Positions 1 through 64,000 of a stretch of DNA of 64,000 bases are shown here, piece after piece (within the stretch, counting starts at the first letter, position 1; every line of letters begins with the position of its first letter). This DNA is from Prosthecobacter debontii (GTDB lineage: Bacteria; Verrucomicrobiota; Verrucomicrobiia; Chthoniobacterales; Chthoniobacteraceae), in the NCBI GenBank assembly GCA_945861385.1, contig CAMAUI010000006.1, forward strand, positions 1 through 64,000, read 5' to 3'. The notes below the pieces were generated by a model. That model worked only from the letters and a program-made list of their open reading frames with translations, was not told the DNA's origin and did not search any database. A program made the position numbers and the translations under genes.

Positions 1-39
1 GAACGCCACGAGGATGGCCCCGGGGCGGGCGACCGTCTC

Positions 40-62
40 GCAAGCCAGCGGCTTGCGCCACA
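40..62. repeat. REP-like palindromic repeat, copy 1
   Basis: A perfect 7-bp inverted repeat with a 3-nt loop, GCAAGCC-AGC-GGCTTGC, is followed by GCCACA. The same design, GCAAGCYRGCRGCTTGC then KCCACA, recurs at 31543 and 36752 in the same orientation. All three copies lie outside genes. This copy sits just downstream of the leucine-rich-repeat gene. A dispersed REP-like element is inferred from the three copies. Confidence 0.6.
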
Positions 63-84
63 GGAGCTGCCAGCATTGCCCGCG

Positions 85-984
85 CTACGGCGGCGGGGAC
101 TGGCTGCCGTCGGGGAAGGTGATGCGGGTTTTCGGCAACGCAACAGCCAGCTCGCGCAGGGCCGCGGCGGGGATGCCGGTGGAGCCGTTTAGGAAGAGGT
201 CTTTCAACGCGGTGAGCCCCTTGAGCGCGTCCACGTTTTGCAGGCCGCGGCAATCGTAGAGGTAGAGCGTTTGCAGCGCGGTGAGCCCCTTGAGGCCGTC
301 CACGCTTTGCAGGCCGCGGCAACCGTCGAGGCGGAGCTCTTGCAGCGAGGTGAGCCCCTTGATGCCGTCCACGCTTTGCAGGCCGGGGCAACCGTCGAGG
401 CGGAGCTCTTGCAGCGAGGTGAGCCCCTTGAGGCCGTCCACGCTTTGCAGGCCGGGGCAATCGTGGAGGTGGAGCTCTTCCAGCGAGGTGAGCCCCTTGA
501 GGCCGTCCACGCTTTGCAGGCCGGGGCAAAAGCTGAGGCCGAGCCTTTCCAGCGCGGTGAGCTCCTTGAGGCCGTCCACGCTTTGCAGGCCGCGGTAATC
601 GTAGAGGGAGAGCTCTTCCAGCGAGGTGAGCCCCTCGATGGCGTCCACGTTGTTACTTCCGCGAACGCTCAGATACGTCGGGCGGAGGCGGTGGATGAGG
701 CTGCGGTAGGGCGTGAGGTCGGGGAGTTCCCCGAGATCGAGTACCCGGTAGCTGCCCGTCCACGTCTCCTTGCGGAACGTCGCGCGCCAGTCTTCACGGA
801 TCGCGTCGTATGGGTTCCCGCCCTCCTCCCACACGAACCCCGCCGCCCTCGCCTCGCGGATGTCGGCTTCGTGGGAGTTCCGGCGCCACTCGCGAAATGC
901 GTAGGTGGCCGCCAACCCGGCGGCGAGCAGCAGCCAGCCGCGCCATTTGCGCAGCCAACGTTTCCATGCAGGTTGCCCATCCAT
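85..984 (-). CDS. Membrane-anchored leucine-rich-repeat protein
   Basis: This 299-aa protein has a short basic N-terminus, one hydrophobic segment around residues 15-32 (WLLLAAGLAATYAF) that fits a signal anchor, and then tandem leucine-rich repeats of 23 residues with the consensus GLTSLEEL-L-DC-GLQSVDGLK. I chose the ATG at 984 because the longer open frame to 1149 runs into low-complexity Pro/Arg sequence and would bury the membrane segment. The repeats are the bacterial type of protein-binding scaffold, so an extracytoplasmic or periplasmic interaction role is likely. The partner is unknown. The gene lies downstream of the tricorn-like protease gene on the same strand, about 50 bp away, so co-transcription is possible. 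The near identity of the repeats suggests recent expansion. Confidence 0.75.
   Translation of the reverse strand: MDGQPAWKRWLRKWRGWLLLAAGLAATYAFREWRRNSHEADIREARAAGFVWEEGGNPYDAIREDWRATFRKETWTGSYRVLDLGELPDLTPYRSLIHRLRPTYLSVRGSNNVDAIEGLTSLEELSLYDYRGLQSVDGLKELTALERLGLSFCPGLQSVDGLKGLTSLEELHLHDCPGLQSVDGLKGLTSLQELRLDGCPGLQSVDGIKGLTSLQELRLDGCRGLQSVDGLKGLTALQTLYLYDCRGLQNVDALKGLTALKDLFLNGSTGIPAAALRELAVALPKTRITFPDGSQSPPP
212..694 (-). repeat. Exact 69-bp tandem repeat inside the LRR gene
   Basis: The string GTGAGC(C/T)CCT recurs at 212, 281, 350, 419, 488, 557 and 626, always exactly 69 bp apart. Each unit encodes one 23-residue leucine-rich repeat. The units at 281-488 are nearly identical at DNA level, so they have duplicated recently or are being homogenised. 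Copy number here may vary between strains. Confidence 0.85.
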
Positions 985-1033
985 GACGCCCCACTTTTTA
1001 CCCCACGGCGCGCTGCCGGGGAAGCGGGAATAC

Positions 1034-4000
1034 TCAGCGGGTGCGGTCGTTGTAGGATGGGCGGGGGGGACGGATGAGCGGGGTCTTCGCGAGGGCGGCT
1101 TTGATCTCGGCGATGGCACGGGTGAGCTGGGGGTCGGCGCCTTTGGCAAGCTGGGCGGGGTCGTCCATGACGGCGATGTCTGGCTCGACGCCGTGGCCTT
1201 CGATGATCCATTTGCCGGTGCGGTCGTAGATGCTGAAGGTGGGGACGGTGACGGTGCCGCCGTCCACGAGGGGCGGGCAGCCGGTCATGCCGATGAGGCC
1301 GCCCCATGTGCGGGTGCCGATGACGGGGCCGAGTTTGGCTTGTTGGAAGAGCCAGGGGAGGCAGTCGCCGCCGGAGCCGCTCCAGCGGTTGGCGAGCATC
1401 ACTTTCACCTGGGCGGTGGGGATGTAGGGGGTGGTCCAGTCGAGTCCGTCGCGGACGCCCCAGTGTGCGCGGATGGGGCGGTCGAGGAGTTCGATGAAGC
1501 GGTCGGGGAGCTGGCCGCCGCTGTTCCAGCGTTCGTCTATGATAAGGGCGTCTTTGTGGGCTTGTGCGCGCCACATGCGGTAGAGTTCCGTCTGCCCGGC
1601 GAGGGTGGTGCTGGGGACGTAGAGGTAGCCGCAGCGGCCTGCGGTGGCTTCGTCCACGCGGCGGCGGTTGTCTTCGATCCATGCGTAGTGGCGGAGGGCG
1701 CTCTCGGTGGGGAGGGTTTTGACGAGGACTTCGCGGGCGCCCTCGGGGAGGGGCTTGTCGTTGACGGTGAGAAGGACGGCTTTTCCCGACATGCCGGCGA
1801 ATGCGAGGTAGGGCTCCTGGGTGGGGTCGGGCTTGCGGCCGTTCACGGCGAGGAGGTAGTCGCCGGGCTTGATGCCGACGCCGGGCTCGCGGAGTGGGGA
1901 GCGGACGCCGGTGTCCCACGGGGCGACGTCGAGGATGCGGGCGATGCGGAAGATGCCGTCCTTTAGCTCGAAGTCGCAGCCGAGGTAGCCGGTGTTGCGG
2001 CGGGGGCCGTCGTCGAGGTCGCCGCCGGAGCGGTAGGTGTGGGAGCTGTTGAGCTCGCCGAGGAGTTCGCCGAGGACGTAGTTCAGGTCGTGGCGGGTGA
2101 CGCATGCGGTGAGCATGCCGCCGTATCGCTCGCGCATCTCCTGCCACGCGACCATGTGGAGGTGCGGGTCGTAGAAGAAGTCGCGCTGGATGCGCCATGC
2201 GTCGTCGAACATCTGGCGCCATTCGGCGGCGGGGTCCACGGTCATCTCGAGGTTCACAGTGACGGTCTTGCCGGTGCCGGCGGCCTCTTTCGCGTCGGTG
2301 ATGCTCCAGCCGCCGCCCGAGAGCAGCAGCTTTTTCCGGTCGGCGGAAAGTTCGTAGCCGGTGACGTTGTCCACGATCTGCTTCTCGGCGCGGGTTTCGA
2401 TGTCCCAGAGGCTGAGCGGGGAGGTGGTGGCGTTCGAGCCTTTGCGCGGCGGCCAGCGGAAGATGACCTTGCCCGGCAGCGCGCCGAGCTGGTCGAGGCG
2501 CCCGCTGCCGACGGGCAGGACGACGGCGCGTTTCTCGAAGCCATCGAGGTCAATCCGCACGTCCTTCACCTCGGGCTTCTTCTCCTCTTTCTTCTCGGGG
2601 GGCTTGGTCTCTTGCTTGGTGCCGGCGCTTTCGCCCTCGATCTTGGGCTGCTTCGGGCCGTCCAGGGAGTTCGCCGTTCCAGACTTCTTGGAATCCTCGG
2701 GCTTCTTCGCGGGATCGGTGCTCTTGGGGGGCCCGTCCTTTTTGTCGTCCTCCTTCTTCGGCTCCTCGTCGTTCTTCGGGGCGAGCGGGGACGGCATGTC
2801 GTTGCGCAGCGGCACGCAGACGAGGGCATGCGCGTTCACGTAGGCCCAGGTGAAGTCGAAGTCGCTGTAATGCGCCTGGAATATGCGCCGGCTGCGGTAG
2901 TAGAGGTAGTTGCCCGCAGGGTCGAAGACGGGCAGGTCGTCGCTGTAAAAGGCACTCGTGACCTGGTGCCGTTTGCGCTCCTTTGTGTCGTATAGGATGA
3001 TCGCATCCTGCTGCGATTCGGTGTCCCCGGCGTAGGCGATCCAGCGGCTGTCACCGCTCCAGCTCACGCTGAAATTGTGGAGGTCCGAATGGTAATGCCA
3101 CAGTTGCCTGTCAATCTGCGCGGTCTGTTTCGTGTCGCGATCGTGCATCCAGATCCGCATCGCGCTGTCTATGAACACGAGCTTGCGGCTGTCCGGCGAC
3201 CACTGCGGCTGGTAGCGCCAGCCCGGCCCGAGGTTGGTGAGCTTTTCCTCGGCGCCCTTGCCATCCGCGGGCAGCAGCGTGAGTTCATACTCGCCGCTGC
3301 GGTCGGAGAAATACGCGATGGATTTCCCGTCCGGCGACCACGCCGGATACCGCTCCGCCACGCCGGGCGACGCGGTGATGTTGCGCGTGATCCCCTCCTC
3401 CGCCGGCACGCTGAATATGTCGCCGCGCGCCTCGAACAACACGCGCTTGCCGGAGGGCGACAGCGAGGAGGTCGCGATGCGCGCGCTGACATTTTCGAGC
3501 CGTGGACGCAGCGTAGCCTTGTCCGTCACGACGTTCACCTTCACCTCGCGCGTCTGCTCCGTGGCAAGGTCCATGAGGAAAAGACGCCCGCCATTTTCAA
3601 ACACCACATCCCCCGGGCCGACGCTCGGATAACGCACGTCGAAATCGGTGAACCGTGTGACCTGCCGCTTTGTCTTCGCGGCGATGTCATACAGCCAGAG
3701 ATTCGCGCGCTTCTTCGCATCGCGGTCGCTCAGGAAATAGACGCGACCGTTCCCGGCCCACATCGGCTGCGAATCGCACGCATCATTCTCCGTCACGTTT
3801 TCCGCCGCGCCCGTGTCGAGGTGGAACAGCCACACATCCGGCGCCATGCCGCCGCGGTAGCGTTTCCACGATGCGCGGTCCGTGTCCGTCATCGTGTAGG
3901 CGAATGTCTTCCCATCCGGGGAGATCGCGCCGAATTCGCCATACGGGATCGGCAGCCTCTCCGCGAGCCCGCCCATCGCATTGATCCGGAAAAACTGCGA

Positions 4001-4408
4001 CACCCGCCCCGTGAAGCTCGTGCGCTTCGATGCGAAGACAAGCGACTTTCCATCCGGCCACCAGCCCACGAGCCGGTCGCCCGCGCCATGGTAAGTCACG
4101 CGGCGCGGCTCGCCCCCGCTGACCGGGATCACGTAAATATCATCGCTGCCCTCATAGTTGCCCGTGAACGCAAGCTCGCGGCCATCCGGCGAAAACCGCG
4201 GCCATGATTCCTCGCCGCGCGGAGAACTCAGGCGCATTGCCGTGCCGCCCTCTTTTGCGACGATCCAAATGTCGCCCGCATACACAAAGGCGATCTGCCT
4301 GTCCGAGACAGAGGGCATGCGCATCATCCCGGCATGGAGCGGCCCGTCGGCGGCAGACGCAGGAATCGCGGCGGCGAGGATCAGGGCAAGAACGCAGGAA
4401 ACTTTCAT
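1034..4408 (-). CDS. Tricorn-like protease (S41 family, beta-propeller plus PDZ)
   Basis: The protein has 1124 aa, close to the usual 1050-1100 of tricorn homologues. It opens with a Sec signal peptide (MKVSCVLALILAAAIPASA), so it is periplasmic or extracellular rather than cytosolic as in archaea. Residues about 25-520 are WD40/TolB-like propeller blades with repeated SPDGK and SPDSRK motifs. A Lys/Glu/Pro-rich insert of about 80 residues follows, then the tricorn core, a PDZ region and the peptidase domain. Visible catalytic elements are the SSH motif (ELNSSHTY), the nucleophile region RWSGSGGD and the terminal GHGVEPDI. Family knowledge predicts cleavage of peptides, with the propeller acting as a substrate gate. 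The ATG at 4408 places the signal peptide correctly. Confidence 0.9.
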   Translation of the reverse strand: MKVSCVLALILAAAIPASAADGPLHAGMMRMPSVSDRQIAFVYAGDIWIVAKEGGTAMRLSSPRGEESWPRFSPDGRELAFTGNYEGSDDIYVIPVSGGEPRRVTYHGAGDRLVGWWPDGKSLVFASKRTSFTGRVSQFFRINAMGGLAERLPIPYGEFGAISPDGKTFAYTMTDTDRASWKRYRGGMAPDVWLFHLDTGAAENVTENDACDSQPMWAGNGRVYFLSDRDAKKRANLWLYDIAAKTKRQVTRFTDFDVRYPSVGPGDVVFENGGRLFLMDLATEQTREVKVNVVTDKATLRPRLENVSARIATSSLSPSGKRVLFEARGDIFSVPAEEGITRNITASPGVAERYPAWSPDGKSIAYFSDRSGEYELTLLPADGKGAEEKLTNLGPGWRYQPQWSPDSRKLVFIDSAMRIWMHDRDTKQTAQIDRQLWHYHSDLHNFSVSWSGDSRWIAYAGDTESQQDAIILYDTKERKRHQVTSAFYSDDLPVFDPAGNYLYYRSRRIFQAHYSDFDFTWAYVNAHALVCVPLRNDMPSPLAPKNDEEPKKEDDKKDGPPKSTDPAKKPEDSKKSGTANSLDGPKQPKIEGESAGTKQETKPPEKKEEKKPEVKDVRIDLDGFEKRAVVLPVGSGRLDQLGALPGKVIFRWPPRKGSNATTSPLSLWDIETRAEKQIVDNVTGYELSADRKKLLLSGGGWSITDAKEAAGTGKTVTVNLEMTVDPAAEWRQMFDDAWRIQRDFFYDPHLHMVAWQEMRERYGGMLTACVTRHDLNYVLGELLGELNSSHTYRSGGDLDDGPRRNTGYLGCDFELKDGIFRIARILDVAPWDTGVRSPLREPGVGIKPGDYLLAVNGRKPDPTQEPYLAFAGMSGKAVLLTVNDKPLPEGAREVLVKTLPTESALRHYAWIEDNRRRVDEATAGRCGYLYVPSTTLAGQTELYRMWRAQAHKDALIIDERWNSGGQLPDRFIELLDRPIRAHWGVRDGLDWTTPYIPTAQVKVMLANRWSGSGGDCLPWLFQQAKLGPVIGTRTWGGLIGMTGCPPLVDGGTVTVPTFSIYDRTGKWIIEGHGVEPDIAVMDDPAQLAKGADPQLTRAIAEIKAALAKTPLIRPPRPSYNDRTR

Positions 4409-4499
4409 AAAACGAAGTCGCGAAGCAAAGCCGGCGCACGCGGCACGGGCAACGGCGAATGGACAAAATAGAACCCCTCACCCGCACTCCCGGCTCCGC

Positions 4500-5024
4500 T
4501 CACAGATTCCGTTTTCTCGCGTGCTCAAAGAGCAGCGTGTCGGCGATATCGAGGAGCACCAGCACCAGGAAACGCATGGTGAGAATGCCGATGATCGAAG
4601 CAAGATAGATGGCGACCATCAGCACACGGGCCTTCATGATCCCCTCCCCGAAGCTCCCTTTCGCCGCGAGGCTGGAGGTTTCCGACACCCCGGCTGTCAG
4701 GGCATAAGTTTGAAAAAGAATCGCCAGTCCCGCGACGATATTGGTCAGCAGCCGAAAGCCCCAGTAACACGAGGTGCCACGGATTTCAGCGAGATGCTTC
4801 TGCGCTGTCATGGCGAGTGGCCCGCGTTGCTTCTGCATGGCGACCGGCGTCGGCCCTTGGAGGGCATGGAGAACGGACGACACCGGCATCCACGCCTCGG
4901 TTCCCTCCTCGCAGACTTGCGTCTCCATCGTGATCGTTCCCGCCGCGAGAAGATTTCGCAATACCGCTGACGTATGCGGCCCTCGAATTTGCCCGTCATC
5001 ACCGAGAATGAAGTAGTTCATCAT
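4500..5024 (-). CDS. GYF_2-domain membrane protein
   Basis: The N-terminus (NYFILGDDGQIRGPHTSAVLRNLLAAGTI, interrupted here only by position) matches the GYF_2/DUF4339 fold, in which a G-P motif follows the aromatic start and a W-P motif follows later (EAWMPVSSV). Two or three hydrophobic segments follow in the C-terminal half. The protein is therefore a small inner-membrane protein with a cytosolic GYF-like adaptor domain. ATG codons at 5024 and 5021 are tandem and both are plausible. The longer frame to 5069 adds unlikely sequence. Its substrate or partner cannot be told from the sequence. It follows the small gene at 5132 on the same strand. Confidence 0.7.
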   Translation of the reverse strand: MMNYFILGDDGQIRGPHTSAVLRNLLAAGTITMETQVCEEGTEAWMPVSSVLHALQGPTPVAMQKQRGPLAMTAQKHLAEIRGTSCYWGFRLLTNIVAGLAILFQTYALTAGVSETSSLAAKGSFGEGIMKARVLMVAIYLASIIGILTMRFLVLVLLDIADTLLFEHARKRNL

Positions 5025-5131
5025 GGAAAAACCGCGCATTGCAGGCGGCGCGCAGTCCGTAGCAAACATGCTGCGCAGGACAAAGGAAAATCACACTTCG
5101 GCCGACGAGCCGCAGGCGAAAATCCCCGACT

Positions 5132-5404
5132 TCAAGCCTTGGGGAATGCCGCAGTCTGGCCTCCGGCGGCTTTTACCCTGGCACTCAGCAGTTCACCGAA
5201 CGCGCCTAGTTGCCTTACCACATCCGGCGCGCGTTCGAGCACCGATTTCGCGAGCTTTTCCAAGTGGCCGGGATTGCGCTGCCCCAGTTCGCTCAAGGCC
5301 ATAATGACGGCGAACATGTTGTTGATGTTGTGCTTCATCTCACGATACTTCTCGTGAAGATCCTCAAGTTCTCCTGCAGGCAAGGCTGGCTCGTTTGGGT
5401 CCAT
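5132..5404 (-). CDS. Small protein with a histidine-kinase-like helical segment
   Basis: This predicted protein of about 90 aa is almost entirely helical. It contains the segment EKYREMKHNINNMFAVIMAL, where H-N-I-N-N resembles the phospho-acceptor helix of a histidine kinase dimerisation domain. No ATPase domain follows. I set the start at MDPNEP (5404). The open frame continues to 5542, and ATGs at 5428 and 5449 are alternatives. The gene lies 90 bp after the efflux permease gene on the same strand. The family is not recognised with certainty. A stand-alone phosphotransfer or dimerisation protein is an inference from one motif. Confidence 0.5.
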   Translation of the reverse strand: MDPNEPALPAGELEDLHEKYREMKHNINNMFAVIMALSELGQRNPGHLEKLAKSVLERAPDVVRQLGAFGELLSARVKAAGGQTAAFPKA

Positions 5405-5493
5405 TAAAAAGGGCTGATTTCCACGCATGAAACGCAGAAATAGTGCCATTGAAAGGAGATTGTTACGCCCAGAACCACCCTCCCCATACCTCC

Positions 5494-6837
5494 TCAGCCG
5501 TAACGAAGGGCCTCGATCGGTGCGATCCGGCTCGCTTTCCACGCTGGATAGATGCCGCTCCCGATCCCAATCAGCACCGCCGCCGCGAAGCTCAGCGCGG
5601 CACTTTTCATATCCACGATGGGGTCGTACTCGGCGGGGGAAATGGACTTGAAAATCTCGATCAGCCCCTGCGACGCGAGCAGGCCCAGCGCCCCGCCAAT
5701 CACTCCGATCACCGCGCTTTCCACGAGGATCTGCGCGAAGATGTGCCGGGATTTCGCCCCGACCGCGCGGCGCACCCCGATCTCCCGCACCCGCTCGGTG
5801 ATGCTCGCGAGCATGATGTTCATGATCCCGATCCCGCCGACGACCAGGCTCAGCCCCGCGATGAGCCCGCCCACAAGCCGGAGATTCCTAGTCTGCTCCT
5901 CGATGCGGTCGAGAAACTCCAGCCGCGTGTTGAAACTGAAGTCCTCAATCCCCCGGTGCGTCTGCCGCAGCACCTCGCTCACCTCATCGAGCGTCTGCTG
6001 AAGCGCCCCGGCATCCGCGACCTGGATGGTGATCCCATCCACCGTGTGGATCGCTCCCAGATCCACCTCGTTGTTTGCGCCCGTGATCTTGTAGCTCTTG
6101 AAATCGTGGAATGCCGTCGTGAACGGGATGATCACGGAGCGGTTCTTGCGAAAAAACGGGTCGAACATCCTCCGGCTGCCGCTCCGGCTGCCCATGAATG
6201 GCACCGGCTTGATGCCGAATTTCCGCCGCCGCTTGTCCTCCTCGCGCTCATAAAATTCAAACACACCCACGACCACGAACGGCTTACCGCCGATCAGGAC
6301 GGTTTCCCCCACGCGGTTGTATTCCGGCCGCCCCGGCCAGAGGCCGTCCACCACGTTGCGCCCGATCACACAGACATGGTTCGCCTCATCGAGGTCAATC
6401 TGCGAGAGATTGCGCCCGAATTCGACGACGTGATTGTTGATCGGGGAATACTCGGGCCACACGCCGAACACCTCCGCCGTGGTCGTCTCACTGCCACGGT
6501 TCACACGGCCCGGATTGATCTCATAGATCGGCGTCACGTTGGCAACCCCCGCCACACTGTCGCGGATCGCCTGGGCATCCCAGAGCGTTCTCCCCGGCGA
6601 GATCTCCGCGTACGCCTGCTGCTCCGCCGGCGGCTCCTGCGTGATCACATCCACCTTCTCCACTCCCCCATACTGCCGCATGGTCTCGCGCGAGCCCGCC
6701 GCCATTCCGGCGACGAGTGCGAATGTCGCGAGCAGTGCCGCGACGCCGAGGATGATCCCCAGCATCGTCAAAAAGCTGCGGAACTTGTGCGACCAGATCT
6801 CCCGGATTCCGATGGCCAGCGAATTCCAGATCCTCAC
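5494..6837 (-). CDS. MacB-type ABC transporter permease
   Basis: The protein has 447 aa when started at the GTG at 6837. That start forms a GTGA overlap with the stop of the ATPase gene, which indicates translational coupling. The layout is the MacB/FtsX family one: a first membrane helix near the N-terminus (SFLTMLGIILGVAALLATFAL), a long periplasmic MacB_PCD domain (about 45-310) and three C-terminal helices of an FtsX domain with the typical RTREIGVRRA-like stretch (VREIGVRRAVGAKS). With the ATPase and the membrane fusion protein it forms a MacAB-like tripartite pump for macrolides, lipopeptides or other exported molecules. The outer-membrane channel gene is not nearby. The open frame extends to 6867, but that start would overlap the ATPase gene further. 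Confidence 0.88.
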   Translation of the reverse strand: MRIWNSLAIGIREIWSHKFRSFLTMLGIILGVAALLATFALVAGMAAGSRETMRQYGGVEKVDVITQEPPAEQQAYAEISPGRTLWDAQAIRDSVAGVANVTPIYEINPGRVNRGSETTTAEVFGVWPEYSPINNHVVEFGRNLSQIDLDEANHVCVIGRNVVDGLWPGRPEYNRVGETVLIGGKPFVVVGVFEFYEREEDKRRRKFGIKPVPFMGSRSGSRRMFDPFFRKNRSVIIPFTTAFHDFKSYKITGANNEVDLGAIHTVDGITIQVADAGALQQTLDEVSEVLRQTHRGIEDFSFNTRLEFLDRIEEQTRNLRLVGGLIAGLSLVVGGIGIMNIMLASITERVREIGVRRAVGAKSRHIFAQILVESAVIGVIGGALGLLASQGLIEIFKSISPAEYDPIVDMKSAALSFAAAVLIGIGSGIYPAWKASRIAPIEALRYG

Positions 6838-7532
6838 ACGCCCGCCTCCCTCCGCGCTTCCACGCAACTGGCGATCCGACCGTCGCGGATCACGATCTGG
6901 CGCGGCGCAGTGGCCGCGATCTCGCTGTCATGCGTGACGAGCACGATCGTGCGCCCCTGCGCATTCAATTCCCTGAAAAGTTGCAGGATGCTCTGGCCCG
7001 TTGCGGAATCCAGGTTCCCGGTCGGCTCGTCGGCAAACACGATTTTCGGGTCGTTCACGAGTGCGCGCGCGACTGCCACCCGCTGCATCTGGCCGCCGGA
7101 AAGCTGGAGCGGCGTATTCTTCACGCGATCCGCAAGCCCCACACGCTCGATCGCCTCGAAGGCGCGCTTGCGCCGCCGCCGGAATCCATCGCCCGCGTAA
7201 AGCAGCGGCAGTTCCACATTCTCCAGCACGCTGAGCTTGGGGAGGAGGTTGAACGCCTGGAAAACGAAGCCGATCTTCCCGCTTCGCATCTCGGCAAGCA
7301 TGCCGTCGCTCGCCCGCGAAACATCCACCCCATCAATGACCACCTTCCCGGACGTCGGCGTATCCAGGCAGCCGAGCAGATGCATCAGCGTGCTCTTCCC
7401 GCTCCCGCTCGGGCCGGTCACCGCCGCGTATTCGCCGGCCTCGATCTCGAGACTCACCCCGTCGAGCGCGCGGATCTCCTGCTCGCCGACGCGGTAACTC
7501 TTCACAACGTCCGTCAGTTCGATCAATGCCAT
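6834..7532 (-). CDS. MacB/LolD-type ABC transporter ATPase
   Basis: This 232-aa nucleotide-binding protein has a Walker A motif GPSGSGKST (about residues 38-46), a Q-loop VFQAFNLLP, the signature LSGGQMQRVAVARAL and a Walker B IVFADEPTGNLD, followed by the H-loop VTHDSEIA. The EPTGNLD form is characteristic of the LolD/MacB/FtsE branch. It energises the permease encoded directly downstream, with which it shares a 4-bp overlap. The adaptor gene lies only 9 bp upstream. The three genes clearly form one operon. Confidence 0.93.
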   Translation of the reverse strand: MALIELTDVVKSYRVGEQEIRALDGVSLEIEAGEYAAVTGPSGSGKSTLMHLLGCLDTPTSGKVVIDGVDVSRASDGMLAEMRSGKIGFVFQAFNLLPKLSVLENVELPLLYAGDGFRRRRKRAFEAIERVGLADRVKNTPLQLSGGQMQRVAVARALVNDPKIVFADEPTGNLDSATGQSILQLFRELNAQGRTIVLVTHDSEIAATAPRQIVIRDGRIASCVEARREAGV

Positions 7533-7541
7533 CGCCTTGGG

Positions 7542-8636
7542 CTACGAGCGTTTCTTCACGGCGCGTTCCGGATTCACCAGCAGGATCTTCTCGCCCTCGC
7601 TCACCCCCGTCAGCACCTGCGCGTGCTGGATGTTCGAAACGCCGATCTTCACCTCCCGCTTTTCCGTCACATCCCCGTTGAGAACAAACACCACGCGCTT
7701 GTTGCCTTCGCTCCGGAACACCGCCCCCACCGGCACCGCAAGCGCATCGTCCGCACGCGCAATCGGGATGACGATGTTCACCGTCATCCCCGGCCGGAGC
7801 GCCGCGAGCGGCTTCTCGATCAATGCCTGCACCGTGAACCCCTTCACGCTGTTCTTCACCGTCGCCACCGGCGCGATGAAAAACACCTTCGCGTTCAATT
7901 CCACCTCCCTCATGGACTCGGCGCGGAGCTTCACCTCCTGCCCCGGCCTGATCTTCGCCACATCCACCTGGTTCACGTGGCAGACCACGAGAAGCTTCTC
8001 GAGGTTGGCGATGGACATCAGCGTGGTGCCGCTGTTCACGCTCGCCGCCGCGATCGCCACCTGCCCCATGATCACCGGCACCGTCAGCACCGTCCCATCG
8101 CCCGGCGCCGTGACCTTCGTCTTCCGCAGCTTGTCCTCGACGATCTGCAGCTTCCGCTCCGCGCGCTCGAAGCTGTTTTTCGCGAGGGCCAGTTCCGATT
8201 CGATGTTGTCGTACGCCTCCTGGCTGATGAGCTTCTGCATGAAAAGCTCCTTCGCCCGCTCGAAATTCCGGCTGATCTTCTCCACCTGCACACGCGCCCC
8301 TTCAATCTCTGTCGTCGCCGAGCCTTTCTCGGTCAGGATATCCCGGTCATCAATCTCCACCAGCAACTGCCCCTCCTTCACATCCTCCCCCGCCTGCACG
8401 TAGAGATCCTTGATCTTCCCGCCCACCTCCGATTTCACCTCGAGCTGGGACTGCGGCGCGACATCGCCGCTCAGCGTCAGCGAAACATCCAGATCCAGCT
8501 TCTCCACGACCGCCGTCGGGATGTCCTCACCCTGGTTCTCCGGCTTCGCCTTCCCAAACGAGCCCTGCGAAATCCCATACCACCCGCCCCCGGCGAGCGC
8601 GGACACTATGATCAAAATGGTCAGGAATTTCCTCAT
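7542..8636 (-). CDS. Efflux periplasmic adaptor (MacA/HlyD family)
   Basis: The protein has 364 aa. Its N-terminal hydrophobic segment (FLTILIIVSALAGGGWYG) is an anchor or signal. A split lipoyl-like barrel, a coiled-coil hairpin of heptads around residues 95-165 (ARVQVEKISRNFERAKELF) and beta-barrel and membrane-proximal domains follow. This order is that of MacA-type membrane fusion proteins. It links the MacB-type pump to an outer-membrane channel. It is the first gene of the operon. An inverted repeat 41-62 bp upstream of its ATG is a possible control site. Confidence 0.9.
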   Translation of the reverse strand: MRKFLTILIIVSALAGGGWYGISQGSFGKAKPENQGEDIPTAVVEKLDLDVSLTLSGDVAPQSQLEVKSEVGGKIKDLYVQAGEDVKEGQLLVEIDDRDILTEKGSATTEIEGARVQVEKISRNFERAKELFMQKLISQEAYDNIESELALAKNSFERAERKLQIVEDKLRKTKVTAPGDGTVLTVPVIMGQVAIAAASVNSGTTLMSIANLEKLLVVCHVNQVDVAKIRPGQEVKLRAESMREVELNAKVFFIAPVATVKNSVKGFTVQALIEKPLAALRPGMTVNIVIPIARADDALAVPVGAVFRSEGNKRVVFVLNGDVTEKREVKIGVSNIQHAQVLTGVSEGEKILLVNPERAVKKRS

Positions 8637-9220
8637 TCGTTATGGAATACAGCAAAACCGCCGCAACACGAATCAACAATCGCACGACCTTGCGATTGAG
8701 CCAATCCCGTCCCGCAAGCCCTGTTAGTATCTGCACAACTCCCCGCCAAAGAACGCCGCCCGAGCCTCCACCAGCGAGGCGGAAAAAATTCGCCCCGTGT
8801 CCCCGGCCAGGGTTGCCGTTTTACCCCGTGCCCCGTTTGCGTAATACGATTTATAATTTGATTGCTGCAAATTTGCTTCCACGGCCACCCCGGCGTGGAC
8901 GGTCAGAACGTGAACCGACGCCCGGTAGTGAGGGGGTCTGGCGAACCCGATCGAGCGCATAGGGCGCAGCTCGGTTTTTGGCGCGCCCATCCGTGCGCCT
9001 GAGGCGCAAATGTAGGGTGCTCAAAAACTGGGATGCGCCCGAGCGCATACGGCCCGTGCATCTTTCCCTGGAAGTTGAGCAAATAAATGATCGCATTCAC
9101 GCGCTTTCGCTGCGCAGCCGAATTTCTGCCAGACGAAGTGTCGGCTGAAAAGGCGAAGCTGCACACCCCCCGCGAGTGTGCAAAGCGGAGCACAACCCGC
9201 CCTCATCACCGTTCCGCCCC
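8637..9220. other. Gene-less stretch upstream of the efflux operon
   Basis: No convincing gene is seen in these 584 bp. The open frames are short, Arg/Pro/Ser-rich and mutually overlapping. The stretch holds the 5' region of the efflux operon, with an 8-bp inverted repeat at 8677-8698, and then a palindrome-rich segment. At 8994-9008 there is a perfect hairpin TGCGCC-TGA-GGCGCA. CGAGCGCAT occurs twice within about 90 bp. Decayed coding or repeat DNA between the efflux operon and the toxin gene is possible, but I cannot name it. Confidence 0.5.
8677..8698. promoter_or_regulatory. Perfect inverted repeat upstream of the efflux operon
   Basis: CAATCGCA-CGACCT-TGCGATTG has two 8-bp arms and a 6-nt spacer. 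It ends 41 bp before the ATG of the adaptor gene. It could be an operator for a dimeric repressor or a hairpin in the leader. No regulator gene is adjacent, so the assignment is inference. Confidence 0.45.
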
Positions 9221-9655
9221 CTACGGTCCGACCCTCAGCCCAGCCGCCTTCGCCAGCTTGCGCTGATTTTTGTCGAACGATAAAAACTCCTTCGCCCCGA
9301 GCACGACTGCCGCGGCGATGTGGAGGATATCGAAGCCCCGATGCCCGCCACCCACCGAGTACCGCGCCGAAAGTCGCCGCGCCTCGCGCAGCACCACGCC
9401 GAGATTCACCACCACGGGATCGAGGTTGCCTTCCGTGATGTCAGCGGTGATTGCGGCGAGGCGTGCGTGCGCGTCCGCGTGCGTGATGGCTTTGGTGAAC
9501 GCGGCGCAGCGGAGGGTATTCTCCAACTCGAATTCATTGAGAACGGTCAGGGAAATGGGATCGGCCCGCTCCATACCGGCCTCGATGGCTGCGGTGGAGT
9601 TCGTGTCGTGGCCGTAGTAGGACACAAGGAAGCTCGTATCCGCACAAATGATCAT
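9221..9655 (-). CDS. vapC: PIN-domain ribonuclease toxin (VapC family)
   Basis: This PIN-domain protein of about 144 aa has the acidic residues expected for Mg-dependent RNA cleavage: D in MIICADTSFL at the start, E in NEFELENTLR, and D in the C-terminal DILHIAAA and SFDKNQ segments. Its ATG at 9655 overlaps the stop of the antitoxin gene as ATGA, which is the usual coupling in such pairs. Upstream extension of the frame is possible but would overlap the antitoxin. The toxin is expected to cut tRNA or other RNA when the antitoxin is degraded. Confidence 0.85.
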   Translation of the reverse strand: MIICADTSFLVSYYGHDTNSTAAIEAGMERADPISLTVLNEFELENTLRCAAFTKAITHADAHARLAAITADITEGNLDPVVVNLGVVLREARRLSARYSVGGGHRGFDILHIAAAVVLGAKEFLSFDKNQRKLAKAAGLRVGP

Positions 9656-9906
9656 CAGTAGGTGCCCTTGGCGTATTCGAGAAGCGCGGCTACCTGCTTT
9701 GCCGCCATGGGTTTTCCAGTCCGCGGAAGATTTGCCGCGGCACTCTTGCTCCAATCCACCTTCCGGCGCCTCGCGCGTGCTTCCGGCGGGAGCAGCCGCG
9801 CGACGAGCTTGCCGCGACGGGTGATGCTGATTTCCTCCCCGTCCTCCAGCTGGCGGGCGATGGCGGGGAACTTCGTGCGAAGGTCGCGGACAGTGGCGGT
9901 TTTCAT
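9655..9906 (-). CDS. Phd/YefM-type antitoxin
   Basis: This protein of about 83 aa starts MKTATVRDLRTKFPAIARQL and continues with an ISITRRGKLVARLLP strand. That is the typical N-terminal DNA-binding fold of Phd/YefM antitoxins. The C-terminal part is the expected toxin-wrapping tail. The start at 9906 is chosen because it begins exactly at the conserved fold. The open frame goes on to 9990 without conserved sequence. It should neutralise the adjacent PIN toxin and repress the operon. Confidence 0.85.
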   Translation of the reverse strand: MKTATVRDLRTKFPAIARQLEDGEEISITRRGKLVARLLPPEARARRRKVDWSKSAAANLPRTGKPMAAKQVAALLEYAKGTY

Positions 9907-10078
9907 GGTGAACCCAGCATGGTTCACCACGAGGCGAAGGTCAAACGCGATTCCAGGCGAGGCGTGCATCCCGGAGGCGACGAGGTCCAATCGCGTCCAC
10001 TCGCATCACCACCACGTCTTTTTGCCCGGCCTCGACAATTCCCGCATTGTGCTGGCCGCTTTCTGGCGCTGCCAAAAA

Positions 10079-11038
10079 TTACTGTTTGGCTGGTGGTTGG
10101 GCCGGAGGGGCGGGCGGTTTGTGCGCTTCGTCCATCAGGGCTTTGAGATCCTCGGCGGTCGGGGTGCTTGATGCCACGCCTCCCGCGGGAATTTCCAATT
10201 TGGATACCCAGGCGATTCCATTGAGAAGCGCGGTGCGGAAGCTGTCATTGCTGAGGTTTGCGAAATTATGGAAGCCGGTGAAGCCGTACCCGCGTCCGCC
10301 ATTGAGCCGGTCAAAGGCCCATGCGAGATGCTGCGGTTCGCCTGCCTTGACGGCCCTGAGCACCTCCTCGTTGCCACCGCGATCCGATGGCTTGTCTTTA
10401 AAACTGACCGTATTGACGGGCGCCGCCGCGGAAAGGATCGGCGTCACGCCTTTCATCTGCTCCGGGAAACGCATGTGGTGGTACCACTCGTCCTTGATCT
10501 GAGAGGGCTTCACTCCCCGCGCGGTGGGATGCTTCCCGGCGACTTGGACATCGGGCGTCCACCAGGGGTTCACGGACCAGAATGTCTCGAAATACCCGCC
10601 CATCCAATTCAGGTAATTCTCGCCCTGCGATCCCTTGTTCACCTCGACTCCGAAATGGATCGCCATAAACCCCGCGCCGCGCTCCATGGCGGCCTTGATG
10701 TTCGGATCCGAAGCGGCGCGGGCGGCATGGTTCAGGAGCACGATGATGGCATCCGCGTTCGAGAGATCCTTCGGCCATTTGTCATCCGGGTACACGACGG
10801 CGTAAGCGCCGGGCAGGTCGCATTGATGCAGCGTGCGAAGTAAATGCTGCCGGCCAGAAACACATGGTTTCCCCGCCCGCCTGAAAACATTCCGGCGCGT
10901 GTCCGCCGGCGCATCGCGCTGCGCTTCGTAGTTGAAGACATCCTTTTCGACAGCGTGCAATGCACGCCTGCCGGTGGCGCAGGCTGCGAGGAACAGGGCG
11001 GTGAGTGCGAGGCGTCTTGTGAGGTTCAGTGTCATCAT
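10079..11038 (-). CDS. ThuA-like secreted protein with an irregular N-terminus
   Basis: The protein has about 319 aa. A signal-like N-terminus (TLNLTRRLALTALFLAACATG) is followed by a ThuA/glutamine-amidotransferase-like domain with the recognisable blocks GAGFMAIHFGVEV, GGYFETFWSVNPWW, DEWYHHMRF, HLAWAFDR and GRGYGFTGFHNF. The family is common in Verrucomicrobia and Planctomycetes and is linked to sugar metabolism, but reactions are poorly defined. The region before DLPGAYAVVY lacks the usual first strand and PSHG-type loop. A neighbouring frame there reads NHVFLAGSIYFARCIN, so an old pair of indels is possible. The start at 11038 (or 11035) is tentative. Confidence 0.75.
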   Translation of the reverse strand: MMTLNLTRRLALTALFLAACATGRRALHAVEKDVFNYEAQRDAPADTRRNVFRRAGKPCVSGRQHLLRTLHQCDLPGAYAVVYPDDKWPKDLSNADAIIVLLNHAARAASDPNIKAAMERGAGFMAIHFGVEVNKGSQGENYLNWMGGYFETFWSVNPWWTPDVQVAGKHPTARGVKPSQIKDEWYHHMRFPEQMKGVTPILSAAAPVNTVSFKDKPSDRGGNEEVLRAVKAGEPQHLAWAFDRLNGGRGYGFTGFHNFANLSNDSFRTALLNGIAWVSKLEIPAGGVASSTPTAEDLKALMDEAHKPPAPPAQPPAKQ

Positions 11039-11134
11039 GGCGATTGGGTTCAAGATGACTGGGGGAATTTTCGCAGGGAAAGACGCGGACAAATTCAAAG
11101 TCCCCTCCGAAACCCGGCAGTCATCGCCCCTCCA

Positions 11135-11704
11135 TCATGGTGTCCCCTGCCCGCCCGGCTTATCCCGCCGCTCGCGGAAAAAGGCCCGCAGCAGTTGCGC
11201 GCATTCGTTTTCACGCACCCCGCGCGTCACCTCGCAGCGATGGTTCAGCCGCGGATGCTGCAAAAGATCCACCACCCCGCCCGCCCCGCCGTCCTTTGGC
11301 GAAGCACAGCCAAAGACCACGCGCCGCATCCGCACATGCACGAGCGCACCGGCGCACATCGGGCACGGCTCCTTGGTCACGTACAGATCACACTCGAGCA
11401 GCCGCCAGTCACCGAGCGCCTCCTCGGCCTGCGTGATTGCCAGCATCTCCGCGTGGGCCGTCGCATCATTGAGCGTCTCGACCTGGTTGAAAGCCCGGGC
11501 GATCACCCGCCCTGCATGCACCACCACGGCGCCGACGGGCACTTCTCCGCGATCCCACGCCTTGCGCGCCTGGCGCAGGGCCTCGCCCATGAAGTACTCG
11601 TCGCTGTGCAGGTCAATGATCGGTTCCTCGGACACGTCCGGCTTTTTCACCCGGCCAGGCCCTTGGAGACGAGAGGGAAATTCAGGCTGAGAATTCAGTT
11701 GCAC
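11135..11704 (-). CDS. tadA: tRNA adenosine(34) deaminase
   Basis: The protein has 189 aa from a GTG at 11704. A second GTG at 11635 would give a length closer to E. coli TadA and may be the true start. The zinc site is complete: HAEM with its catalytic Glu, and PCPMCAGAL. The flanking [17 protein letters not shown] and [11 protein letters not shown] blocks are those of TadA, which converts A34 to inosine in tRNA-Arg. It is divergent from rplS, with 52 bp between the coding regions. Confidence 0.92.
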
Positions 11705-11756
11705 GCATCCGCCAAACCGCTACATACGCCGCCCCTTTTCCAAACCGCACGCGCAT

Positions 11757-12122
11757 ATGTCCAAAATCATCGATAAAATCAACAAGGAGCAGCTCAAGTC
11801 CGACCGCAATGTTTTCGGCATCGGTGACACCGTGTGCGTCCATTGCATCGTCAAGGAAGGGGAAAAGGAACGTATCCAAAAATTCACCGGCATCGTCATC
11901 GGCCGCCGTGGCGCTGACGTGAATGCATCCTTCACCGTCCGCCGCATCAGCTACGGCGAGGGGGTCGAGCGTGTCTTCCCCCTGCACTCGCCGCGCATCG
12001 AAAAAATCGTGGTGGAGAACAGCGGCAGCGTCCGCCGCTCGAAGCTCAACTACCTGCGCAACCGCACCGGCAAGGCCGCGATGCAGGTGAAAGCTGAAAC
12101 GAAGGTCTCAGCCGCGGCCTGA
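11757..12122 (+). CDS. rplS: Large ribosomal subunit protein bL19
   Basis: This 121-aa protein carries the L19 blocks [51 protein letters not shown] and a C-terminal [16 protein letters not shown]. It sits at the interface of the ribosomal subunits. The rnhB gene follows by 18 bp, an arrangement seen in many bacteria where rplS precedes rnhB. Confidence 0.97.
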
Positions 12123-12140
12123 CGCCCGCTCCCAATCCCC

Positions 12141-12758
12141 ATGCCGTGCAGCCTCGCGCACGAAGACCTTCTTCGAGTGCGGGGCTTTCGTCTTATTGCA
12201 GGCATTGATGAGGCCGGCCGCGGCCCGCTCGCAGGGCCTGTCGTGGCGGCAGCGGTGATTCTTCCGGCGGATTTCACGCACGGTCTGCTGAATGATTCCA
12301 AACAACTCAGCGCAGCAAAGCGTGAGCGCATCTTTGCCGAGTTGACCTCGCGCCAGGACATCACCTGGGCGTCCGCGGTCGTCGGGCCGGAGGAGATTGA
12401 CCGCATCAACATCCTCCGCGCCACCCATGAAGCCATGCGCCGCGCCGCGGGAAAGCTGACGCCGCCCCCCGACCATGTTCTCGTAGACGGGCTGTCCGTC
12501 CGCGATTTTCCCTTGCCGCAGACCGCGCTCGTGGGCGGCGACGCGATCAGCTTCAGCATCGCCGCCGCCAGCGTCATCGCGAAGGTGACACGCGACCGGA
12601 TCATGGTAGAACTCGACGCGCGCCATCCCGCCTACGGCTTTGCAAAGCACAAGGGCTACGGCACACCGCAACATCTCGCCGCACTCCGCACCCATGGGCC
12701 TTGCCCGCACCATCGCCGCACTTTTTTCCCGGTCCTCCAGGCCGGATCCGGGCTCTGA
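12141..12758 (+). CDS. rnhB: Ribonuclease HII
   Basis: The 205-aa protein begins its fold with LIAGIDEAGRGPLAGPVVAAAV, where D and E are the first active-site acids. LNDSKQLSAAKRE and the later SIAAASVIAKVTRDR block follow. It removes ribonucleotides misincorporated in DNA and RNA primers. The 3' end overlaps the start of the YraN-type gene by 65 bp in another frame. Confidence 0.95.
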   Translation: MPCSLAHEDLLRVRGFRLIAGIDEAGRGPLAGPVVAAAVILPADFTHGLLNDSKQLSAAKRERIFAELTSRQDITWASAVVGPEEIDRINILRATHEAMRRAAGKLTPPPDHVLVDGLSVRDFPLPQTALVGGDAISFSIAAASVIAKVTRDRIMVELDARHPAYGFAKHKGYGTPQHLAALRTHGPCPHHRRTFFPVLQAGSGL

Positions 12759-13143
12759 TCCGCGCCACACCCTCGGTCGGAAGGGCGAACGGCTCGCGGA
12801 GAAATTCCTCCGCCGCGCCGGCTACAAAATCCTCTACCGGAATTTCCGCGCCCGTCACGGCGGCGAAGTGGACCTCGTCTGCCGTGACACCGACGGCGGC
12901 ATCCTCGCCTTCGTGGAGGTCAAGACGCGGAGAAGCGACGAGCACGGACGCCCGGCGGATGCGGTCACGCGTGAAAAGGAGGAACTCATCTGCCGCGGCG
13001 CGCGCGCCTGGCTGCGGATGCTCGACCGGCCCGATGTCGCCTTCCGCTTCGACATCGTGGAGATCGTCATCGAGCCCGGATGCGAGCCCCGTTTCAACGT
13101 GATCAAGAGTGCATTCCAGCTCCCCGAGGAGCGCCGCCGCTGA
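12694..13143 (+). CDS. YraN-family endonuclease-like protein (UPF0102)
   Basis: This protein of about 149 aa has the YraN signature: GRKGERLAEKFLRRAGYKIL, then NFRARHGGEVDLVCRD and FVEVKTRR. The E-V-D ... E-V-K pattern is that of the PD-(D/E)XK nuclease fold. Its role is unsettled, but the gene is very often found after rnhB, as here. The ATG at 12694 lies inside the rnhB 3' end. An upstream ATG at 12640 in the same frame is less likely. Confidence 0.9.
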   Translation: MGLARTIAALFSRSSRPDPGSDPRHTLGRKGERLAEKFLRRAGYKILYRNFRARHGGEVDLVCRDTDGGILAFVEVKTRRSDEHGRPADAVTREKEELICRGARAWLRMLDRPDVAFRFDIVEIVIEPGCEPRFNVIKSAFQLPEERRR

Positions 13144-13223
13144 AACGCATTGGCCGGTGAGAGGGCCGTTGCGCCTGAGCCAAAGAACGCGTTGCCATTC
13201 CGCGCCCGCTCGCCCTACGTTTC

Positions 13224-13239
13224 CCACACATATGTGTGG
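13224..13239. promoter_or_regulatory. 16-bp perfect palindrome over the glmS start codon
   Basis: CCACACATATGTGTGG is perfectly self-complementary and contains the glmS ATG (13232-13234) at its centre. The right half encodes the invariant Met-Cys-Gly start. The left half is non-coding. It may be chance pairing with a fixed coding sequence, or a site affecting translation or protein binding. Confidence 0.4.
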
Positions 13240-15085
13240 AATCGTCGGATACATCGGAAAGAATGATGCAGTCCCTGTGCTCCTCGACGGCCTACGCCGC
13301 CTCGAATACCGCGGCTACGACTCCGCGGGCATCGCCACATTATTCGACGGTCGCGTGGAGTCCCGCAAGCGCACCGGTCGCATCGCGAACCTCGCAGAGC
13401 TTCTCCAGCAATCACCCGCCCCCGGGCGCATAGGCATCTCCCACACGCGCTGGGCCACGCACGGCGGCGTGTCGGATGAAAACGCACATCCCCACCACGA
13501 TCGAAGCGGCCGCCTCTGGCTCTGCCACAATGGCGTGATCGAAAACTACGCCACGCTCCGCGAACAGCTCGCAACCGACGGCCATACCTTCGAAGGGCAG
13601 ACTGACACGGAGATTCTCGCGCATCTCATCGGCCGCGAATACGACGCCCTCAGCCAGCCCGCCGGGAAAGCCCGGATCGTCGAGGCGCTTCGCAGCGCGC
13701 TGAAGCAGGTCGTCGGTACCTACGGCATCGTGCTTATGCACGCGGACGTGCCGGACTGCATCGTCGGCGCACGGCGCGGCTCGCCGCTCGTGCTCGGCGT
13801 CGGCAAGGGCGAGAACTTCTTCGCCAGCGACGTCTCCGCCATCGTCGCGCACACCAGGGAAGCGGTTTATTTGAAGGACTTCGACATCGCCGTGATCGGC
13901 AGCGAGGACTTCGAGATCACCAGCCTGCTCGGCGGTGCGAGTGGCTTCGAGGTGAGCAAGGTCGAGTTCACCGCCGATGACGTCAGCAAAGGCAAATACC
14001 CCCACTACATGCTCAAGGAAATTTACGAGCAGCCCGACACGCTCCGCGACGCCATGCGCGGCCGCCTTTCCCGCGAGGACGCCAGCGCCAGGCTCGGCGG
14101 TCTCAACATGACCGCGCGCGAACTGCGCGAGATTGACCGCATCATCCTTACCGGGTGCGGCACCGCGGCGCACGCGGCGATGTGCGGAGAGGCCATCATC
14201 GAGTCGCTCGCGCAAGTCCCCGTCGAGGTCGAGTTCGCCAGCGAGTTCCGCTACCGCAACATCCCGCTCCCGCGAAATACGCTCGTCATTTGCATCAGCC
14301 AGAGCGGCGAGACCGCCGACACCCTTGCCGCCCTCCGCGAGGCCCAGCGCAAGGGCCTCCGGGCGCTCGGCATTTGCAACAACGTCGCCAGCACCATCGC
14401 CCGCGAGAGCGACGGCGGCGTGTACATGCACGCCGGCCCCGAGATCGGCGTCGCCGCGACGAAATCCTTCACCTCGCAAGTCGCCATCCTCACACTGCTC
14501 GCGCTGCTCATCGGACGGATCAGACATATCAGTCCGATGGAGGGTCTCCGCATCATCGAGGAACTCGAAGCGCTCCCCGACAAAGTCCGCACCATCCTCG
14601 CGCAGAGCGACCACATCCGTGCAGTCGCGGAAAAATACGCGCAGTCGAAAGCCATGATGTTCCTCGGCCGGCAGTTCAACTACCCCGTCGCGCTCGAAGG
14701 CGCGCTGAAGATGAAAGAGGTCAGCTACATCCACGCGAGCGGCCACCCGAGCGCGGAACTGAAGCACGGCATCATCGCCCTCATCACGCCGGAAGTCCCC
14801 AGCGTCGTCATCGCGCCCGACGATTCCGTCTTCGAGAAGAACGTCAGCAACATCGAGGAAATCCGCGCCCGCAAAGGCCCCATCATCGCCATCGGAACCG
14901 AGGGCCATAAAGCCAGGCTCCGGCAAGTCGCCGACGACGTCATTCTCATCCCCGCCTGCCCCGACTACCTCGCGCCCATCCTCACCAGCATCCCGCTCCA
15001 ACTCCTCGCCTACCACACCGCCAATGCTCTCGGCTGCGACGTGGACAAGCCGCGGAACCTGGCGAAGAGCGTGACTGTGGAGTAG
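13232..15085 (+). CDS. glmS: Glutamine-fructose-6-phosphate aminotransferase (isomerising)
   Basis: The 617-aa protein starts MCGIVGYIGKNDAV, so after Met removal Cys is the N-terminal nucleophile of the glutaminase domain. RRLEYRGYDSAG and HTRWATHGGVSDENAHPH follow. The C-terminal half has two SIS domains with ISQSGETADTLAAL and KEVSYIHASGHPSAELKHG, and the protein ends PRNLAKSVTVE as usual. It makes glucosamine-6-phosphate for peptidoglycan and lipid A. The open frame extends upstream to 13109, but Cys must be the second residue, which fixes the start. No glmS ribozyme is visible in the short upstream gap. Confidence 0.97.
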   Translation: MCGIVGYIGKNDAVPVLLDGLRRLEYRGYDSAGIATLFDGRVESRKRTGRIANLAELLQQSPAPGRIGISHTRWATHGGVSDENAHPHHDRSGRLWLCHNGVIENYATLREQLATDGHTFEGQTDTEILAHLIGREYDALSQPAGKARIVEALRSALKQVVGTYGIVLMHADVPDCIVGARRGSPLVLGVGKGENFFASDVSAIVAHTREAVYLKDFDIAVIGSEDFEITSLLGGASGFEVSKVEFTADDVSKGKYPHYMLKEIYEQPDTLRDAMRGRLSREDASARLGGLNMTARELREIDRIILTGCGTAAHAAMCGEAIIESLAQVPVEVEFASEFRYRNIPLPRNTLVICISQSGETADTLAALREAQRKGLRALGICNNVASTIARESDGGVYMHAGPEIGVAATKSFTSQVAILTLLALLIGRIRHISPMEGLRIIEELEALPDKVRTILAQSDHIRAVAEKYAQSKAMMFLGRQFNYPVALEGALKMKEVSYIHASGHPSAELKHGIIALITPEVPSVVIAPDDSVFEKNVSNIEEIRARKGPIIAIGTEGHKARLRQVADDVILIPACPDYLAPILTSIPLQLLAYHTANALGCDVDKPRNLAKSVTVE

Positions 15086-15239
15086 AAGCGACCGCGCACT
15101 TTGTGGACATGCCCCGCGGCAGTCCGGCAGTCACTGGCGAAAGCCGCATTTGAGCGAAACAACGATAAGGACTGTCCAACGCCCGGATTTGAGGTTACGT
15201 CTTCAACAACTTCGGCGACCCGTGCCGCCTTCCAACCAC

Positions 15240-15245
15240 GAGGAG
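15240..15245 (+). promoter_or_regulatory. Shine-Dalgarno site of the HtrA-like gene
   Basis: GAGGAG stands 7 nt before the ATG at 15253. It is one of the few clear ribosome-binding motifs in the window, and it supports this start. Confidence 0.6.
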
Positions 15246-15252
15246 CAATCTT

Positions 15253-16326
15253 ATGTCGAAAATCATCCGCATCTTCAGCTCGCTCGCGGTTTTCATCGCA
15301 GCATCGTTCGTCCCTCTCCGCGCGCACTCCGTGGCGGAGTTGAAGGAGATCGAGGCGAAGGTGAAGCAGCTCGTGGCGAAAAACATGCCGGCGGTGGTCT
15401 CGCTGATGGGCGAGTCCGTGCCCGGCGCGGGCTCCGGCACGATTGTCTCGGCGGACGGACTCATCCTCACCGCGGCCCACGTGACGCGCGGGAACGAAAA
15501 GATGACCGTCGTTTTTCCCGATGGCCGCTCGGTGAAATGCAAGGTTCTCGGGGCGAATTACACCCGTGATGTGGGACTCGCGAAGATCGAGGGCGGCGGT
15601 ACGTATCCGTTTGTAGAGGTGGGCGATTCCGACAAATTGTCGGAAACCACCATCGTCGTCGGGATGGGACATCCGGGGGGATTCGATGTCCGGCGGACGC
15701 CGCCGGTCCGGATCGGGCGCATCAATGTGAAGGACCTGGGCGGGTTCCTCGTGAGCGACTGCACGCTCGTGGGAGGGGATTCGGGCGGGCCGATGTTTGA
15801 CCTCGATGGCAGGATCGTCGGCATCCACTCGTCCATTTCCGAGAGCCTGAGCTTCAACCGCGACGCGCCAGTGAGCGCCGCGAAGCAAGACTGGGGCAAA
15901 CTTCTCGCAGGCGAGCGATGGGGGAGCCTGAGCGGTGAACCGCGCGGCGACCGCAAGCGGGCGGTGATCGGCGCGGTGCTCGACACGACGACGAAGGACG
16001 GCGTGACGCTCAAGGCGGTGGAGCCGAAGTCGCCGCTCGCCGAGGCAGGCATCAAGGCGGGCGATGTGATCGTGAAATTCGGCGGCGGCGACGTGAAGAA
16101 CGCCGATGAACTTGCGGTGAAGATCGGCAAATCAAAGCCGGGCGAGAAGGTCGAGCTGGCCTACCGCCGCGATGGTGCGGAAGCCATCGCGACCATCACC
16201 CTCATTTCCGAGGCCGAACTGATGAAGCGCAATGAAAGCCCGGGCAACGAGCCACGCATGCGCAGGCGCGGGCGCGATCGAAGCGCCGAGCCGCCCCCGA
16301 AACCCGAAGTGCCGAAACAGCCCTGA
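15253..16326 (+). CDS. HtrA/DegP-like serine protease with one PDZ domain
   Basis: The protein has 357 aa. The signal peptide IIRIFSSLAVFIAASFVPLRA places it in the periplasm. A trypsin-like domain follows with the full triad: His76 in LTAAHV, Asp106 in TRDVGLAKIE and Ser177 in GGDSGGPMFD. A PDZ domain covers about residues 235-315 (SPLAEAGIKAGDVIVKFGGG). The tail is rich in Arg and Pro. It is predicted to degrade or fold damaged envelope proteins. The gene immediately downstream encodes a similar protein without the catalytic residues, and the two are probably co-transcribed (16 bp apart). Confidence 0.9.
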   Translation: MSKIIRIFSSLAVFIAASFVPLRAHSVAELKEIEAKVKQLVAKNMPAVVSLMGESVPGAGSGTIVSADGLILTAAHVTRGNEKMTVVFPDGRSVKCKVLGANYTRDVGLAKIEGGGTYPFVEVGDSDKLSETTIVVGMGHPGGFDVRRTPPVRIGRINVKDLGGFLVSDCTLVGGDSGGPMFDLDGRIVGIHSSISESLSFNRDAPVSAAKQDWGKLLAGERWGSLSGEPRGDRKRAVIGAVLDTTTKDGVTLKAVEPKSPLAEAGIKAGDVIVKFGGGDVKNADELAVKIGKSKPGEKVELAYRRDGAEAIATITLISEAELMKRNESPGNEPRMRRRGRDRSAEPPPKPEVPKQP

Positions 16327-16342
16327 CCCAAATACCACCACG

Positions 16343-17719
16343 ATGACCAAGCGACTGATCCTTATCTCCATGCTCGCCGCAATCGGCGCACACGCGGCCA
16401 TCAAGAAAGCCCAACTCCCACCCGCACCCCCGCAAGCCGAGGAGAAGCCAGGCCAGAACAAACCGCCAGGTGACCTGCTGGATGAGCTGAAAAAGAAAGG
16501 CCGCCAAAACGGCAACCGCCTCGAAATGCAGATGAGCCCGAAGGAACTCGAGGCGATGCTGCGCGACCTGCTCGAGAAGAAGGGCGTCCCGAAGGAGAAG
16601 CTGAAGGACGCAAACTTCCTCGATCTCCTGCGCATGATGCAGGAGCAGACTCCGGATGGCGCGCAGAACCCCCAGTTTGGCGGCCTCGATCAATTGGGCG
16701 GGTTGCTGGCGCCGCTGGATCCGAAGACTCAGCAAAAGCTCGATGACCAGTTCCGCGCCCTGCTCGAAGGCCACCGTCCCGGCACACGCGAGGCCGCGAA
16801 GGCGACGTTCATTTTTCGCGATGCCAAAAAACCGGGGAGATCACTCGGCTTCGGCACCTGCGTGAACGCCAATGGCTGGCTGCTGACCAAGGCCAGCGAA
16901 GTCGCGAGCGCCGGGGAGCTACAGTGCGAGGTGAAGGGCGCGTTGCTCCCCGCAAAAGTCGCGCGCACATGGAAGGAGCACGACCTCGCGCTGGTGAAGA
17001 TCGAAGCAAAGGATATCCCGGTCGTGAAATGGGCCGCGCAAAGCGCGCCGGCCATCGGGAGCTTCATCACCGCCGTGGCGCCTGAGGGCCGGGAACCCGC
17101 CGCGATCGGCGTCGTGAGCGTCGCCGCGCGCAGCCAGCAGGAGAAAGGCCGCGGATTCCTCGGCGTGCAGCTCGATGCGGACGAGAAGGGAATCAAAATC
17201 AGCGAGCTGATCCCCGGTGGCGCTGCGCTCAAGTCCGGCGTCCAGAAAGAGGATCGTGTGCTCGAGGTGGATGGCAGGAAACCGGATTCGATTTTCAATT
17301 TCACCAAGCTGATCTCCGATCGCAAAGCGGGCGACAAGGTGAACCTCAAGCTCCAGCGCGGTGACGCGGTGATCGAGAAGGAAGTCCCGCTCGGTGATCG
17401 CGCCAGCCGCCCCGGGACCGGCACAGACCGCCGCTCTGACCTGATGAACTCGATGGGCAGCAAAGTCAGCGCCCGCAAGGGTGACTTCTCCAGCGTCATG
17501 CAAACGGACCTCCCGCTCGACGCAAACCAATGCGGCGGCCCGGTGACCGACCTCGACGGCAACGTCGTCGGCCTTGTCATCGCACGTTCTGGGCGCGTGG
17601 AAACGATGGTGCTCCCGAGCGCCACCGTGCGGGACGTGCTCGGCAGCGTGGACTTCGCAAAGGAATCCGCCACCCTCCCCGCGCCTCCGGCCAAAGCCGT
17701 GGAAACCCCGAAGCAATAG
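16343..17719 (+). CDS. HtrA-like pseudoprotease with PDZ domain
   Basis: The 458-aa protein starts with a signal peptide (KRLILISMLAAIGAHA). A charged helical region of about 120 residues follows (KELEAMLRDLLEKKGVPKEK), then a trypsin-like fold, a PDZ domain (RGFLGVQLDADEKGIKI) and a last strand segment. At the positions of the protease triad it has Ser185 in LTKASEV instead of His, Asp214 in HDLALVKIE, and Cys397 in NQCGGPV where the active form has DSGGP. It should therefore be inactive as a serine protease and may act as a chaperone, scaffold or regulator of the neighbour. The ATG at 16343 directly precedes the signal peptide. The longer frame overlaps the upstream gene. Confidence 0.8.
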   Translation: MTKRLILISMLAAIGAHAAIKKAQLPPAPPQAEEKPGQNKPPGDLLDELKKKGRQNGNRLEMQMSPKELEAMLRDLLEKKGVPKEKLKDANFLDLLRMMQEQTPDGAQNPQFGGLDQLGGLLAPLDPKTQQKLDDQFRALLEGHRPGTREAAKATFIFRDAKKPGRSLGFGTCVNANGWLLTKASEVASAGELQCEVKGALLPAKVARTWKEHDLALVKIEAKDIPVVKWAAQSAPAIGSFITAVAPEGREPAAIGVVSVAARSQQEKGRGFLGVQLDADEKGIKISELIPGGAALKSGVQKEDRVLEVDGRKPDSIFNFTKLISDRKAGDKVNLKLQRGDAVIEKEVPLGDRASRPGTGTDRRSDLMNSMGSKVSARKGDFSSVMQTDLPLDANQCGGPVTDLDGNVVGLVIARSGRVETMVLPSATVRDVLGSVDFAKESATLPAPPAKAVETPKQ

Positions 17720-17808
17720 TACGGCAGCCGCTCCGGTGGTCTTGCACCCGGAACCATGCTGTCCTTTTTCATCCGGGCAGCAGCACCCGGGGATAAATCA
17801 CCGCCTGC

Positions 17809-19065
17809 CTACAGTCCTCTTGCCGCGATGTCCGTGCGGTAGTGCGCGCCTTCGAAATGGATTTTCTTCACGTCCGCATACGCGCGCTCGCGGGCCGCGC
17901 CCAGCGTCGCGGCGAGCGCCGTCACGCCGAGGACACGGCCGCCATTGGTCAAATAGCGATCCCCTTCCCGCTTCGTCCCCGCGTGGAAGACGGTCGCATC
18001 CACGGAATCAAGGCCGGTGATTGGCTTTCCCTTTTCGTAGCCGCCCGGATAGCCGCCGCTGGCCATGATGACGCACACCGCCGGCGAGGGCAGCCAGCGC
18101 GCTCCGCATTTGCCGAGCCGCCGGTCAATCGTCGCATCGAGCAAATCGAGGAGGTCGCTGTCGAGCCGCGCCATGAGCACCTGCGTCTCGGGGTCGCCGA
18201 AGCGGCAGTTGAATTCGAGGACCTTCGGCCCGTTCGGCGTGATCATAAGGCCTGGAAAAAGCATGCCTCGGAAATCCAGATCGTCAGCCCGCAGGCCGGT
18301 GATGAAGCGGTCCATCACTTCCACACGCACCCGCTTCTCCATCGCCGGCGGGAGGATTTTATCGGCGGGGCTGAAGGTGCCCATGCCGCCGGTGTTCAGC
18401 CCGCGGTCGCCGTCGAGGGCGCGCTTGTGATCCTGCGCGCTGGGGAAAAGCAGGTAGCCGCGCCCGTCCACCAGCGCGTGGATGCTGCATTCAAGCCCAT
18501 CCAGAAATTCCTCGATCACCACCTCCGTCCCCGCGTCGCCAAACTTCCGCTCGACCATGATCTCGCGCACCGCCGCATCCGCCTCGGCGTGGGTCTGCGC
18601 AATGATGACACCTTTTCCCAGCGCGAGCCCGCTGGCCTTCACAACGATCGGCACAGCCATTTTTGCGATGAATGCACACGCCTCCGCCGGATCGGAAAAC
18701 TGCCCGCCCGCCGCCGTTGGGATGCCGTGCCGCAGCATGAATTGCTTCGCGAAAACTTTCGACGATTCGAGACGCGCGGCACTTTTCGTGGGGCCGAAAA
18801 TGCGAAGGCCCTCGCTTTCAAAATGGTCCACGATCCCCCCGGCGAGCGCGTCATCCGGGCCGACGACGGTGAGCCCGATGCCCTCGCGTTTTGCGAATTG
18901 CACGAGCGCCCCGTGATCATTGGCCGCCAGCGGGACACATGTGGCCACCTGCGCGATGCCGCCATTTCCTGGCGCGCAGAAAACCTCCGCGACGCGCGGG
19001 GACTGCTTGAGTTTCCATGCCAGCGCGTGCTCGCGCCCGCCGCTGCCGATGACGAGGACTTTCAT
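17809..19065 (-). CDS. purD: Phosphoribosylamine-glycine ligase
   Basis: The protein has about 418 aa from MKVLVIGSGGREHALAWKL, the invariant start of PurD. That start is preferred over the open frame to 19098. The ATP-grasp region shows VVKASGLALGKGVIIA, RALDGDRGLNTGGMGTFSP and LEFNCRFGDPETQVLM. It joins glycine to phosphoribosylamine in the second step of purine synthesis. purF, the first step, begins at 63181 in this window but is far away. The gene is convergent with the HtrA-like pair and divergent from scpA. Confidence 0.96.
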   Translation of the reverse strand: MKVLVIGSGGREHALAWKLKQSPRVAEVFCAPGNGGIAQVATCVPLAANDHGALVQFAKREGIGLTVVGPDDALAGGIVDHFESEGLRIFGPTKSAARLESSKVFAKQFMLRHGIPTAAGGQFSDPAEACAFIAKMAVPIVVKASGLALGKGVIIAQTHAEADAAVREIMVERKFGDAGTEVVIEEFLDGLECSIHALVDGRGYLLFPSAQDHKRALDGDRGLNTGGMGTFSPADKILPPAMEKRVRVEVMDRFITGLRADDLDFRGMLFPGLMITPNGPKVLEFNCRFGDPETQVLMARLDSDLLDLLDATIDRRLGKCGARWLPSPAVCVIMASGGYPGGYEKGKPITGLDSVDATVFHAGTKREGDRYLTNGGRVLGVTALAATLGAARERAYADVKKIHFEGAHYRTDIAARGL

Positions 19066-19173
19066 AAAAGGACGCGCAGTCTCCAAACGGAGCCGCACTT
19101 GTCAAAGCACACGCGCATCCGCGCAAAACACCGCTTGGCAACGTCTCCGCCACACACTTAGCCTCAGCGCCAC

Positions 19174-19893
19174 ATGTCGCAGGAATACAAAGTGAAACTC
19201 GAAGTTTTTGAAGGGCCGCTGGACCTGCTCCTGTACCTCATCAAGCGCGACGAGGTGGATGTTTACGACATCCCGATCGAGCACATCACCCGGCAGTACC
19301 TCGAGTTCATGGAGCTTTTCAAAATGCTCGATCTCGATGTGGCCGGCGAATTCGTCGTCATGGCGGCGAACCTGATCTACATCAAGAGCCGCAGCCTTCT
19401 GCCCGTGAGCGCGCAGCCGCCGGAGGATGAGGCTGACGAGGAGGATCCTCGCTGGGAACTCGTCCGGCAGCTCCTCGAATACAAAAAGTTCAAGGAGGCC
19501 GCCGCTCACCTCGGCCAGCGCGAAGCGGAACGGCAGGGCATCTTCGCGCGCATCGTGGAGGAGCCCGAGCAGGCCGCCGCCCGCCCGCTGGGCGACGTGA
19601 CTGTCTTCGACCTGATCAACGCGTTCAACAAGGTGCTCAAGCGGCTCGACGAGAAACGCGAAAATCTCGCCGAAATCTTCGAGGAGAATTTCACCGTCGC
19701 CGACAAGATTGACCTGATTTTGAAAATGACCGGCACCGGTGTGGCGCTGAAGTTCACGGAGCTTTTCTCCACCGGCTCGTCACGCTCGGAGATCGTCGTC
19801 ACCTTCCTTGCGTTGCTCGAGTTGATCCGCCTCAAGCAGCTCCGCTGCGTCCAGCCTGAACCGTTCGCGGAAATCGAAATCAACCGGGTGTAA
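19174..19893 (+). CDS. scpA: Segregation and condensation protein A
   Basis: The 239-aa kleisin starts YKVKLEVFEGPLDLLLYLIK, the classical ScpA N-terminus, with DVYDIPIEHITRQYLEFM next. It has an acidic middle part and a winged-helix end (FLALLELIRLKQLRCVQ). It bridges the SMC heads in the chromosome condensation complex. scpB follows after 7 bp. Confidence 0.96.
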   Translation: MSQEYKVKLEVFEGPLDLLLYLIKRDEVDVYDIPIEHITRQYLEFMELFKMLDLDVAGEFVVMAANLIYIKSRSLLPVSAQPPEDEADEEDPRWELVRQLLEYKKFKEAAAHLGQREAERQGIFARIVEEPEQAAARPLGDVTVFDLINAFNKVLKRLDEKRENLAEIFEENFTVADKIDLILKMTGTGVALKFTELFSTGSSRSEIVVTFLALLELIRLKQLRCVQPEPFAEIEINRV

Positions 19894-19900
19894 CAAGAGG

Positions 19901-20614
19901 ATGCTTTCCCTAAAACAAGTCATCGAGGCGCTCGTTTTCGCCTCACCAAAACCGCTGACACCGGAGGAAATCCGCAAGGCGCTTCGCGCAGCCGCGGCGG
20001 AGGCAGAGGACCTCGAGGTGATCGGCATCGGCGCTGCGAGCGAGGAGGAGATCGCCGCGCAACTCAACCTGCTTCGTGCGGAGTATCAGCAGACAGGGCG
20101 CGCGTTTCAAATGACCGAGCAGGCGAACGGCTGGGCGATCGTGACGGTATCCGACGCCGGAGACTGGGTGCGCCAGCTCTACCCCGAGACCCGCCCCGCG
20201 CGCCTCAGCGGCCCGGCCCTCGAAACCCTCGCCATCATCGCCTACCGCCAGCCCGCCACTCGTGCAGACGTGGAAGCCGTGCGTGGCGTCTCGGTGGATG
20301 GCGTGATGCAGGTGCTGCTCGACCGCAACCTCGTGAAGATCGCAGGACGCGCGGAACTTCCGGGACGTCCGCTCCTTTACGAAACGACGGAGTATTTTCT
20401 CGAACACTTCGGCCTGAAAGCGACGGAGGAACTTCCAAACTCGGACGAACTCCGCCGCATCGAACTGCCAAAGCCCGTGTATGCCAGTGCGGAAAAATCC
20501 GCCGCTCCCGAGACGGTCGAGAGCATGGATTCGCCCGCCGAGCCGCCTGTGGCCATTGATCCAGCCAGCGATGCCGCAGTCGCCGACGCGGCGCCGCCAC
20601 CGAACGCAGATTGA
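19901..20614 (+). CDS. scpB: Segregation and condensation protein B
   Basis: The 237-aa protein has two winged-helix domains. The motifs VIEALVFASPKPLTPEEI and LSGPALETLAIIAYRQPATRADVEAVRGV are those of ScpB. The C-terminal 50 residues are an Ala/Pro/Glu-rich tail not needed for the fold. It binds ScpA in the SMC complex and is encoded 7 bp after it. Confidence 0.95.
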   Translation: MLSLKQVIEALVFASPKPLTPEEIRKALRAAAAEAEDLEVIGIGAASEEEIAAQLNLLRAEYQQTGRAFQMTEQANGWAIVTVSDAGDWVRQLYPETRPARLSGPALETLAIIAYRQPATRADVEAVRGVSVDGVMQVLLDRNLVKIAGRAELPGRPLLYETTEYFLEHFGLKATEELPNSDELRRIELPKPVYASAEKSAAPETVESMDSPAEPPVAIDPASDAAVADAAPPPNAD

Positions 20615-20624
20615 ATCTCCCGCC

Positions 20625-21698
20625 GTGAACCTCGAAGAAGTCCGCAAGCTCATTGATGATGTGGATGAGCAGATCATCCGCCTTCTCAATGAGCGCGCGG
20701 ATCTCGTGCATGAGGTCGGCGAAATCAAGAAGGCCGCAGGCCAGCCGATCTACGCGCCCGACCGCGAGGAGCAGGTGCTCCGCTCGCTCGCCGCAAAGGC
20801 GCGCGAGATGAAGAGCCGGCTCCCCGAGAAAAGCATCCGCGCCATTTATCGCGAAATCATGAGCGCCGCCCTGCAGCTCGAGAAGCCACTCTGCATTGCC
20901 TATTTCAGCCCGTGCGCCACGAACACCCACCAGGCCGCGCGGGGCAAATTCGGCGCAAGCGTGGATTACCGCGCATGCGAGACGATCGCGGGAGTGTTCG
21001 ATGCCGTCGCACGCGGAAACGCCGATTATGGCGTCGTGCCTGTCGAGAACACCGCCGAGAACACGGTGAACCACACGCTCGACCTCTTCATGGAAAGCGA
21101 CCTGCGGATCTGCGCGCAGATCCGGATGAAGATCGAGCACCACCTCGCGGCGAAGTGCGCCAGGCCTGCAATCATCAGGCTCTACGCGCACCCGCAGGTC
21201 TTCGCCCAGTGCCGTCAGTGGCTCCAGCGCACATTTCCCGGCATCGCGTTGATCGAGACCGGCAGCACTCCACGGGCGGCGGAACTCGCGTCACGTGAGC
21301 CGGCCTCCGGCGCCCTCGTGGGTTCGATGGCCGCCGAGGAATACGGCCTCGCAATCATCGAGCCGGGCGTGCAGGACAATCCAACCCAGGCCACGCGCTT
21401 CCTCGTCGTCGCTCCCGCATCGGGCACGCCCACCGGCGACGACCGCACTTCGCTGGTGTTCTGCATCCGCGACGAACCCGGCGCGCTTCTCCGGGCGCTC
21501 GAACCGTTCCACCGCATGCAGATCAGCATGAGCAAACTCGAGAGCCGCCCGAGCAGACGGCGGGAGTGGGGGTATTATTTCTTTGTGGACGTGGACGGCC
21601 ACGCCGACGAGCCGCCGCTGCGGGAAGCGATCGCCGAACTGCGCAAGGATTGCGCGATGGTGAAAATCCTCGGCACCTACCCGAAGTCCCCGGCGTAA
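20625..21698 (+). CDS. pheA: Chorismate mutase / prephenate dehydratase (P-protein)
   Basis: The protein has about 357 aa from the GTG at 20625, which lies 10 bp after the scpB stop and directly before NLEEVRKLIDDVD. Residues 1-85 are an AroQ-type chorismate mutase. Residues about 90-270 are prephenate dehydratase, with GVVPVENTAENTV and the TRF motif in QATRFLVV. The C-terminal 80 residues are an ACT domain with ESRPSRRREWGYYFFVDVDG, the phenylalanine-sensing site. It makes phenylpyruvate and is expected to be inhibited by phenylalanine. Confidence 0.95.
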   Translation: MNLEEVRKLIDDVDEQIIRLLNERADLVHEVGEIKKAAGQPIYAPDREEQVLRSLAAKAREMKSRLPEKSIRAIYREIMSAALQLEKPLCIAYFSPCATNTHQAARGKFGASVDYRACETIAGVFDAVARGNADYGVVPVENTAENTVNHTLDLFMESDLRICAQIRMKIEHHLAAKCARPAIIRLYAHPQVFAQCRQWLQRTFPGIALIETGSTPRAAELASREPASGALVGSMAAEEYGLAIIEPGVQDNPTQATRFLVVAPASGTPTGDDRTSLVFCIRDEPGALLRALEPFHRMQISMSKLESRPSRRREWGYYFFVDVDGHADEPPLREAIAELRKDCAMVKILGTYPKSPA

Positions 21699-21707
21699 CC
21701 CGCCCGC

Positions 21708-22724
21708 TCACAGCAGCCGCACCCCGGTGCCATTCTCATCCGGGAAAACCGCCCTGCCTTTTTCCAGGCGAACGCCCGCTGCGATATCCTGCGCGATCAG
21801 CATCGCGCCATCCATGTCCGCATGGTCGAGGAGCGGCAGCAGTTGCGCGAGCGCGCTGATGCCGACCGAGCTTTCGTTCATGCAGCCGCCCATCACGCGC
21901 AGCCCGAGTTCGCGCGCCCGCGAGATCATGCGCCTCGCCGGGGTGAGCCCGCCAGCCTTGGTAAGCTTGATGTTGATGCCGTGAAAATATCCCGCGCATC
22001 GCCCGACATCCTCCTCCACGCGGCAGCTCTCGTCGGCAAACACGGGCAGCGCACACTCGCGGTGGACGCGCTGCATTCCGGCCCAGTCATCAGCGCGCAG
22101 CGGTTGCTCGATGAGTTCCACGCCCAGCCGCGCAAGCTCCGGCGCGAAGGCGATGGTCTGCTCCGCGCTCCACGCGGTGTTCGCATCAATGCGGAAGACT
22201 GCATCCGTATGCCTGCGCAGTTCCCGCACGATCGCGAGATCATCCGGGGTGCCGAGTTTGATTTTGTAAACCGGCCACCCGTCGAACTCGCGCATCTTCG
22301 CGAGCATCGTCTCCACCGCATCAATCCCGATCGTGTAATTGCTCGGCGGCAGGTCGCGCAATTCGAGCCCCCACAGCCGCCAAACCGGCGCGCCGCGCAG
22401 CCTGCCCCACAAATCGTGGGCCGCCTCATCGAGCGCGCAGAGTGCGAAGCGATTGCTCCCGAGCACCGCCACTATGCGCTCCCACAGGGCCGCGGGATCA
22501 TCGAGTGTCTCGCGCCCGATCACCGGGCGTGCCGCTTCGAGCGCAGCCCGCACCGCATCGGCCGCGGATTCCGCGTATGCGCGCGACGCCGCGGCCTCGC
22601 CGTAGCCGGACATCCCATCCTGCCGGAGTTCGACGAGCAGATTGTGCTGCACGGTCGTGGTGCCATGCGTGATGGTGAACGCATGCCGCATCGGGAGGCG
22701 AAGATCGCGGAGGTGGAGTTCCAT
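21708..22724 (-). CDS. L-Ala-D/L-Glu-type dipeptide epimerase (enolase superfamily)
   Basis: The protein has about 338 aa. The N-terminal capping domain (MELHLRDLRLPMRHAFTITHG) leads into a barrel with the KIKLG lysine motif (VYKIKLGTPDD), metal-binding acids in RIDANTAW, IEQPL and ADESC, and the second lysine in INIKLTKAGGL. These are the residues of muconate-lactonising-subgroup dipeptide epimerases used in peptidoglycan peptide recycling. The exact substrate is inferred. The ATG at 22724 is the conserved start. The open frame to 22961 overlaps the exoprotein gene and is not coding. About 145 bp of its 5' end plus upstream flank is duplicated at 31571-31775. Confidence 0.88.
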   Translation of the reverse strand: MELHLRDLRLPMRHAFTITHGTTTVQHNLLVELRQDGMSGYGEAAASRAYAESAADAVRAALEAARPVIGRETLDDPAALWERIVAVLGSNRFALCALDEAAHDLWGRLRGAPVWRLWGLELRDLPPSNYTIGIDAVETMLAKMREFDGWPVYKIKLGTPDDLAIVRELRRHTDAVFRIDANTAWSAEQTIAFAPELARLGVELIEQPLRADDWAGMQRVHRECALPVFADESCRVEEDVGRCAGYFHGINIKLTKAGGLTPARRMISRARELGLRVMGGCMNESSVGISALAQLLPLLDHADMDGAMLIAQDIAAGVRLEKGRAVFPDENGTGVRLL

Positions 22725-22784
22725 GCCCAGCCCACGAAATGCGGAGCGGCCCGCTGTTGGCGAGAACCAATGTCGCCAGCCACC
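22579..22784. repeat. Parental copy of the duplicated epimerase 5' region
   Basis: From GCGCGCGACGCCGCGG at 22579 to about 22784, the sequence matches 31571-31775 with scattered substitutions, through the start codon and about 55 bp of upstream DNA. This copy belongs to the intact epimerase gene. The ends are read by eye and are approximate. Confidence 0.8.
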
Positions 22785-22834
22785 TGCCAGCCTGCGAGGC
22801 GTGCCCGGACGTCGAACCCCACGGCTCCTTTTTC

Positions 22835-25744
22835 TCAACGCTCCGCTGGTATTTTTGACGGTGCCGGGATGGCGGTGGCTGCTTCGTCGGGGGCGCTCGC
22901 GACACCGCCGCGGCCCACGAGGAGGAAGGTGCTCACGTCGCCCTCGAGACGCATGGCGCATCGCTCGGCGAGGTTGGTTTTCGGGCTGACGAAGGAGCTG
23001 CCGAGCGTGAGCAGGGCGCCGCTGATGTCGCCTTGCAGTGTCTCGATTCGGACGGTGCCCTGGACGCTGGCTTCGCTGGAGGCGGTGACGGCGCTGTCGC
23101 TGGCGAGGAAAACGCCGGTGATGATGTTGATGTTGCCGCCCCTGCCGAGGATGGCGTTCGCGGAGATGCGGCTGTCCTCGAGGAGGACGAATTGCGGGTC
23201 AATGAACACGTCGCCGCCGTTGAGGCCGGCCTCGGCGAGGACGGTCGCGAGCCGCAGCGAAATCGTCTCGGGGGCGATGAGCGCGATGCGCCCGGCGTTG
23301 CCCTGCGTGGCGCTGACGGTGATGCTGCTTCCGGTGATGAAAATGCCGCTGCCCGATGCAACCTCGACTGAGCCGGCGTCGCTGATGGCGGAGGTGCTGC
23401 TGATGAAGCTGCCGCTGTCGAGCGTGAGCGGGGCGTCCACGGCGACATCCACGCTGCCGGCGACGCCGGAACCGGTGGATGAAGCGACGATGAAGGCGCC
23501 GTTTTCCAATGCGAGATCATGGGCGCGGACGACGACGCTGCCGCCGCGGCCCGGCCCACTGGTGTCGGCGCGAATTCCAGCGCCATCGGCGAGGGTGAGG
23601 CTGCCAAATTCCGCGCGGATGCCGCCGCCTGCGCCGGGCTGGGTGAGGGACGTGCTCGTGGCCGTGATGCCGGTGAAATCGCCGCCGCCCTTCCCGGAAA
23701 AGAAGCCGTCGCGCGCAATGACGAGGACGTTGCCGCTCGCCCCGCCGCCATTGGTGGCCGCGGAGATGCGCCCGTCGTCGAACCCGCGGATGGTATCGGC
23801 AAAGACGCTGACATTGCCGCCACGCCCGCCGGGTCCTTCCTGCAAACTCTCGGAGACGATCCGGCTGTAAGCCGGGGCTTTGCCGGCTGCGCCGGGATAC
23901 ACGCCGGCGAGCGTGATGCTCCGTGCGTGAACGGTGACGTCGCCGCCCGGTTTGTCGCCTTCGGTGCTCGCGGAAACCTGCCCGCCACCGCGAATGTGGA
24001 TTTGATCCGCCGTCACGAAAACATCGCCGCCGGGGCCGGTGCCGATGCCCGTGGAGTCCGCGGCGATGCCGGTGTTGGTCGGCGAGGAGCGCCGGTCAAT
24101 TTCGATGACATCCGCGCGCACCGTGGTGTTGCCGCCCGCGCCCGCGCCGGTGGTCTTTGTGGAAATGAGGCCGCCATTTTCGATCCGCAGCAGCCCGGCG
24201 TTGACGTTCACGTTCCCTCCGCGCCCGGGACTGCCGCCTCCGCCTGCAATGCCGAGGCTGTCCGCCCGGATGCTCGTCTCGGTTTCCGCTCCGTTGGCGG
24301 AGATGAAAATGCTGTTCGCGGTGACATTGACGCTGCCGCCGGGCCCTTTGCCGCCGCTGTCGGCGGAGATGGAGCCGCCTTGTGTGATGCGGATCGCCTG
24401 CGCGTTCACTGTCACTCCCCTGGAGGAATCCGCCTCGCTGCTGAGGGCGCGGGAGCTGATCCCCGTGAAGCTCTCCGCCCCCGTTTTACTCCCGATGATT
24501 TCAATGGTGTCCGCCCTTGCATCCACATGACCGCCGTGGCCCAGGCCGTTCACGCCGGCTGCATCGAGCTGAACGTCGGAACGGATGCTCGACCGGTCGG
24601 TGATGACGAGCCTGCCAGCCCGGATGACGACATCGCCGGCGTGCGATGTGGGGGTGCTGCCGTCCACGAAGCTGCCCAGGTCACTGTTGGAATTGATGAC
24701 GATATTGCGCGCACTGGCATGGACTCGGCCCGCTGTGGTGGCGTTGTTGGTGGTGGTTTGAAAGCTGGCGTTTCCCTTGAGCACGAGGCTGTTCTTGAGC
24801 CGCAAGTTCATCGCCCCTCCCCGTTCGGTGCCTTTGGTCAGTGATTTCACCGTCGCATTCTTCGCAGTGAGCCTGCCTGCCCGGATGGTGACTGCGCCGC
24901 CCTTGCTTCCGCTGGCGTCAATCGTCGCGCGGTTCCCGTCGTCGAGGCCGTACATCGTCACATCGCCCATCTTCACCGGCTGCCTGCCGCGCATCGCGGA
25001 GCCATCGGGTTTCAGTTCGCCCTTCGATGCCGCGCTGGCGATGACGACGTCGCCGGCTTTCGTGACGATGGATACAGCCTGGCCGTTGGCTTCATCCACG
25101 CCGCCAAGAATAATCTTTCCGCCGATGGCGGAAAAGCCGCCCTTTACCGCCGGGTTGCCGGGTGTGCCGGATGTGCCGGTCGTCGTGGAGCCCTGAATGT
25201 GGATGGCCTGTGGCGCACTGAGGAATCCAAAGGCGCTGACGGGGGCGCTGGTCAGTTGATCCATTGCGGGGTTTGTGACATCGAAACGCCCGCCATCCTC
25301 CAGCTTCACATAATCCGCCGTGGTCACGGTGAACGCGCCTTTCACGTCAATTTCCGCGCTTTGCCCGAACATGACGCCCCTCGGGTTGATGAGGTAAAAA
25401 TTCGCGCCCGGGATGTCCGATTGGATTTTGCCGTTGATGATGGATTTTTCGCCGGTGACGCGGGCGAGGACGTTTGCGATGCCGGACGGGCCGGTGAAAG
25501 CGGCGGTTTCGCCGGCAGCGAGGTTCAGTTTTTCAAAACTGTGGAATAGATTCGCTCCCACCTGGCTGCTGCCGCCGAGTGTGTGCGGGAGCGAAAACTT
25601 TCCGCCGACTGCCTGGACGGTGCCGCCGCCCGGCAGCACCACTTCCGCGCGGGCGGAGAATGACGTGAGGATCAGACCGGCAAACAGGCAGTGATGCCAG
25701 CCCCGGTCAATGCCTGCGCCGCCTGCATGGCGGGATCGGGTCAT
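22835..25744 (-). CDS. Filamentous-haemagglutinin-like exoprotein with TPS domain
   Basis: The protein has 969 aa from the ATG at 25744, which overlaps the upstream gene's stop as ATGA. A Sec signal (CLFAGLILTSFSARA) precedes a TPS/haemagglutination-activity domain with NLFHSFEKLNL, FTGPSGIANVLARVTG and ANFYLINPRGVMFG. A long right-handed beta-helix made of irregular GG-x-V/I repeats follows to about residue 900. The end has a cyanobacterial-FHA-like motif (ERCAMRLEG, then FLLVGRGG). Such proteins are normally exported across the outer membrane by a TpsB/Omp85 partner, which is not encoded in this window. An adhesin or surface-matrix role is likely. Confidence 0.85.
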   Translation of the reverse strand: MTRSRHAGGAGIDRGWHHCLFAGLILTSFSARAEVVLPGGGTVQAVGGKFSLPHTLGGSSQVGANLFHSFEKLNLAAGETAAFTGPSGIANVLARVTGEKSIINGKIQSDIPGANFYLINPRGVMFGQSAEIDVKGAFTVTTADYVKLEDGGRFDVTNPAMDQLTSAPVSAFGFLSAPQAIHIQGSTTTGTSGTPGNPAVKGGFSAIGGKIILGGVDEANGQAVSIVTKAGDVVIASAASKGELKPDGSAMRGRQPVKMGDVTMYGLDDGNRATIDASGSKGGAVTIRAGRLTAKNATVKSLTKGTERGGAMNLRLKNSLVLKGNASFQTTTNNATTAGRVHASARNIVINSNSDLGSFVDGSTPTSHAGDVVIRAGRLVITDRSSIRSDVQLDAAGVNGLGHGGHVDARADTIEIIGSKTGAESFTGISSRALSSEADSSRGVTVNAQAIRITQGGSISADSGGKGPGGSVNVTANSIFISANGAETETSIRADSLGIAGGGGSPGRGGNVNVNAGLLRIENGGLISTKTTGAGAGGNTTVRADVIEIDRRSSPTNTGIAADSTGIGTGPGGDVFVTADQIHIRGGGQVSASTEGDKPGGDVTVHARSITLAGVYPGAAGKAPAYSRIVSESLQEGPGGRGGNVSVFADTIRGFDDGRISAATNGGGASGNVLVIARDGFFSGKGGGDFTGITATSTSLTQPGAGGGIRAEFGSLTLADGAGIRADTSGPGRGGSVVVRAHDLALENGAFIVASSTGSGVAGSVDVAVDAPLTLDSGSFISSTSAISDAGSVEVASGSGIFITGSSITVSATQGNAGRIALIAPETISLRLATVLAEAGLNGGDVFIDPQFVLLEDSRISANAILGRGGNINIITGVFLASDSAVTASSEASVQGTVRIETLQGDISGALLTLGSSFVSPKTNLAERCAMRLEGDVSTFLLVGRGGVASAPDEAATAIPAPSKIPAER

Positions 25745-28700
25745 ATCACTCGAAATTGGATGCCGACCGCAGTCTGCGGGAGGCTCGAAACCAAGACGGT
25801 GGAGCCGTTCACCTTGATGCTCTTGAAGGTGGCGCCTTGGAAACAATTGCCGGCCATGGCGACTTGGTTGGTGAGTACGATGGCGTCAATGTACGCCTTG
25901 CCCGCTGGCAGCGATGAAAGCACGCCGGCAGCCGCGACGTCGTCGGCGTTGCCCCAGATGTGGTCGGTGCCGGGGTCTATGCCCGCGGAGACAGTGGAGT
26001 TGGATATCACACCCGCGATGGTGACAGTTCCGATCCGTGCGTCGCGGTAGTAAGTGTCCTGATCCAGCGGATCGGGTGGCACTACGCTGTCAATCAGCCC
26101 ATCCGCACCGATGCTCACGCCGGCGAGGAACCTGGCGTTCGTGACAGTGCCAGCGGTGATTTTGATTTTGCCTATGCCGATATTGAGGTCGGCGTTGGTG
26201 ATGTCGTAAGCCGCGAAATCCGAATTGGTGACGGCGAGATTCGAGGTGATTTGCGCAAAGGACAAAGCCTGGAAGTACACGCCATCCACACCGATGCTGC
26301 CGGAATAATTGATCCCTGCCGTCATGGAGATGCCTGCTGCGGTGGTTCGCGCGAAGATGTCGTAGTTCTGGATGCCGCCGTGATCCTTCAATGAGGGCAC
26401 CGTGCTGGGGATTTTGATGAGGCCGATTGCCCCCTGCTTGGCGACGATGTTCTTGTGGTCGTTGTGGCCGTAGTCATCACCGTTCAAGTCCGGCACTCCG
26501 GGTGAAGTCTCGATGAGTGCCATCGTCACGCCATTGTTAATGAGGTCTCCGCCAACGGGGACGAGATCGTAATCCAGGTCGGACGGAAGCGAACTGCTGG
26601 GGGTCTTGCTGCCATCGAAACTGTGCGCGGAGATAGCGCCGATCGAATTGGCAAACACCGACGACTTGAAGGTTCCTTTCACTTTGATGCCCTTAATGTG
26701 CAGGGCCGCGTCGAGATGGATGTCCATGGTGCCCGTGACGGTGATGGTGCCGACGTTGCCGTTCACGATCACATGCTGGCCCGCCCAACTGCTGCCGGAG
26801 ACAGTCATGTTTCCCAAGTTGGCGTAGGTCACAGTACCCACTTCGTAACGATCCACCTCGAACGAGACCTGGCAAAGCCCCTTGCGCAGGCGGAAGCTAT
26901 CGATGCTCTGCGTGGTCTTGATAAGTCCGGGGCCGGCCCATGAGCGGACGACGACATCCCCAAGGCCGCCGCCGCCGCTCGGGGTGAGAGGATCGGTGCC
27001 CGTCACATCAATCGTCAGTCCGCCGGTGCCGAGGACGTCGCGGATGCGGATTTCCGGTTTGTTGTTGTAGGTGTCGAGGTAGGCGAGGCCCTTCCCTATT
27101 TCAAAGATCCCGTACTGGTTCACGTCGCTCAGGATGAGCTTCGTGACGCTGCCGAGGATTTCCACGTCGGGCAGCGCGTCGTTGACTCCATCACCGAGTT
27201 TCACTTTCCCGTTAAGCGTGATGGTGCCGAGCTGGCTGTCAGGATCGGAGCTGACGATGCGGTTCACCGTCGTGGTGCCGATTTTCGGGCCTTTCAAATA
27301 GAGGTCCACCGGCCCGGCGGTGCTGATGATCTCGATGGAATCAATCACCCGGCCACCGCCGCCGGTGCTGACATTGACGATGATATCGCCCGCGCCTTCA
27401 GCCCTGACAGTCGTCCCTCCCCCCGCGGAAAAGGTGACGCCGCTATTGAGCATCGTACCCACGGTGGTCACGGCCCCCCGGACGAGCGTGCCGATGCCGG
27501 CTTTCCGCAGGGTGCCGGGGCCGTCCACTGTGCCGGTGAGCGTGAGCGTGGTGGCGGCGTCCACATCCACGGTGCCGGTCGCGCTGTTGACGGTGAAGGT
27601 GCGCGCGGTGCTGAATGTCGCGGTGGTGTGGAGCCTGCCCGCGGTGCTGTCGAAGACGACGTCGTTCGCCGCGGTGCCGAGCGCGCCGTTCGCGCCGATG
27701 GCGAGGCGGCCGGTGAGGCTGATGCCGTCGGCGTCGGTGAAAGTATTCGCCGCGTTCGCAAGCGTGAACGGCGCGGTGCCCGCGACGACGAGGTCGCCGG
27801 TGCCGCTGAGCAGGCCGGTGTAATTGCCGCCGCTGACGGCAAGCGTGTTGCCCGCGAGCGCGATGCCGGCGGTGCCGCTGAGTGATGCGAATGTGAGGTC
27901 GCCACCCGCGGGATCAACCGTCGCATCGAGCGTCGCCGCTGCGCCGAAAACCAAGTTCGTGGCCACCGCGCGCGTGATGGGCGCGCTCACGGTGAGGGGG
28001 CCGCTGTTCTGGTCGCCGAAGACGAGCGCGCCCGCGGTCACTTGGTCCAACTCCGCATCCGTCAGCCCGAGCACGCCTGCGGAGTCCGCGCCGCCGAGAT
28101 TGATCAGCGTTCCGTTTGTCTGCTGTCGCAGGGTGACTGAGCTACTGCCGTTCGCCGACACGGGGCCGGCGAAATTCATGTTGTCTGCGATGAGCGTGAG
28201 ATTGCCGCCATTGGTCGCGGTCGAGATGCTCACCCCGGCGTCTTCTACCTGGATGCCGTTATTCGTCCCTCCGCCAGTCCCGCCGGTGCCCGTGACCGTC
28301 AGTGCGCCGCCGCCAGAGGTGATGATGCCTCCGCTGCCGCCCGCGAGGCTCACGCCGTAGTGGAAGCCCCCGGAGCCGGTCCCGCCCGTGCCCGTCACCG
28401 TCAGCGTGCCGGCTCCGCCTGCGGAGATGGTCCCATTCTGGTAGATCCCGACGCCGAAGGCCGCGAACGCCGCCCCGGTTCCACCGCCAATGCCTGTCAC
28501 GCTCACGTTGCCGCCGCTCGAATTGATCGTCCCGCCCACTTGCACATGAACGCCCGATGGGAACTGCCCGGCGGTCGAACCACTGCCCGTTCCCATCACC
28601 GTCACGGTCCCGGTCCCGCCCGCTGAGAGCAAGGCGCCCGCTCCATTCACATACACTCCGTAAGCGTTGTTGCCGGCCCCCGTGGACGCGGATGTGCCGG

Positions 28701-31338
28701 TGATCTGGACATTCGCGCCGCCCGAACTGATCGTCGAGCCGCTGCCGTCCACCGCTACGCCAAAATTAAATTCTCCCGTGGACGCCCCGCCCCCGCCCGT
28801 CACCGTCATCGTGCCCGTCGTCCCGCCGAGAATATCGCCACCGGTCCGCACATGCACGCCGACCTGAGTGCCGCCCGCATCACCCGCCCGGCCCGTCACC
28901 GAAACCACCCCCGTCCCCGTCGCCTGCACTAGCCCCGCGTTCACATCCACGCCGATGAAATTCCCCGCCGTCGTCCCCGCCGCATTCGCGGAAAGCGTCA
29001 GGTTTCCGTTTTGCACCACGAGGCTCGATCCGCTCGCGAACGTGATGTTGCGGCTGACATCGAAAGTCGCCGCGCCCGCGCCGCTGAGCGTCAGCGCGGC
29101 ACCCGCGCCGACGGTGATCGCATCCTCGTCACCCGCGCCCGCATCGTCACTGAGATTCACGTCGAGATTTTCGCCGGGCGCAAAAGTGAGGGGGCCGGTG
29201 AACTGCACAAGGTCATCGCCCGCGTCGCCATTGATGGTGAGCGATGCGCCAAACGCGGGATTCAGCGAGCTGACGGTGATCGAGTCCACACCCGCGCCGG
29301 CGTTCACCGTGAGCTGAGTGCCAGGCGCCGCGAATCTCGCAAGGTGCGGGTTTCCGCCGAAGTTGCCGTCGAGCCGCAGCCCGACGCCGGCGTCGTCCGC
29401 GAGGATGATCGCCTCATTTGCCGCCGGGTAGGTGAACGAACGCTCAAGGGCGATGAGCGTGTTCAGCGTCTCCTCGACGCCCGAGTAGCTGATGAGCGCG
29501 CCGTCAATGTCCACCACGCCGATGTCGTGCGTGGTGAAAGTGTGCGTCACATTCGCGAAGGCCACGCCGCCACCGCCCTGCTCGATCAGCAGCCGGTAGG
29601 CCACGCCGCCACCGCCCTGCTCGATCAGCAGCCGGTCAGCGGAGGGAGTCGCCGGGTTGCCGCCGGAGAAATCAATCCCGCCCGCCGGCACCGGGCTGCC
29701 GCCGCCGAAATCCACGACCAGCGTGTCCGACCCGCCGAGCGCGTCGAAAAACAGCGTGCCCGTGATATTCACGAGAGGCACTTCGACGGTGAACGCATCC
29801 ACCTGCGTCATCCCCGGCCCCGCGGCGATCCGGTGGGAGGGATCGAACACGCTCAGGATGCCGCCAGGCATGCGCTTGAGCGTGATCGTATCATCGCTCG
29901 CGCCGCCGTTCACATCGCGGATGACAAGATCGCCGCCGATGAGATTCGCCGACGTCTCAATGGCGGGCACGCCCGCCTGCATGAGGACGACATCGTTGCT
30001 CGCCGAGCCGCCCGCGTAGGTGATGTTGAAAGTGACACCGTTGATCGTCACCGGCGCGCCCTCCGAAAGACCGTTGAAAGTTCCCACCACCATGTCGTTC
30101 CCGCTGTTATCAACGAGGATGATCTGCTGCCCCGGATTGCTGGTGATCCCGCCCGTGGTCACGAGCGTCGCATCTCCCAGCGACACTGTGCCGGTGACGA
30201 AAAGCTGATCGTGCCCCGTACCCGGCGCCGCGTTGTTCACGCGGGCGTTGAAAGTGGAATTCGACCCGAGGCTGAGATCGCCAGTGCCCAGCTTGCCGAT
30301 TCCGTTCACGCCCACGCCAGGCCCGATGATGCCGTTCGAGAGCACGGTAACCGCCCCGGCGATATCGCCATTGCCCTCGATCGTCGCCCCGGCGCTCACA
30401 GTCACGGGGCTTGAGCCCGTGAAATCGCCGGTCAGCGTCAGGACGCCCGCATTCACCATCGTCGAGCCTCTGTGCGAGGACGCTCCGGCCAGCGTCAGAT
30501 TTCCATTCCCCGCCTTCACGAGATTCAAGTCCCCCGCCGTGTCCTGAAACCGCACGGCCGAAGTGCCATTTAAGTCGTTGTTGAGCGTCAGCGTCGCCGC
30601 CACACCATTGTTGAAATTCTCCACCGTGCCCGTCCCGATGACGGCCTTGAGCGTCTGCGCGAAGCCATTCATGTCCAGCGACCCCGCCGCCGCGAGGCTC
30701 ACCGTCAAGCCTGCCGCCAGCGTGTCATGCGCGCCCAGCCGCAGCACGCCGTTGCCGATGGTCGCCGCGCCCGTGAACGTATTCGCCCCGCTCAACGTCA
30801 GCACCGCCGTGCCATTCTTCGTGAACCCGGTGTTGCTCATCGCCCCGCCCACGACAAGCTCCGCACTCGTCACATCGAAAACGCTCGCCGCCAGAGTGAG
30901 ATCCACATCCACCGTCGAGGGCGATGTGCCCTGCTGCCGCACATCCACCCCCGGATTGTCGAGCAGGATGCTGTTTCCCGTGACGGTGTAATTGTTCGCC
31001 CCATTCGCGTTGAAAATCAGCGAATAGCTCGTCCCCGCCACCGTGTCGTTGTCCAGCACGCCAAAGCGCGCCGAAGTGTCGTCGAAAATCAGCGTGTCCC
31101 CATCCGCAGGTGCCGCCGCCGAGCCGGTGCCGTTATCAATCCAGTTCTGTGCAACGCTCCACGTACTGTTCAGCACGCCCTTCCACACCAGCGTCGCCGG
31201 GGCGATGCGCGCCTCGAGCAGCTCAATGCCGCACGCGTGCCGCTTGAAAATGCCCTGCCGCCAGCCTGTCGCCGGCGGGACTTTTCGCTTTTCCATGAAG
31301 TGCGGAGATTGTTGCTGGGATCCGGGATTTTGTTTCAT
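25741..31338 (-). CDS. Giant PATR-type beta-helix surface protein, paralogue 1
   Basis: The protein has 1865 aa from the ATG at 31338. The start is fixed by alignment with the paralogue at 36558 (both begin MKQNP). Residues 1-50 are basic, lack a hydrophobic signal and carry LLEARIAPA at 40-48. VWKGVLNSTWSVAQNW follows, typical of the first autotransporter-associated beta-strand repeat, with NTFTGAATIGNGVLRLG further on. The middle consists of Gly/Thr/Val beta-helix repeats. The last 600 residues are less repetitive and end ...IQFRVI. No barrel, PEP-CTERM or LPXTG signal is seen. The open frame upstream to 31728 is an epimerase gene fragment, not part of this protein. A surface structural or adhesive role is inferred. 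Confidence 0.8.
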   Translation of the reverse strand: MKQNPGSQQQSPHFMEKRKVPPATGWRQGIFKRHACGIELLEARIAPATLVWKGVLNSTWSVAQNWIDNGTGSAAAPADGDTLIFDDTSARFGVLDNDTVAGTSYSLIFNANGANNYTVTGNSILLDNPGVDVRQQGTSPSTVDVDLTLAASVFDVTSAELVVGGAMSNTGFTKNGTAVLTLSGANTFTGAATIGNGVLRLGAHDTLAAGLTVSLAAAGSLDMNGFAQTLKAVIGTGTVENFNNGVAATLTLNNDLNGTSAVRFQDTAGDLNLVKAGNGNLTLAGASSHRGSTMVNAGVLTLTGDFTGSSPVTVSAGATIEGNGDIAGAVTVLSNGIIGPGVGVNGIGKLGTGDLSLGSNSTFNARVNNAAPGTGHDQLFVTGTVSLGDATLVTTGGITSNPGQQIILVDNSGNDMVVGTFNGLSEGAPVTINGVTFNITYAGGSASNDVVLMQAGVPAIETSANLIGGDLVIRDVNGGASDDTITLKRMPGGILSVFDPSHRIAAGPGMTQVDAFTVEVPLVNITGTLFFDALGGSDTLVVDFGGGSPVPAGGIDFSGGNPATPSADRLLIEQGGGGVAYRLLIEQGGGGVAFANVTHTFTTHDIGVVDIDGALISYSGVEETLNTLIALERSFTYPAANEAIILADDAGVGLRLDGNFGGNPHLARFAAPGTQLTVNAGAGVDSITVSSLNPAFGASLTINGDAGDDLVQFTGPLTFAPGENLDVNLSDDAGAGDEDAITVGAGAALTLSGAGAATFDVSRNITFASGSSLVVQNGNLTLSANAAGTTAGNFIGVDVNAGLVQATGTGVVSVTGRAGDAGGTQVGVHVRTGGDILGGTTGTMTVTGGGGASTGEFNFGVAVDGSGSTISSGGANVQITGTSASTGAGNNAYGVYVNGAGALLSAGGTGTVTVMGTGSGSTAGQFPSGVHVQVGGTINSSGGNVSVTGIGGGTGAAFAAFGVGIYQNGTISAGGAGTLTVTGTGGTGSGGFHYGVSLAGGSGGIITSGGGALTVTGTGGTGGGTNNGIQVEDAGVSISTATNGGNLTLIADNMNFAGPVSANGSSSVTLRQQTNGTLINLGGADSAGVLGLTDAELDQVTAGALVFGDQNSGPLTVSAPITRAVATNLVFGAAATLDATVDPAGGDLTFASLSGTAGIALAGNTLAVSGGNYTGLLSGTGDLVVAGTAPFTLANAANTFTDADGISLTGRLAIGANGALGTAANDVVFDSTAGRLHTTATFSTARTFTVNSATGTVDVDAATTLTLTGTVDGPGTLRKAGIGTLVRGAVTTVGTMLNSGVTFSAGGGTTVRAEGAGDIIVNVSTGGGGRVIDSIEIISTAGPVDLYLKGPKIGTTTVNRIVSSDPDSQLGTITLNGKVKLGDGVNDALPDVEILGSVTKLILSDVNQYGIFEIGKGLAYLDTYNNKPEIRIRDVLGTGGLTIDVTGTDPLTPSGGGGLGDVVVRSWAGPGLIKTTQSIDSFRLRKGLCQVSFEVDRYEVGTVTYANLGNMTVSGSSWAGQHVIVNGNVGTITVTGTMDIHLDAALHIKGIKVKGTFKSSVFANSIGAISAHSFDGSKTPSSSLPSDLDYDLVPVGGDLINNGVTMALIETSPGVPDLNGDDYGHNDHKNIVAKQGAIGLIKIPSTVPSLKDHGGIQNYDIFARTTAAGISMTAGINYSGSIGVDGVYFQALSFAQITSNLAVTNSDFAAYDITNADLNIGIGKIKITAGTVTNARFLAGVSIGADGLIDSVVPPDPLDQDTYYRDARIGTVTIAGVISNSTVSAGIDPGTDHIWGNADDVAAAGVLSSLPAGKAYIDAIVLTNQVAMAGNCFQGATFKSIKVNGSTVLVSSLPQTAVGIQFRVI
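28230..28900 (-). repeat. Gly-rich beta-helix repeat block in paralogue 1
   Basis: Units of roughly 40-45 residues follow the pattern GV-V---G-I-SGG-G--TVTGTGG. About six are seen, for example GVHVRTGGDILGGTTG, GVYVNGAGALLSAGG and GVHVQVGGTINSSGG. They are diverged at DNA level. A similar block is present in paralogue 2. Confidence 0.65.
29561..29638 (-). repeat. 39-bp tandem duplication in paralogue 1
   Basis: A 39-bp unit beginning GCCACGCCGCCACCGCCCTG is repeated back to back (29561-29599 and 29600-29638), with only the last bases different. It adds 13 residues in frame, so RLLIEQGGGGVA is read twice. It appears to be a recent slippage or duplication event. Confidence 0.85.
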
Positions 31339-31488
31339 GGCGTAAATGTTGGTTGGGAATTCGATTTTGCGGAGCACTCGGAAATTGCGAAGGAATGCCT
31401 GTACTCGGCGGTGGGTTTTCCGCACTTGTTCAGGGTCTTCTTTTGGCAACGCCTGCCAAGCTACCCCCGGATGCACCGCTGGCAACCA

Positions 31489-31494
31489 ATTATA
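31489..31494 (-). promoter_or_regulatory. Possible -10 element upstream of PATR paralogue 1
   Basis: On the minus strand the bases read TATAAT followed by TGGTTGCCAGCGG, about 150 bp before the ATG at 31338. The homologous site before paralogue 2 reads AGTAAT followed by TGATTGCCAGCGG. The conserved context supports a promoter, but no good -35 is visible. Confidence 0.35.
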
Positions 31495-31542
31495 CATTTT
31501 TAACAGCCCCGCCGCCTGCGCGGGCATCGTCGCGCCTTTCCC

Positions 31543-31568
31543 GCAAGCTGGCAGCTTGCGCCACACAC
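31543..31568. repeat. REP-like palindromic repeat, copy 2
   Basis: GCAAGCT-GGC-AGCTTGC forms a perfect 7-bp stem with 3-nt loop, followed by GCCACACACA. It lies immediately next to the end of the duplicated epimerase fragment, which begins at 31571. It is therefore a likely recombination junction. Confidence 0.65.
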
Positions 31569-31570
31569 AG

Positions 31571-31716
31571 GCGCGCGACGCCGCGGCCTCTCCGTAGCCG
31601 GACATTCCATCCTGCCGGAGTTCGACGAACAGGTTGTGCTGCACGGTCGTGGTTCCATGCGTGATGGTGAACGCATGCCGCATCGGGAGGCGGAGATCGC
31701 GGTGGTGGAGTTCCAT
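31571..31716 (-). pseudogene. Truncated 5' fragment of the dipeptide epimerase gene
   Basis: Read from the ATG at 31716, the frame gives MELHHRDLRLPMRHAFTITH and continues through VELRQDGMSGYGEAAASRA. It is nearly identical to the first 48 residues of the intact epimerase at 22724. It stops matching at 31571, three bases from a REP-like palindrome. About 55-60 bp of upstream DNA (31717-31775) is also duplicated. The frame happens to stay open into the giant gene, but nothing suggests a functional fusion. Confidence 0.85.
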
Positions 31717-31788
31717 GCCCTGCCGCACAAAATGCGGGCCGGCCCATGCTTGGCGAGAAGCAATATCCCGGTGGAACCGGCGCGAGCC

Positions 31789-34700
31789 TCAGACGATGCG
31801 GAAGCGAATATCGTCAGCGGTTCCTGTCTGCCCGGTTGCGACATCCTTCGGGAACCCCGCGAGCAGGATGGCGAGGGCATCAACCTTGATTCCCTTGAAG
31901 CTGGCGGCCTGGATGGTGTTTGAAACGGGATCGTTGGTGGTTTCGCCAAGGACGGTGGCGAGCGCGATGGCATCAATGACTTTGAGCGGCAGGATGGGGA
32001 TCACGCCAGTGAGGGCGGCAATATCGTCTGCATTTCCCCAGATGAGATCAGTGCCGGGCGTGAAGCCGGCCGAGATGACCGTCTGTGCCATCGCGCCCTT
32101 GATTGTGATTCTGCCGATGGTAGCGGCGAGCGTGTAGGTATCGGCGACCGCACCAGCGAGCACGCCATCGCCGCCGAGATTCACGCCGGAGAGGAATTTC
32201 GCGTTCGTCGCTCCGGAGAAGTTGATTTTGTCGCCGATGGAAATCTTGCCGATGCGATCCCGTGCAGCGAAGACCGAGTCCACGATGGGCAGGTTGGACG
32301 TGATGGATAGGATCTGGGCGGCATCGAAGGTAACATCGTCAACGCCGGGTCCGGACAGCGCCTTCACAGCGATGCCACCCGCAAGCGTTGCCGCGTAGAT
32401 GTCGTAGTGGGCGATGCCACCGGATTTAGTTTTCAACGTGCCCAGAGATCCGTTCAGGGCGACGATGTTGTGGCGGTTTTCACTCCCGTAGTCGCCGGCA
32501 TCCGTGGGCTTGGTTCCATTGAACAGAAAGGCGGTGATCGAGCCGATGGACTGCGCGACAAGCGACCCCTTGAACTCGCCCTTTACATTCACATTCTTGA
32601 TGGAAGCCGCCGAGGTGATGTTGCCGAGGAAGTCGCTGCCGACGGAGATCGTGCCGACTTCCGTCGCGTCCGGTTTTGTAAATGTGGCCGTTCCCGCGAA
32701 GGTGCCGGTCTTGACGGTGAACTTGGTGAAGCTGCCGGCGGTGAAGGTCGCGCCCGCGAGAAAGCCCACTGCGCTGAACGACCCGACGTTGCCTTCGATC
32801 TCGTTGCCACTGCTGCCCCATGAGCCATTTTGGATCACCATTTTTCCGACATTCGCGGTGGTGAGTTCGCCCCTGTGATCAGCATCCACCTCGAAGACCA
32901 CGTTGCAGTCTCCCGTGCGAAGCGTGAAACTCCCGATGCCCTGCGTGGTGCGGATGGTGCCTGCGCCAATCCAACTGGAGATGACGACCTTGCCGAGTCC
33001 GCCGCCGCCGGTTCCAGCAGGCTGCCCGTCGCCTGTCACATCAATGATCACACCCGGACCTGTGATGGACTTGATCACGACATCGGGGTGGTTGTTGTAA
33101 GTATCCGGTGTGGTTTCGTCGCCAAGGTTGTCGTAGGTGAGCCCGTAGCCGAGGCGGATGATCGTATTCGGCATGACCGTATCCACGGTGAGTTTGCCGA
33201 TCTTCCCAGCGATGTTGATATCGGGCACGTCGTCAGCCACTCCGTCCCCGAGGATCACGCCCTTTCTCAATGTGATCGAAGCGATCTCCGGCTCCGGGTC
33301 CGTGCTGGTGATGCTCTCAACGACCAGGGTTGCACCGGCGGTTGTGGGGCCTTTGATCTCGATCTCCGTGGCCGCGGTGGTGCCGGTCAATGCGATCTCC
33401 TCGATCTTTTTGCCACCCAGGCCGTCGGAGACGATCGTGATGACAGCGCTGCCCTCGCCCTCGAGTGCGAATTTTGCGGCACCCACGGCGACCGGGCCGG
33501 TCTCCGTATTGACCACGGTTGCTCCGGTAAAATTCTCGCCAAAAGCGAGGCTGCCAGCGCCGGTCTGCGTGATCACGCCGGTGCCGTCCACGGTGCCAGT
33601 CAATTTCAAAGTGCCTGCGGCGATGTCTATGTTCGTATCCACCGTGCGGGTGAAATGCCGCGTGGTGATGAAGCCGTTGGTAACCGCGAGATTTCCACCG
33701 CTGAAGACGAGGCTGTTGCCGAGGTCACCGAGCATTCCATTCGAGGCCGCTGTGACACCGGGGAATCCAGCGTCCAAACCGATCTTCAGTATGCCAGCCT
33801 CGACGGTGATGGCGCTGGCACTGCCGAAAGTGTTAAGGCGACTGCCGAGTGTGAGGGTGTTGGCTGAGATTTTTGTGAAGGTGCCCGCTCCGCTCACGAC
33901 ACCCGCGAATATGATACCACCACCTTCGGTATTGATGGGCGGGCGAACGATGCCTGGTGCTCGGACATCACGTCCCGCGAATATGATACCACCACCTTCG
34001 GTATTGATGGTGTTGTTCCCGATGAGTGTGAGGCTGCCAGTGAAAATGCCATCCCCTCCCCCACCGGACCTCAGCACGAGCGCACCGGGAATCGTAAGCC
34101 CCCCAAACACCACGGATTCGCCCGCACCACCGCGAAAGGTGATTGCATTGGACATGGTCACTGCCTGGCCCTCGATGGTATCCACCCAGAGTGCTGCACC
34201 AGGAGCGATGTCAATCGGGCCCGTTCCAAAGCCGCCGGATGCGAAGTTGACAATCGCACCTTCGCTTACGGAAACCCCGGCGATAGTGACGAGCGGCGAG
34301 GGATCATTTCCGTGGCTCAGGATTCCCGGCCCGGTCTTGGTGAGGGTGCGGCCAGGGCCGATGAGATTCCCAGTCCAAAAGACACTCGTATTGGCGCCAA
34401 CTTGAACGGTGGAATTGGCGTTGAGAGTGACGTCTCCCCCCGATTCAGAGCCGCCAGTATTGTAAAAAATGCTCCCTCCGTTCAGGACAAGCGGGGAAAC
34501 CGGCAGGGAACCGGATGCCGCCACCTCGATCGTGCCCGCGCCGATGGTGGTCGTGCCTCCGTAGCTATTCGAAGCCGAGAGAATGAGCGTGCCGACACCC
34601 AGCTTCGTCAAACTGTCTGCACTCAGCGGGTCACTTTGCGTGATCAAGCCGGCGCTCTCCACGGTGAGCAAATTATTGATCGAAATCGGGCCGAGATTAA

Positions 34701-36558
34701 AACCGCTGTCGTCGCGCAGGGAAACGGAATTTGCGGCTTCTACGGTGACGGTTTCGAAGGCATTCCCCGCATTCGTGAGGGTCACATTCCCCATGGTCTC
34801 CTGGGAAGGAAGGATCGAGAGCGTTCCGGAAACAGTCAGCACGCCACCGAGAGCGACAATGTTCCCGCTGTGTATTGTCAGGTTTTTGCCCACCGCCAGG
34901 GCAATGCCTCCTAAGCCGCTGACATCGCCCTCACTGTTGAGCGAGAACTGGCTGCCGTGTGTGATCTCCGCACTCACCGTGAGGGAGCCGGTGTTGTTGC
35001 CGCCGATTTGCAATATACCGGCAGTCACTTGATCCAACTCGGCATCCGTCAGGCCCAATGTAAGTGGATCCCCGCTCAACACATCCGCTCCCCCGAGATC
35101 GATCAGCGTGCCCGGAGTGCGGGTTGCAATGGTCGTTTGACCGGGGCCGGAGCTGATGCTCCCGCTGGGAATGTCGAGGCTGTCGGCAGTAATGATAATA
35201 CCGGCGCCGCCACCCGAGGAAATCGTCCCGCCACTCTCGATTCGCACCGCGAAGTTGTCAGCAGTGGCGATACCGGTGACACTGACAGAGCCGCCACCCG
35301 ATGTGATACTGCCACCGTTGATGACATCCACGCCGAGATTGGCCGTTCCAGCGCCCGCGGTGCCCGTCACCGTTACCGAGCCTGTCCCGCCGGATGTCAC
35401 CACGCTCGTGTCGCTCACATAAAAACCATAGCATCCGTTGCCTGATGCGGTGCCATCCACCGTGACCGCACCATTTCCCCCCGAGGTGATCACGCTGTTG
35501 ATGGCCACATACACGCCGATGGAACTGTCGTCGTTCCCAATGCCAGTCACCGTCACCGCACCGTCCCCGCCCGAGGTGATCAGCCCATCGCTAATCACCG
35601 TCACCCCATAGCCACCGATGCCGGTCACATCCACATTTCCACCGCCCGATGTGACCGAGGATCCCACCTCATTCACGATCACTCCGAAGTTGATGGCGTT
35701 CATATTCGGAACACCGCCAGTCCCCTGAATCGTCACGCTGCCAGTCGTCCCGCCGATGATATCTCCGCCGAAAGCCACTTGAACGCCATTCTGAGCGACC
35801 GCGGTGCCATCACCTCCTCTGCCCGAGACCGAAATACTTCCCGCACCCGTGATTTGGATGAGCCCGTTATTAAGGAAGACACCCGAAAAGTCCCCGCTCG
35901 TCGGTATGGCTTGTAAATTGGCGCTCAAGTCCAGATTACCATCCACGGTCGTTAGGCTCGATCCGCCAACGAGCACGATGTTGCGCGCAGTCGTCAGCGA
36001 GATCGCGCCGGTGCCGGTGGCGGAAAGATCGGCAATGGCGCTGGCGAGGCTGATCGTGCCTGTCGCCGTCGTGCTCAGCGTCTTGTCGGTCGCGAGCGCG
36101 ATGCTGTTGTTGAAAGTGACGTCGCCGCTCGTGAGCGTGGTGTCGCCGGACAGCGTGAGATCGCTGCTGAACGCGAGCGTGTCCGCGCCGGTCCCGGTAT
36201 TCACCGTGAGATTTGCCGTCAGCTCTGAAAGTGCGAGGAAGACATCGTTCGCTCCATTTTGCGTGAAGCCACCGCCGGCCGTGATCCCGTTGCTCGCATC
36301 GGTAAAATGCAGGTTTACGCCGATGATCGAAACAGTGAGCGACTCGATCTCCCCAGGTCCACCTTGGTCTCCCAGAATCGTGACACTTCCGGTCTCATCC
36401 AGCATCGCCAGCGAGGCCGGGGCGATGCGGCTTTCGAGCACTTCGATGCCGGACGTGCGCCGGTTGAAGTTGCGATGCCACCTGCCAGTTATCGCCGGGA
36501 CTTTTCGTGCTACCAGAGGGCGAAGGGATTGTTGATGGGGCGCGGGATTCTGTTTCAT
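31789..36558 (-). CDS. Giant PATR-type beta-helix surface protein, paralogue 2
   Basis: The protein has 1589 aa. The N-terminus aligns with paralogue 1 over 50 residues (MKQNPAPHQQS, then VLESRIAPA at exactly 40-48) and has no hydrophobic signal peptide. It contains beta-helix repeats, PATR-like strands (SYGGTTTIGAGTIEV) and a shared block LGLTDAELDQVTAG. The last 500 residues include GFTPGTDLIWGNADDIAA, matched in paralogue 1 by GIDPGTDHIWGNADDVAA, and end ...IRFRIV. No membrane barrel or sorting tail is seen. It is the first gene of the minus-strand exoprotein cluster. Surface localisation is inferred from composition and family. Confidence 0.8.
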   Translation of the reverse strand: MKQNPAPHQQSLRPLVARKVPAITGRWHRNFNRRTSGIEVLESRIAPASLAMLDETGSVTILGDQGGPGEIESLTVSIIGVNLHFTDASNGITAGGGFTQNGANDVFLALSELTANLTVNTGTGADTLAFSSDLTLSGDTTLTSGDVTFNNSIALATDKTLSTTATGTISLASAIADLSATGTGAISLTTARNIVLVGGSSLTTVDGNLDLSANLQAIPTSGDFSGVFLNNGLIQITGAGSISVSGRGGDGTAVAQNGVQVAFGGDIIGGTTGSVTIQGTGGVPNMNAINFGVIVNEVGSSVTSGGGNVDVTGIGGYGVTVISDGLITSGGDGAVTVTGIGNDDSSIGVYVAINSVITSGGNGAVTVDGTASGNGCYGFYVSDTSVVTSGGTGSVTVTGTAGAGTANLGVDVINGGSITSGGGSVSVTGIATADNFAVRIESGGTISSGGGAGIIITADSLDIPSGSISSGPGQTTIATRTPGTLIDLGGADVLSGDPLTLGLTDAELDQVTAGILQIGGNNTGSLTVSAEITHGSQFSLNSEGDVSGLGGIALAVGKNLTIHSGNIVALGGVLTVSGTLSILPSQETMGNVTLTNAGNAFETVTVEAANSVSLRDDSGFNLGPISINNLLTVESAGLITQSDPLSADSLTKLGVGTLILSASNSYGGTTTIGAGTIEVAASGSLPVSPLVLNGGSIFYNTGGSESGGDVTLNANSTVQVGANTSVFWTGNLIGPGRTLTKTGPGILSHGNDPSPLVTIAGVSVSEGAIVNFASGGFGTGPIDIAPGAALWVDTIEGQAVTMSNAITFRGGAGESVVFGGLTIPGALVLRSGGGGDGIFTGSLTLIGNNTINTEGGGIIFAGRDVRAPGIVRPPINTEGGGIIFAGVVSGAGTFTKISANTLTLGSRLNTFGSASAITVEAGILKIGLDAGFPGVTAASNGMLGDLGNSLVFSGGNLAVTNGFITTRHFTRTVDTNIDIAAGTLKLTGTVDGTGVITQTGAGSLAFGENFTGATVVNTETGPVAVGAAKFALEGEGSAVITIVSDGLGGKKIEEIALTGTTAATEIEIKGPTTAGATLVVESITSTDPEPEIASITLRKGVILGDGVADDVPDINIAGKIGKLTVDTVMPNTIIRLGYGLTYDNLGDETTPDTYNNHPDVVIKSITGPGVIIDVTGDGQPAGTGGGGLGKVVISSWIGAGTIRTTQGIGSFTLRTGDCNVVFEVDADHRGELTTANVGKMVIQNGSWGSSGNEIEGNVGSFSAVGFLAGATFTAGSFTKFTVKTGTFAGTATFTKPDATEVGTISVGSDFLGNITSAASIKNVNVKGEFKGSLVAQSIGSITAFLFNGTKPTDAGDYGSENRHNIVALNGSLGTLKTKSGGIAHYDIYAATLAGGIAVKALSGPGVDDVTFDAAQILSITSNLPIVDSVFAARDRIGKISIGDKINFSGATNAKFLSGVNLGGDGVLAGAVADTYTLAATIGRITIKGAMAQTVISAGFTPGTDLIWGNADDIAALTGVIPILPLKVIDAIALATVLGETTNDPVSNTIQAASFKGIKVDALAILLAGFPKDVATGQTGTADDIRFRIV
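33902..34010 (-). repeat. 72-bp in-frame duplication in paralogue 2
   Basis: A 37-bp string beginning CCCGCGAATATGATACCACC occurs at 33902 and again at 33974, exactly 72 bp apart. The duplication adds 24 residues in frame, so INTEGGGIIFAG is read twice. The bases between the copies do not repeat. Confidence 0.85.
35210..35850 (-). repeat. Gly-rich beta-helix repeat block in paralogue 2
   Basis: Five to six units of 30-45 residues follow the pattern G-V-----I-SGG-G-VTVTG, for example SDGLITSGGDGAVTVTGIG, NSVITSGGNGAVTVDGTA and TSVVTSGGTGSVTVTGTA. This corresponds to the block at 28230-28900 in paralogue 1. Confidence 0.65.
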
Positions 36559-36804
36559 GGCGTGGACGATGGTTGGGATTTGTTATTGTGGAACACTCGC
36601 AGGCTCTGAAGGAATGACAGGCTCCGCAGAGGTTTGTCCGCACCTGTTTTGGATATTCTTTCGACCTCGGCTGCCAAACTACCGCCGACCGCACCGCTGG
36701 CAATCAATTACTCGTTACAATCAGCCCTGCCGCGTCGCGGCATCGCGTAGCAGCAAGCTGGCAGCTTGCTCCACACACTCGTGAGCACGTAACTTCCGCG
36801 CGCT
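36559..36804. other. Duplicated 5' flank of PATR paralogue 2
   Basis: There is no gene in this stretch. It aligns over its whole length with 31339-31570, the flank upstream of paralogue 1: both have GGTTGGGA near the start codon, a CCGCAC-TGTT-GG block, TGCCAA(A/G)CTAC, CACCGCTGGCAA and then the same palindrome. It should hold the promoter and a leader of about 150 nt for the giant gene on the minus strand, and the short leader of lpxI on the plus strand. Confidence 0.65.
36752..36775. repeat. REP-like palindromic repeat, copy 3
   Basis: GCAAGCT-GGC-AGCTTGC followed by TCCACACA occupies the same relative position upstream of PATR paralogue 2 as copy 2 does upstream of paralogue 1. It also lies about 30 bp before lpxI. 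Confidence 0.65.
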
Positions 36805-37620
36805 TTGGAAACGCCCGAAACACTCGCCATCATCGCCGGCAACGGCACCTACCCGTTTGCCATGGCGCACGGCGCGCGCAAGGCGGGCGTGAAACGCATC
36901 GTGGCCGTGGGCTTCAGCGGCGAGACTCGCGAGGAGCTTGCTCGCGAGGTGGACGACATCGCGTGGCTTCGAGTCGGCCAGCTCGGGAAATTGCTCGCCT
37001 ATATTGAAAAATCCGGCGCCCGCGCAGCCGTGATGGCCGGGCAGATCGCGCCAAAAAACCTCTTCGACCTCCGCCCGGATTTCAAAACGCTCTTTCTCCT
37101 CGCAAAGCTCAAGCGCCGCAATGCCGAGACGATCTTCCGCGCCATCGGCGACGAACTGGAAGGCATCGGCTGCCCGCTGATCCCTGCGACCACTTTCATG
37201 GAGGACCACCTCGCCGGCAGCGGGCTCCTTTTCGGCCCGAAGCTGAAGCCGCGCGTCGGGGACGACCTCCGTTTCGGACACGAAATCGCGAGGGAAGTCG
37301 CGCGGCTCGACATCGGCCAGACAGTGCTCGTGAAAAACGGCACCGTCCTCGCCGTCGAAGGTTTCGAGGGCACGAATGAGTGCATCAAGCGCGGCGGCGC
37401 GCTCGGGCGCGGCGGCGCTGTGATGGTGAAAGTCAGCAAGCCGGGGCAGGATTTGCGGTTCGATGTCCCAGTCGTCGGCCCCATCACCATCGAGTCATGC
37501 GCCGCCGCCGGCGTCCACGTCATCGGCATCGAGGCCGGGCACACGATCATCCTTGAACGCCAGCACGTCGCGGAACTGGCGGCAAAAAACAAAGTCGCCC
37601 TGTTCGGGCTCGGCGAATGA
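36805..37620 (+). CDS. lpxI: UDP-2,3-diacylglucosamine pyrophosphatase, LpxI type
   Basis: The 271-aa protein starts at a TTG (36805), directly before ETPETLAIIAGNGTYPFAMA. That is the usual LpxI opening with the LAIIAGNG-LP motif. Other family blocks are AGQIAPKNLF, GCPLIPATTF, VLVKNGTVLAVEGFEGTN and the C-terminal FDVPVVGPITIE. LpxI hydrolyses UDP-diacylglucosamine to lipid X in lipid A synthesis and replaces LpxH in many non-enteric Gram-negatives. The next gene overlaps it by 4 bp (ATGA), which ties the oxidoreductase to lipid A metabolism. Confidence 0.92.
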   Translation: METPETLAIIAGNGTYPFAMAHGARKAGVKRIVAVGFSGETREELAREVDDIAWLRVGQLGKLLAYIEKSGARAAVMAGQIAPKNLFDLRPDFKTLFLLAKLKRRNAETIFRAIGDELEGIGCPLIPATTFMEDHLAGSGLLFGPKLKPRVGDDLRFGHEIAREVARLDIGQTVLVKNGTVLAVEGFEGTNECIKRGGALGRGGAVMVKVSKPGQDLRFDVPVVGPITIESCAAAGVHVIGIEAGHTIILERQHVAELAAKNKVALFGLGE

Positions 37621-38624
37621 GCACTTCCACAATCCGCATCGGTGTCGTCGGCACCGGCAGCATGGGGAAAAACCATGCCCGCATCTTCGCGGAAATCCCC
37701 GGCGCCCGTTTCACCGCCGTCCTCGACCAGGATTCCGTGACCGCCCGCGAGATCGCCGGCAAGTACGGCGCGCAGGCCGTCGCCGACCTCGATGCGTTCG
37801 CCGACTCGGTGGATGCCGCCACCATCGCAACGCCCACGTCCTCCCATTTCGAAATCGCCAAGGCCCTCCTTGAGCGCGGCAAACACGTCCTCGTCGAGAA
37901 GCCGTTCACGGAAACGCCCGGCCAGGCCCGCGAACTGTGCGACCTCGCGCAGCAGCGCGGCCTCGTCCTGCAAGTCGGCCACATCGAACGCTTCAACCCC
38001 GTCATGTCCGCCCTCGAGTCCCGCCTCAACGCCCCGCGCTTCATCGAAGCCACGCGCCTTTCGCCATATCCCGGTCGCAGCCTCGATGTCGGCGTCGTGC
38101 TCGACGTGATGATCCACGACCTCGAGATCATCCTCCACCTTGTCCGCTCCCCGTGGGTGCAGGTGGACGCGGTGGGTGTTCCCATTTTGAGCAAACGCGA
38201 AGACATCGCCAATGTCCGCATCCGCTTCGAGAACGGCTGCGTCGCGAATATCACCGCATCGCGGATCAGCCAGGAAAAGGTTCGCAAAATCCGCGTCTTC
38301 CAAAGCGACGCCTATCTCTCGCTCGATTACCAGCGGCAGGAGGGCTACCTGCTCCGGCTCGCGCGCGAAGGGGAAAAGGAAAGCTCGCTGCTCGGGAAAA
38401 TCCTGGGCGCTGCAAGCGGAGGCACCATCGTCACCGAATTTGCCGGCAAACGTCTCGTACGCGAACCCGTCGCCATCGAAAAAGATGAGCCCCTCAAGCG
38501 TGAACTCGTCTCCTTCGTCGAGTGCGCCCGCGCCGGTGTGCAACCGAAAGTGAGCGGACGCGAAGCCACTGCCGCCCTCGAACTGGCGCTGGAAATTTCC
38601 CGGCAAATCGAAGCAGCGAGGTAG
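37617..38624 (+). CDS. Gfo/Idh/MocA oxidoreductase linked to lipid A synthesis
   Basis: The 335-aa protein has the NAD-binding loop GVVGTGSMGKNHA at the N-terminus, EKPF at about residue 100 (LVEKPFTETPG) and a C-terminal alpha/beta domain. It overlaps lpxI by ATGA. In many deltaproteobacteria and other Gram-negatives a gene of this family stands between lpxI and lpxB. Related GnnA enzymes oxidise the 3-position of UDP-GlcNAc so that amide-linked lipid A can be made. Whether this one does so is inference, because no GnnB-like aminotransferase gene is in view. Confidence 0.85.
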   Translation: MSTSTIRIGVVGTGSMGKNHARIFAEIPGARFTAVLDQDSVTAREIAGKYGAQAVADLDAFADSVDAATIATPTSSHFEIAKALLERGKHVLVEKPFTETPGQARELCDLAQQRGLVLQVGHIERFNPVMSALESRLNAPRFIEATRLSPYPGRSLDVGVVLDVMIHDLEIILHLVRSPWVQVDAVGVPILSKREDIANVRIRFENGCVANITASRISQEKVRKIRVFQSDAYLSLDYQRQEGYLLRLAREGEKESSLLGKILGAASGGTIVTEFAGKRLVREPVAIEKDEPLKRELVSFVECARAGVQPKVSGREATAALELALEISRQIEAAR

Positions 38625-38758
38625 CCGTCACTTTTTTGAGGCTTTGCGGATCTTGCAGGCGGCTCGTCCGTCTTGAAGATTGGCCATCTCTCTGGGTGGC
38701 ATGGCACTTATCTGGCTTTGTTTTTGAGTCCGAGGGCCGACCCGCAGCCTGCCGGAGC

Positions 38759-41290
38759 ATGACATTACCAGCATTGAAATCCGATCCACTCTCACGCCTG
38801 GCTGAGGAGGCAAAGGCGCGTTTCATCAAGATTCTGGAGGCGACGACGGACGTGGTGGCGATGATGGATCGCACGGGGCGGCTGCTTTATCTGAATATCG
38901 CCGGACGGCGGCTCTTCGGGTGGACGGAGGACGAGGAGGCTGAAACCCACAAGCTCGAGGAGATGCATCCCTCCTGGGCGTATGAAGTCATCCGGCACGA
39001 GGCAATCCCGACGGCGATGGAGATCGGCTGCTGGAGTGGGGAGGCTGCTCTGCGCGCGGAGGGCGGGCGCGAGATTCCGATCCTCCAGGTCATTCTCGCG
39101 CACACGGACAGCAGCGGGGAGGTGGAGTTTCTGTCCACGATCTGCCGGGACATCAGCGAACGAAAGCAGAAGGAACTCGAGCAGATCGAGTGGGCGAACC
39201 GCTACGATGCGGCCATCCGTGCGAGCGGTCAGTTGTTGTTCGACTGGGACTCGGTTTCCGGGGAGATCACCTACGGCGGCGATGTGGCGAGTCTGTTCGG
39301 CTGCGCGGGCGATGGATTGGCCGGCGGGATGGACCGACTCCGGCAGTTCATCGTCCCCGAGGATTTGCCGGGCTTCGATGCGGCGATTGAGGCGGTGCTG
39401 CTCACGCGCGATCCATTCCGCCACGAGTTCCGCATGCGCTGGGACAGCGGCAGGGAGCTCATCGTGAATGCGCAGGGCTTCTTCTTCCTCGACCGCTTGG
39501 GGCGCATCGGGCGGATGGTGGGATTTTTGAAGGATGTGACGGTCGAACGCACGGCGGAGAGCGCGATCCAGATCGCGAACGAACGGCTCGAACAGCGCGT
39601 GGCCGAGCGCACGCAGGCGCTGGAGCGCGCCGCGGTGGAATTGCAGGACAATGCGCGGCAGCAGGAGGCCGTGGCAAAGCTCGGGCAGGTCGCGCTTTTC
39701 GGACTGGATCTGCCGGGTTTGCTGAAGAAGGCGGTGGAGACAGTCCGCTCTGTCCTGCGCGCGGACATGGCGAGTGTCCTTGATTTTTCGCCGGACGCGG
39801 GGGTGTTCGTTGTCCGCGCGCAGAGCGGGTGGCCGAGCGAGGAGAGTCCGCCGTTTATCAAGGGAGGCATGGATTCGCAAAGCGGCTACACACTGAGGAG
39901 CGGGAAGCCGGTGGTGTCGCGCGATTTTGAGAGGGAGGATCGCTTCCATCCCTCGGAGTGTGTGAGGAAGGCGGGATGCAGGAGCGGGATTTCCGCTGGC
40001 ATCCAGGCGGGCGAACGTCCACTGGGGGTGCTTTGCGCGTTCTCGCGGGAGGTGCGGGATTACAGTTCCGACGAAGTGAGTTTTCTCCAGAGCGTCGCAT
40101 ACGTGATCACCTCCGCAATCGAGCGCAACCGTGTGGAGGAGGACGCGCGGAAGGCCCAAAAGGACGCGGAAGCGGCGAACCGGGCGAAGAGTGAGTTTCT
40201 TTCGCGGATGAGCCACGAGCTTCGCACGCCACTGAATGCGATTCTCGGGTTCACGCAGATTCTGGAGATGGATGCCCACACGCCAGCCCAGGCGGAAAGC
40301 ATCCAGCACATCTCCCGGGCCGGCGCGAATCTCCTGGCTCTCATCAACGAGGTGCTCGACATCGCGCGCATCGAATCCGGGAGGATGCAGTTCCACCTGG
40401 CGAGTGTTGATCTCATCCCGCTGCTCCGCGAAGCATCCGCGATCTCGGCGCCGCTGGCCTCCAGTCATGCGGTGAGCATTCAGACCGCCGGCGATCTGCC
40501 TGCATGCGCGTGTATTTCCGCGGACGCGGAGCGATTGAAGCAGGTTTTCCTCAACCTGATTTCCAACGCGGTGAAATTCAACCGCCCGGAGGGAACGGTG
40601 ACCATCGCGGTGAATCGCGGGGAGGATGACTTCTGGCGGATCAATGTGACCGACACGGGACATGGGATTTCCGAGGAGCAGCTTGATCGCGTCTTTCTTC
40701 CGTTCGACCGGCTGGCTACTACCGAAAGGGGCACCGGCCTTGGGCTCACGCTCTCGAAGAAACTGGTGTGCGCGTTCAACGGGCGCATCGGTGCGACGAG
40801 CGCAGTGGGGAAAGGCAGCACGTTCTGGGTGGAATTCCCCGCGATCGAGCCGCCCGCCCCGCAACCCCGGGACGATGATGATGCAAGCACGCTGAAGCCC
40901 GCACCAAAATCCGCCACTGTCCAAAGGAAGAAGCTTCTTTATATCGAGGACGACATCGCCAATTTCTACCTCCTCGAACGGATCATCAGCACACGCGACG
41001 ACATCGAACTTCTCCCGGCGATCCAGGGGAGCATCGGCATTGATCTCGCCCGCGAACATCGTCCCCAGGCGATCCTGCTCGACATGAATCTACCGGACAT
41101 GACCGGCGAACAGGTGTTGCAAATTCTGAAGGCGGATCCTTCGACCGCGGCGATTCCCGTGATCGTGGTCACCGGGGGTCTGGCCTTGGAGAGGCCCGAA
41201 CTGATCCATGAACTCGGCGCTGTGGACATCCTCGCCAAACCTTACCGGATTGACCGCCTTCTCACGCTGCTCGACAGCGTCCTGGCGTGA
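38759..41290 (+). CDS. PAS-PAS-GAF hybrid sensor histidine kinase
   Basis: The 843-aa protein has no membrane segment, so it is a cytosolic sensor. Domains in order are PAS (about 20-140, DVVAMMDRTGRLLYLNIAG), a second PAS (about 150-275), a coiled coil with RVAERTQALERA, and GAF (about 316-460). HisKA follows with phospho-acceptor His486 in RMSHELRTPLNAILGF, then HATPase with NLISNAVKF, DTGHGI and GTGLGLTLSKKL. A C-terminal receiver domain carries Asp775 in ILLDMNLPDMTGEQ. The ATG at 38759 is preferred, since sequence upstream of it is not family-like. No response-regulator gene is adjacent. The GAF and PAS ligands are unknown. Confidence 0.9.
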   Translation: MTLPALKSDPLSRLAEEAKARFIKILEATTDVVAMMDRTGRLLYLNIAGRRLFGWTEDEEAETHKLEEMHPSWAYEVIRHEAIPTAMEIGCWSGEAALRAEGGREIPILQVILAHTDSSGEVEFLSTICRDISERKQKELEQIEWANRYDAAIRASGQLLFDWDSVSGEITYGGDVASLFGCAGDGLAGGMDRLRQFIVPEDLPGFDAAIEAVLLTRDPFRHEFRMRWDSGRELIVNAQGFFFLDRLGRIGRMVGFLKDVTVERTAESAIQIANERLEQRVAERTQALERAAVELQDNARQQEAVAKLGQVALFGLDLPGLLKKAVETVRSVLRADMASVLDFSPDAGVFVVRAQSGWPSEESPPFIKGGMDSQSGYTLRSGKPVVSRDFEREDRFHPSECVRKAGCRSGISAGIQAGERPLGVLCAFSREVRDYSSDEVSFLQSVAYVITSAIERNRVEEDARKAQKDAEAANRAKSEFLSRMSHELRTPLNAILGFTQILEMDAHTPAQAESIQHISRAGANLLALINEVLDIARIESGRMQFHLASVDLIPLLREASAISAPLASSHAVSIQTAGDLPACACISADAERLKQVFLNLISNAVKFNRPEGTVTIAVNRGEDDFWRINVTDTGHGISEEQLDRVFLPFDRLATTERGTGLGLTLSKKLVCAFNGRIGATSAVGKGSTFWVEFPAIEPPAPQPRDDDDASTLKPAPKSATVQRKKLLYIEDDIANFYLLERIISTRDDIELLPAIQGSIGIDLAREHRPQAILLDMNLPDMTGEQVLQILKADPSTAAIPVIVVTGGLALERPELIHELGAVDILAKPYRIDRLLTLLDSVLA

Positions 41291-41340
41291 GCACACGGCA
41301 TCGCCTGGTCCACGCCGGCTGAATTCTCCCCCGCCCTCTG

Positions 41341-41787
41341 CTACTCCTCCTCGGTCACATTGAAACTCACGCTTGTGATCCCGGCAACCGCGCACGCATC
41401 GAGAACCTCCATCGTCCGCTGGTGGCGGCTCTTTGCCTCGCTTGCAACGGTCACCTGGCAGGGCGTCTTTGCGGCATCGCAGTTCTGCTTCACACGCATC
41501 AGAATGCCGCGGAGATTTTCGAGCTGGTGATCGTCGGCCTTCCCCACCGGTTCCTCGTTGAAGAGCACCTCTCCCGTCGTGGTGATCTGGATCACCTGCT
41601 CCTCGACGAACTGCGCCTCGCGCGCCGTGTCCACGGTTCCCGGCAGCGTGCAGTTGTGCTCCTTCTCGACCTTCACGGCACCCGCCATCACCATAAAAAA
41701 CAGCATGATGACGAATACCACGTCAATCATCGGGGCGATCTGAAAGCCGAGCGTTCCTTCGTTTGTGTCGAGCTTGAGCGCCTTCAA
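41341..41787 (-). CDS. exbD: ExbD/TolR-type biopolymer transport protein (second)
   Basis: The 148-aa protein has a short cytosolic N-terminus, then one membrane helix beginning FQIAPMIDVVFVIMLFFMVM, with the Asp needed for proton coupling, and a periplasmic domain. Its ATG overlaps the stop of the first exbD by 4 bp. Paired ExbD paralogues after one ExbB are common in this phylum. The two may form a heteromeric plug in the ExbB pore. Confidence 0.9.
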   Translation of the reverse strand: MKALKLDTNEGTLGFQIAPMIDVVFVIMLFFMVMAGAVKVEKEHNCTLPGTVDTAREAQFVEEQVIQITTTGEVLFNEEPVGKADDHQLENLRGILMRVKQNCDAAKTPCQVTVASEAKSRHQRTMEVLDACAVAGITSVSFNVTEEE

Positions 41788-42251
41788 TTTCCGTCGCCCT
41801 CCTTGTTATAGACTCCGAATGCAATGTCCTCGATCCCGGCCTGCCCGGCGATGTCCATCACTCGATTGATGACCAGCGCGTGCGTGTCCCTGTCGCCGCG
41901 AATCACCAGCCGGTATTTCGGGTTGGGCCCTTTCGCGGGCGTGCGGTCGTTGATTGCCTTCATCAGCTTCAACTGCGGAGCCAGCAGTTTGAGCTCCTTG
42001 TATTCGCGCCCGTCGAGCACATAGCTGGCCTTCTCCGTCTTCAGATCCCAGCGCACGTTCACGATCGCCTCGTTCCGCATTTGATCCTTTTTCAGCGCGT
42101 TGGGGGCGATCGGCAGCGGCATCTTCTCAACCTTTGAGACCTGCGACGATGTGATGCTCATGAAAAAAATGAGCAGCACCAGCAGCACGTCAATCATCGG
42201 TGCGATCTGGAATTCCGGATCGCCATCGCCTCCGCCACCTCCGCCGCCCAT
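41784..42251 (-). CDS. exbD: ExbD/TolR-type biopolymer transport protein (first)
   Basis: The 155-aa protein has an unusual poly-glycine start (MGGGGGGGDGD), then FQIAPMIDVLLVLLIFFMSI with the coupling Asp, and a periplasmic domain ending in an IEDIAFGVY strand. It lies 39 bp after the exbB stop. With ExbB it converts the proton gradient into mechanical work for TonB-like or Tol-like partners. No tonB is in the window. Confidence 0.9.
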   Translation of the reverse strand: MGGGGGGGDGDPEFQIAPMIDVLLVLLIFFMSITSSQVSKVEKMPLPIAPNALKKDQMRNEAIVNVRWDLKTEKASYVLDGREYKELKLLAPQLKLMKAINDRTPAKGPNPKYRLVIRGDRDTHALVINRVMDIAGQAGIEDIAFGVYNKEGDGN

Positions 42252-42290
42252 GTCAGCAAATCCTCCGCTTCATGGTTCCCTGAAAAAGCA

Positions 42291-43148
42291 TCACGCTTGC
42301 TGCGCCGCGCCGCCGGGCTCCTGCACCCAGTTCGGGATGGCTGCGTAAAGCTCCTCGTCACCCAGATGCGCCCCGGCAAGGTGTTCGTAGGGCATCTTGC
42401 GGAAAAGCGAGTTGATGGACTCCTGGATTTTGTGAATCACAGCCGCCGACCTGTTTCGCATCCAGTAGAACGCGAAAAATGCGGGGATGGCGATCAGGAG
42501 TCCCAGCGCCGTGCAGATCAGCACCTCGCCGATTGCGCCGGACAATTTGCTCGGGTCACCGACGCCCGAGACATTCAGCGTACGGAAGGCGCTCTTCATC
42601 CCGAATACCGTGCCGAGCAGGCCGATCATCGGCGTGCAGACACCGATCACCGAGAGATAGCTGCTCATGTACTGCATTTCGGCGTTCTCCTTCGCCAGTT
42701 CCGCCACCACGGCCTCCTCGGTCGCGTTGCGCCCCTCGCCGGCCATCGTCAACCCCGCGCGCACGACATTTGTGAACGGCGACGGGTTGCCTTTGCAAAA
42801 CTTGTACGCGGCAACGTAATCCCCATGCCGGAACAAACCCTGCACGGCCTTCATGTGCAGCTCCGGCACGGCCTTTTTCATGTTCGTCGTCCTCACCAGG
42901 CCGTCCACGATCAGGTAAACCGTCGCGACGGAGCAGATCAGGATGATGATCACCGTGATCCCTCCATGCTCGAGATCCTCCCACAAGGTCGTGGTGTGCG
43001 CCTCCGTGTTTTCCGTCGTCACTTCCTTCGCACCTGCCGCCGGCGGGGTGGTCGGCGTTGGCGCCGGATCCTGGGCAAACACGGGCGCCGCGTGCGCGAA
43101 CAAAATCACGAGGGCGAAGATCAGCGATAGGAGACGATGTGGTTTCAT
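42291..43148 (-). CDS. exbB: ExbB/TolQ-family proton channel protein
   Basis: The protein has 285 aa from the ATG at 43148. It starts with a signal peptide (LLSLIFALVILFAHAAPVFA), which is found in larger ExbB forms, followed by a Pro/Thr-rich linker. Three membrane helices follow, including GVCTPMIGLLGTVFGMKSAF and GEVLICTALGLLIAIPAFFAF, the conserved MotA/TolQ/ExbB core. It heads the exbB-exbD-exbD operon. The open frame to 43382 has no coding character. Confidence 0.9.
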   Translation of the reverse strand: MKPHRLLSLIFALVILFAHAAPVFAQDPAPTPTTPPAAGAKEVTTENTEAHTTTLWEDLEHGGITVIIILICSVATVYLIVDGLVRTTNMKKAVPELHMKAVQGLFRHGDYVAAYKFCKGNPSPFTNVVRAGLTMAGEGRNATEEAVVAELAKENAEMQYMSSYLSVIGVCTPMIGLLGTVFGMKSAFRTLNVSGVGDPSKLSGAIGEVLICTALGLLIAIPAFFAFYWMRNRSAAVIHKIQESINSLFRKMPYEHLAGAHLGDEELYAAIPNWVQEPGGAAQQA

Positions 43149-43281
43149 GCTGGATATTAAAAGGCCGGGCACTCTGAAAGTGCTGCCGTTGGTTTGAGAA
43201 GATAAAACTTCAGTGATTTTTGCGATGGAGGCCGGCCATGGCTTCTCGATGTCCCTTCCCGTCTCCCCGGCGGGAGCGGCA

Positions 43282-44400
43282 TCAAGCAAGTGGGGCAAAA
43301 CGATTCGCCGGGTCGAATACCGCGCGGATGTTTTCAGCGATGGCAGGCTCGTCTGAGATCCCGAGTCGTGCTGGCGCTGCAATTCCGCGGAGGATCAGCG
43401 CCCGCAACCCGAGCGCGCGCAGCCCGGCATCGAGCCGGGTGGTTTGCGCGGCCTCGGGGAGTGAAATAAATGCGACGTTGCCTGCGGAACTGAAATGTCC
43501 GCGTGCGCCATCAATTTTTGCAATCGCTGTCGCCAGGGGATCGAGTGCGGCGAGTGTGATCGGGATTTTTGCGAGTGCGCCGTCCTCGTGTGCCCATGCG
43601 AAGTCGCGGAGGCTCGACCACACACTGCTCGCCTCGGCATCGGCGAGGATGGCTGCCCCAGGCCATGCCTGCTTGATTTCTTCGGCCAGCGCTGCGTTTG
43701 CCCCGGCGGGGCCGCCGAGGCGCGCGAAGAGGCAGGCTTGTTCGTGGACATAATCGAGCGCATCGAGTTCCCATCGCGAGGATGCGCCTTGCCCGATGCG
43801 GGTGGCGGCTTCGGTCGCGTTCGCACACGGGATGCGGAGCGTGAGCCATGACTCCGGCGCCGGAAAAACTTTGAACGTCACCTCCACGAGCACGCCGAAA
43901 CGCCCGCAGCTTCCGACCATGAATTTCGGAATGTCGAAGCCCGCGGCGTTCTTCACGACTTTCGCGCCGCCGCGCAGGAGCTGGCCGGCGCCGTCAGCAA
44001 ACTGGACGGCGAGGATGAAGTCGCGCACGCCGCCGAAGCGGAAGCGGCCCGGCCCGCTGAGGCCCGCGGCCACAGTGCCGCCGATGGTCGCGCCTGATTC
44101 CGCGAGCGGCGGATCGAACGGGAGATACTGCCCGCGCCCGGCGAGCGCCGCGCGGATTTCGCGCAGCGGCGTGCCCGCGAGGGCGGTGAAGGTGAATTCG
44201 CCGGGGTCGTAGGCTACGATGCCGCTGAGCCCGCACATGGAAATCAGCGCAACATCGCCGGGCACCTCCGAAAGCCGCGGCTTCGTCCGTGAGCCGACGG
44301 CGAGCACGCGCGGATGCGCGCGGATTGCATCGCAAAGTTCACTTGCAGTGGCCGGGGTCAGCACAAGCCGGACACAGTTTGCTGCATCGCAGCGTTGCAC
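43282..44400 (-). CDS. GlcE-like FAD-binding oxidoreductase subunit
   Basis: The 372-aa protein starts with a GTG at 44400. It has the FAD_binding_4 fold: VLAVGSRTK, a block with PFDPPLAESGATIGGTVAAG, then GPGRFRFGGVRDFIL and KNAAGFDIPKFMVGSCGRFG. The end VFDPANRFAPL is typical of GlcE. In glycolate oxidase GlcE works with GlcD and GlcF, but neither gene is beside it, so the partner subunits must lie elsewhere or the substrate differs. It is divergent from the DUF3500 gene. Confidence 0.82.
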   Translation of the reverse strand: MQRCDAANCVRLVLTPATASELCDAIRAHPRVLAVGSRTKPRLSEVPGDVALISMCGLSGIVAYDPGEFTFTALAGTPLREIRAALAGRGQYLPFDPPLAESGATIGGTVAAGLSGPGRFRFGGVRDFILAVQFADGAGQLLRGGAKVVKNAAGFDIPKFMVGSCGRFGVLVEVTFKVFPAPESWLTLRIPCANATEAATRIGQGASSRWELDALDYVHEQACLFARLGGPAGANAALAEEIKQAWPGAAILADAEASSVWSSLRDFAWAHEDGALAKIPITLAALDPLATAIAKIDGARGHFSSAGNVAFISLPEAAQTTRLDAGLRALGLRALILRGIAAPARLGISDEPAIAENIRAVFDPANRFAPLA

Positions 44401-44586
44401 CAGTCATTCCGCGAACGGGCGGTGGTTGTTTGCATAGGTCGTTGCGGATGCCGGGAGGTTTCAGAAACCCGCGCAGCAAGCCAGTGAATTTTTGCCACCC
44501 TATTTCGCCCAAGCGTGATGCTCCTCGTCCGAAAACATGTTCAGGAGCAGGCTTGCAGGGTCACGCCAGAGTGCCACACTCGGCGC

Positions 44587-45609
44587 ATGAATACACCATC
44601 CACACAATGCCCCGTCTGTGAATCACCCCGCGTCATCGTCCTCCACGAGCCAGCGCCGTCGCTCGGCCGGCGTGATTTTTTAAGAATGACCGCGGCGGCT
44701 GCGGCCGCGACGACGCTCGCACCCTGGGCACGCGCGGCGGAGCGCCCGAAAAGCGAGACGCTGGTGCAGCAACTTTACAAATCGTTGAGCGCGGAGCAGC
44801 GCACGGCTGTGTGCTTCCCGTTCAATGACCGCAAGCGGACGCTGGTGGACAACAACTGGCAGATCGTGGACCAGACAGTGGCGGACTTTTACACCAAGGA
44901 TCAGCAGGCGTTGATCCGCGATATTTTCATGGGGCTGCATTCGCCGGAGTATGCGGAGAAAGTGATCGCGCAGGTGGAGCACGACAGCGGAAGAAAAGGG
45001 TTCGGAGGGTCGGCTGCGGCGCTTTTCGGGGAGCCCGGAAGCGGGAAATTCGAGTTTGTGCTCACCGGCCGGCACTGCACGCGGCGGTGCGATGGCGACA
45101 GCGTGGAGGGCGTGGCGTTTGGCGGCCCGATTTTCTACGGGCACGCGGCGAAGGGCTTCAACGAGGGCCCGGAACACGAAGGCAATGCCTATTGGTTCCA
45201 GGCGAAGCGGGCGAACGATGTTTTCAAGATGCTCGATGGCAAACAAAGGGAGAAGGCGCTGTGCGAACGCGGGCGCGAGGAGACGGGCAATGAGACGGTG
45301 AAGCTGACTGGCAATGCCAGCGGCCTGGAGGGCCTGCGTGCCGCCGACATGTCAAAGGACCAGCAGGATGGATTGCGCGCGGTGCTGCGCGATTTGCTCG
45401 CGCCCTTCCGCAAGGAGGATGCGGATGAGGCGATGAAACTCATCGAGGCATCGGGCTTCGACAAGCTGCACATGGCGTTTTTCAAGTCCGGGGACATCGG
45501 GAAGGACGGGGTCTGGGATGTCTGGCAGGTGGAAGGGCCGGACATGATTTGGTACTTCCGCGGCACACCGCATGTGCATGTCTGGGCGCACATCCGTGCG
45601 AAGGCCTGA
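44587..45609 (+). CDS. Tat-exported DUF3500 family protein
   Basis: The 340-aa protein begins with a short CPVC-containing leader, then a twin-arginine signal SLGRRDFLRMTAAAAAATTL. The mature part matches DUF3500: VCFPFNDRKRTLVDNNW, FGEPGSGKFEFVLTGRHCTRR and a C-terminal PHVHVWAHIRA. The family is uncharacterised. The conserved His near the end and use of the Tat route hint at a folded, perhaps metal-bound, protein. The Cys pair before the Tat motif is unusual. The ATG at 44587 is preferred over 44515. Confidence 0.8.
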   Translation: MNTPSTQCPVCESPRVIVLHEPAPSLGRRDFLRMTAAAAAATTLAPWARAAERPKSETLVQQLYKSLSAEQRTAVCFPFNDRKRTLVDNNWQIVDQTVADFYTKDQQALIRDIFMGLHSPEYAEKVIAQVEHDSGRKGFGGSAAALFGEPGSGKFEFVLTGRHCTRRCDGDSVEGVAFGGPIFYGHAAKGFNEGPEHEGNAYWFQAKRANDVFKMLDGKQREKALCERGREETGNETVKLTGNASGLEGLRAADMSKDQQDGLRAVLRDLLAPFRKEDADEAMKLIEASGFDKLHMAFFKSGDIGKDGVWDVWQVEGPDMIWYFRGTPHVHVWAHIRAKA

Positions 45610-45696
45610 TTCCGTGCCCTATGAAACGAACGGAGAACTCATTTGCCAGAAGGCTGAGGGTGCAATAGCCTCCCGCCCCTTTTGCCACTCTGAATT

Positions 45697-47982
45697 ATGC
45701 GCCGAATACTCGTAATCGTCTGTTTTGTCGCGGGCCTCGCGCTTGCGCCCTTCGCCGTACACGCCCAGGGGATTGATCCCGCCCAGGAACAATTCGTCTC
45801 CGCATTCCTGACAATCCGCAAGGCCGAGGAGCAGGCCAACGCGGGGGAGCTTCAGACGGCGTTGAAGTCCTATCGCCTAGCGAGCGACACGCTCTCGCGG
45901 ATCAAGCAACAGTTCCCGACATGGCAGTCGGAACTCGTGGATTACCGCCTGAAACGAACCAACGAAGCCATCACCACGCTCCAATCGAAAATGGGGGCGG
46001 CGCCCGCCGAGGATCCGGGGCTTCTTCCACCGATCCTGCCGGATGCGAATCCGCTGGCCCCCGCGCCGGAGACCGCCCCGGTGCCGCCCAAAGCAAAGCC
46101 ATCCAAGCCGGGCAACACACCCGCGGATCCAATCGCCGCGGTGCAGCAGCGGATCGCGACATTGGAAAATCAGCTCCAGGATGCAACCGAGAAGCTTGCA
46201 TCCGAGCAGAAGAAGAATGTGGAACTGGCGAAGGATCTGACCCTGGCTGTCGAGGCCCGGCGCGAGGCGGACATCGCGCGGAAGAAGGCGCAGGATCAGT
46301 TTGAACTGAATGTAAAAAGCCTGCTCGACATGAAGGCGAAGGGCGAAGCCAGCAGCGAGCGGATGACGGAGATCGAGGCACAGGTCGCCGAGACGAAGAA
46401 AAAGAACAGCCAGATGGAAATTGACCTGATGGCGGCGGAGGAACGGATCACCCAGTTGGTTGAACGCTCCAAGGCGATGACATCGAAGGCAACGGCGGCC
46501 GCGGAGTTGCCAGCCAGGGTGAAGGCGCTCGAGACCAAGCTCGCAACCGAGCAGTCCGAAAAAGCTGAACTCACGGCGAAGCTCGGCGGCATGACCAGGG
46601 AACGCGACGATGCGCGGATGGAGATCGCGCGGCTGAAGGATCTGAACAAGCAGATGGACAAGCTGACGGCCGACAACGCGAATCTTTTGAAAAAACTCGG
46701 CGATGCGGAGAAACAGATCTTCGCCTTCAAGAGCGACGCCCCGCAGAAGGATCGGGAGATCGAGATGCTGAAGAAGCAGGTGACCGACACGCAGAAGGCG
46801 CTGGTGAGTTCGCAGGACAAGAACACGGAGCTTCAGACCCAGATCACAGATTTGCAAAAGCAAGTGGGCGATTACACAAAGCAGATCCAGCAGTTCAAAA
46901 CGGACAAGACTGCGAGCGCGGACGATCAGCGCAAGATGGAGCAGGAAAACAAGCTCTTGCAGGGAATCGTCATGCGCGTGCTCCAGGAGGACGCGAACCG
47001 CTCGCAGCGGAAGAAGATGCTCCAGAAGGAACTCGAGCGCCTGCAGGTGAATTCGGACACGCTGCTCAGGCAGATTGACTACCTCACGCAACCCGCGGTG
47101 AAGCTCTCGCCGGCGGAGCGCCGCCTCTTCAAGAAGCCAGTCATCGAGGTGCAGGATCCGAACACGCTTGCGATCATCAAGCCCGAGGGTGATCCGCCAG
47201 CTCCAGCGGAGACAGCGAAACCCGTGGAGCCCGCCCCGAAACCCGTCGAGAATCCCGAGAAGCCGCCGTTGCCGAGCCCCGAGCCGCTCCCGGAGCCCCC
47301 GAAGCCGTCCGACCCAGTGAAAGTGAGCAAGCTCGACACTCAACCGCCAACAAAAATCCCGGTGGAAACAACGCCCGGCGGGCCGCAGAAAACCACGGCC
47401 GACACCACCGCCGTCCGCACACTTCCTGAAGCGGTGAAGCCGCTCGCAGACCAGGCAAAACAGGCGTTTGAGAGGGAGAACTTCGTGGATGCCGAGAAAC
47501 TCTACGACAAGGCCCTCCAGCTCGCGCCCAACAATCTCTACCTCATCTCCAACCAGGGCGTCGTCCAGTTTCGCTCGGGCAAGTTCAAACAGGCGGAGGA
47601 GAGCTTCCGCAAAGCGCTCGCCATCGCGCCGGAGGATCACTTTTGCTGGGGCACGCTCGGGATCGTGGAGTACAGCCAGGGCCAGTATGATGAGGCGATC
47701 AACGCACTGACGAAGAGCCTCGCGATCAACCCGAAAAATTCCACCGTACACAACTACCTCGGCATCACCGCCGCCCAGAAAGGCTGGCTCGATGCCGCGC
47801 AGAAGCACCTCGAAACGGCCATCCAGCTCGATGAGAAATATGCGGATGCGTATTTCAACCTCGCGGTCGTTCACACGCTCCGCCAGCCGGTGAAAAAGAG
47901 CGAGGCATCGAAGTCTTACAAAAAGGCCGTGGTGCTCGGAGCAGCACCCGACCCCTCGATGGAAAATCTGCTGAAGGAGTAG
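45697..47982 (+). CDS. Exported coiled-coil and TPR protein
   Basis: The protein has 761 aa. The signal peptide is RILVIVCFVAGLALAPFAVHA. A helical N-terminal part leads to a long coiled coil (about residues 140-480, with heptads such as AKLGGMTRERDDARMEIARL). A Pro-rich linker (PEPLPEPPKPSDP) and at least four TPR repeats in the last 180 residues (NNLYLISNQGVVQFRSGKF, EDHFCWGTLGIVEYSQGQY) follow. It is probably a periplasmic scaffold. No enzymatic motif is visible. The family is not recognised beyond these domains. Confidence 0.75.
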   Translation: MRRILVIVCFVAGLALAPFAVHAQGIDPAQEQFVSAFLTIRKAEEQANAGELQTALKSYRLASDTLSRIKQQFPTWQSELVDYRLKRTNEAITTLQSKMGAAPAEDPGLLPPILPDANPLAPAPETAPVPPKAKPSKPGNTPADPIAAVQQRIATLENQLQDATEKLASEQKKNVELAKDLTLAVEARREADIARKKAQDQFELNVKSLLDMKAKGEASSERMTEIEAQVAETKKKNSQMEIDLMAAEERITQLVERSKAMTSKATAAAELPARVKALETKLATEQSEKAELTAKLGGMTRERDDARMEIARLKDLNKQMDKLTADNANLLKKLGDAEKQIFAFKSDAPQKDREIEMLKKQVTDTQKALVSSQDKNTELQTQITDLQKQVGDYTKQIQQFKTDKTASADDQRKMEQENKLLQGIVMRVLQEDANRSQRKKMLQKELERLQVNSDTLLRQIDYLTQPAVKLSPAERRLFKKPVIEVQDPNTLAIIKPEGDPPAPAETAKPVEPAPKPVENPEKPPLPSPEPLPEPPKPSDPVKVSKLDTQPPTKIPVETTPGGPQKTTADTTAVRTLPEAVKPLADQAKQAFERENFVDAEKLYDKALQLAPNNLYLISNQGVVQFRSGKFKQAEESFRKALAIAPEDHFCWGTLGIVEYSQGQYDEAINALTKSLAINPKNSTVHNYLGITAAQKGWLDAAQKHLETAIQLDEKYADAYFNLAVVHTLRQPVKKSEASKSYKKAVVLGAAPDPSMENLLKE

Positions 47983-47999
47983 CCGACGCACCCCGCCTC

Positions 48000-49439
48000 G
48001 TGAAAAAGCGGCGCCGCAATGCCGGTCATGCCGAGGAGAAATATGGAGGTTCTCCTTCACGGCCCCTGACATCGGGACTAACTACTGCCAACGCAATTAT
48101 CCAGAGACGAAAACACTCCGCGCTGATAGCACTGCTCGCTTGCATGGCACTCCAGATCGGGATGGCGCAGGCAGTTGATGATTATCCCACATACATCGAA
48201 AAATCGAACCCAGTGGGATGGTGGAGCATGAACGAGGCGGGCGCCGAAAATTTGCCGCTCACGGCTGACAGATCCGGGCTGTTCGGGCGTTCGAATAACG
48301 GCACGCCACTCGTCCCGGGGCTGGATCCTCCGCAGGGTATCAATCTCGACCTGACGTACAATAGCCCCGGTGTCACAACGATGACGGATCAGCCCGGATT
48401 CGTCAGTGGCTCGGGCAATCGTGCGGCGCGTTTCATTGGGCCCCAGGGAATCCCCGCTTCGAATACTCCACCAGGCGGCGGGGCAAGCGGGCATACCGGC
48501 GGCATTCAGGATAATCTCAGTATCCCGGATGCCATCTACCGCTACCCCGGCGGATTCGCAGGAGAATTTTGGATCAAGGCTGATCAGGATGCGGCGGGTA
48601 TTGACACTCAGCGGTTCATTGGCACACGGGAATTTGGTTTCGGATTCATTGACGGATCAGGGCCAACCCGAGCTTTCCATTTCACTACTTTTGGCGTCCA
48701 AGACTACATCGGAGGCACGATGCCAAACGATGGCAACTGGCACCAGATCGGGTTTTTATTCAACGGCGTTTCTACGGTTAATTTTTACGTAGATGGCGCG
48801 CCTGTCGGAACGGTAAGCGGTGCGAACCCCGGAATTCGTGCGGCGCTCAGCCCGGCGGCAAACAGCATCAATCTCGGGCGCAGAAACGTGTCCGCTGCCG
48901 GACAGCAATACCGGGGCTATCTGGATGAAGCGGTGATTTGGAACCATGCCCGCACCGACCAGGACTTCCTCGATAGCTACAACGCCGCGCTTCTCATCAC
49001 TCCCCAGCCCTCCTATGCGATCTGGGCCTCGGGAAACAATCTCACCGGCAACGATGCCGCCGCAGATTTCGACCACGACAACGACGGCCTTCAAAACGGG
49101 ATCGAATACATCCTCGGGACAGATCCCAAAGTCGGGGAGAATGGCGGGCTCGATCGCTACGCAACCGAGGAGAATGTGATCTTCTTCTTCAACCATGCGG
49201 TTGCCTCGAAAACCCCAGACACTCAGGTCTTCATTGATGCCCGAACATCGCTGACTGAGGACACATGGACACCGTACGAAGTCGGTGCATACGAGGCTGG
49301 AACGTACCCGCTGTCCGGCATCGCATCGGAGGTGACCGTTTCGCCTGGAGCACCAGGATACGAAGTCGTCTCCCTGACAGTCCCGATCGGCACGGACATC
49401 CGCAAGTTCGCGCGCCTGCGGGTTGTAGTCACCCCGTAG
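48000..49439 (+). CDS. Secreted LamG-domain protein with calcium-loop tail
   Basis: The protein has 479 aa from a GTG at 48000. A basic stretch precedes a hydrophobic signal (LIALLACMALQIGMAQA). A LamG/concanavalin-like domain follows (GWWSMNEAG, NLGRRN and GYLDEAVIWNHARTDQDF). A calcium-binding segment DFDHDNDGLQNGIEYILGTDP comes next, as in many Verrucomicrobia extracellular proteins, and the C-terminal domain ends RKFARLRVVV. A role in carbohydrate or surface binding is likely. The start is tentative because the first 35 residues are not signal-like. Confidence 0.72.
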   Translation: MKKRRRNAGHAEEKYGGSPSRPLTSGLTTANAIIQRRKHSALIALLACMALQIGMAQAVDDYPTYIEKSNPVGWWSMNEAGAENLPLTADRSGLFGRSNNGTPLVPGLDPPQGINLDLTYNSPGVTTMTDQPGFVSGSGNRAARFIGPQGIPASNTPPGGGASGHTGGIQDNLSIPDAIYRYPGGFAGEFWIKADQDAAGIDTQRFIGTREFGFGFIDGSGPTRAFHFTTFGVQDYIGGTMPNDGNWHQIGFLFNGVSTVNFYVDGAPVGTVSGANPGIRAALSPAANSINLGRRNVSAAGQQYRGYLDEAVIWNHARTDQDFLDSYNAALLITPQPSYAIWASGNNLTGNDAAADFDHDNDGLQNGIEYILGTDPKVGENGGLDRYATEENVIFFFNHAVASKTPDTQVFIDARTSLTEDTWTPYEVGAYEAGTYPLSGIASEVTVSPGAPGYEVVSLTVPIGTDIRKFARLRVVVTP

Positions 49440-49520
49440 CAAGGTTTGCTGCGGCGGATGCGGCGGGATGTTTCTAATTTCTCGCCAAGCCGCGTGTTTT
49501 TCCGCCACACACTCCGCCGC

Positions 49521-50516
49521 ATGAAACTTCTTCCTATCCTCGCCACACTCACTTTCACCTCCTCGCTCTTCGGGGCAGACCCGCTCTCCGTCGTTTATGA
49601 AGGCGCTGCCGGCCCCGGGAAGGGCAAGCACATCGTGCTGCTCGCCGGCGATGAGGAATACCGTTCCGAGGAGGCGATGCCGATGCTCGGGAAGCTGCTC
49701 AGCCAGCGGCATGGGTTCAAATGCACCGTGATTTTTTCGGTGAATGCAAATACCGGGGATATTGATCCGAATACGAACAACAACCAGCCGGGGATCGAGG
49801 CGCTCGGCAGCGCGGATTTGTGCATCACGTCGCTCCGATTCCGCAAATGGTCCGATGAGCACGCCAAGCCCTTCGTGGATTACTACAATGCGGGGAAGCC
49901 GTTCATCGGACTGCGGACGAGCACGCATGCGTTCAATGGAATGAAGGGCGATTACGCGTGGCTCAACAAATTTGGGAAGGACGTGCTCGGCGAGCAGTGG
50001 GTGAGCCACTGGGGCCGGCACAAAGCCGAGGCGACGCGCGGCGTGGTCGAAAAGGGCGCGGAGGGCAATCCGTTGCTGCGCGGCGCGGAGGGCGTCTTTG
50101 GCCTCACCGATGTGTACGAAGCGTATCCGCCCGCGGATGCGACCATCCTCATGCGCGGCATCGTGCTCAAGGGAATGAAGCCGGAGTCCGAACCCGCCGA
50201 TTACAAAAAGAAGCGCGCCACGGACAAGGCCGAGCAGGGCGTGAATGATCCAGCGATGCCAATCGTGTGGACTCGCGAGCACAAGCAGGCGGGCGGCAAG
50301 GTCAACAAGGTGTTCTGCACCACGATGGGCGACGCCGTGGATCTCGCCAACGAAGGGCTCCGCCGGATCATCGTCAATGCAGCCTATCAATTCACCGGCC
50401 TCGAAGTCCCAGCCAAGGCGGATGTCACCGTGGTCGGCGAATACAAGCCCACGATGTACGGATTCGGCGGGTTCAAAAAAGGCGTGAAGCCCGCGGATCA
50501 TGCATTGACGAAGTAG
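49521..50516 (+). CDS. ThuA-like secreted protein
   Basis: The protein has 331 aa from MKLLPILATLTFTSSLFGA, a clear signal peptide that fixes the ATG at 49521. The ThuA-like domain is complete, with HIVLLAGDEEYRSEEAMPML at the first strand, FIGLRTSTHAFN at the nucleophile-elbow position and GLTDVYEAYPP. It may act on sugars or glycosides, but the reaction is not established for this family. Compared with the protein at 10079, its N-terminus is intact. Confidence 0.82.
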   Translation: MKLLPILATLTFTSSLFGADPLSVVYEGAAGPGKGKHIVLLAGDEEYRSEEAMPMLGKLLSQRHGFKCTVIFSVNANTGDIDPNTNNNQPGIEALGSADLCITSLRFRKWSDEHAKPFVDYYNAGKPFIGLRTSTHAFNGMKGDYAWLNKFGKDVLGEQWVSHWGRHKAEATRGVVEKGAEGNPLLRGAEGVFGLTDVYEAYPPADATILMRGIVLKGMKPESEPADYKKKRATDKAEQGVNDPAMPIVWTREHKQAGGKVNKVFCTTMGDAVDLANEGLRRIIVNAAYQFTGLEVPAKADVTVVGEYKPTMYGFGGFKKGVKPADHALTK

Positions 50517-50558
50517 CGGCTCGACTTCCGCGCTCCGGTTGCCTCACATTCCTGCAAC

Positions 50559-52151
50559 GTGAAGGCGAGACATCTATCACTGCTCCTTGCGCTCGCAGCC
50601 GCGGCCTGCCCCGCTGCTGAGCAACTCACGCTCGGCGACGTCCGGCGAATCCTCAAGCAGGGCATCCATTTCGCGAAACACCATTCCGCGCACTCGGTGA
50701 TCGCAATCACCGATCGTGAGGGATTCGTCCTGGCGATGTGGGATGTGGATGGCGGCGCGCAGCCTGCGCCCGGAGTCATCGCAGCGGCGGCTGGCCGCGC
50801 GGCCACGGCGGGCTTCCTCTCCAGCGACCAGCACGCATTCACATCGCGCACCGCCGGGTGGATTATCCAGCAGCACTTCCCGCCGGGTGTGAAGAACACT
50901 CCGCCGGGCCCGCTCGTCGGCGTGGGATTTTCCAATCTTTTTTACAGCGACGTGAACCGGATCAAACAAATCCCGCCGGGGTTCGATGGCAGCGCGCTCG
51001 TGGCGGCGGACGCTTCCCCTGGAGCACGCGCTGCGGGGATTCTTCTCACGGGTTTGCAGGACAGTCCCGGCGGAGTTCCTCTTTTCAAAAATGGCGAACT
51101 CGTGGGAGGGATCGGCGTGACCGGGGATGGATCGCCGTCGGATCTCGCAGCCGGGGCCGCCATTATCCAAGGCAAGGATCAGAAATTTTTCACGCCCGGC
51201 TTCAAGTTTGGGGCAGACACGGACGAAGAAGTCGCCCTCGCGGCGCAAAATGGCTTCCGCCCAGACCTCGATCTCCTCGGCAACCGGGTTCTCATCGCAG
51301 GTGTACGCGTGCCATACGTCTCGCCACGCCCGGAGGACTGGCCATCGGGCGACGATGCCGGCGACCTCGGCGACACCGGCAATGCAGTGACAGGCTACGA
51401 GCCCCAGGCATCCCCTGCTCCATATCCATATCCGAGTGTGAAACTCGGCGGTGTGCGCGGTGAAATCCGCTTTCCTTTCCGCAGCGACCCGACGCCGGGA
51501 CCCGTCGGCGGCCAGCCACGCCTCACCGCGGGCGAAGTCGAGGAGATCATCACCGAGGCCGCGATTCGCGCCGAAAAGACCCGCGCGGGCATCCGGCTCC
51601 CCATCGGCGTGCCAGCGCAGGTCTTCATCACCGTCGTCGGCAACCCGTACAATGCCGGTGAGCCTCCGCCGATCCTCGGCATCTTCCGCACAGGCGAGGC
51701 GACGATTTTTTCGTGGGACGTGTCCGCGCAGAAGGCCCGGAGCGCATTGTTCTTCAGTAATTCCCAGCTCGCTCAGAGCACGCGAACGATTGGCTTCCTC
51801 GCGCAGCGATTCTTCCCGCCGGGCCTCGACGGCCGGCCCTTCGGCCCATACTTCGGCTTCCAGGAAGCCGTGACGCTTCGCACGAACCCGGACACCGCGA
51901 AGCCCCCGTTCCCCGGCAATACGAACCTTCCGAATGGCGTCACGATTTTCCCCGGCGGCTTCCCGCTTTACCGTAAAGGAAAGCTCATCGGCGCCATCGG
52001 CGTGAGCGGCGACGGCGTGGATCAGGACGACATCATCGCGGCATCAGGCGCGTCCGTCTTTCCCCCGCCGCGACACATCCGCGCGGACGGGTACACTTAC
52101 AAAGGCGCGCGCCTGCCGTTTGTGAAGTTCCCGCGCGACCCGGTGCGCTGA
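50559..52151 (+). CDS. Exported double-GlcG/HbpS-domain protein
   Basis: The protein has 530 aa from a GTG at 50559, with a short signal peptide (LSLLLALAAAACPA). It contains two heme-binding/GlcG-like (DUF336) domains, about residues 25-240 and 330-515. Each has the pattern of a helix, a central strand (SVIAITDREGFVLAMWD; VFITVVGNP) and a C-terminal GGIGVTGDG or GAIGVSGDG motif. Fusion of two copies in one exported chain is unusual. The family has been linked to heme binding. Its function here is unknown. Confidence 0.75.
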   Translation: MKARHLSLLLALAAAACPAAEQLTLGDVRRILKQGIHFAKHHSAHSVIAITDREGFVLAMWDVDGGAQPAPGVIAAAAGRAATAGFLSSDQHAFTSRTAGWIIQQHFPPGVKNTPPGPLVGVGFSNLFYSDVNRIKQIPPGFDGSALVAADASPGARAAGILLTGLQDSPGGVPLFKNGELVGGIGVTGDGSPSDLAAGAAIIQGKDQKFFTPGFKFGADTDEEVALAAQNGFRPDLDLLGNRVLIAGVRVPYVSPRPEDWPSGDDAGDLGDTGNAVTGYEPQASPAPYPYPSVKLGGVRGEIRFPFRSDPTPGPVGGQPRLTAGEVEEIITEAAIRAEKTRAGIRLPIGVPAQVFITVVGNPYNAGEPPPILGIFRTGEATIFSWDVSAQKARSALFFSNSQLAQSTRTIGFLAQRFFPPGLDGRPFGPYFGFQEAVTLRTNPDTAKPPFPGNTNLPNGVTIFPGGFPLYRKGKLIGAIGVSGDGVDQDDIIAASGASVFPPPRHIRADGYTYKGARLPFVKFPRDPVR

Positions 52152-52154
52152 CCG

Positions 52155-52673
52155 CTACGAGACGTGCCCGTGATCCCCGCCGGCATCGCCGTGACCCTCG
52201 CTCACGACATCGAACGCACGCACGCGCTTCGCCTCACGGCAGGCTTCCACAGCCTTCCGGAAGCGATCACCAAGCCCCGCGCTCACCGGGATGAAATCGA
52301 GCATGTAATGCGGTGTCGTCGAGTCGGTGGTGATGATCGAAATGTTGTGCAGTTTCAAAAAGCGCAGCAGCAGCGGCTGCACGATCTGCATGTCCCGCAC
52401 GCGGTAGAGTTCCAGCGTGTTCGTGACCCGCGTGAAAATTCCGTCGGTGATGACCAGTCGCTCGTTCGTGATCTCATAGACCACGGAGCGGATGATAATC
52501 CACCGGATCAACACCCAGATGGCCGCGGCAGCGACGATGAGGTAAATCCACGGCGGAATCTGATGGCTGACATTCAGCCAGGTTGCGATGGGCGCTGCGA
52601 TGATCAGGGTGGCGACGGACTTGAAGTTCTTCCATTGCGAGGAACTTCCCTTCCAGATGGTTTCTTCCGGCAT
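52155..52673 (-). CDS. Bacterial PH-domain membrane protein
   Basis: The protein has about 172 aa from MPEETIWKGSSSQWKNF. Two adjacent hydrophobic helices (about 22-60) lead into a bPH_2 (DUF304/YdbS-like) domain with YEITNERLVITDGIFTRVTNTLELYRVRDM. The C-terminal tail is His/Asp-rich (GHGDAGGDHGHVS). Its role is unknown. The gene ends close to the convergent GlcG gene, and its stop region is only 3 bp away. Confidence 0.8.
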   Translation of the reverse strand: MPEETIWKGSSSQWKNFKSVATLIIAAPIATWLNVSHQIPPWIYLIVAAAAIWVLIRWIIIRSVVYEITNERLVITDGIFTRVTNTLELYRVRDMQIVQPLLLRFLKLHNISIITTDSTTPHYMLDFIPVSAGLGDRFRKAVEACREAKRVRAFDVVSEGHGDAGGDHGHVS

Positions 52674-52724
52674 ACGTGGCCGGACATGTAGCACATTCGA
52701 GCAGCGTGGCGAGCGCGGATTCCG

Positions 52725-53813
52725 TCAATCGCGGACGAGCACAAGGTCCTCGGGGTGCAGACGGCAGAACACACGCTCGCCTTTGTGAAAGGCATCCTGC
52801 GAGCGGCTCTCATTGGCCACGACCACCGTGAACTCCAGCCCGCTCGCAGTACGGATCTGCAACTGGTCGGTCTGCCCGCGGAAAATCTCCTCCATCACCT
52901 CCGCGGCGAAGACATTCTCGCCGGGGGCGGCATCCCGGCAGAGATGAATCTTCTCGGGCCGGAGTGAAACGAGAGCGGTCAGTTCGTCGGGCGGCAGATT
53001 CGTGTCGTTCACCCGGAGCGTAATGTCGTCGGCAAGCCGCACGACCACGTCCGAATCCTCACGTCCGATCACCTGCGCACGCAGCAGATTCGCCTGTCCG
53101 ATAAACTCCGCGACAAAGCGCGTCCGGGGCTGGTGGTAAATCTCGTCCGCCGTGCCGAGCTGCTCGACCCGCCCGCGGTTCACCACGGCGATGCGGTCGC
53201 TCATCGTCAGCGCCTCCTCCTGGTCGTGGGTCACGAAGACGAAGGTGATGCCCAGCCGCCGCTGCATCTGCTTCATCTCGATTTGCATTTGATGGCGGAG
53301 CTTCGCATCCAGCGCGGAGAGCGGCTCGTCGAGCAGCAGGACCTTTGGCTCGCAGACAATCGCACGCGCGAGCGCGACCCTCTGCTTTTGCCCGCCGCTG
53401 AGCGCCGAAGGCTTGCTGTTTTCCTTTCCTTGCAGCGACACCAGCTCGATTCCCCGCCGCACACGCTCGATGATTTCGCCCCTCGGTGCGCCCTTCATTC
53501 TCAATCCGAACGCGATATTTTCCTCCACCGTGAGATGCGGGAAAAGCGCGTAACTTTGGAAAACCTGGTTCACGTTTCGCCGGTATGGCGGCAGCGCCGT
53601 CACATCCTGCCCGTCGAGAAGGATCACCCCCTCCGTCGGCGTGTCGAAGCCAGAGATCATGCGCAGCAGCGTCGTTTTCCCGCAGCCGCTCGGCCCGAGC
53701 AGCGTGATGAATTCGCCCCGCCGGATTTGCAGGTTCACATTCTCCACGGCGGTGAAGTCGGCGAATCGCTTCGTCACTCCGCGCAGTTCCACGGTTGGGG
53801 TCGGCTCAGGCAT
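52725..53813 (-). CDS. potA: Spermidine/putrescine-type ABC transporter ATPase
   Basis: The 362-aa protein has Walker A GPSGCGKTT, VFQSYALFPHLTVEENIAFGL, signature LSGGQKQRVALARAI and Walker B VLLLDEPLSALD, followed by a TOBE_2 domain in the last 110 residues. That is the PotA/CysA arrangement of polyamine importers. The permease and binding-protein genes are not visible next to it, so the substrate is inferred from similarity alone. Confidence 0.85.
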   Translation of the reverse strand: MPEPTPTVELRGVTKRFADFTAVENVNLQIRRGEFITLLGPSGCGKTTLLRMISGFDTPTEGVILLDGQDVTALPPYRRNVNQVFQSYALFPHLTVEENIAFGLRMKGAPRGEIIERVRRGIELVSLQGKENSKPSALSGGQKQRVALARAIVCEPKVLLLDEPLSALDAKLRHQMQIEMKQMQRRLGITFVFVTHDQEEALTMSDRIAVVNRGRVEQLGTADEIYHQPRTRFVAEFIGQANLLRAQVIGREDSDVVVRLADDITLRVNDTNLPPDELTALVSLRPEKIHLCRDAAPGENVFAAEVMEEIFRGQTDQLQIRTASGLEFTVVVANESRSQDAFHKGERVFCRLHPEDLVLVRD

Positions 53814-53913
53814 TCAGCGGAACGCTTCGCACGGAAGCCGTCCCTGCGACAAGCGCCATTCTGCATCGCAGGGACGGAAAACTCCGGAACCCGCGCACCC
53901 CGGGCGCGGCTCC

Positions 53914-55464
53914 CTACTTCGTTGCCTTGACCTCAACGATGTCGTGCGCCGCGCTCTCGCGCTGGCCTGCGGAAGTGACACGGATGTAGCGCGCCTTTTT
54001 CCGGTGCTCGGAAAGGTCGCTTGCGCCGAGATAGCCCAAGCCGCTCCGAACGCCCCCCGCGAGTTGGGTGAGGACAAGCTCGACGCCGGGACTGACCTCC
54101 TTGAGCGCCTCGACTCCCTCGGCGGCGACTTTGCGCGTCGCGTCGTTGGAAACGTGGCCATAACGCGCCGCGCTCCCCGCTTTCATCGCCGCGAGACTGC
54201 CCATGCCGCGGTATTGCTTGTACAGCTTGCCGTTGATTTCCATGATCTGCCCCGGCGCTTCCGGGCAGCCCGCAAGCAGCCCTCCGCAGATCACCGCATC
54301 CGCCAGCGTCAGCGCCTTGACGATGTCACCGCTCTTCACGATGCCGCCATCCGCGATGATCGTGACGCCCTTCTTTGCCGCGGCGCGGCTCGCCACGTAA
54401 AGCGCGGTGAGCTGCGGAATCCCCACACCCGCCACGATGCGCGTGGTGCAGATCGAACCCGGGCCCTGGCCGATTTTCACAACGCTCGCGCCGCATTTTG
54501 CGAGAAAGTCCACGCCCTCACCGCTGGTGACGTTACCCGCGATGATCGGAAGGTCTTTGTGCGCCTTGCGGATCAGCTTCACCGTCTCGCCAACCCCGGA
54601 GCTGTGTCCGTGCGCGGTGGAAACCGCGATCACATCGCAGCCGCGCTCCACCAGCGCGTCCACGTGCGAGAGGATGCGATCACGGTCGAGCGAGCCATCC
54701 GTCCGGCGTGTGCCCGTGATGCTCGCCCCGCAAAGCAGGCGGAATTTGCCATCGCGCGCCGGCTTAAACTGCGAGCCGCGCTCGTGAAGGATGCGCTCGA
54801 TGTCAGACAGCGTAAAAAGGCCCCGCAGCGTGTCGTCCTTCCCCACCACGAGCAGCTTGTGGATTCCCATGTGCTCGGTGAAAAAGCGGTCCGCCGTCGC
54901 GATCGGATCGTTGCCGAGTTTTTTCTCCGTGATCGTCTGCACTTGCGCGCGCGGCATCATGGCATCGCTCACTTTTCGCCCGGCGTAGCGCGGCCGCACC
55001 GTGTGGCCTGGCAGCAGGCCGAGGAGGCGGTTTTGTTCATCCACCACGGGGAACGTGCTGAAGCCGAACCGCCGTTCCTCGATGATCTCGATGACGTCGC
55101 CGATGGTCTGCGTCGGCAGCACCTTGATCGGATCCTGGATCAAACCATGCACATTGTTCTTCACCCGCGAGACCTCGGAGAGCTGCTGGCGCTCCGGCAT
55201 ATTGCAGTGGATCAGGCCGAGGCCGCCCGCACGCGCCATCGCGATGGCCATCGGCGATTCTGTCACGGTGTCCATGTCCGCCGAGATGATCGGCAGATGG
55301 AGCTGGATGCGCTCGTGGAGTTGCGAATCGAGCCGTGTGTCGCGCGGCAGCACATCGCTGTGGAGCGTGGCGAGCGTCACATCGTCGTAAGTCAGCGCGA
55401 CGTGCGCGTTGGCGGGGAAGAACTTGTCAGCAGGCTGGTAGAATTGGTCGTCGAGCGTTGCCAT
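53914..55464 (-). CDS. guaB: Inosine-5'-monophosphate dehydrogenase
   Basis: The protein has 516 aa. The ATG at 55464 begins [16 protein letters not shown]. The barrel carries [29 protein letters not shown] and the catalytic Cys loop [20 protein letters not shown]. Two CBS domains lie at about 95-235 ([20 protein letters not shown]). The substrate loop reads [10 protein letters not shown], where GTDE is more usual, a small deviation that need not stop activity. It makes XMP for GMP synthesis. The much longer frame to 56037 enters the divergent amylase gene and is not used. Confidence 0.94.
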
Positions 55465-55648
55465 GTGCGAAGCTGCCAGAACGCCGGGGGTAAAGTGAAG
55501 GCGGAATTTTGCGCGCTCACGATTCCCGGTGCCGTTTGCGAAGCTCGGGCTTGCCTGCTGGCGCGAGGTGGGGATGCTCACCTGCCTTGCTCGCAACCTC
55601 ACCATCCTCCCGCTTACCGTTATCAGCGCCCTAGGCGCCAACACGCCA

Positions 55649-58228
55649 ATGAATACGCCCGCCGGAATAGTGACCATCACCAGCGACGCCAATTGGCTGC
55701 GCATCGAGTTTGCCGCAGAGGGCATCGGAAAGCCGGGCCGCGCGCTCTTCGCCGCGCTCGACACAGACCCGCTCGAAGGCTGCGCCGTCATCCCATACCA
55801 GCAGCACGCGGAAGGCTCGACGGTCTTCCTTCCCTTCCGCGCCGACCGGCTCTGCGCCGTGTGCATCGGCGACGACGGCAAGCCGCGCATGTGGTGGAGG
55901 AAATTCGAGCGCGGGCAGTGGAGCGGGCACCTCGATGTGAAGAACGAATTCAAGGCGGAGAGGATCGCCGCGGGGAAAGTGCGGATCCAATTATCGCGCC
56001 GCACGCTGCCGGTGTTGATGCAAAACAACCCCGGCATTTCCCCCGGCTACAAGTCCCGCGTCGCCGTTTGGGCGAAGGATACATTCGCACACGGCGGCTG
56101 GGGCGAAGCGCTCGCCATGCAGGACCACTCCATCGCCCCCGGCGGCGGCGACAGGCTGCTTTCCGGATACCACGTCCTCAGCGCGAATCCGCAAAAGGAC
56201 GAAAAGATCCCCATGATGCTCCAGCGCGCCGTCCTGCATCGCTACGATGAGCGCGTGAGCGGCCCCGGCGAATTATTGGAAAGCCACGCAGCATCCCCGC
56301 CTGGCCGCCCGCGCATCTACCAGCTCCTCCCGCGTCTTTTCTCGAACGCCAACGAGACGCGGAAGCTCAATGGCACGCTCGCGGAGAATGGCGTGGGGAA
56401 ATTCGCCGGCATCACCGACGCCGCGCTGAAGTCGCTGCGCGACGAACTCGGCATCACGCACCTCTGGCTCACCGGCGTGCTCGCGCAGGCGACGAGCACG
56501 GACTACGCGGCCATCGGCAAGCCCGCCGATGATCCCGATTTGCTCAAGGGCCTCGCCGGTTCGCCCTACGCGATCAAGGACTACGGCGATGTTTGCCCGG
56601 ACTACGCCGTCGAGCCAGCGAAGCGGATGGAGGAGTTTCGCGCCTTGCTCGAACGCGCGCACTCGGTGGGCCTGCGTGTGCTTATAGATTTCGTCCCGAA
56701 CCACGTCGCGCGCAGCCACGCGGCGTTTGCATCGGGTAGCGCGGGCGTCCCGCCTGAACCATCGAACGTGAGAAACGCGCAGCAACGCGAGGGACGCGCG
56801 CGCGCTTCCAAAGCGGGTGGTGCGCTTCAATTTGGTGCGAACGACGCCCGCTCGAGGTTCTTCGCGCCAAACAACAATTTTTTCTGGCTCCAGTGCGACA
56901 CGCCGGGCGGCGGGCCGCCGCTGCGGCTGCCCACGGTGAAGGACGGCCAGTTCATCTCGCCGACGTGCCGCGTGCTCAACGCGGGCGACGGCCATTATGA
57001 TCCCGAAATGGAAACCGCCCGCGTGACGGGCAACAATGCCGCGACGTGGTCTCCCTCGCAGAATGACTGGTACGAGACGGTGAAGCTCAACTACGGCTAC
57101 GACTTCACCACCGGCGCGCGCGAATACCCGCACGCCGCAAAGCCGGATGCGCCCGTGCCCAACACGTGGGTGAAAATGGACACCGTCCTCGCGCACTGGC
57201 AGGCGCTCGGCGTGGATGGTTTCCGGTGCGACATGGCGCACATGGTGCCGCCGGAGTTTTGGGCGTGGGCGATCTCTCGCGCGCGGCAGCGGCAGCCGGG
57301 CGTGATGTTCATCGCGGAGGCGTACAACAATGACCCGATGAAAGTGGAGGGCGGCCACGAGCTGGTGGCGCACTTTAAGAATGTGATGATCGAGCTGCTG
57401 AACGCGGGCTTCGACGCCGTGTACGACGACCCCGCTTACAAGGCGCTGAAACACATTTACGACGGCCCCGGCTGGGCGAATGACCTCGATGCCGCGCTCG
57501 CCGCGCAGCAGCCGTATGTTTTCCCAAACAGCCTGCGCTACGCGGAGAATCACGACGAGGTGAGGCTCGCGTCGAAATCCAATTGGGGCGGCATCGGCGC
57601 GGAAGTCGGGCGGCCAGTGAGCGCGATCCTCTACGGCATCTCGCGCGGGCCGGTGCTGCTTTACAGCGGCCAGGAAGTCGGCGAGCCCGCGGACGGCTCG
57701 GAGGGCTTTGGCGGCGATGACGGGCGGACGACGATCTTCGATTACTGGTCCATGCCGGAGTTCACGAAGTGGGTGAACGGCCACCGCTACGATGGCGGGC
57801 GATTGTCGGCGGCACAAAAAAGCCTGCGCGAGTTTTACGGACGGCTGATGAAATTGTGCGGCGAGCCCGCGTTCCGCGACGGCGGATTTTTCCCGCTCAA
57901 CAGCGCGAACATCAGCAATGACCGCTTCGGCCGTCTCCCTGGGGAGGGTGCGAGCGGCCACTGGCTCTACGCCTGCATCCGTGCCGACGCACGTGGCGGG
58001 CAGTGTTTCCTCGTCGTTGCAAATCTCCACCGCAGCGAAACGCTCCGCGATGCACGCGTGAATCTCACGCCCGCCGCACTCGAAGTCCTGGCCGCAAATG
58101 GCGCGCATACATTCACCGACAAGCTGTCCTCCCTCGGCGAAGCGACGCTGCGCGACGGTGTCATCACGCTGCCCATGCTCCCACCACTCAGCGCGGGATA
58201 TTTCGGAACAGAATCAACTGCCAGATGA
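55649..58228 (+). CDS. GH13-family alpha-amylase-like glycoside hydrolase
   Basis: The protein has about 859 aa from the ATG at 55649. An N-terminal beta-sandwich of about 210 residues precedes the (beta/alpha)8 barrel. The barrel motifs are [21 protein letters not shown] (nucleophile Asp528), MFIAEAYN (acid Glu557) and ENHDEV (Asp636). It acts on alpha-glucan, with substrate and product not assignable. No clear signal peptide is seen, so it may be intracellular. A repeat-derived insertion of about 25-30 residues after VARSHA interrupts a conserved loop. The gene is divergent from guaB. Confidence 0.85.
56738..56804. repeat. Palindromic repeat element inserted in the amylase gene
   Basis: The inverted arms GCGTCCC (56745-56751) and GGGACGC (56791-56797) lie in a segment translated SAGVPPEP...[10 protein letters not shown]. 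Its opposite strand reads GGTPALP. Proteins with these two phrases are, to my knowledge, widespread in Verrucomicrobia and related genomes, where they mark dispersed palindromic elements. Here it adds an in-frame loop between VARSHA and the [11 protein letters not shown] motif. Confidence 0.6.
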
Positions 58229-58237
58229 TAAGCCGGA

Positions 58238-58612
58238 TCAGTTCCCGCTGACCTGCGCCCCGTAATCCGCAACGGTCAGCAACGCGTCGCGCTCGGCGGG
58301 ATCGGCAGCCTCGATTCGAAAGAGCCAGCCCGCGCCGTAGGGATCGGTGTTCACGAGGGCGGGGTTGGCGGACACATCCTTGTTCACAGCCACGATCCTG
58401 CCGGAGACGGGAGAATAAATATCGCTCGCTGCCTTCACGCTCTCCACCACGCACGCCACCTCGCCAGCACGCACGACACGGCCCACAGCGGGAAGATCCA
58501 CGTACACGATGTCCGTCAACTCGGCCTGGGCATGGTCGGAAATGCCCACCGTTCCATCGGCTCGAAGCCATTCGTGGGATTTTGCGTAGCGAAGATCGGC
58601 AGGGATGTTCAT
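58238..58612 (-). CDS. gcvH: Glycine cleavage system H protein
   Basis: The 124-aa protein has [20 protein letters not shown] at the start and the lipoyl-Lys motif [12 protein letters not shown], with [14 protein letters not shown] following. It carries the methylamine intermediate between the P, T and L proteins. gcvT lies about 110 bp upstream on the same strand. gcvP is not adjacent. Confidence 0.95.
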
Positions 58613-58720
58613 GGATCGGTGAATCGAGTTGGGATTTGAGAGTCGCCTGCTGGTTTCCGTGATTCCGATGCTCCTCGGAAAGAAAATTTTCCGCGCCCTT
58701 GGGAAAAATTTCGCGCGTGC

Positions 58721-59824
58721 CTACTCGGCCCCGCCCCGCCACAGCGGCTTCCTCTCGACCACCGCCGGGAAACGGCGGCCGCGGATGTCTATTTCCAATT
58801 CCGTCCCCGGCCTCACAAACTCAACCGGCAGGTACGCAAGGCCGACTCCACACTTGAGCGACGGCGAAAGCCCGCCGCTGGAAATCTCGCCGATTTGCAC
58901 GCCATCCTTCCACACCCCGTAATGCGAACGCGGAGGAGGCGTGGCTCCGACCATTTTGAATGCTGCGAGTTTCCTTGTCGGCCCCTTCTCCCTTTGCGCC
59001 GCAAGCGTTCCCCGCCCGATGAATGCAGGCTTCTCGAGCGCGACGAAAAATCCCAGCCCCGCCTCGATCGGCGTGTGCCCCGGCGAGAGATCGCTTCCGT
59101 TGAGCGGGTAGCACATTTCAAGTCTCAGCGTGTCCCGCGCGCCGAGTCCGCATGGCTTCACGCCAAATGCCGCACCCGTCTCCAGCACCGCGGCAAGAAG
59201 CCGCACCACGTCCCCGGCGGCGCAGAACAACTCGAATCCATCCTCGCCCGTGTATCCCGTGCGCGCCGCATAAAGCGCGACCCCGCGCACGCTCGCGTGG
59301 ACGATGGAATTCCGCACCGGTGCCGTGCATGCGCCTGCCACAAACGCCGCGAACCACTCCGCGGCGCGCGGGCCCTGCACCGCGAGACCGGCGAATGCCC
59401 CGCTCGTGTCCTCTAGTTCGACCCCGGATGGCAGGTGCGCCGAGAGCCATGCAAAATCCTCGTCAGCTTTCGACGCATTCACCACGAGCAGCCACTCGGC
59501 CCCGGCGATCCTGTAGATGATGAGGTCGTCAATCACGCCGCCATCCTCATTGAGCATGAGAGTGTATTGTCCCTGGCCAGTCGCGAGGCGCGCAGTGTCA
59601 TTGGTCAGCATTCCATTCAGCCATTCGCCCGCCGCTGCACCGCGCACAAAGAACACCCCCATGTGCGAAATGTCGAACACACCGAGCGCGGTCCGGACGG
59701 CGTGGTGCTCATCAACAATGCCCGAGTATTGCACCGGCATGTCCCACCCGCCAAAGCCAATCATTTTCGCCCCAAGGCGGACGTGCTCAGCGTGAAGCGG
59801 CGTGGTTTTCAAAATCTCGGACAT
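58721..59824 (-). CDS. gcvT: Glycine cleavage system T protein (aminomethyltransferase)
   Basis: The protein has about 367 aa from MSEILKTTPLHAEHVRLGAK. The fold shows GFGGWDMPVQYSGIVDEHHA, FDISHMGVFFVRG, the folate-site GQGQYTLMLNEDGG and RTGYTGEDGFELF. It releases ammonia and makes methylene-tetrahydrofolate from the aminomethyl group on GcvH. The ATG at 59824 is the conserved start. The frame to 59872 runs into the rhomboid gene's stop region. Confidence 0.95.
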   Translation of the reverse strand: MSEILKTTPLHAEHVRLGAKMIGFGGWDMPVQYSGIVDEHHAVRTALGVFDISHMGVFFVRGAAAGEWLNGMLTNDTARLATGQGQYTLMLNEDGGVIDDLIIYRIAGAEWLLVVNASKADEDFAWLSAHLPSGVELEDTSGAFAGLAVQGPRAAEWFAAFVAGACTAPVRNSIVHASVRGVALYAARTGYTGEDGFELFCAAGDVVRLLAAVLETGAAFGVKPCGLGARDTLRLEMCYPLNGSDLSPGHTPIEAGLGFFVALEKPAFIGRGTLAAQREKGPTRKLAAFKMVGATPPPRSHYGVWKDGVQIGEISSGGLSPSLKCGVGLAYLPVEFVRPGTELEIDIRGRRFPAVVERKPLWRGGAE

Positions 59825-59872
59825 GAGGCGGCGGAGCCTAGCTGGCAGGGCTGGTGAGTCAAACGGCAGCAC

Positions 59873-60925
59873 TCATCCGCGCAATCTGCCGGATGCGAGT
59901 CTGCCGGTCACGAATCCGGCGATCATCCCAAAAACCAGCCCGGCAGCGTGCGCGCCATTGGCCACCTGGCCGAGAAGCGGCGTGAAGCACAGGACAAACC
60001 ACAGCAGCATCGTCTGCACGATCACGGGATTCAGCCGCCAGAGCGCGGTGCGATCATATTTTCCCCGCATCCAAAGGAAGCCGAACAGTGCGTAATTGAC
60101 ACCCGACATCCCGCCAAACGACGGCCCCGAAAGGTAGAGCTGAACAAGGTTGCTCACCGCCGCCGATGCGAGCACGAACGCCAGAAGATACCATCCGCCG
60201 AATCTTGTCTGGACGAACGTCCCGAGATCCCGGAGCCACATGAGATTGAAAACAATGTGCAGGAGTCCGAAGTGAATGAACATCGGGGTGAACAGCCGCC
60301 AGAACTGACCCCCACGAATTTCCGGCAGGGACCGATCCCACAATTCCCCCCTCTCGAAGCGCGCAACCGATTCCGTGAACCACTCCTTTTCCTCAGGCGT
60401 GGCGCGGCCCTCGGCCATTCGCTCCTCAACGGCCAGCAGTTCGTGCCGCACCTCCGCGCTCGGCACCACGTCTGTGATATACAGATACTTCCTCCGGGCC
60501 ATCTCCCGCTCAGCCCGTTCGCTGCCGGGCAGCAGTTGAATTTCCAGCTCCCCGGCAAAAATTGTTACGAGCACGCTGATGATCGCAAGGACCAGCGGGA
60601 TGCGCGCGAAACCCACAAACCGGCGCTCGTAATCCATGCGCTCGCGAGTCACCACATGCGATGCTCTGCGCGCATCCCGGCGCTCCTCCTCCTTTTTCAT
60701 CCGCTTCGCTGTCGGCGCCGCAGCGTTCCATTCCGGCGCATCCGGCGCCGCGCGGAACTTATTCAGCAGCGCCACCGCCTCATCGCGCTGGTCGTCATCA
60801 TGCACCCAGATGGAAAATACCCCGTCGTCTCCGGCATCCACATCGTTTTCGATGCCGCGCACAAAAAGCGCATCGCTGAAAGCCTCCGCCTCCGTCCCGC
60901 TCGATAACTCACCGATTTTTCGCAT
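59873..60925 (-). CDS. Rhomboid-family intramembrane serine protease
   Basis: The 350-aa protein has a cytosolic N-terminal domain of about 100 residues, similar to the GlpG N-domain (IWVHDDDQRDEAVALLNKF). Six or so membrane helices follow. Catalytic Ser is in GGMSGVNYALFGF and catalytic His in NGAHAAGLVFGM. HFGLLHIVFNLMWL carries the conserved His-Asn pair. It cleaves membrane proteins within or near the bilayer. The substrate is unknown. Confidence 0.9.
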   Translation of the reverse strand: MRKIGELSSGTEAEAFSDALFVRGIENDVDAGDDGVFSIWVHDDDQRDEAVALLNKFRAAPDAPEWNAAAPTAKRMKKEEERRDARRASHVVTRERMDYERRFVGFARIPLVLAIISVLVTIFAGELEIQLLPGSERAEREMARRKYLYITDVVPSAEVRHELLAVEERMAEGRATPEEKEWFTESVARFERGELWDRSLPEIRGGQFWRLFTPMFIHFGLLHIVFNLMWLRDLGTFVQTRFGGWYLLAFVLASAAVSNLVQLYLSGPSFGGMSGVNYALFGFLWMRGKYDRTALWRLNPVIVQTMLLWFVLCFTPLLGQVANGAHAAGLVFGMIAGFVTGRLASGRLRG

Positions 60926-60967
60926 CCGCAGGCCATAGCAGCCACACGCCCCGGCGACAACGACTCC

Positions 60968-62395
60968 CTACGCGAGCAGCGCCTTCACCGCCCTGCCATG
61001 CACGTCGGTGAGCCGGAAATCGCGGCCCGCGTGGTGGAATGACAGCTTCTCGTGGTCGAATCCGAGACAGCGGAGGATCGTCGCCTGCATGTCGTACACA
61101 TGCACCGGATCCTCCACGACGTGAAAGCCGAGGTCGTCCGTCGCGCCGTAGGTGATCCCCTTTTTAATCCCCCCGCCCGCCAGCCACATCGTGAAGGCCT
61201 GCGGGTGATGATCCCGCCCCTGCGAACGGCCAAGCGCCGGGTTCGTCTCGACCATCGGTGTGCGCCCGAATTCGCCGCCCCAGATCACCAGCGTCTCGTC
61301 GAGCAATCCGCGCTGCTTGAGATCCGCCACCAGCGCCGCGCTCGCCTGGTCGGTCTTGCCGGAATTGCTCCGCACATTGCCCGCCACGTCGGTGTGCGCG
61401 TCCCATCCCTCGTGGTAGATGTTGATGAAACGCACGCCGCGTTCGATCATGCGGCGCGCAAGCAGGCAGGCGCGCGCGAAGGATGGCTTGTCCGGTTCGC
61501 ACCCGTAGAGATCGAGCGTCGCCTTGCTCTCATTCTTCAAGTCCATCAGCTCCGGGGCACTTGTCTGGAGCCGGAAAGCCATTTCGTAGTTCGCAATTCG
61601 CGTCGCGATCTCCGGGTCGCCCACCTGCGCGATCTGCCGCTCGTTCAGCGTGCGGACGACATCGAGCGTGTCGCGCTGCAACCGCGCATCCATTCCCTCG
61701 GGAGTGCGGATGTTCAAAATCGGATCCCCCTGGCTCCGCAGTCGCGTGCCGGTATAGACCGTCGGGAGGAACCCGCTCGACCAGAGCGCCGATCCGCCGC
61801 TGAGACCGCTGCCCGTGCTCATCACGACAAACGCAGGCAGCTCCTGCGTCTCCGCGCCCAGCCCGTACAGCACCCACGATCCCATGCTTGGCCGGCCGGG
61901 GACTGGGAAACCCGTATTGAAGAGCAACTGCGCGGGCGCGTGGTTGAACTGGTCCGTCTTCATGGATTTCACGATCGCGATTTCGTCCACGATCTTCGCG
62001 AGGTGAGGCAGCGTCTCCCCCAGTTCCGCGCCGCACGTTCCATGTTTCGCAAACTTGAAGCGCGGGCCGAGCACCGCGGCATCGGGCCGGATAAATGCAT
62101 AACGCTGTCCGCCGATGACCGATGGCGGAATGGGCTTGCCCTCGAGCTTCGCCAGCTCCGGCTTGTGATCGAACATGTCCAGTTGCGACGGAGCGCCCGC
62201 CATGAACATGTGAATTACGCGCTTCGCCTTGCCCTGGAAGTGCGGCTGGCGTGGAGCGAGCGCGTTCACGGCGGGCCTGGCTGCAACTTCGCCCGCGAGC
62301 AACGACGCCAGCGCGATTTTCCCGATGCCGATGCCGCTTTCCCGCAGGAAGTGCCGGCGAGTCAACTCAAGGCAGCGCTGTTGGAACGGGTTCAT
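60968..62395 (-). CDS. DUF1501 family protein with Tat signal
   Basis: The 475-aa protein starts RCLELTRRHFLRESGIGIGKIAL, a twin-arginine signal. The core is the DUF1501 (alkaline-phosphatase-like) fold with AGAPSQLDMFDHKPEL, NIYHEGWDAHTDV, VIWGGEFGRTPMVET and GRDHHPQAFTMWL, residues likely to bind metal. The family is very numerous in Planctomycetes and Verrucomicrobia and is often encoded beside a DUF1549/DUF1553 cytochrome-like protein. That partner is not adjacent here, where the neighbour is a SprT-like gene. Confidence 0.88.
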   Translation of the reverse strand: MNPFQQRCLELTRRHFLRESGIGIGKIALASLLAGEVAARPAVNALAPRQPHFQGKAKRVIHMFMAGAPSQLDMFDHKPELAKLEGKPIPPSVIGGQRYAFIRPDAAVLGPRFKFAKHGTCGAELGETLPHLAKIVDEIAIVKSMKTDQFNHAPAQLLFNTGFPVPGRPSMGSWVLYGLGAETQELPAFVVMSTGSGLSGGSALWSSGFLPTVYTGTRLRSQGDPILNIRTPEGMDARLQRDTLDVVRTLNERQIAQVGDPEIATRIANYEMAFRLQTSAPELMDLKNESKATLDLYGCEPDKPSFARACLLARRMIERGVRFINIYHEGWDAHTDVAGNVRSNSGKTDQASAALVADLKQRGLLDETLVIWGGEFGRTPMVETNPALGRSQGRDHHPQAFTMWLAGGGIKKGITYGATDDLGFHVVEDPVHVYDMQATILRCLGFDHEKLSFHHAGRDFRLTDVHGRAVKALLA

Positions 62396-62448
62396 GCCTT
62401 GATAACCTGCAAAAGCGCATGGTCGTAGTCACGCACGCAGTCGCTGCG

Positions 62449-63054
62449 CTACGCGACTTTCACAAACCGGAAGCGCGGATCGTAGCGCCCGCGATTGTGG
62501 GCGCGGCAGCACGGCAGGCACGCGCAGGCGGTCTTGAACGGAATCACGCGCGCCACTTCGTTCCCGCACGACGGGCATCGGTACCGGTGCCGCCGCCGCC
62601 GCTCCGAGCGCGGGAATGGGAGCGTGTGCGTCCGCTTTTCATCCACCAGCCCGAGATCACGGCAGGCTTTCCGCCACTCGCGGCCATGCGGCGCGATGCG
62701 GCGTTTCCCCGCGCGTGCATTTGCGAGCAGGTGCGCAAGTTCGTGGCGAAGGGTCCGCTCGATCTCGCCCGGAAAAGCGGCAAGGCGCGGGTTCAGTGTG
62801 ATGAGCGACTTGCCGGCGTAAGCCATGCCCGCGGTGCTCCGCATGCGCGGGTTCCAGCGAATGCGGAGCCGCGCCGCGAGTTGCAGCGCACCGGCCGCGA
62901 TGAGAAGATCCTGGGCGAGGGCAAGCAGCACATCCTCCCCCGGGAGTCCGGGCTCTGGCACCACCTCCACCTTGCGTGGCGACACCGGGGCGGCACGCTT
63001 CACACCGGCAGGGCCGCTGGAGCCAAAGAGCCGCTTTAGAAAGTCGAATTGCAT
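62449..63054 (-). CDS. SprT-like zinc metalloprotein
   Basis: The 201-aa protein has a basic N-terminus and a SprT-type domain with RTLRHELAHLLANARAG, where HExxH is the zinc site, followed by PHGREWRKACRDLG. The C-terminal zinc ribbon has CPSC and CACLPC. This is the SprT/Spartan-like metalloprotease fold, linked in eukaryotes to DNA-protein crosslink repair. Its bacterial role is undefined. Confidence 0.82.
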   Translation of the reverse strand: MQFDFLKRLFGSSGPAGVKRAAPVSPRKVEVVPEPGLPGEDVLLALAQDLLIAAGALQLAARLRIRWNPRMRSTAGMAYAGKSLITLNPRLAAFPGEIERTLRHELAHLLANARAGKRRIAPHGREWRKACRDLGLVDEKRTHTLPFPRSERRRRHRYRCPSCGNEVARVIPFKTACACLPCCRAHNRGRYDPRFRFVKVA

Positions 63055-63180
63055 CGGAAGGTGATGCCTTCCGAGTCACGCAGCGCGTGCAGGCACGTCA
63101 AGCGCCGTCTGCCTATTTTTCAGAGCGCAGTTCGCCCGCTTGACGCGCCTTTTCCGCCCTGCGTATCTGCGCGCTCTCGC

Positions 63181-64000
63181 GTGAATCACCATCATCGCCC
63201 AAAAGACGAGTGCGGAGTTTTTGCCGTCCACGGCCACAAGGACGCTGCGATGCTGACCTACTACGGTCTCTTCGCCCTCCAGCATCGCGGGCAGGAAAGC
63301 GCAGGCATCGCCAGCTCGAACGGCGACGGCTCGGCATTTGTCCGCCACGCGGAGATGGGCCTCGTCTCGCAGGCGATCAAGGAGACCCACCTCCGGCAGC
63401 TCACCGGCAACCGCGCCATCGGCCACGTCCGCTATTCCACCACCGGCGGATGCGAGTTGAAAAATGCGCAGCCGCTGATGGTGGATTGCGCGCGCGGGCA
63501 GATCGCGATCGGGCACAACGGCAATCTCGTCAACGCGCACATTCTCCGCTCAGAACTTGAGGCGCGCGGCTCCATTTTTCAGACGACAGTGGACAGCGAG
63601 ATCATCCTCCACCTGCTTGCGCAGCCCAGCGAAGGGAGCAACGTCCTCGCCGCGCTCCGCCGCATCGCCGGGGCGTTCTCGCTCGTGATGATGACCGAGG
63701 AGGAAATCATCGGTGTCCGCGATCCGCATGGCTTCCGTCCGCTCGTGCTCGGCACGCTCGAGGGGGCTTACATCCTTTCGAGCGAGACGTGCGCGTTCGA
63801 CCTTGTCGGCGCGAAGTTCATCCGTGAAATCGAGCCGGGCGAGGTGGTCATCATTGACAAGAACGGCGTGCTGCGGAGCGAGTTTCCGTTCAACAAGGCG
63901 CGCCCGTCGTTTTGTGTTTTCGAATACGTCTATTTCGCGCGTCCGGACTCCATCATGGGCAACATCAACGTCGCCCGTGTGCGGACCGAGATGGGCAGGC
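63181..64000 (+). CDS. purF: Amidophosphoribosyltransferase, 5' part (cut by the window edge)
   Basis: The frame opens at a GTG at 63181 and continues to the end of the window without a stop (about 273 codons). The first residues, NHHHRPKDE, form a propeptide before Cys11, the N-terminal nucleophile (ECGVFAVHGHKDA). LQHRGQESAGIA, HVRYSTTGGCELKNAQPL and GQIAIGHNGNLVNA follow. SFCVFEYVYFARPDS near the edge begins the transferase domain. It catalyses the first committed step of purine synthesis. Confidence 0.95.
   Translation, partial: MNHHHRPKDECGVFAVHGHKDAAMLTYYGLFALQHRGQESAGIASSNGDGSAFVRHAEMGLVSQAIKETHLRQLTGNRAIGHVRYSTTGGCELKNAQPLMVDCARGQIAIGHNGNLVNAHILRSELEARGSIFQTTVDSEIILHLLAQPSEGSNVLAALRRIAGAFSLVMMTEEEIIGVRDPHGFRPLVLGTLEGAYILSSETCAFDLVGAKFIREIEPGEVVIIDKNGVLRSEFPFNKARPSFCVFEYVYFARPDSIMGNINVARVRTEMGR

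Follow-up and report, generated by a model that had tools for sequence, protein, structure and literature searches.

Giant PATR proteins and a TPS-domain exoprotein as a probable part of a dispersed two-partner secretion locus in a verrucomicrobial genome

How do large exoproteins leave a cell when the genes beside them encode no visible outer membrane channel? The question is raised by a minus-strand gene cluster within a 64,000-nt stretch of contig C6 (hereafter the window, meaning the whole stretch analyzed), in which two giant PATR proteins are followed by a TPS-domain protein and an epimerase. The host is a freshwater verrucomicrobial bacterium. A preliminary description of this DNA proposed a surface-coat or adhesin system using an unrecognised export route. 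Genome-wide statements below derive from family, protein, and pattern searches.

Gene content and arrangement of the cluster

Giant genes. Both giants are beta-solenoid-type proteins with PATR matches above the Pfam cut-off. Giant 1 (31789–36558, minus strand, like all genes and features of the cluster) encodes 1589 aa, and giant 2 (25741–31338) encodes 1865 aa when read from ATG. The longest ORF for giant 2 has 1995 aa and extends back into a fragment of the epimerase gene described below. BLASTP aligned the giants with 302 bits (E = 1e-86) and 47% identity over a C-terminal region of ~550 aa, which sequence comparison placed at 31789–33441 in giant 1 and 25741–27381 in giant 2. They were also alike in their first 60 residues, formed sisters in the tree of the giant family (support 99/98), and contained exact in-frame internal repeats. 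A promoter scan between the two giants found nothing.

TPS gene. The TpsA-type exoprotein (22835–25744, 969 aa) contained a TPS secretion domain at 25013–25570 (PF05860, 91.5 bits, 1e-25 in Pfam) and matched adhes_NPXG in NCBIfam (2.5e-16). A hydrophobic core, CLFAGLILTSF, was Sec-like with a mean hydropathy of 2.17, judged by hydropathy alone. The 4-bp ATGA overlap between the stop of giant 2 and the start of the TPS gene was located at 25741–25744. Coordinates, BLASTP, and Pfam agreed with the preliminary description of two paralogous giants, a TPS exoprotein, and an epimerase on one strand, and family searches of the window likewise recovered no TpsB, Omp85, or barrel.

Fold and export features of the giants. 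AlphaFold predicted an all-beta fold with strands in a solenoid-like pattern, and no barrel, both for a short member of the giant family (762 aa, pLDDT 74) and for the conserved C-terminal region of giant 1 (moderate pLDDT, 72), the end of which was modeled at low confidence. The giants matched no C-terminal barrel or PF05860 TPS domain in Pfam, and no type IX C-terminal sorting domain or PEP-CTERM signal in NCBIfam. A PDB search with the giant folds returned no significant match (best E 0.12–0.15); the non-significant matches had a weak beta-helix likeness and included autotransporter passengers and TpsA secretion domains. A hydropathy scan found no Sec-like hydrophobic core, as the maximum 11-residue hydropathy of the giants was about 0.8–1.0 versus about 2.2 for the signals of the TPS and TpsB proteins.

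Epimerase. The epimerase (21708–22724, 338 aa) belongs to the MR_MLE superfamily by its Pfam match; the closest NCBIfam model was DgcA, with a score below that model's cut-off. Duplication of part of this gene had been overlooked in the preliminary description. Its first 51 codons, with some upstream sequence, have a second copy between the giants at 31564–31724 (minus strand), which is 92% identical in protein and 95% identical in DNA over 154 nt. As direct repeats that are nearly identical and lie 8,992 nt from each other, the two copies flank giant 2 and the TPS gene. This pair looks as if it was rearranged or inserted at the junction of giant 1 and the epimerase. An empty site for the pair was not found in relatives because they do not have this chromosomal arrangement. 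A single tandem duplication of a giant plus the epimerase is disfavored as the origin of the repeat, since identity between the giants reaches no more than 47%, versus 95% in DNA for the epimerase fragment. This would tentatively place the duplication of the giants before the rearrangement.

Two ideas about the surroundings of the giants were rejected. A conserved chromosomal position of the cluster was one, as the lpxI-like gene next to the cluster had different neighbors, and no giants, in relatives. The other was the epimerase as a functional member of the exoprotein system, with which the preliminary description had listed it. Only one of the nine other genomes of the genus contained a clear epimerase orthologue (G025, 63%), with no giant nearby, and the epimerase is therefore a neighbor and bystander outside the system.

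A TpsB partner and the locus to which it belongs

TpsB. A genome search for TpsB and Omp85 had been suggested as a check on the cluster, and its matches were limited to three contigs. Of the two ShlB-type TpsB genes in the host genome, one is on C65 and the other on C28; C40 has an Omp85/BamA-like gene. The C65 TpsB (631 aa; POTRA_2 2.5e-20, ShlB 8.6e-16) starts 55 nt after a third gene of the giant family. The C28 TpsB represents a different class, paired across the family with a TPS protein of ~3,900 aa, and is disfavored as the partner of the window TPS protein, which sits in a different TPS clade. A tree of 31 TPS domains grouped the window protein, with 100/100 support, with TPS proteins linked to the locus, cyanobacterial ones among them, and separated it from the other TPS proteins of the host family, although the long branches of this tree meet at deep joins. 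A second TPS gene, 53% identical to that of the window, was present on C42. The window TPS protein has a conserved C-terminal tail, RCAMRLxGDxSTFLxVGRGG (22835–22990), and SxFxVxGRGG in this tail was common to TPS proteins of the Verrucomicrobiota loci described below. The C65 TpsB is assigned to the same system as the window TPS protein, as its class sits among the same genes in sister species. An unrecognised route for the TPS protein, as suggested in the preliminary description, is not supported, given that the genome encodes a ShlB/FhaC-type TpsB of the very class found next to this TPS family.

Locus. Sister species carried a single locus with genes for CHAT, CHASE2 plus nucleotide cyclase, DUF928, a giant, TPS, and a TpsB of the C65 class. 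It was full in G032 (L046/L200), G031 (L047/L202), and G033 (L043/L199), split over two contigs in G029 (L042, L149), and partial in G030 (L057). The five-gene core minus the giant was found in another genus of the family (L204), a partial or rearranged core in other Verrucomicrobiota (L207–L210), and the same five families together on a Pseudanabaena plasmid. The five genes were not at one locus in the host genome and were spread over C6 (the window), C65, C42, and C101, the last of which held the CHAT-CHASE2-DUF928 trio (PF12770, PF05226+PF00211, PF06051). The system is complete in the host genome but dispersed, a description that is partly contig-level since these are draft metagenome assemblies; on C6, C65, and C101 the system genes lie inside the contigs, among unrelated neighbors.

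Distribution of the giants. Among the ten genomes of the genus, the six with full-length giants were also the six with the type-B (C65-class) TpsB (Fisher p = 0.005, uncorrected for phylogeny). Any match to the giant family was limited to 12 of 213 genomes of the order, and full-length giants were scarcely found outside the genus. Type-B TpsB occurred without full-length giants in three other genomes of the host family (G004, G013, and G015), which makes the giants an extra component beyond the core. Of the twelve giant copies in the six genomes, nine lay no more than one gene away from a TPS, TpsB, or CHAT gene, and the arrangements varied. Giants were directly upstream of TpsB on C65 of the host genome (G000, 55 nt) and in G033 (95 nt), and they adjoined a TPS gene in the window, G031, G032, G029, and G033. 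Those on C88 and on G029 C130 adjoined neither. The link between giants and TPS protein drawn in the preliminary description was thereby borne out, as giant-TPS or giant-TpsB adjacency was repeated in sister species.

The N-terminal tag and the exit of the giants

Tag. The giants start with a basic stretch followed by the motif IEx-LE-x-RIAPA. The tag reads LESRIAPA in giant 1 (36416–36438, N-terminal and with no hydrophobic core) and LEARIAPA in giant 2 (31196–31218, a motif match, also N-terminal). The core pattern LE.RIAP had 16 sites in the host genome compared to 0 for a reversed-pattern control, and 10–28 sites in each of ten other genomes of the family, with 0–9 in the remaining genomes. 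Those with at least ten sites were G000, G025, G029, G031–G033, G001, G002, G020, G023, and G039; G026, G028, and most of genera g3 and g8 were untagged. Outside the family, LE.RIAPA had at most two sites per genome among 288 genomes of the phylum. Nearly every LE-x-RIAPA case at the sampled loci had a plausible start codon no more than about 50 residues away. The host genome carried the tag on about a dozen unrelated large proteins, including Calx-beta (3238 aa), FG-GAP, cyclophilin-type, metallopeptidase-like, and beta-solenoid types. One genome, G001, had 18 LE.RIAP sites and no ShlB match. As G001 also has TPS proteins, a divergent TpsB could have been missed there.

The tag is recurrent only in the host's family and, as a sequence pattern, is perhaps an undescribed sorting signal. 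Its occurrence on diverse proteins, together with the 18 sites in G001 with no ShlB match, led us to infer a probable export route for the giants that is defined by the tag and independent of TpsB. More broadly, we tentatively suggest, as a serious possibility that we stop short of favoring, that the N-terminal LE-x-RIAPA serves as a sorting tag, undescribed and confined to this lineage, that dedicated machinery of this family reads the tag to export many large surface proteins of unrelated structure that have no Sec signal, and that one genus recruited tagged giants as partners of a two-partner adhesin. The proposed unrecognised export route may in part still apply to the giants, with no TPS domain, barrel, or Sec-like signal, having fallen for the TPS protein with its C65 TpsB. 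The open-access library searched yielded no paper describing CHAT, CHASE2, and DUF928 with two-partner secretion, the giants as an added component, or the tag, and its papers on LEPR-XLL, DUF928, and Chthoniobacter with two-partner secretion contained nothing relevant to the finding.

The giants could instead share the C65 TpsB with the TPS protein, being recognized without a canonical TPS domain and perhaps in complex with the TPS protein. Their placement immediately upstream of TpsB or beside TPS genes, their co-occurrence with the C65-class TpsB in the genus, and the presence of TpsA secretion domains and autotransporter passengers among their non-significant fold matches are consistent with this. 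We nonetheless consider it unlikely, as the giants have neither a Pfam TPS domain nor a Sec-like hydrophobic stretch, and their class of tag is also carried by many proteins that have no link to TpsB and occurs in a genome that gave no ShlB match.

More skeptical readings would deny the giants any part in secretion. If giants, TPS protein, and epimerase had only their strand in common, chance would account for the adjacency of the epimerase and for the lone giants on C88 and G029 C130, but hardly for the nine of twelve copies near TPS, TpsB, or CHAT genes in varied arrangements, nor for the ATGA overlap of giant 2 with the TPS gene; as an account of the whole cluster we regard this as highly improbable. 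The same low standing applies to giants that stay in the cytoplasm or are decaying remnants. They do have no classical signal peptide, and their exact in-frame internal repeats indicate continuing rearrangement, but their long reading frames are intact in the genus, their architecture is PATR and solenoid-type, and their tag is also found on Calx-beta, FG-GAP, and metallopeptidase-like proteins, which are typical surface proteins. The giants are probably surface solenoids produced together with the TPS protein.

Proposed system. Taken together, these comparisons make it probable that the cluster supplies the exoproteins of a two-partner secretion (type Vb) locus (CHAT/CHASE2-cyclase/DUF928/TpsA/TpsB) that is dispersed in this genome and to which giants have been added as in the sister species. 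We are more confident of the TPS-TpsB part than of the route taken by the giants. The TPS protein would cross the inner membrane by Sec and pass the outer membrane through the C65 TpsB, and once exported would most likely form an adhesin or coat filament. The giants would be co-expressed with it, giant 2 through translational coupling, and work at the cell surface, with a separate export route reading their N-terminal LE-x-RIAPA tag. CHASE2-cyclase and CHAT proteins as families suggest sensing and proteolytic regulation. By analogy, the probable role of the CHASE2-cyclase and the protease-like CHAT protein in this system is sensing together with regulation or processing. Of the suggestions in the preliminary description, a system of the surface or adhesin kind is supported.

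What seemed an orphan exoprotein cluster thus becomes a testable system in which the channel partner of the TPS protein is named, and the puzzle is reduced to the exit route of giants that have no barrel and no signal. The tag core occurs at 10–28 sites in each of eleven family genomes and is close to chance in the phylum's other families, and therefore its machinery can be searched for by phyletic profile, comparing tagged and untagged genomes within one family.

Comparison with known systems

Two-partner secretion itself is well established, and an annotated cyanobacterial plasmid already shows the five genes in association. The novelty here lies in the added giants and in a tag confined to the family.

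Type V secretion. As in two-partner secretion (type Vb; FhaB/FhaC, HMW1A/B), there is a TPS-domain protein with a Sec-like signal by hydropathy, and the genome encodes a partner with POTRA_2 and a ShlB barrel that is adjacent in sister species. Unlike in those systems, the partner here is on another contig, and CHAT, CHASE2-cyclase, and DUF928 genes as well as giants lacking a TPS domain are found alongside. The giants resemble classical PATR autotransporters (type Va) in having PATR repeats in an all-beta, solenoid-like passenger, but differ in having no C-terminal barrel by Pfam or structure prediction and no Sec-like signal.

Tagged proteins. Proteins with a LEPR-XLL N-terminal domain, which we take to carry a short motif starting with LE on large repetitive proteins, resemble the tagged proteins and serve as a lead only. 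They differ in that neither the giants (at E 0.1) nor the other tagged proteins (at E 1) matched an NCBIfam model of this type.

Cyanobacterial set. The ShlB/CHASE2/FHA-N/CHAT/DUF928 set of the Pseudanabaena plasmid ABRG53f likewise has the five families in one stretch, and its TPS proteins are related and have a comparable motif of the G(R/K)GGLP type close to the C-terminus. It differs in gene order and in being without LE-x-RIAPA giants. The association of CHAT, CHASE2, and DUF928 with two-partner secretion is common to cyanobacteria and Verrucomicrobiota.

Repeats within and around the giant genes

Both PATR giants carry exact, in-frame internal repeats, which are signs of recent expansion: a 39-nt tandem repeat in giant 2 (29559-29636) and a 37-nt repeat with a spacing of 72 nt in giant 1 (33902-34010). 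Giant 2 (25741-31338) and the TPS gene (22835-25744), both on the minus strand, are enclosed between two copies of the 5' end of the epimerase gene, which lie in direct orientation, 8,992 nt apart, at 31564-31724 and 22572-22732. Over the first 50 codons, these copies had 6 synonymous and 3 non-synonymous codon differences.

Other loci for large proteins in the genome

Contig C1 encoded a 3238-aa protein (positions 8146-17862 of locus L049) with the N-terminal LE-x-RIAPA tag and 18 Calx-beta domains. Its gene adjoins that of a putative beta-barrel protein (BBP2_2, under the cut-off). Apparent polysaccharide-export genes were also found beside it.

Contig C28 contained a second, family-wide TPS system (positions 1-11839 of locus L040), in which a TPS protein of ~3,900 aa is accompanied by a TpsB of class A. 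Between these two genes were those for a 225-aa protein, for one Porin_5 and one TonB-like protein, and for a MotA/ExbB protein bearing a lectin-like domain. This arrangement suggests a two-partner system tied to TonB-type energy supply.

Loci in other genomes

Among loci L200-L212, the species names given to several metagenome assemblies (Akkermansia muciniphila, Prosthecobacter debontii) may disagree with gene kinship, and these assemblies are possibly misassigned.

On a Nostoc plasmid (L214), giant Calx-beta and pre-peptidase C-terminal proteins flank ShlB and filamentous-haemagglutinin genes. Giant neighbors of TPS genes may therefore recur in cyanobacteria.

Follow-up and report, generated by a model that had tools for sequence, protein, structure and literature searches.

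Novel junctions of tandem duplications and amplifications in E. coli can involve REP elements, in such a way that 22 of 90 sequenced novel junctions lie at REPs, 14 of these being too short for homologous recombination, as described in PMC3161906. In the verrucomicrobium Opitutus terrae, most GTAG-20 elements are REPs with a GTGG head, according to the description in PMC3733652. Tandem duplications can also be generated by transformation, and the merodiploids of this origin in Streptococcus pneumoniae form by homology between repeats and span about 100-900 kb, as reported in PMC3784515. We analyzed a window of 64,000 nucleotides from Prosthecobacter debontii (assembly GCA_945861385.1, contig CAMAUI010000006.1, positions 1 to 64,000), in which the 5' end of an enzyme gene is stranded between two giant genes. 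This fragment is probably the seam of a head-to-tail duplication beside a REP, which would explain the origin of an adjacent pair of giant surface-protein genes in a bacterium represented by a draft genome, and would provide a natural, non-laboratory example of such a joint outside Proteobacteria. The features of the locus are as follows.

21708-22724, minus strand: intact epimerase-like gene of the enolase superfamily, 338 residues
22579-22774, minus strand: B, the counterpart of B' at the intact gene
22835-25744, minus strand: Tps, exoprotein with a TPS secretion domain (filamentous-haemagglutinin type)
25741-31338, minus strand: G1, giant gene, 1865 residues from the ATG at 31338, N-terminus LEARIAPA, PATR/beta-strand repeats
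31188-31568, minus strand: A, 5' end of G1 (~50 codons) with its upstream region
31543-31564, minus strand: REP element at the joint, GTGG head and palindrome, C-G closing pair
31569-31570, no strand: novel joint B'/A, 2 bases
31571-31768, minus strand: B', 5' part of the epimerase-like gene left stranded here, with 48 codons from the ATG at 31716 and ~50 bp upstream
31789-36558, minus strand: G2, giant gene, 1589 residues from the ATG at 36558, N-terminus LESRIAPA, PATR/beta-strand repeat
36408-36778, minus strand: A', 5' end of G2 (~50 codons) with its upstream region
36753-36774, minus strand: REP element in the corresponding position before G2, closed by an A-T pair

An initial annotation, made from the letters of the window, had noticed that the start of the intact gene recurs at 31716 through residue 48, together with about 55 bp of upstream DNA. 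Local alignment in a 20-kb self-comparison bears this out, as B' and B are 91.8% identical over 195 columns (E 4.6e-73), covering 48 codons, whose translations begin MELHLRDL in the intact gene and MELHHRDL in the fragment as had been read, and ~50 bp preceding the ATG. Within the coding part (146 bp) there are 7 differences, at codons 5, 8, 21, 28, 30, 37 and 42, and within the upstream part (~50 bp) 7 mismatches and 3 gap columns. Five of the seven codon differences are silent, the replacements being L5H and L30F. By comparison with 19 orthologous genes, both replacements and three silent changes appear to be on the B' side, with one of the replacements at a position that is aliphatic in 19/19 orthologs; at codon 28 the intact gene appears to be the changed copy, and codon 8 is assigned to neither side. 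Since only the first 48 of 338 residues are present, B' presumably makes no enzyme. A genome-wide protein search detected no third copy or other fragment of this gene in the genome, its two further matches being distant family members (28% and 26% identity). The annotated name of dipeptide epimerase agrees with the matches to the Pfam MR_MLE_N/C domains, the only ones to pass score, but no NCBIfam equivalog cut-off was reached, the best being DgcA with 211 of 400 bits, and the curated scores for L-Ala-D/L-Glu (dipeptide) epimerase were not reached either (NF011708, 136 of 343 bits; NF041118, 114 of 500); for the product of 21708-22724 the name is best read as a family guess.

What adjoins the end of the fragment, at 2 bases, is the edge of a second repeat that the annotation had missed. 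This repeat, A, is 74% identical over 384 columns to A'. Along the minus strand one reads A'-G2-B'|A-G1-Tps-B-epimerase, that is, two pairs of direct repeats on one strand and in one order, with the inner ends of B' and A 2 bp apart and the outer ends running into unique sequence, A' into the left neighbour and B into the complete epimerase-like gene. The order of both repeat pairs, with inner ends that meet and outer ends that continue, gives this locus the structure of a head-to-tail duplication joint. When positions 31188-31770 were used as a query against the 174 contigs of the same genome (40 matches scored), the only partners were the epimerase-like gene and the 5' region of the other giant, the remaining matches being short and nearly all to a REP.

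The DNA itself shows the two repeat pairs, the order in which they stand, that they are unique in the genome, and a REP next to the joint, and we consider it probable that B' is the seam of a duplication. The duplicated unit would have extended from the REP upstream of a giant surface-protein gene, through the giant gene, to codon 48 of the epimerase-like gene that follows, and this unit would have come to stand twice in tandem, its inner ends meeting at 31569-31570, in such a way that the epimerase-like gene of the left copy was cut after codon 48 and passes directly into the REP and the DNA upstream of the second giant. The duplication scar proposed in the annotation thus appears genuine, with better support than could be offered then, and is a clear but ordinary genome scar. 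It is quite improbable that the joint is an assembly chimera: the source genome is a fragmented draft with REPs repeated dozens of times, but the REP lies wholly on one side, and the joined sequences have no common stretch at the joint that could explain a false join. Nor is B' a misplaced piece of the intact gene, because the copies differ at many positions. The 29-base joint sequence had no match in the viral contigs scanned.

The REP beside the joint is composed of a palindrome core at 31543-31559 and a GTGG head at 31561-31564. The annotation had placed the end of the fragment three bases from the palindrome; it actually lies 11 from the core and 6 from the head. The palindrome, GCAAGCTGCCAGCTTGC with one free central base, has 46 exact cores in the genome, for 0 of the reversed-pattern control, and exact cores are present at both A and A'. 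GTGG is the consensus head across the aligned copies, and the 22-base form has 33 copies in this genome and 0 in 39 other genomes of the family. With a four-base head before a palindrome and many copies, the element appears to be a REP of the GTAG/RAYT type. It resembles the GTAG-superfamily REPs with RAYT described in PMC3733652 in its GTGG head, short palindrome and dozens of copies, and also in having a candidate RAYT-like gene placed between REPs, a likeness to GTAG-20 that holds by description and not letter by letter. This Y1-transposase gene is found on contig C86 (3587-4604, L186), flanked by REP-type palindromes of two loop types: a Y1_Tnp match at 3986-4213, with HVHVLV in its translation, lies between palindromes at 3587-3881 and 4588, a setting also typical of RAYT genes, and gene and palindromes together are probably a REPtron of this genome. 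On the end of another contig (C123, 1-150, L169), five REPs form a 31-bp tandem array, inside which the assembly probably broke.

The REPs of A and A' are unlike in their closing base pair (A-T was counted in 7 of the 46 aligned copies), and they may therefore have been inserted separately. We also weighed a possible second breakpoint at a degenerate REP (22779-22795, 3 mismatches) lying shortly before the intact gene, but discarded it, since 0.47 such matches are expected per 64 kb. As in the E. coli joints, which according to PMC3161906 are mostly too short for homologous recombination, the novel joint is located at or beside a REP, and by this analogy the REP may have helped to form it. The E. 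coli joints described there carry microhomology and are fresh laboratory events placed at REPs, whereas at 31569-31570 no microhomology is visible, the copies have diverged and the joint sits 6 bp outside the element.

The only surprising part of this otherwise ordinary scar is that the ages of its parts disagree. For the epimerase pair the dS is 0.16, against 0.65 over the first 59 codons of the giants and 1.14 over 622 codons from their C-terminal part, in such a way that the giants are near saturation at silent sites and the epimerase copies differ little; at 4-fold sites, differences are found in 4/28 for the epimerase pair vs 91/167 for the giants (Fisher p = 7e-5). The two units do not show the similar divergence that duplication of the whole unit in a simple single event would leave. 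G1 and G2 can be aligned, and the dS of 1.14 vs 0.16, together with the presence of Tps in the right-hand unit only, lowers the case for one simple event, not that for a duplication joint. The annotation had tied the scar to a duplication that carried or created the second giant gene, and the tie is well supported, as B' adjoins a copy of a giant 5' end, the order is head-to-tail and a tree of 10 sequences groups the C-terminal parts of G1 and G2 as sisters (support 100/99; the branch of G1 is long, and the program warns that it may be unsure); a single recent event producing G2 as it now is finds no support in the 4-fold sites. The edges therefore agree with the duplication reading, and further divergence or replacement has affected the interior. 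For this uneven divergence three accounts remain: the giants may have been remodelled later by recombination, B' may have been refreshed by gene conversion, or the two arms may be alleles of different strains.

It is unlikely that the tandem giants are older and that the epimerase piece of ~195 bp was copied between them later, either inserted ectopically or written over an older fragment by gene conversion. This would agree with a silent divergence in the epimerase pair much below that of the C-terminal part of the giants, but a bare insertion leaves unexplained why B' ends 2 bp from the edge of A, and the neutral divergence at the two outer edges is not significantly different, either in noncoding differences (7/49 vs 51/194, p = 0.09) or in N-terminal 4-fold sites (4/28 vs 5/18, p = 0.28).

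The preferred reading, a head-to-tail duplication seam, has a sharper variant that we hold only tentatively. The arms may be diverged alleles of one hypervariable surface-protein locus, the A'-G2-epimerase segment of a related strain having been joined to the resident A-G1-Tps-epimerase by an illegitimate joint beside the REP; our confidence in the two overlaps, as arms from different strains are counted in both. Such an origin would explain the dS of the epimerase pair and a dN/dS of about 0.12 in B', acquired mostly during a history as a working gene, as well as the near-saturated giants. B' has 2 nonsynonymous changes for about 8.5 expected under free drift (P 0.03, a rough value that rests on an assumed site weighting of 0.55 of 107). 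This low count speaks for a long earlier period of service as a working gene, as would follow most naturally from the strain-allele account. Transformation-made tandem duplications are known in pneumococcus, and the merodiploids of PMC3784515 share the route from taken-up DNA to tandem duplication, but in the present case the duplicated unit measures about 5-9 kb and homology is absent at the joint. Against this variant, the counts are small, and both nonsynonymous changes are on the fragment branch, one of them at the invariably aliphatic position mentioned above. The enzyme fragment provides a small built-in clock for measuring the rapid change of the giants; were the arms to come from two strains, the fragment, diverging at housekeeping rate, would date the gap between them and the giants would show the speed of turnover of the locus.

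The frame of B' is open for 233 bp and in frame with G1, a chance of about 3% by shuffles, and ORF callers give, through 31339-31716, a fusion of 1995 residues starting at 31728. That B' is used as a translated N-terminal extension or leader of G1 is very improbable. The open frame and the few nonsynonymous changes in B' would be in line with such a use, but G1 and G2 have the start MKQNP in common at their respective ATGs (31338 and 36558), all three frames are closed in A', so G2 has no comparable extension, and no epimerase-like start was found among related giant genes. As an extension of this kind is absent from G2 and the related giants, we treat the open frame as a coincidence, which could lead gene finders to annotate a false fusion protein. 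Purifying selection on B' as a working peptide was considered and rejected: the signal rests on 2 nonsynonymous vs 5 silent changes, and an earlier life as a working gene would account for it equally well.

The annotation had proposed that a genome with one giant gene and one intact epimerase gene would reveal the ancestral state, and this arrangement was found in no relative searched. G009, the sole congener in which a close ortholog of the epimerase-like gene was found, has an intact copy (63%), with no giant or Tps gene in a 20-kb stretch (filter off); across the 213 genomes searched from the order there is no closer ortholog, only G000 and G009 appearing at E <= 1e-100. Among 47 loci with an epimerase-like gene, no match to G1, G2 or Tps was obtained at E <= 1e-4 (BLAST, low-complexity filter on); these comprise 19 from genomes of relatives, mostly about 4 kb long, and 28 of 80 further loci, only 18 of the 28 having at least 5 kb upstream. 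As the other loci searched have no giant or Tps nearby, the adjacency of these genes to the epimerase-like gene is, as far as sampled, peculiar to this lineage. The joint region is in none of 39 other family genomes, this genome being its only holder among 40. A search of the literature that combined giant genes of Verrucomicrobia with autotransporters or with tandem duplication found no paper. Against the duplication seam there stand, then, the contradicted single clock, Tps in one unit, the lack of microhomology and of an ancestral relative, and the unlike closing pairs of the two REPs.

The first 62 residues of G1 and G2 are 50% identical. The stop codon of G1 is overlapped by the ATG of Tps (ATGA, 25741-25744), and giant genes are again paired with Tps in four congeners (loci L140, L141, L147 and L148), the order varying, with Tps before the giant in G001 and G008 and after it in G002 and G007; because of this overlap and recurrence, giant and Tps may form a working pair. 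A candidate secretion partner for Tps is the POTRA/ShlB-type transporter encoded on contig C65 of the same genome (8754-10814, L144), whose gene adjoins another giant-type gene. Within G1, an exact 39 bp repeat stands in direct tandem (29559-29636), and within G2 an exact 37 bp repeat occurs twice, 72 bp apart (33902-34010), both pointing to recent intragenic slippage. In G002 (contig C27, 143-17470, L142), a relative of G1 and G2 is found as an open frame of 5775 residues that contains numerous internal repeats.
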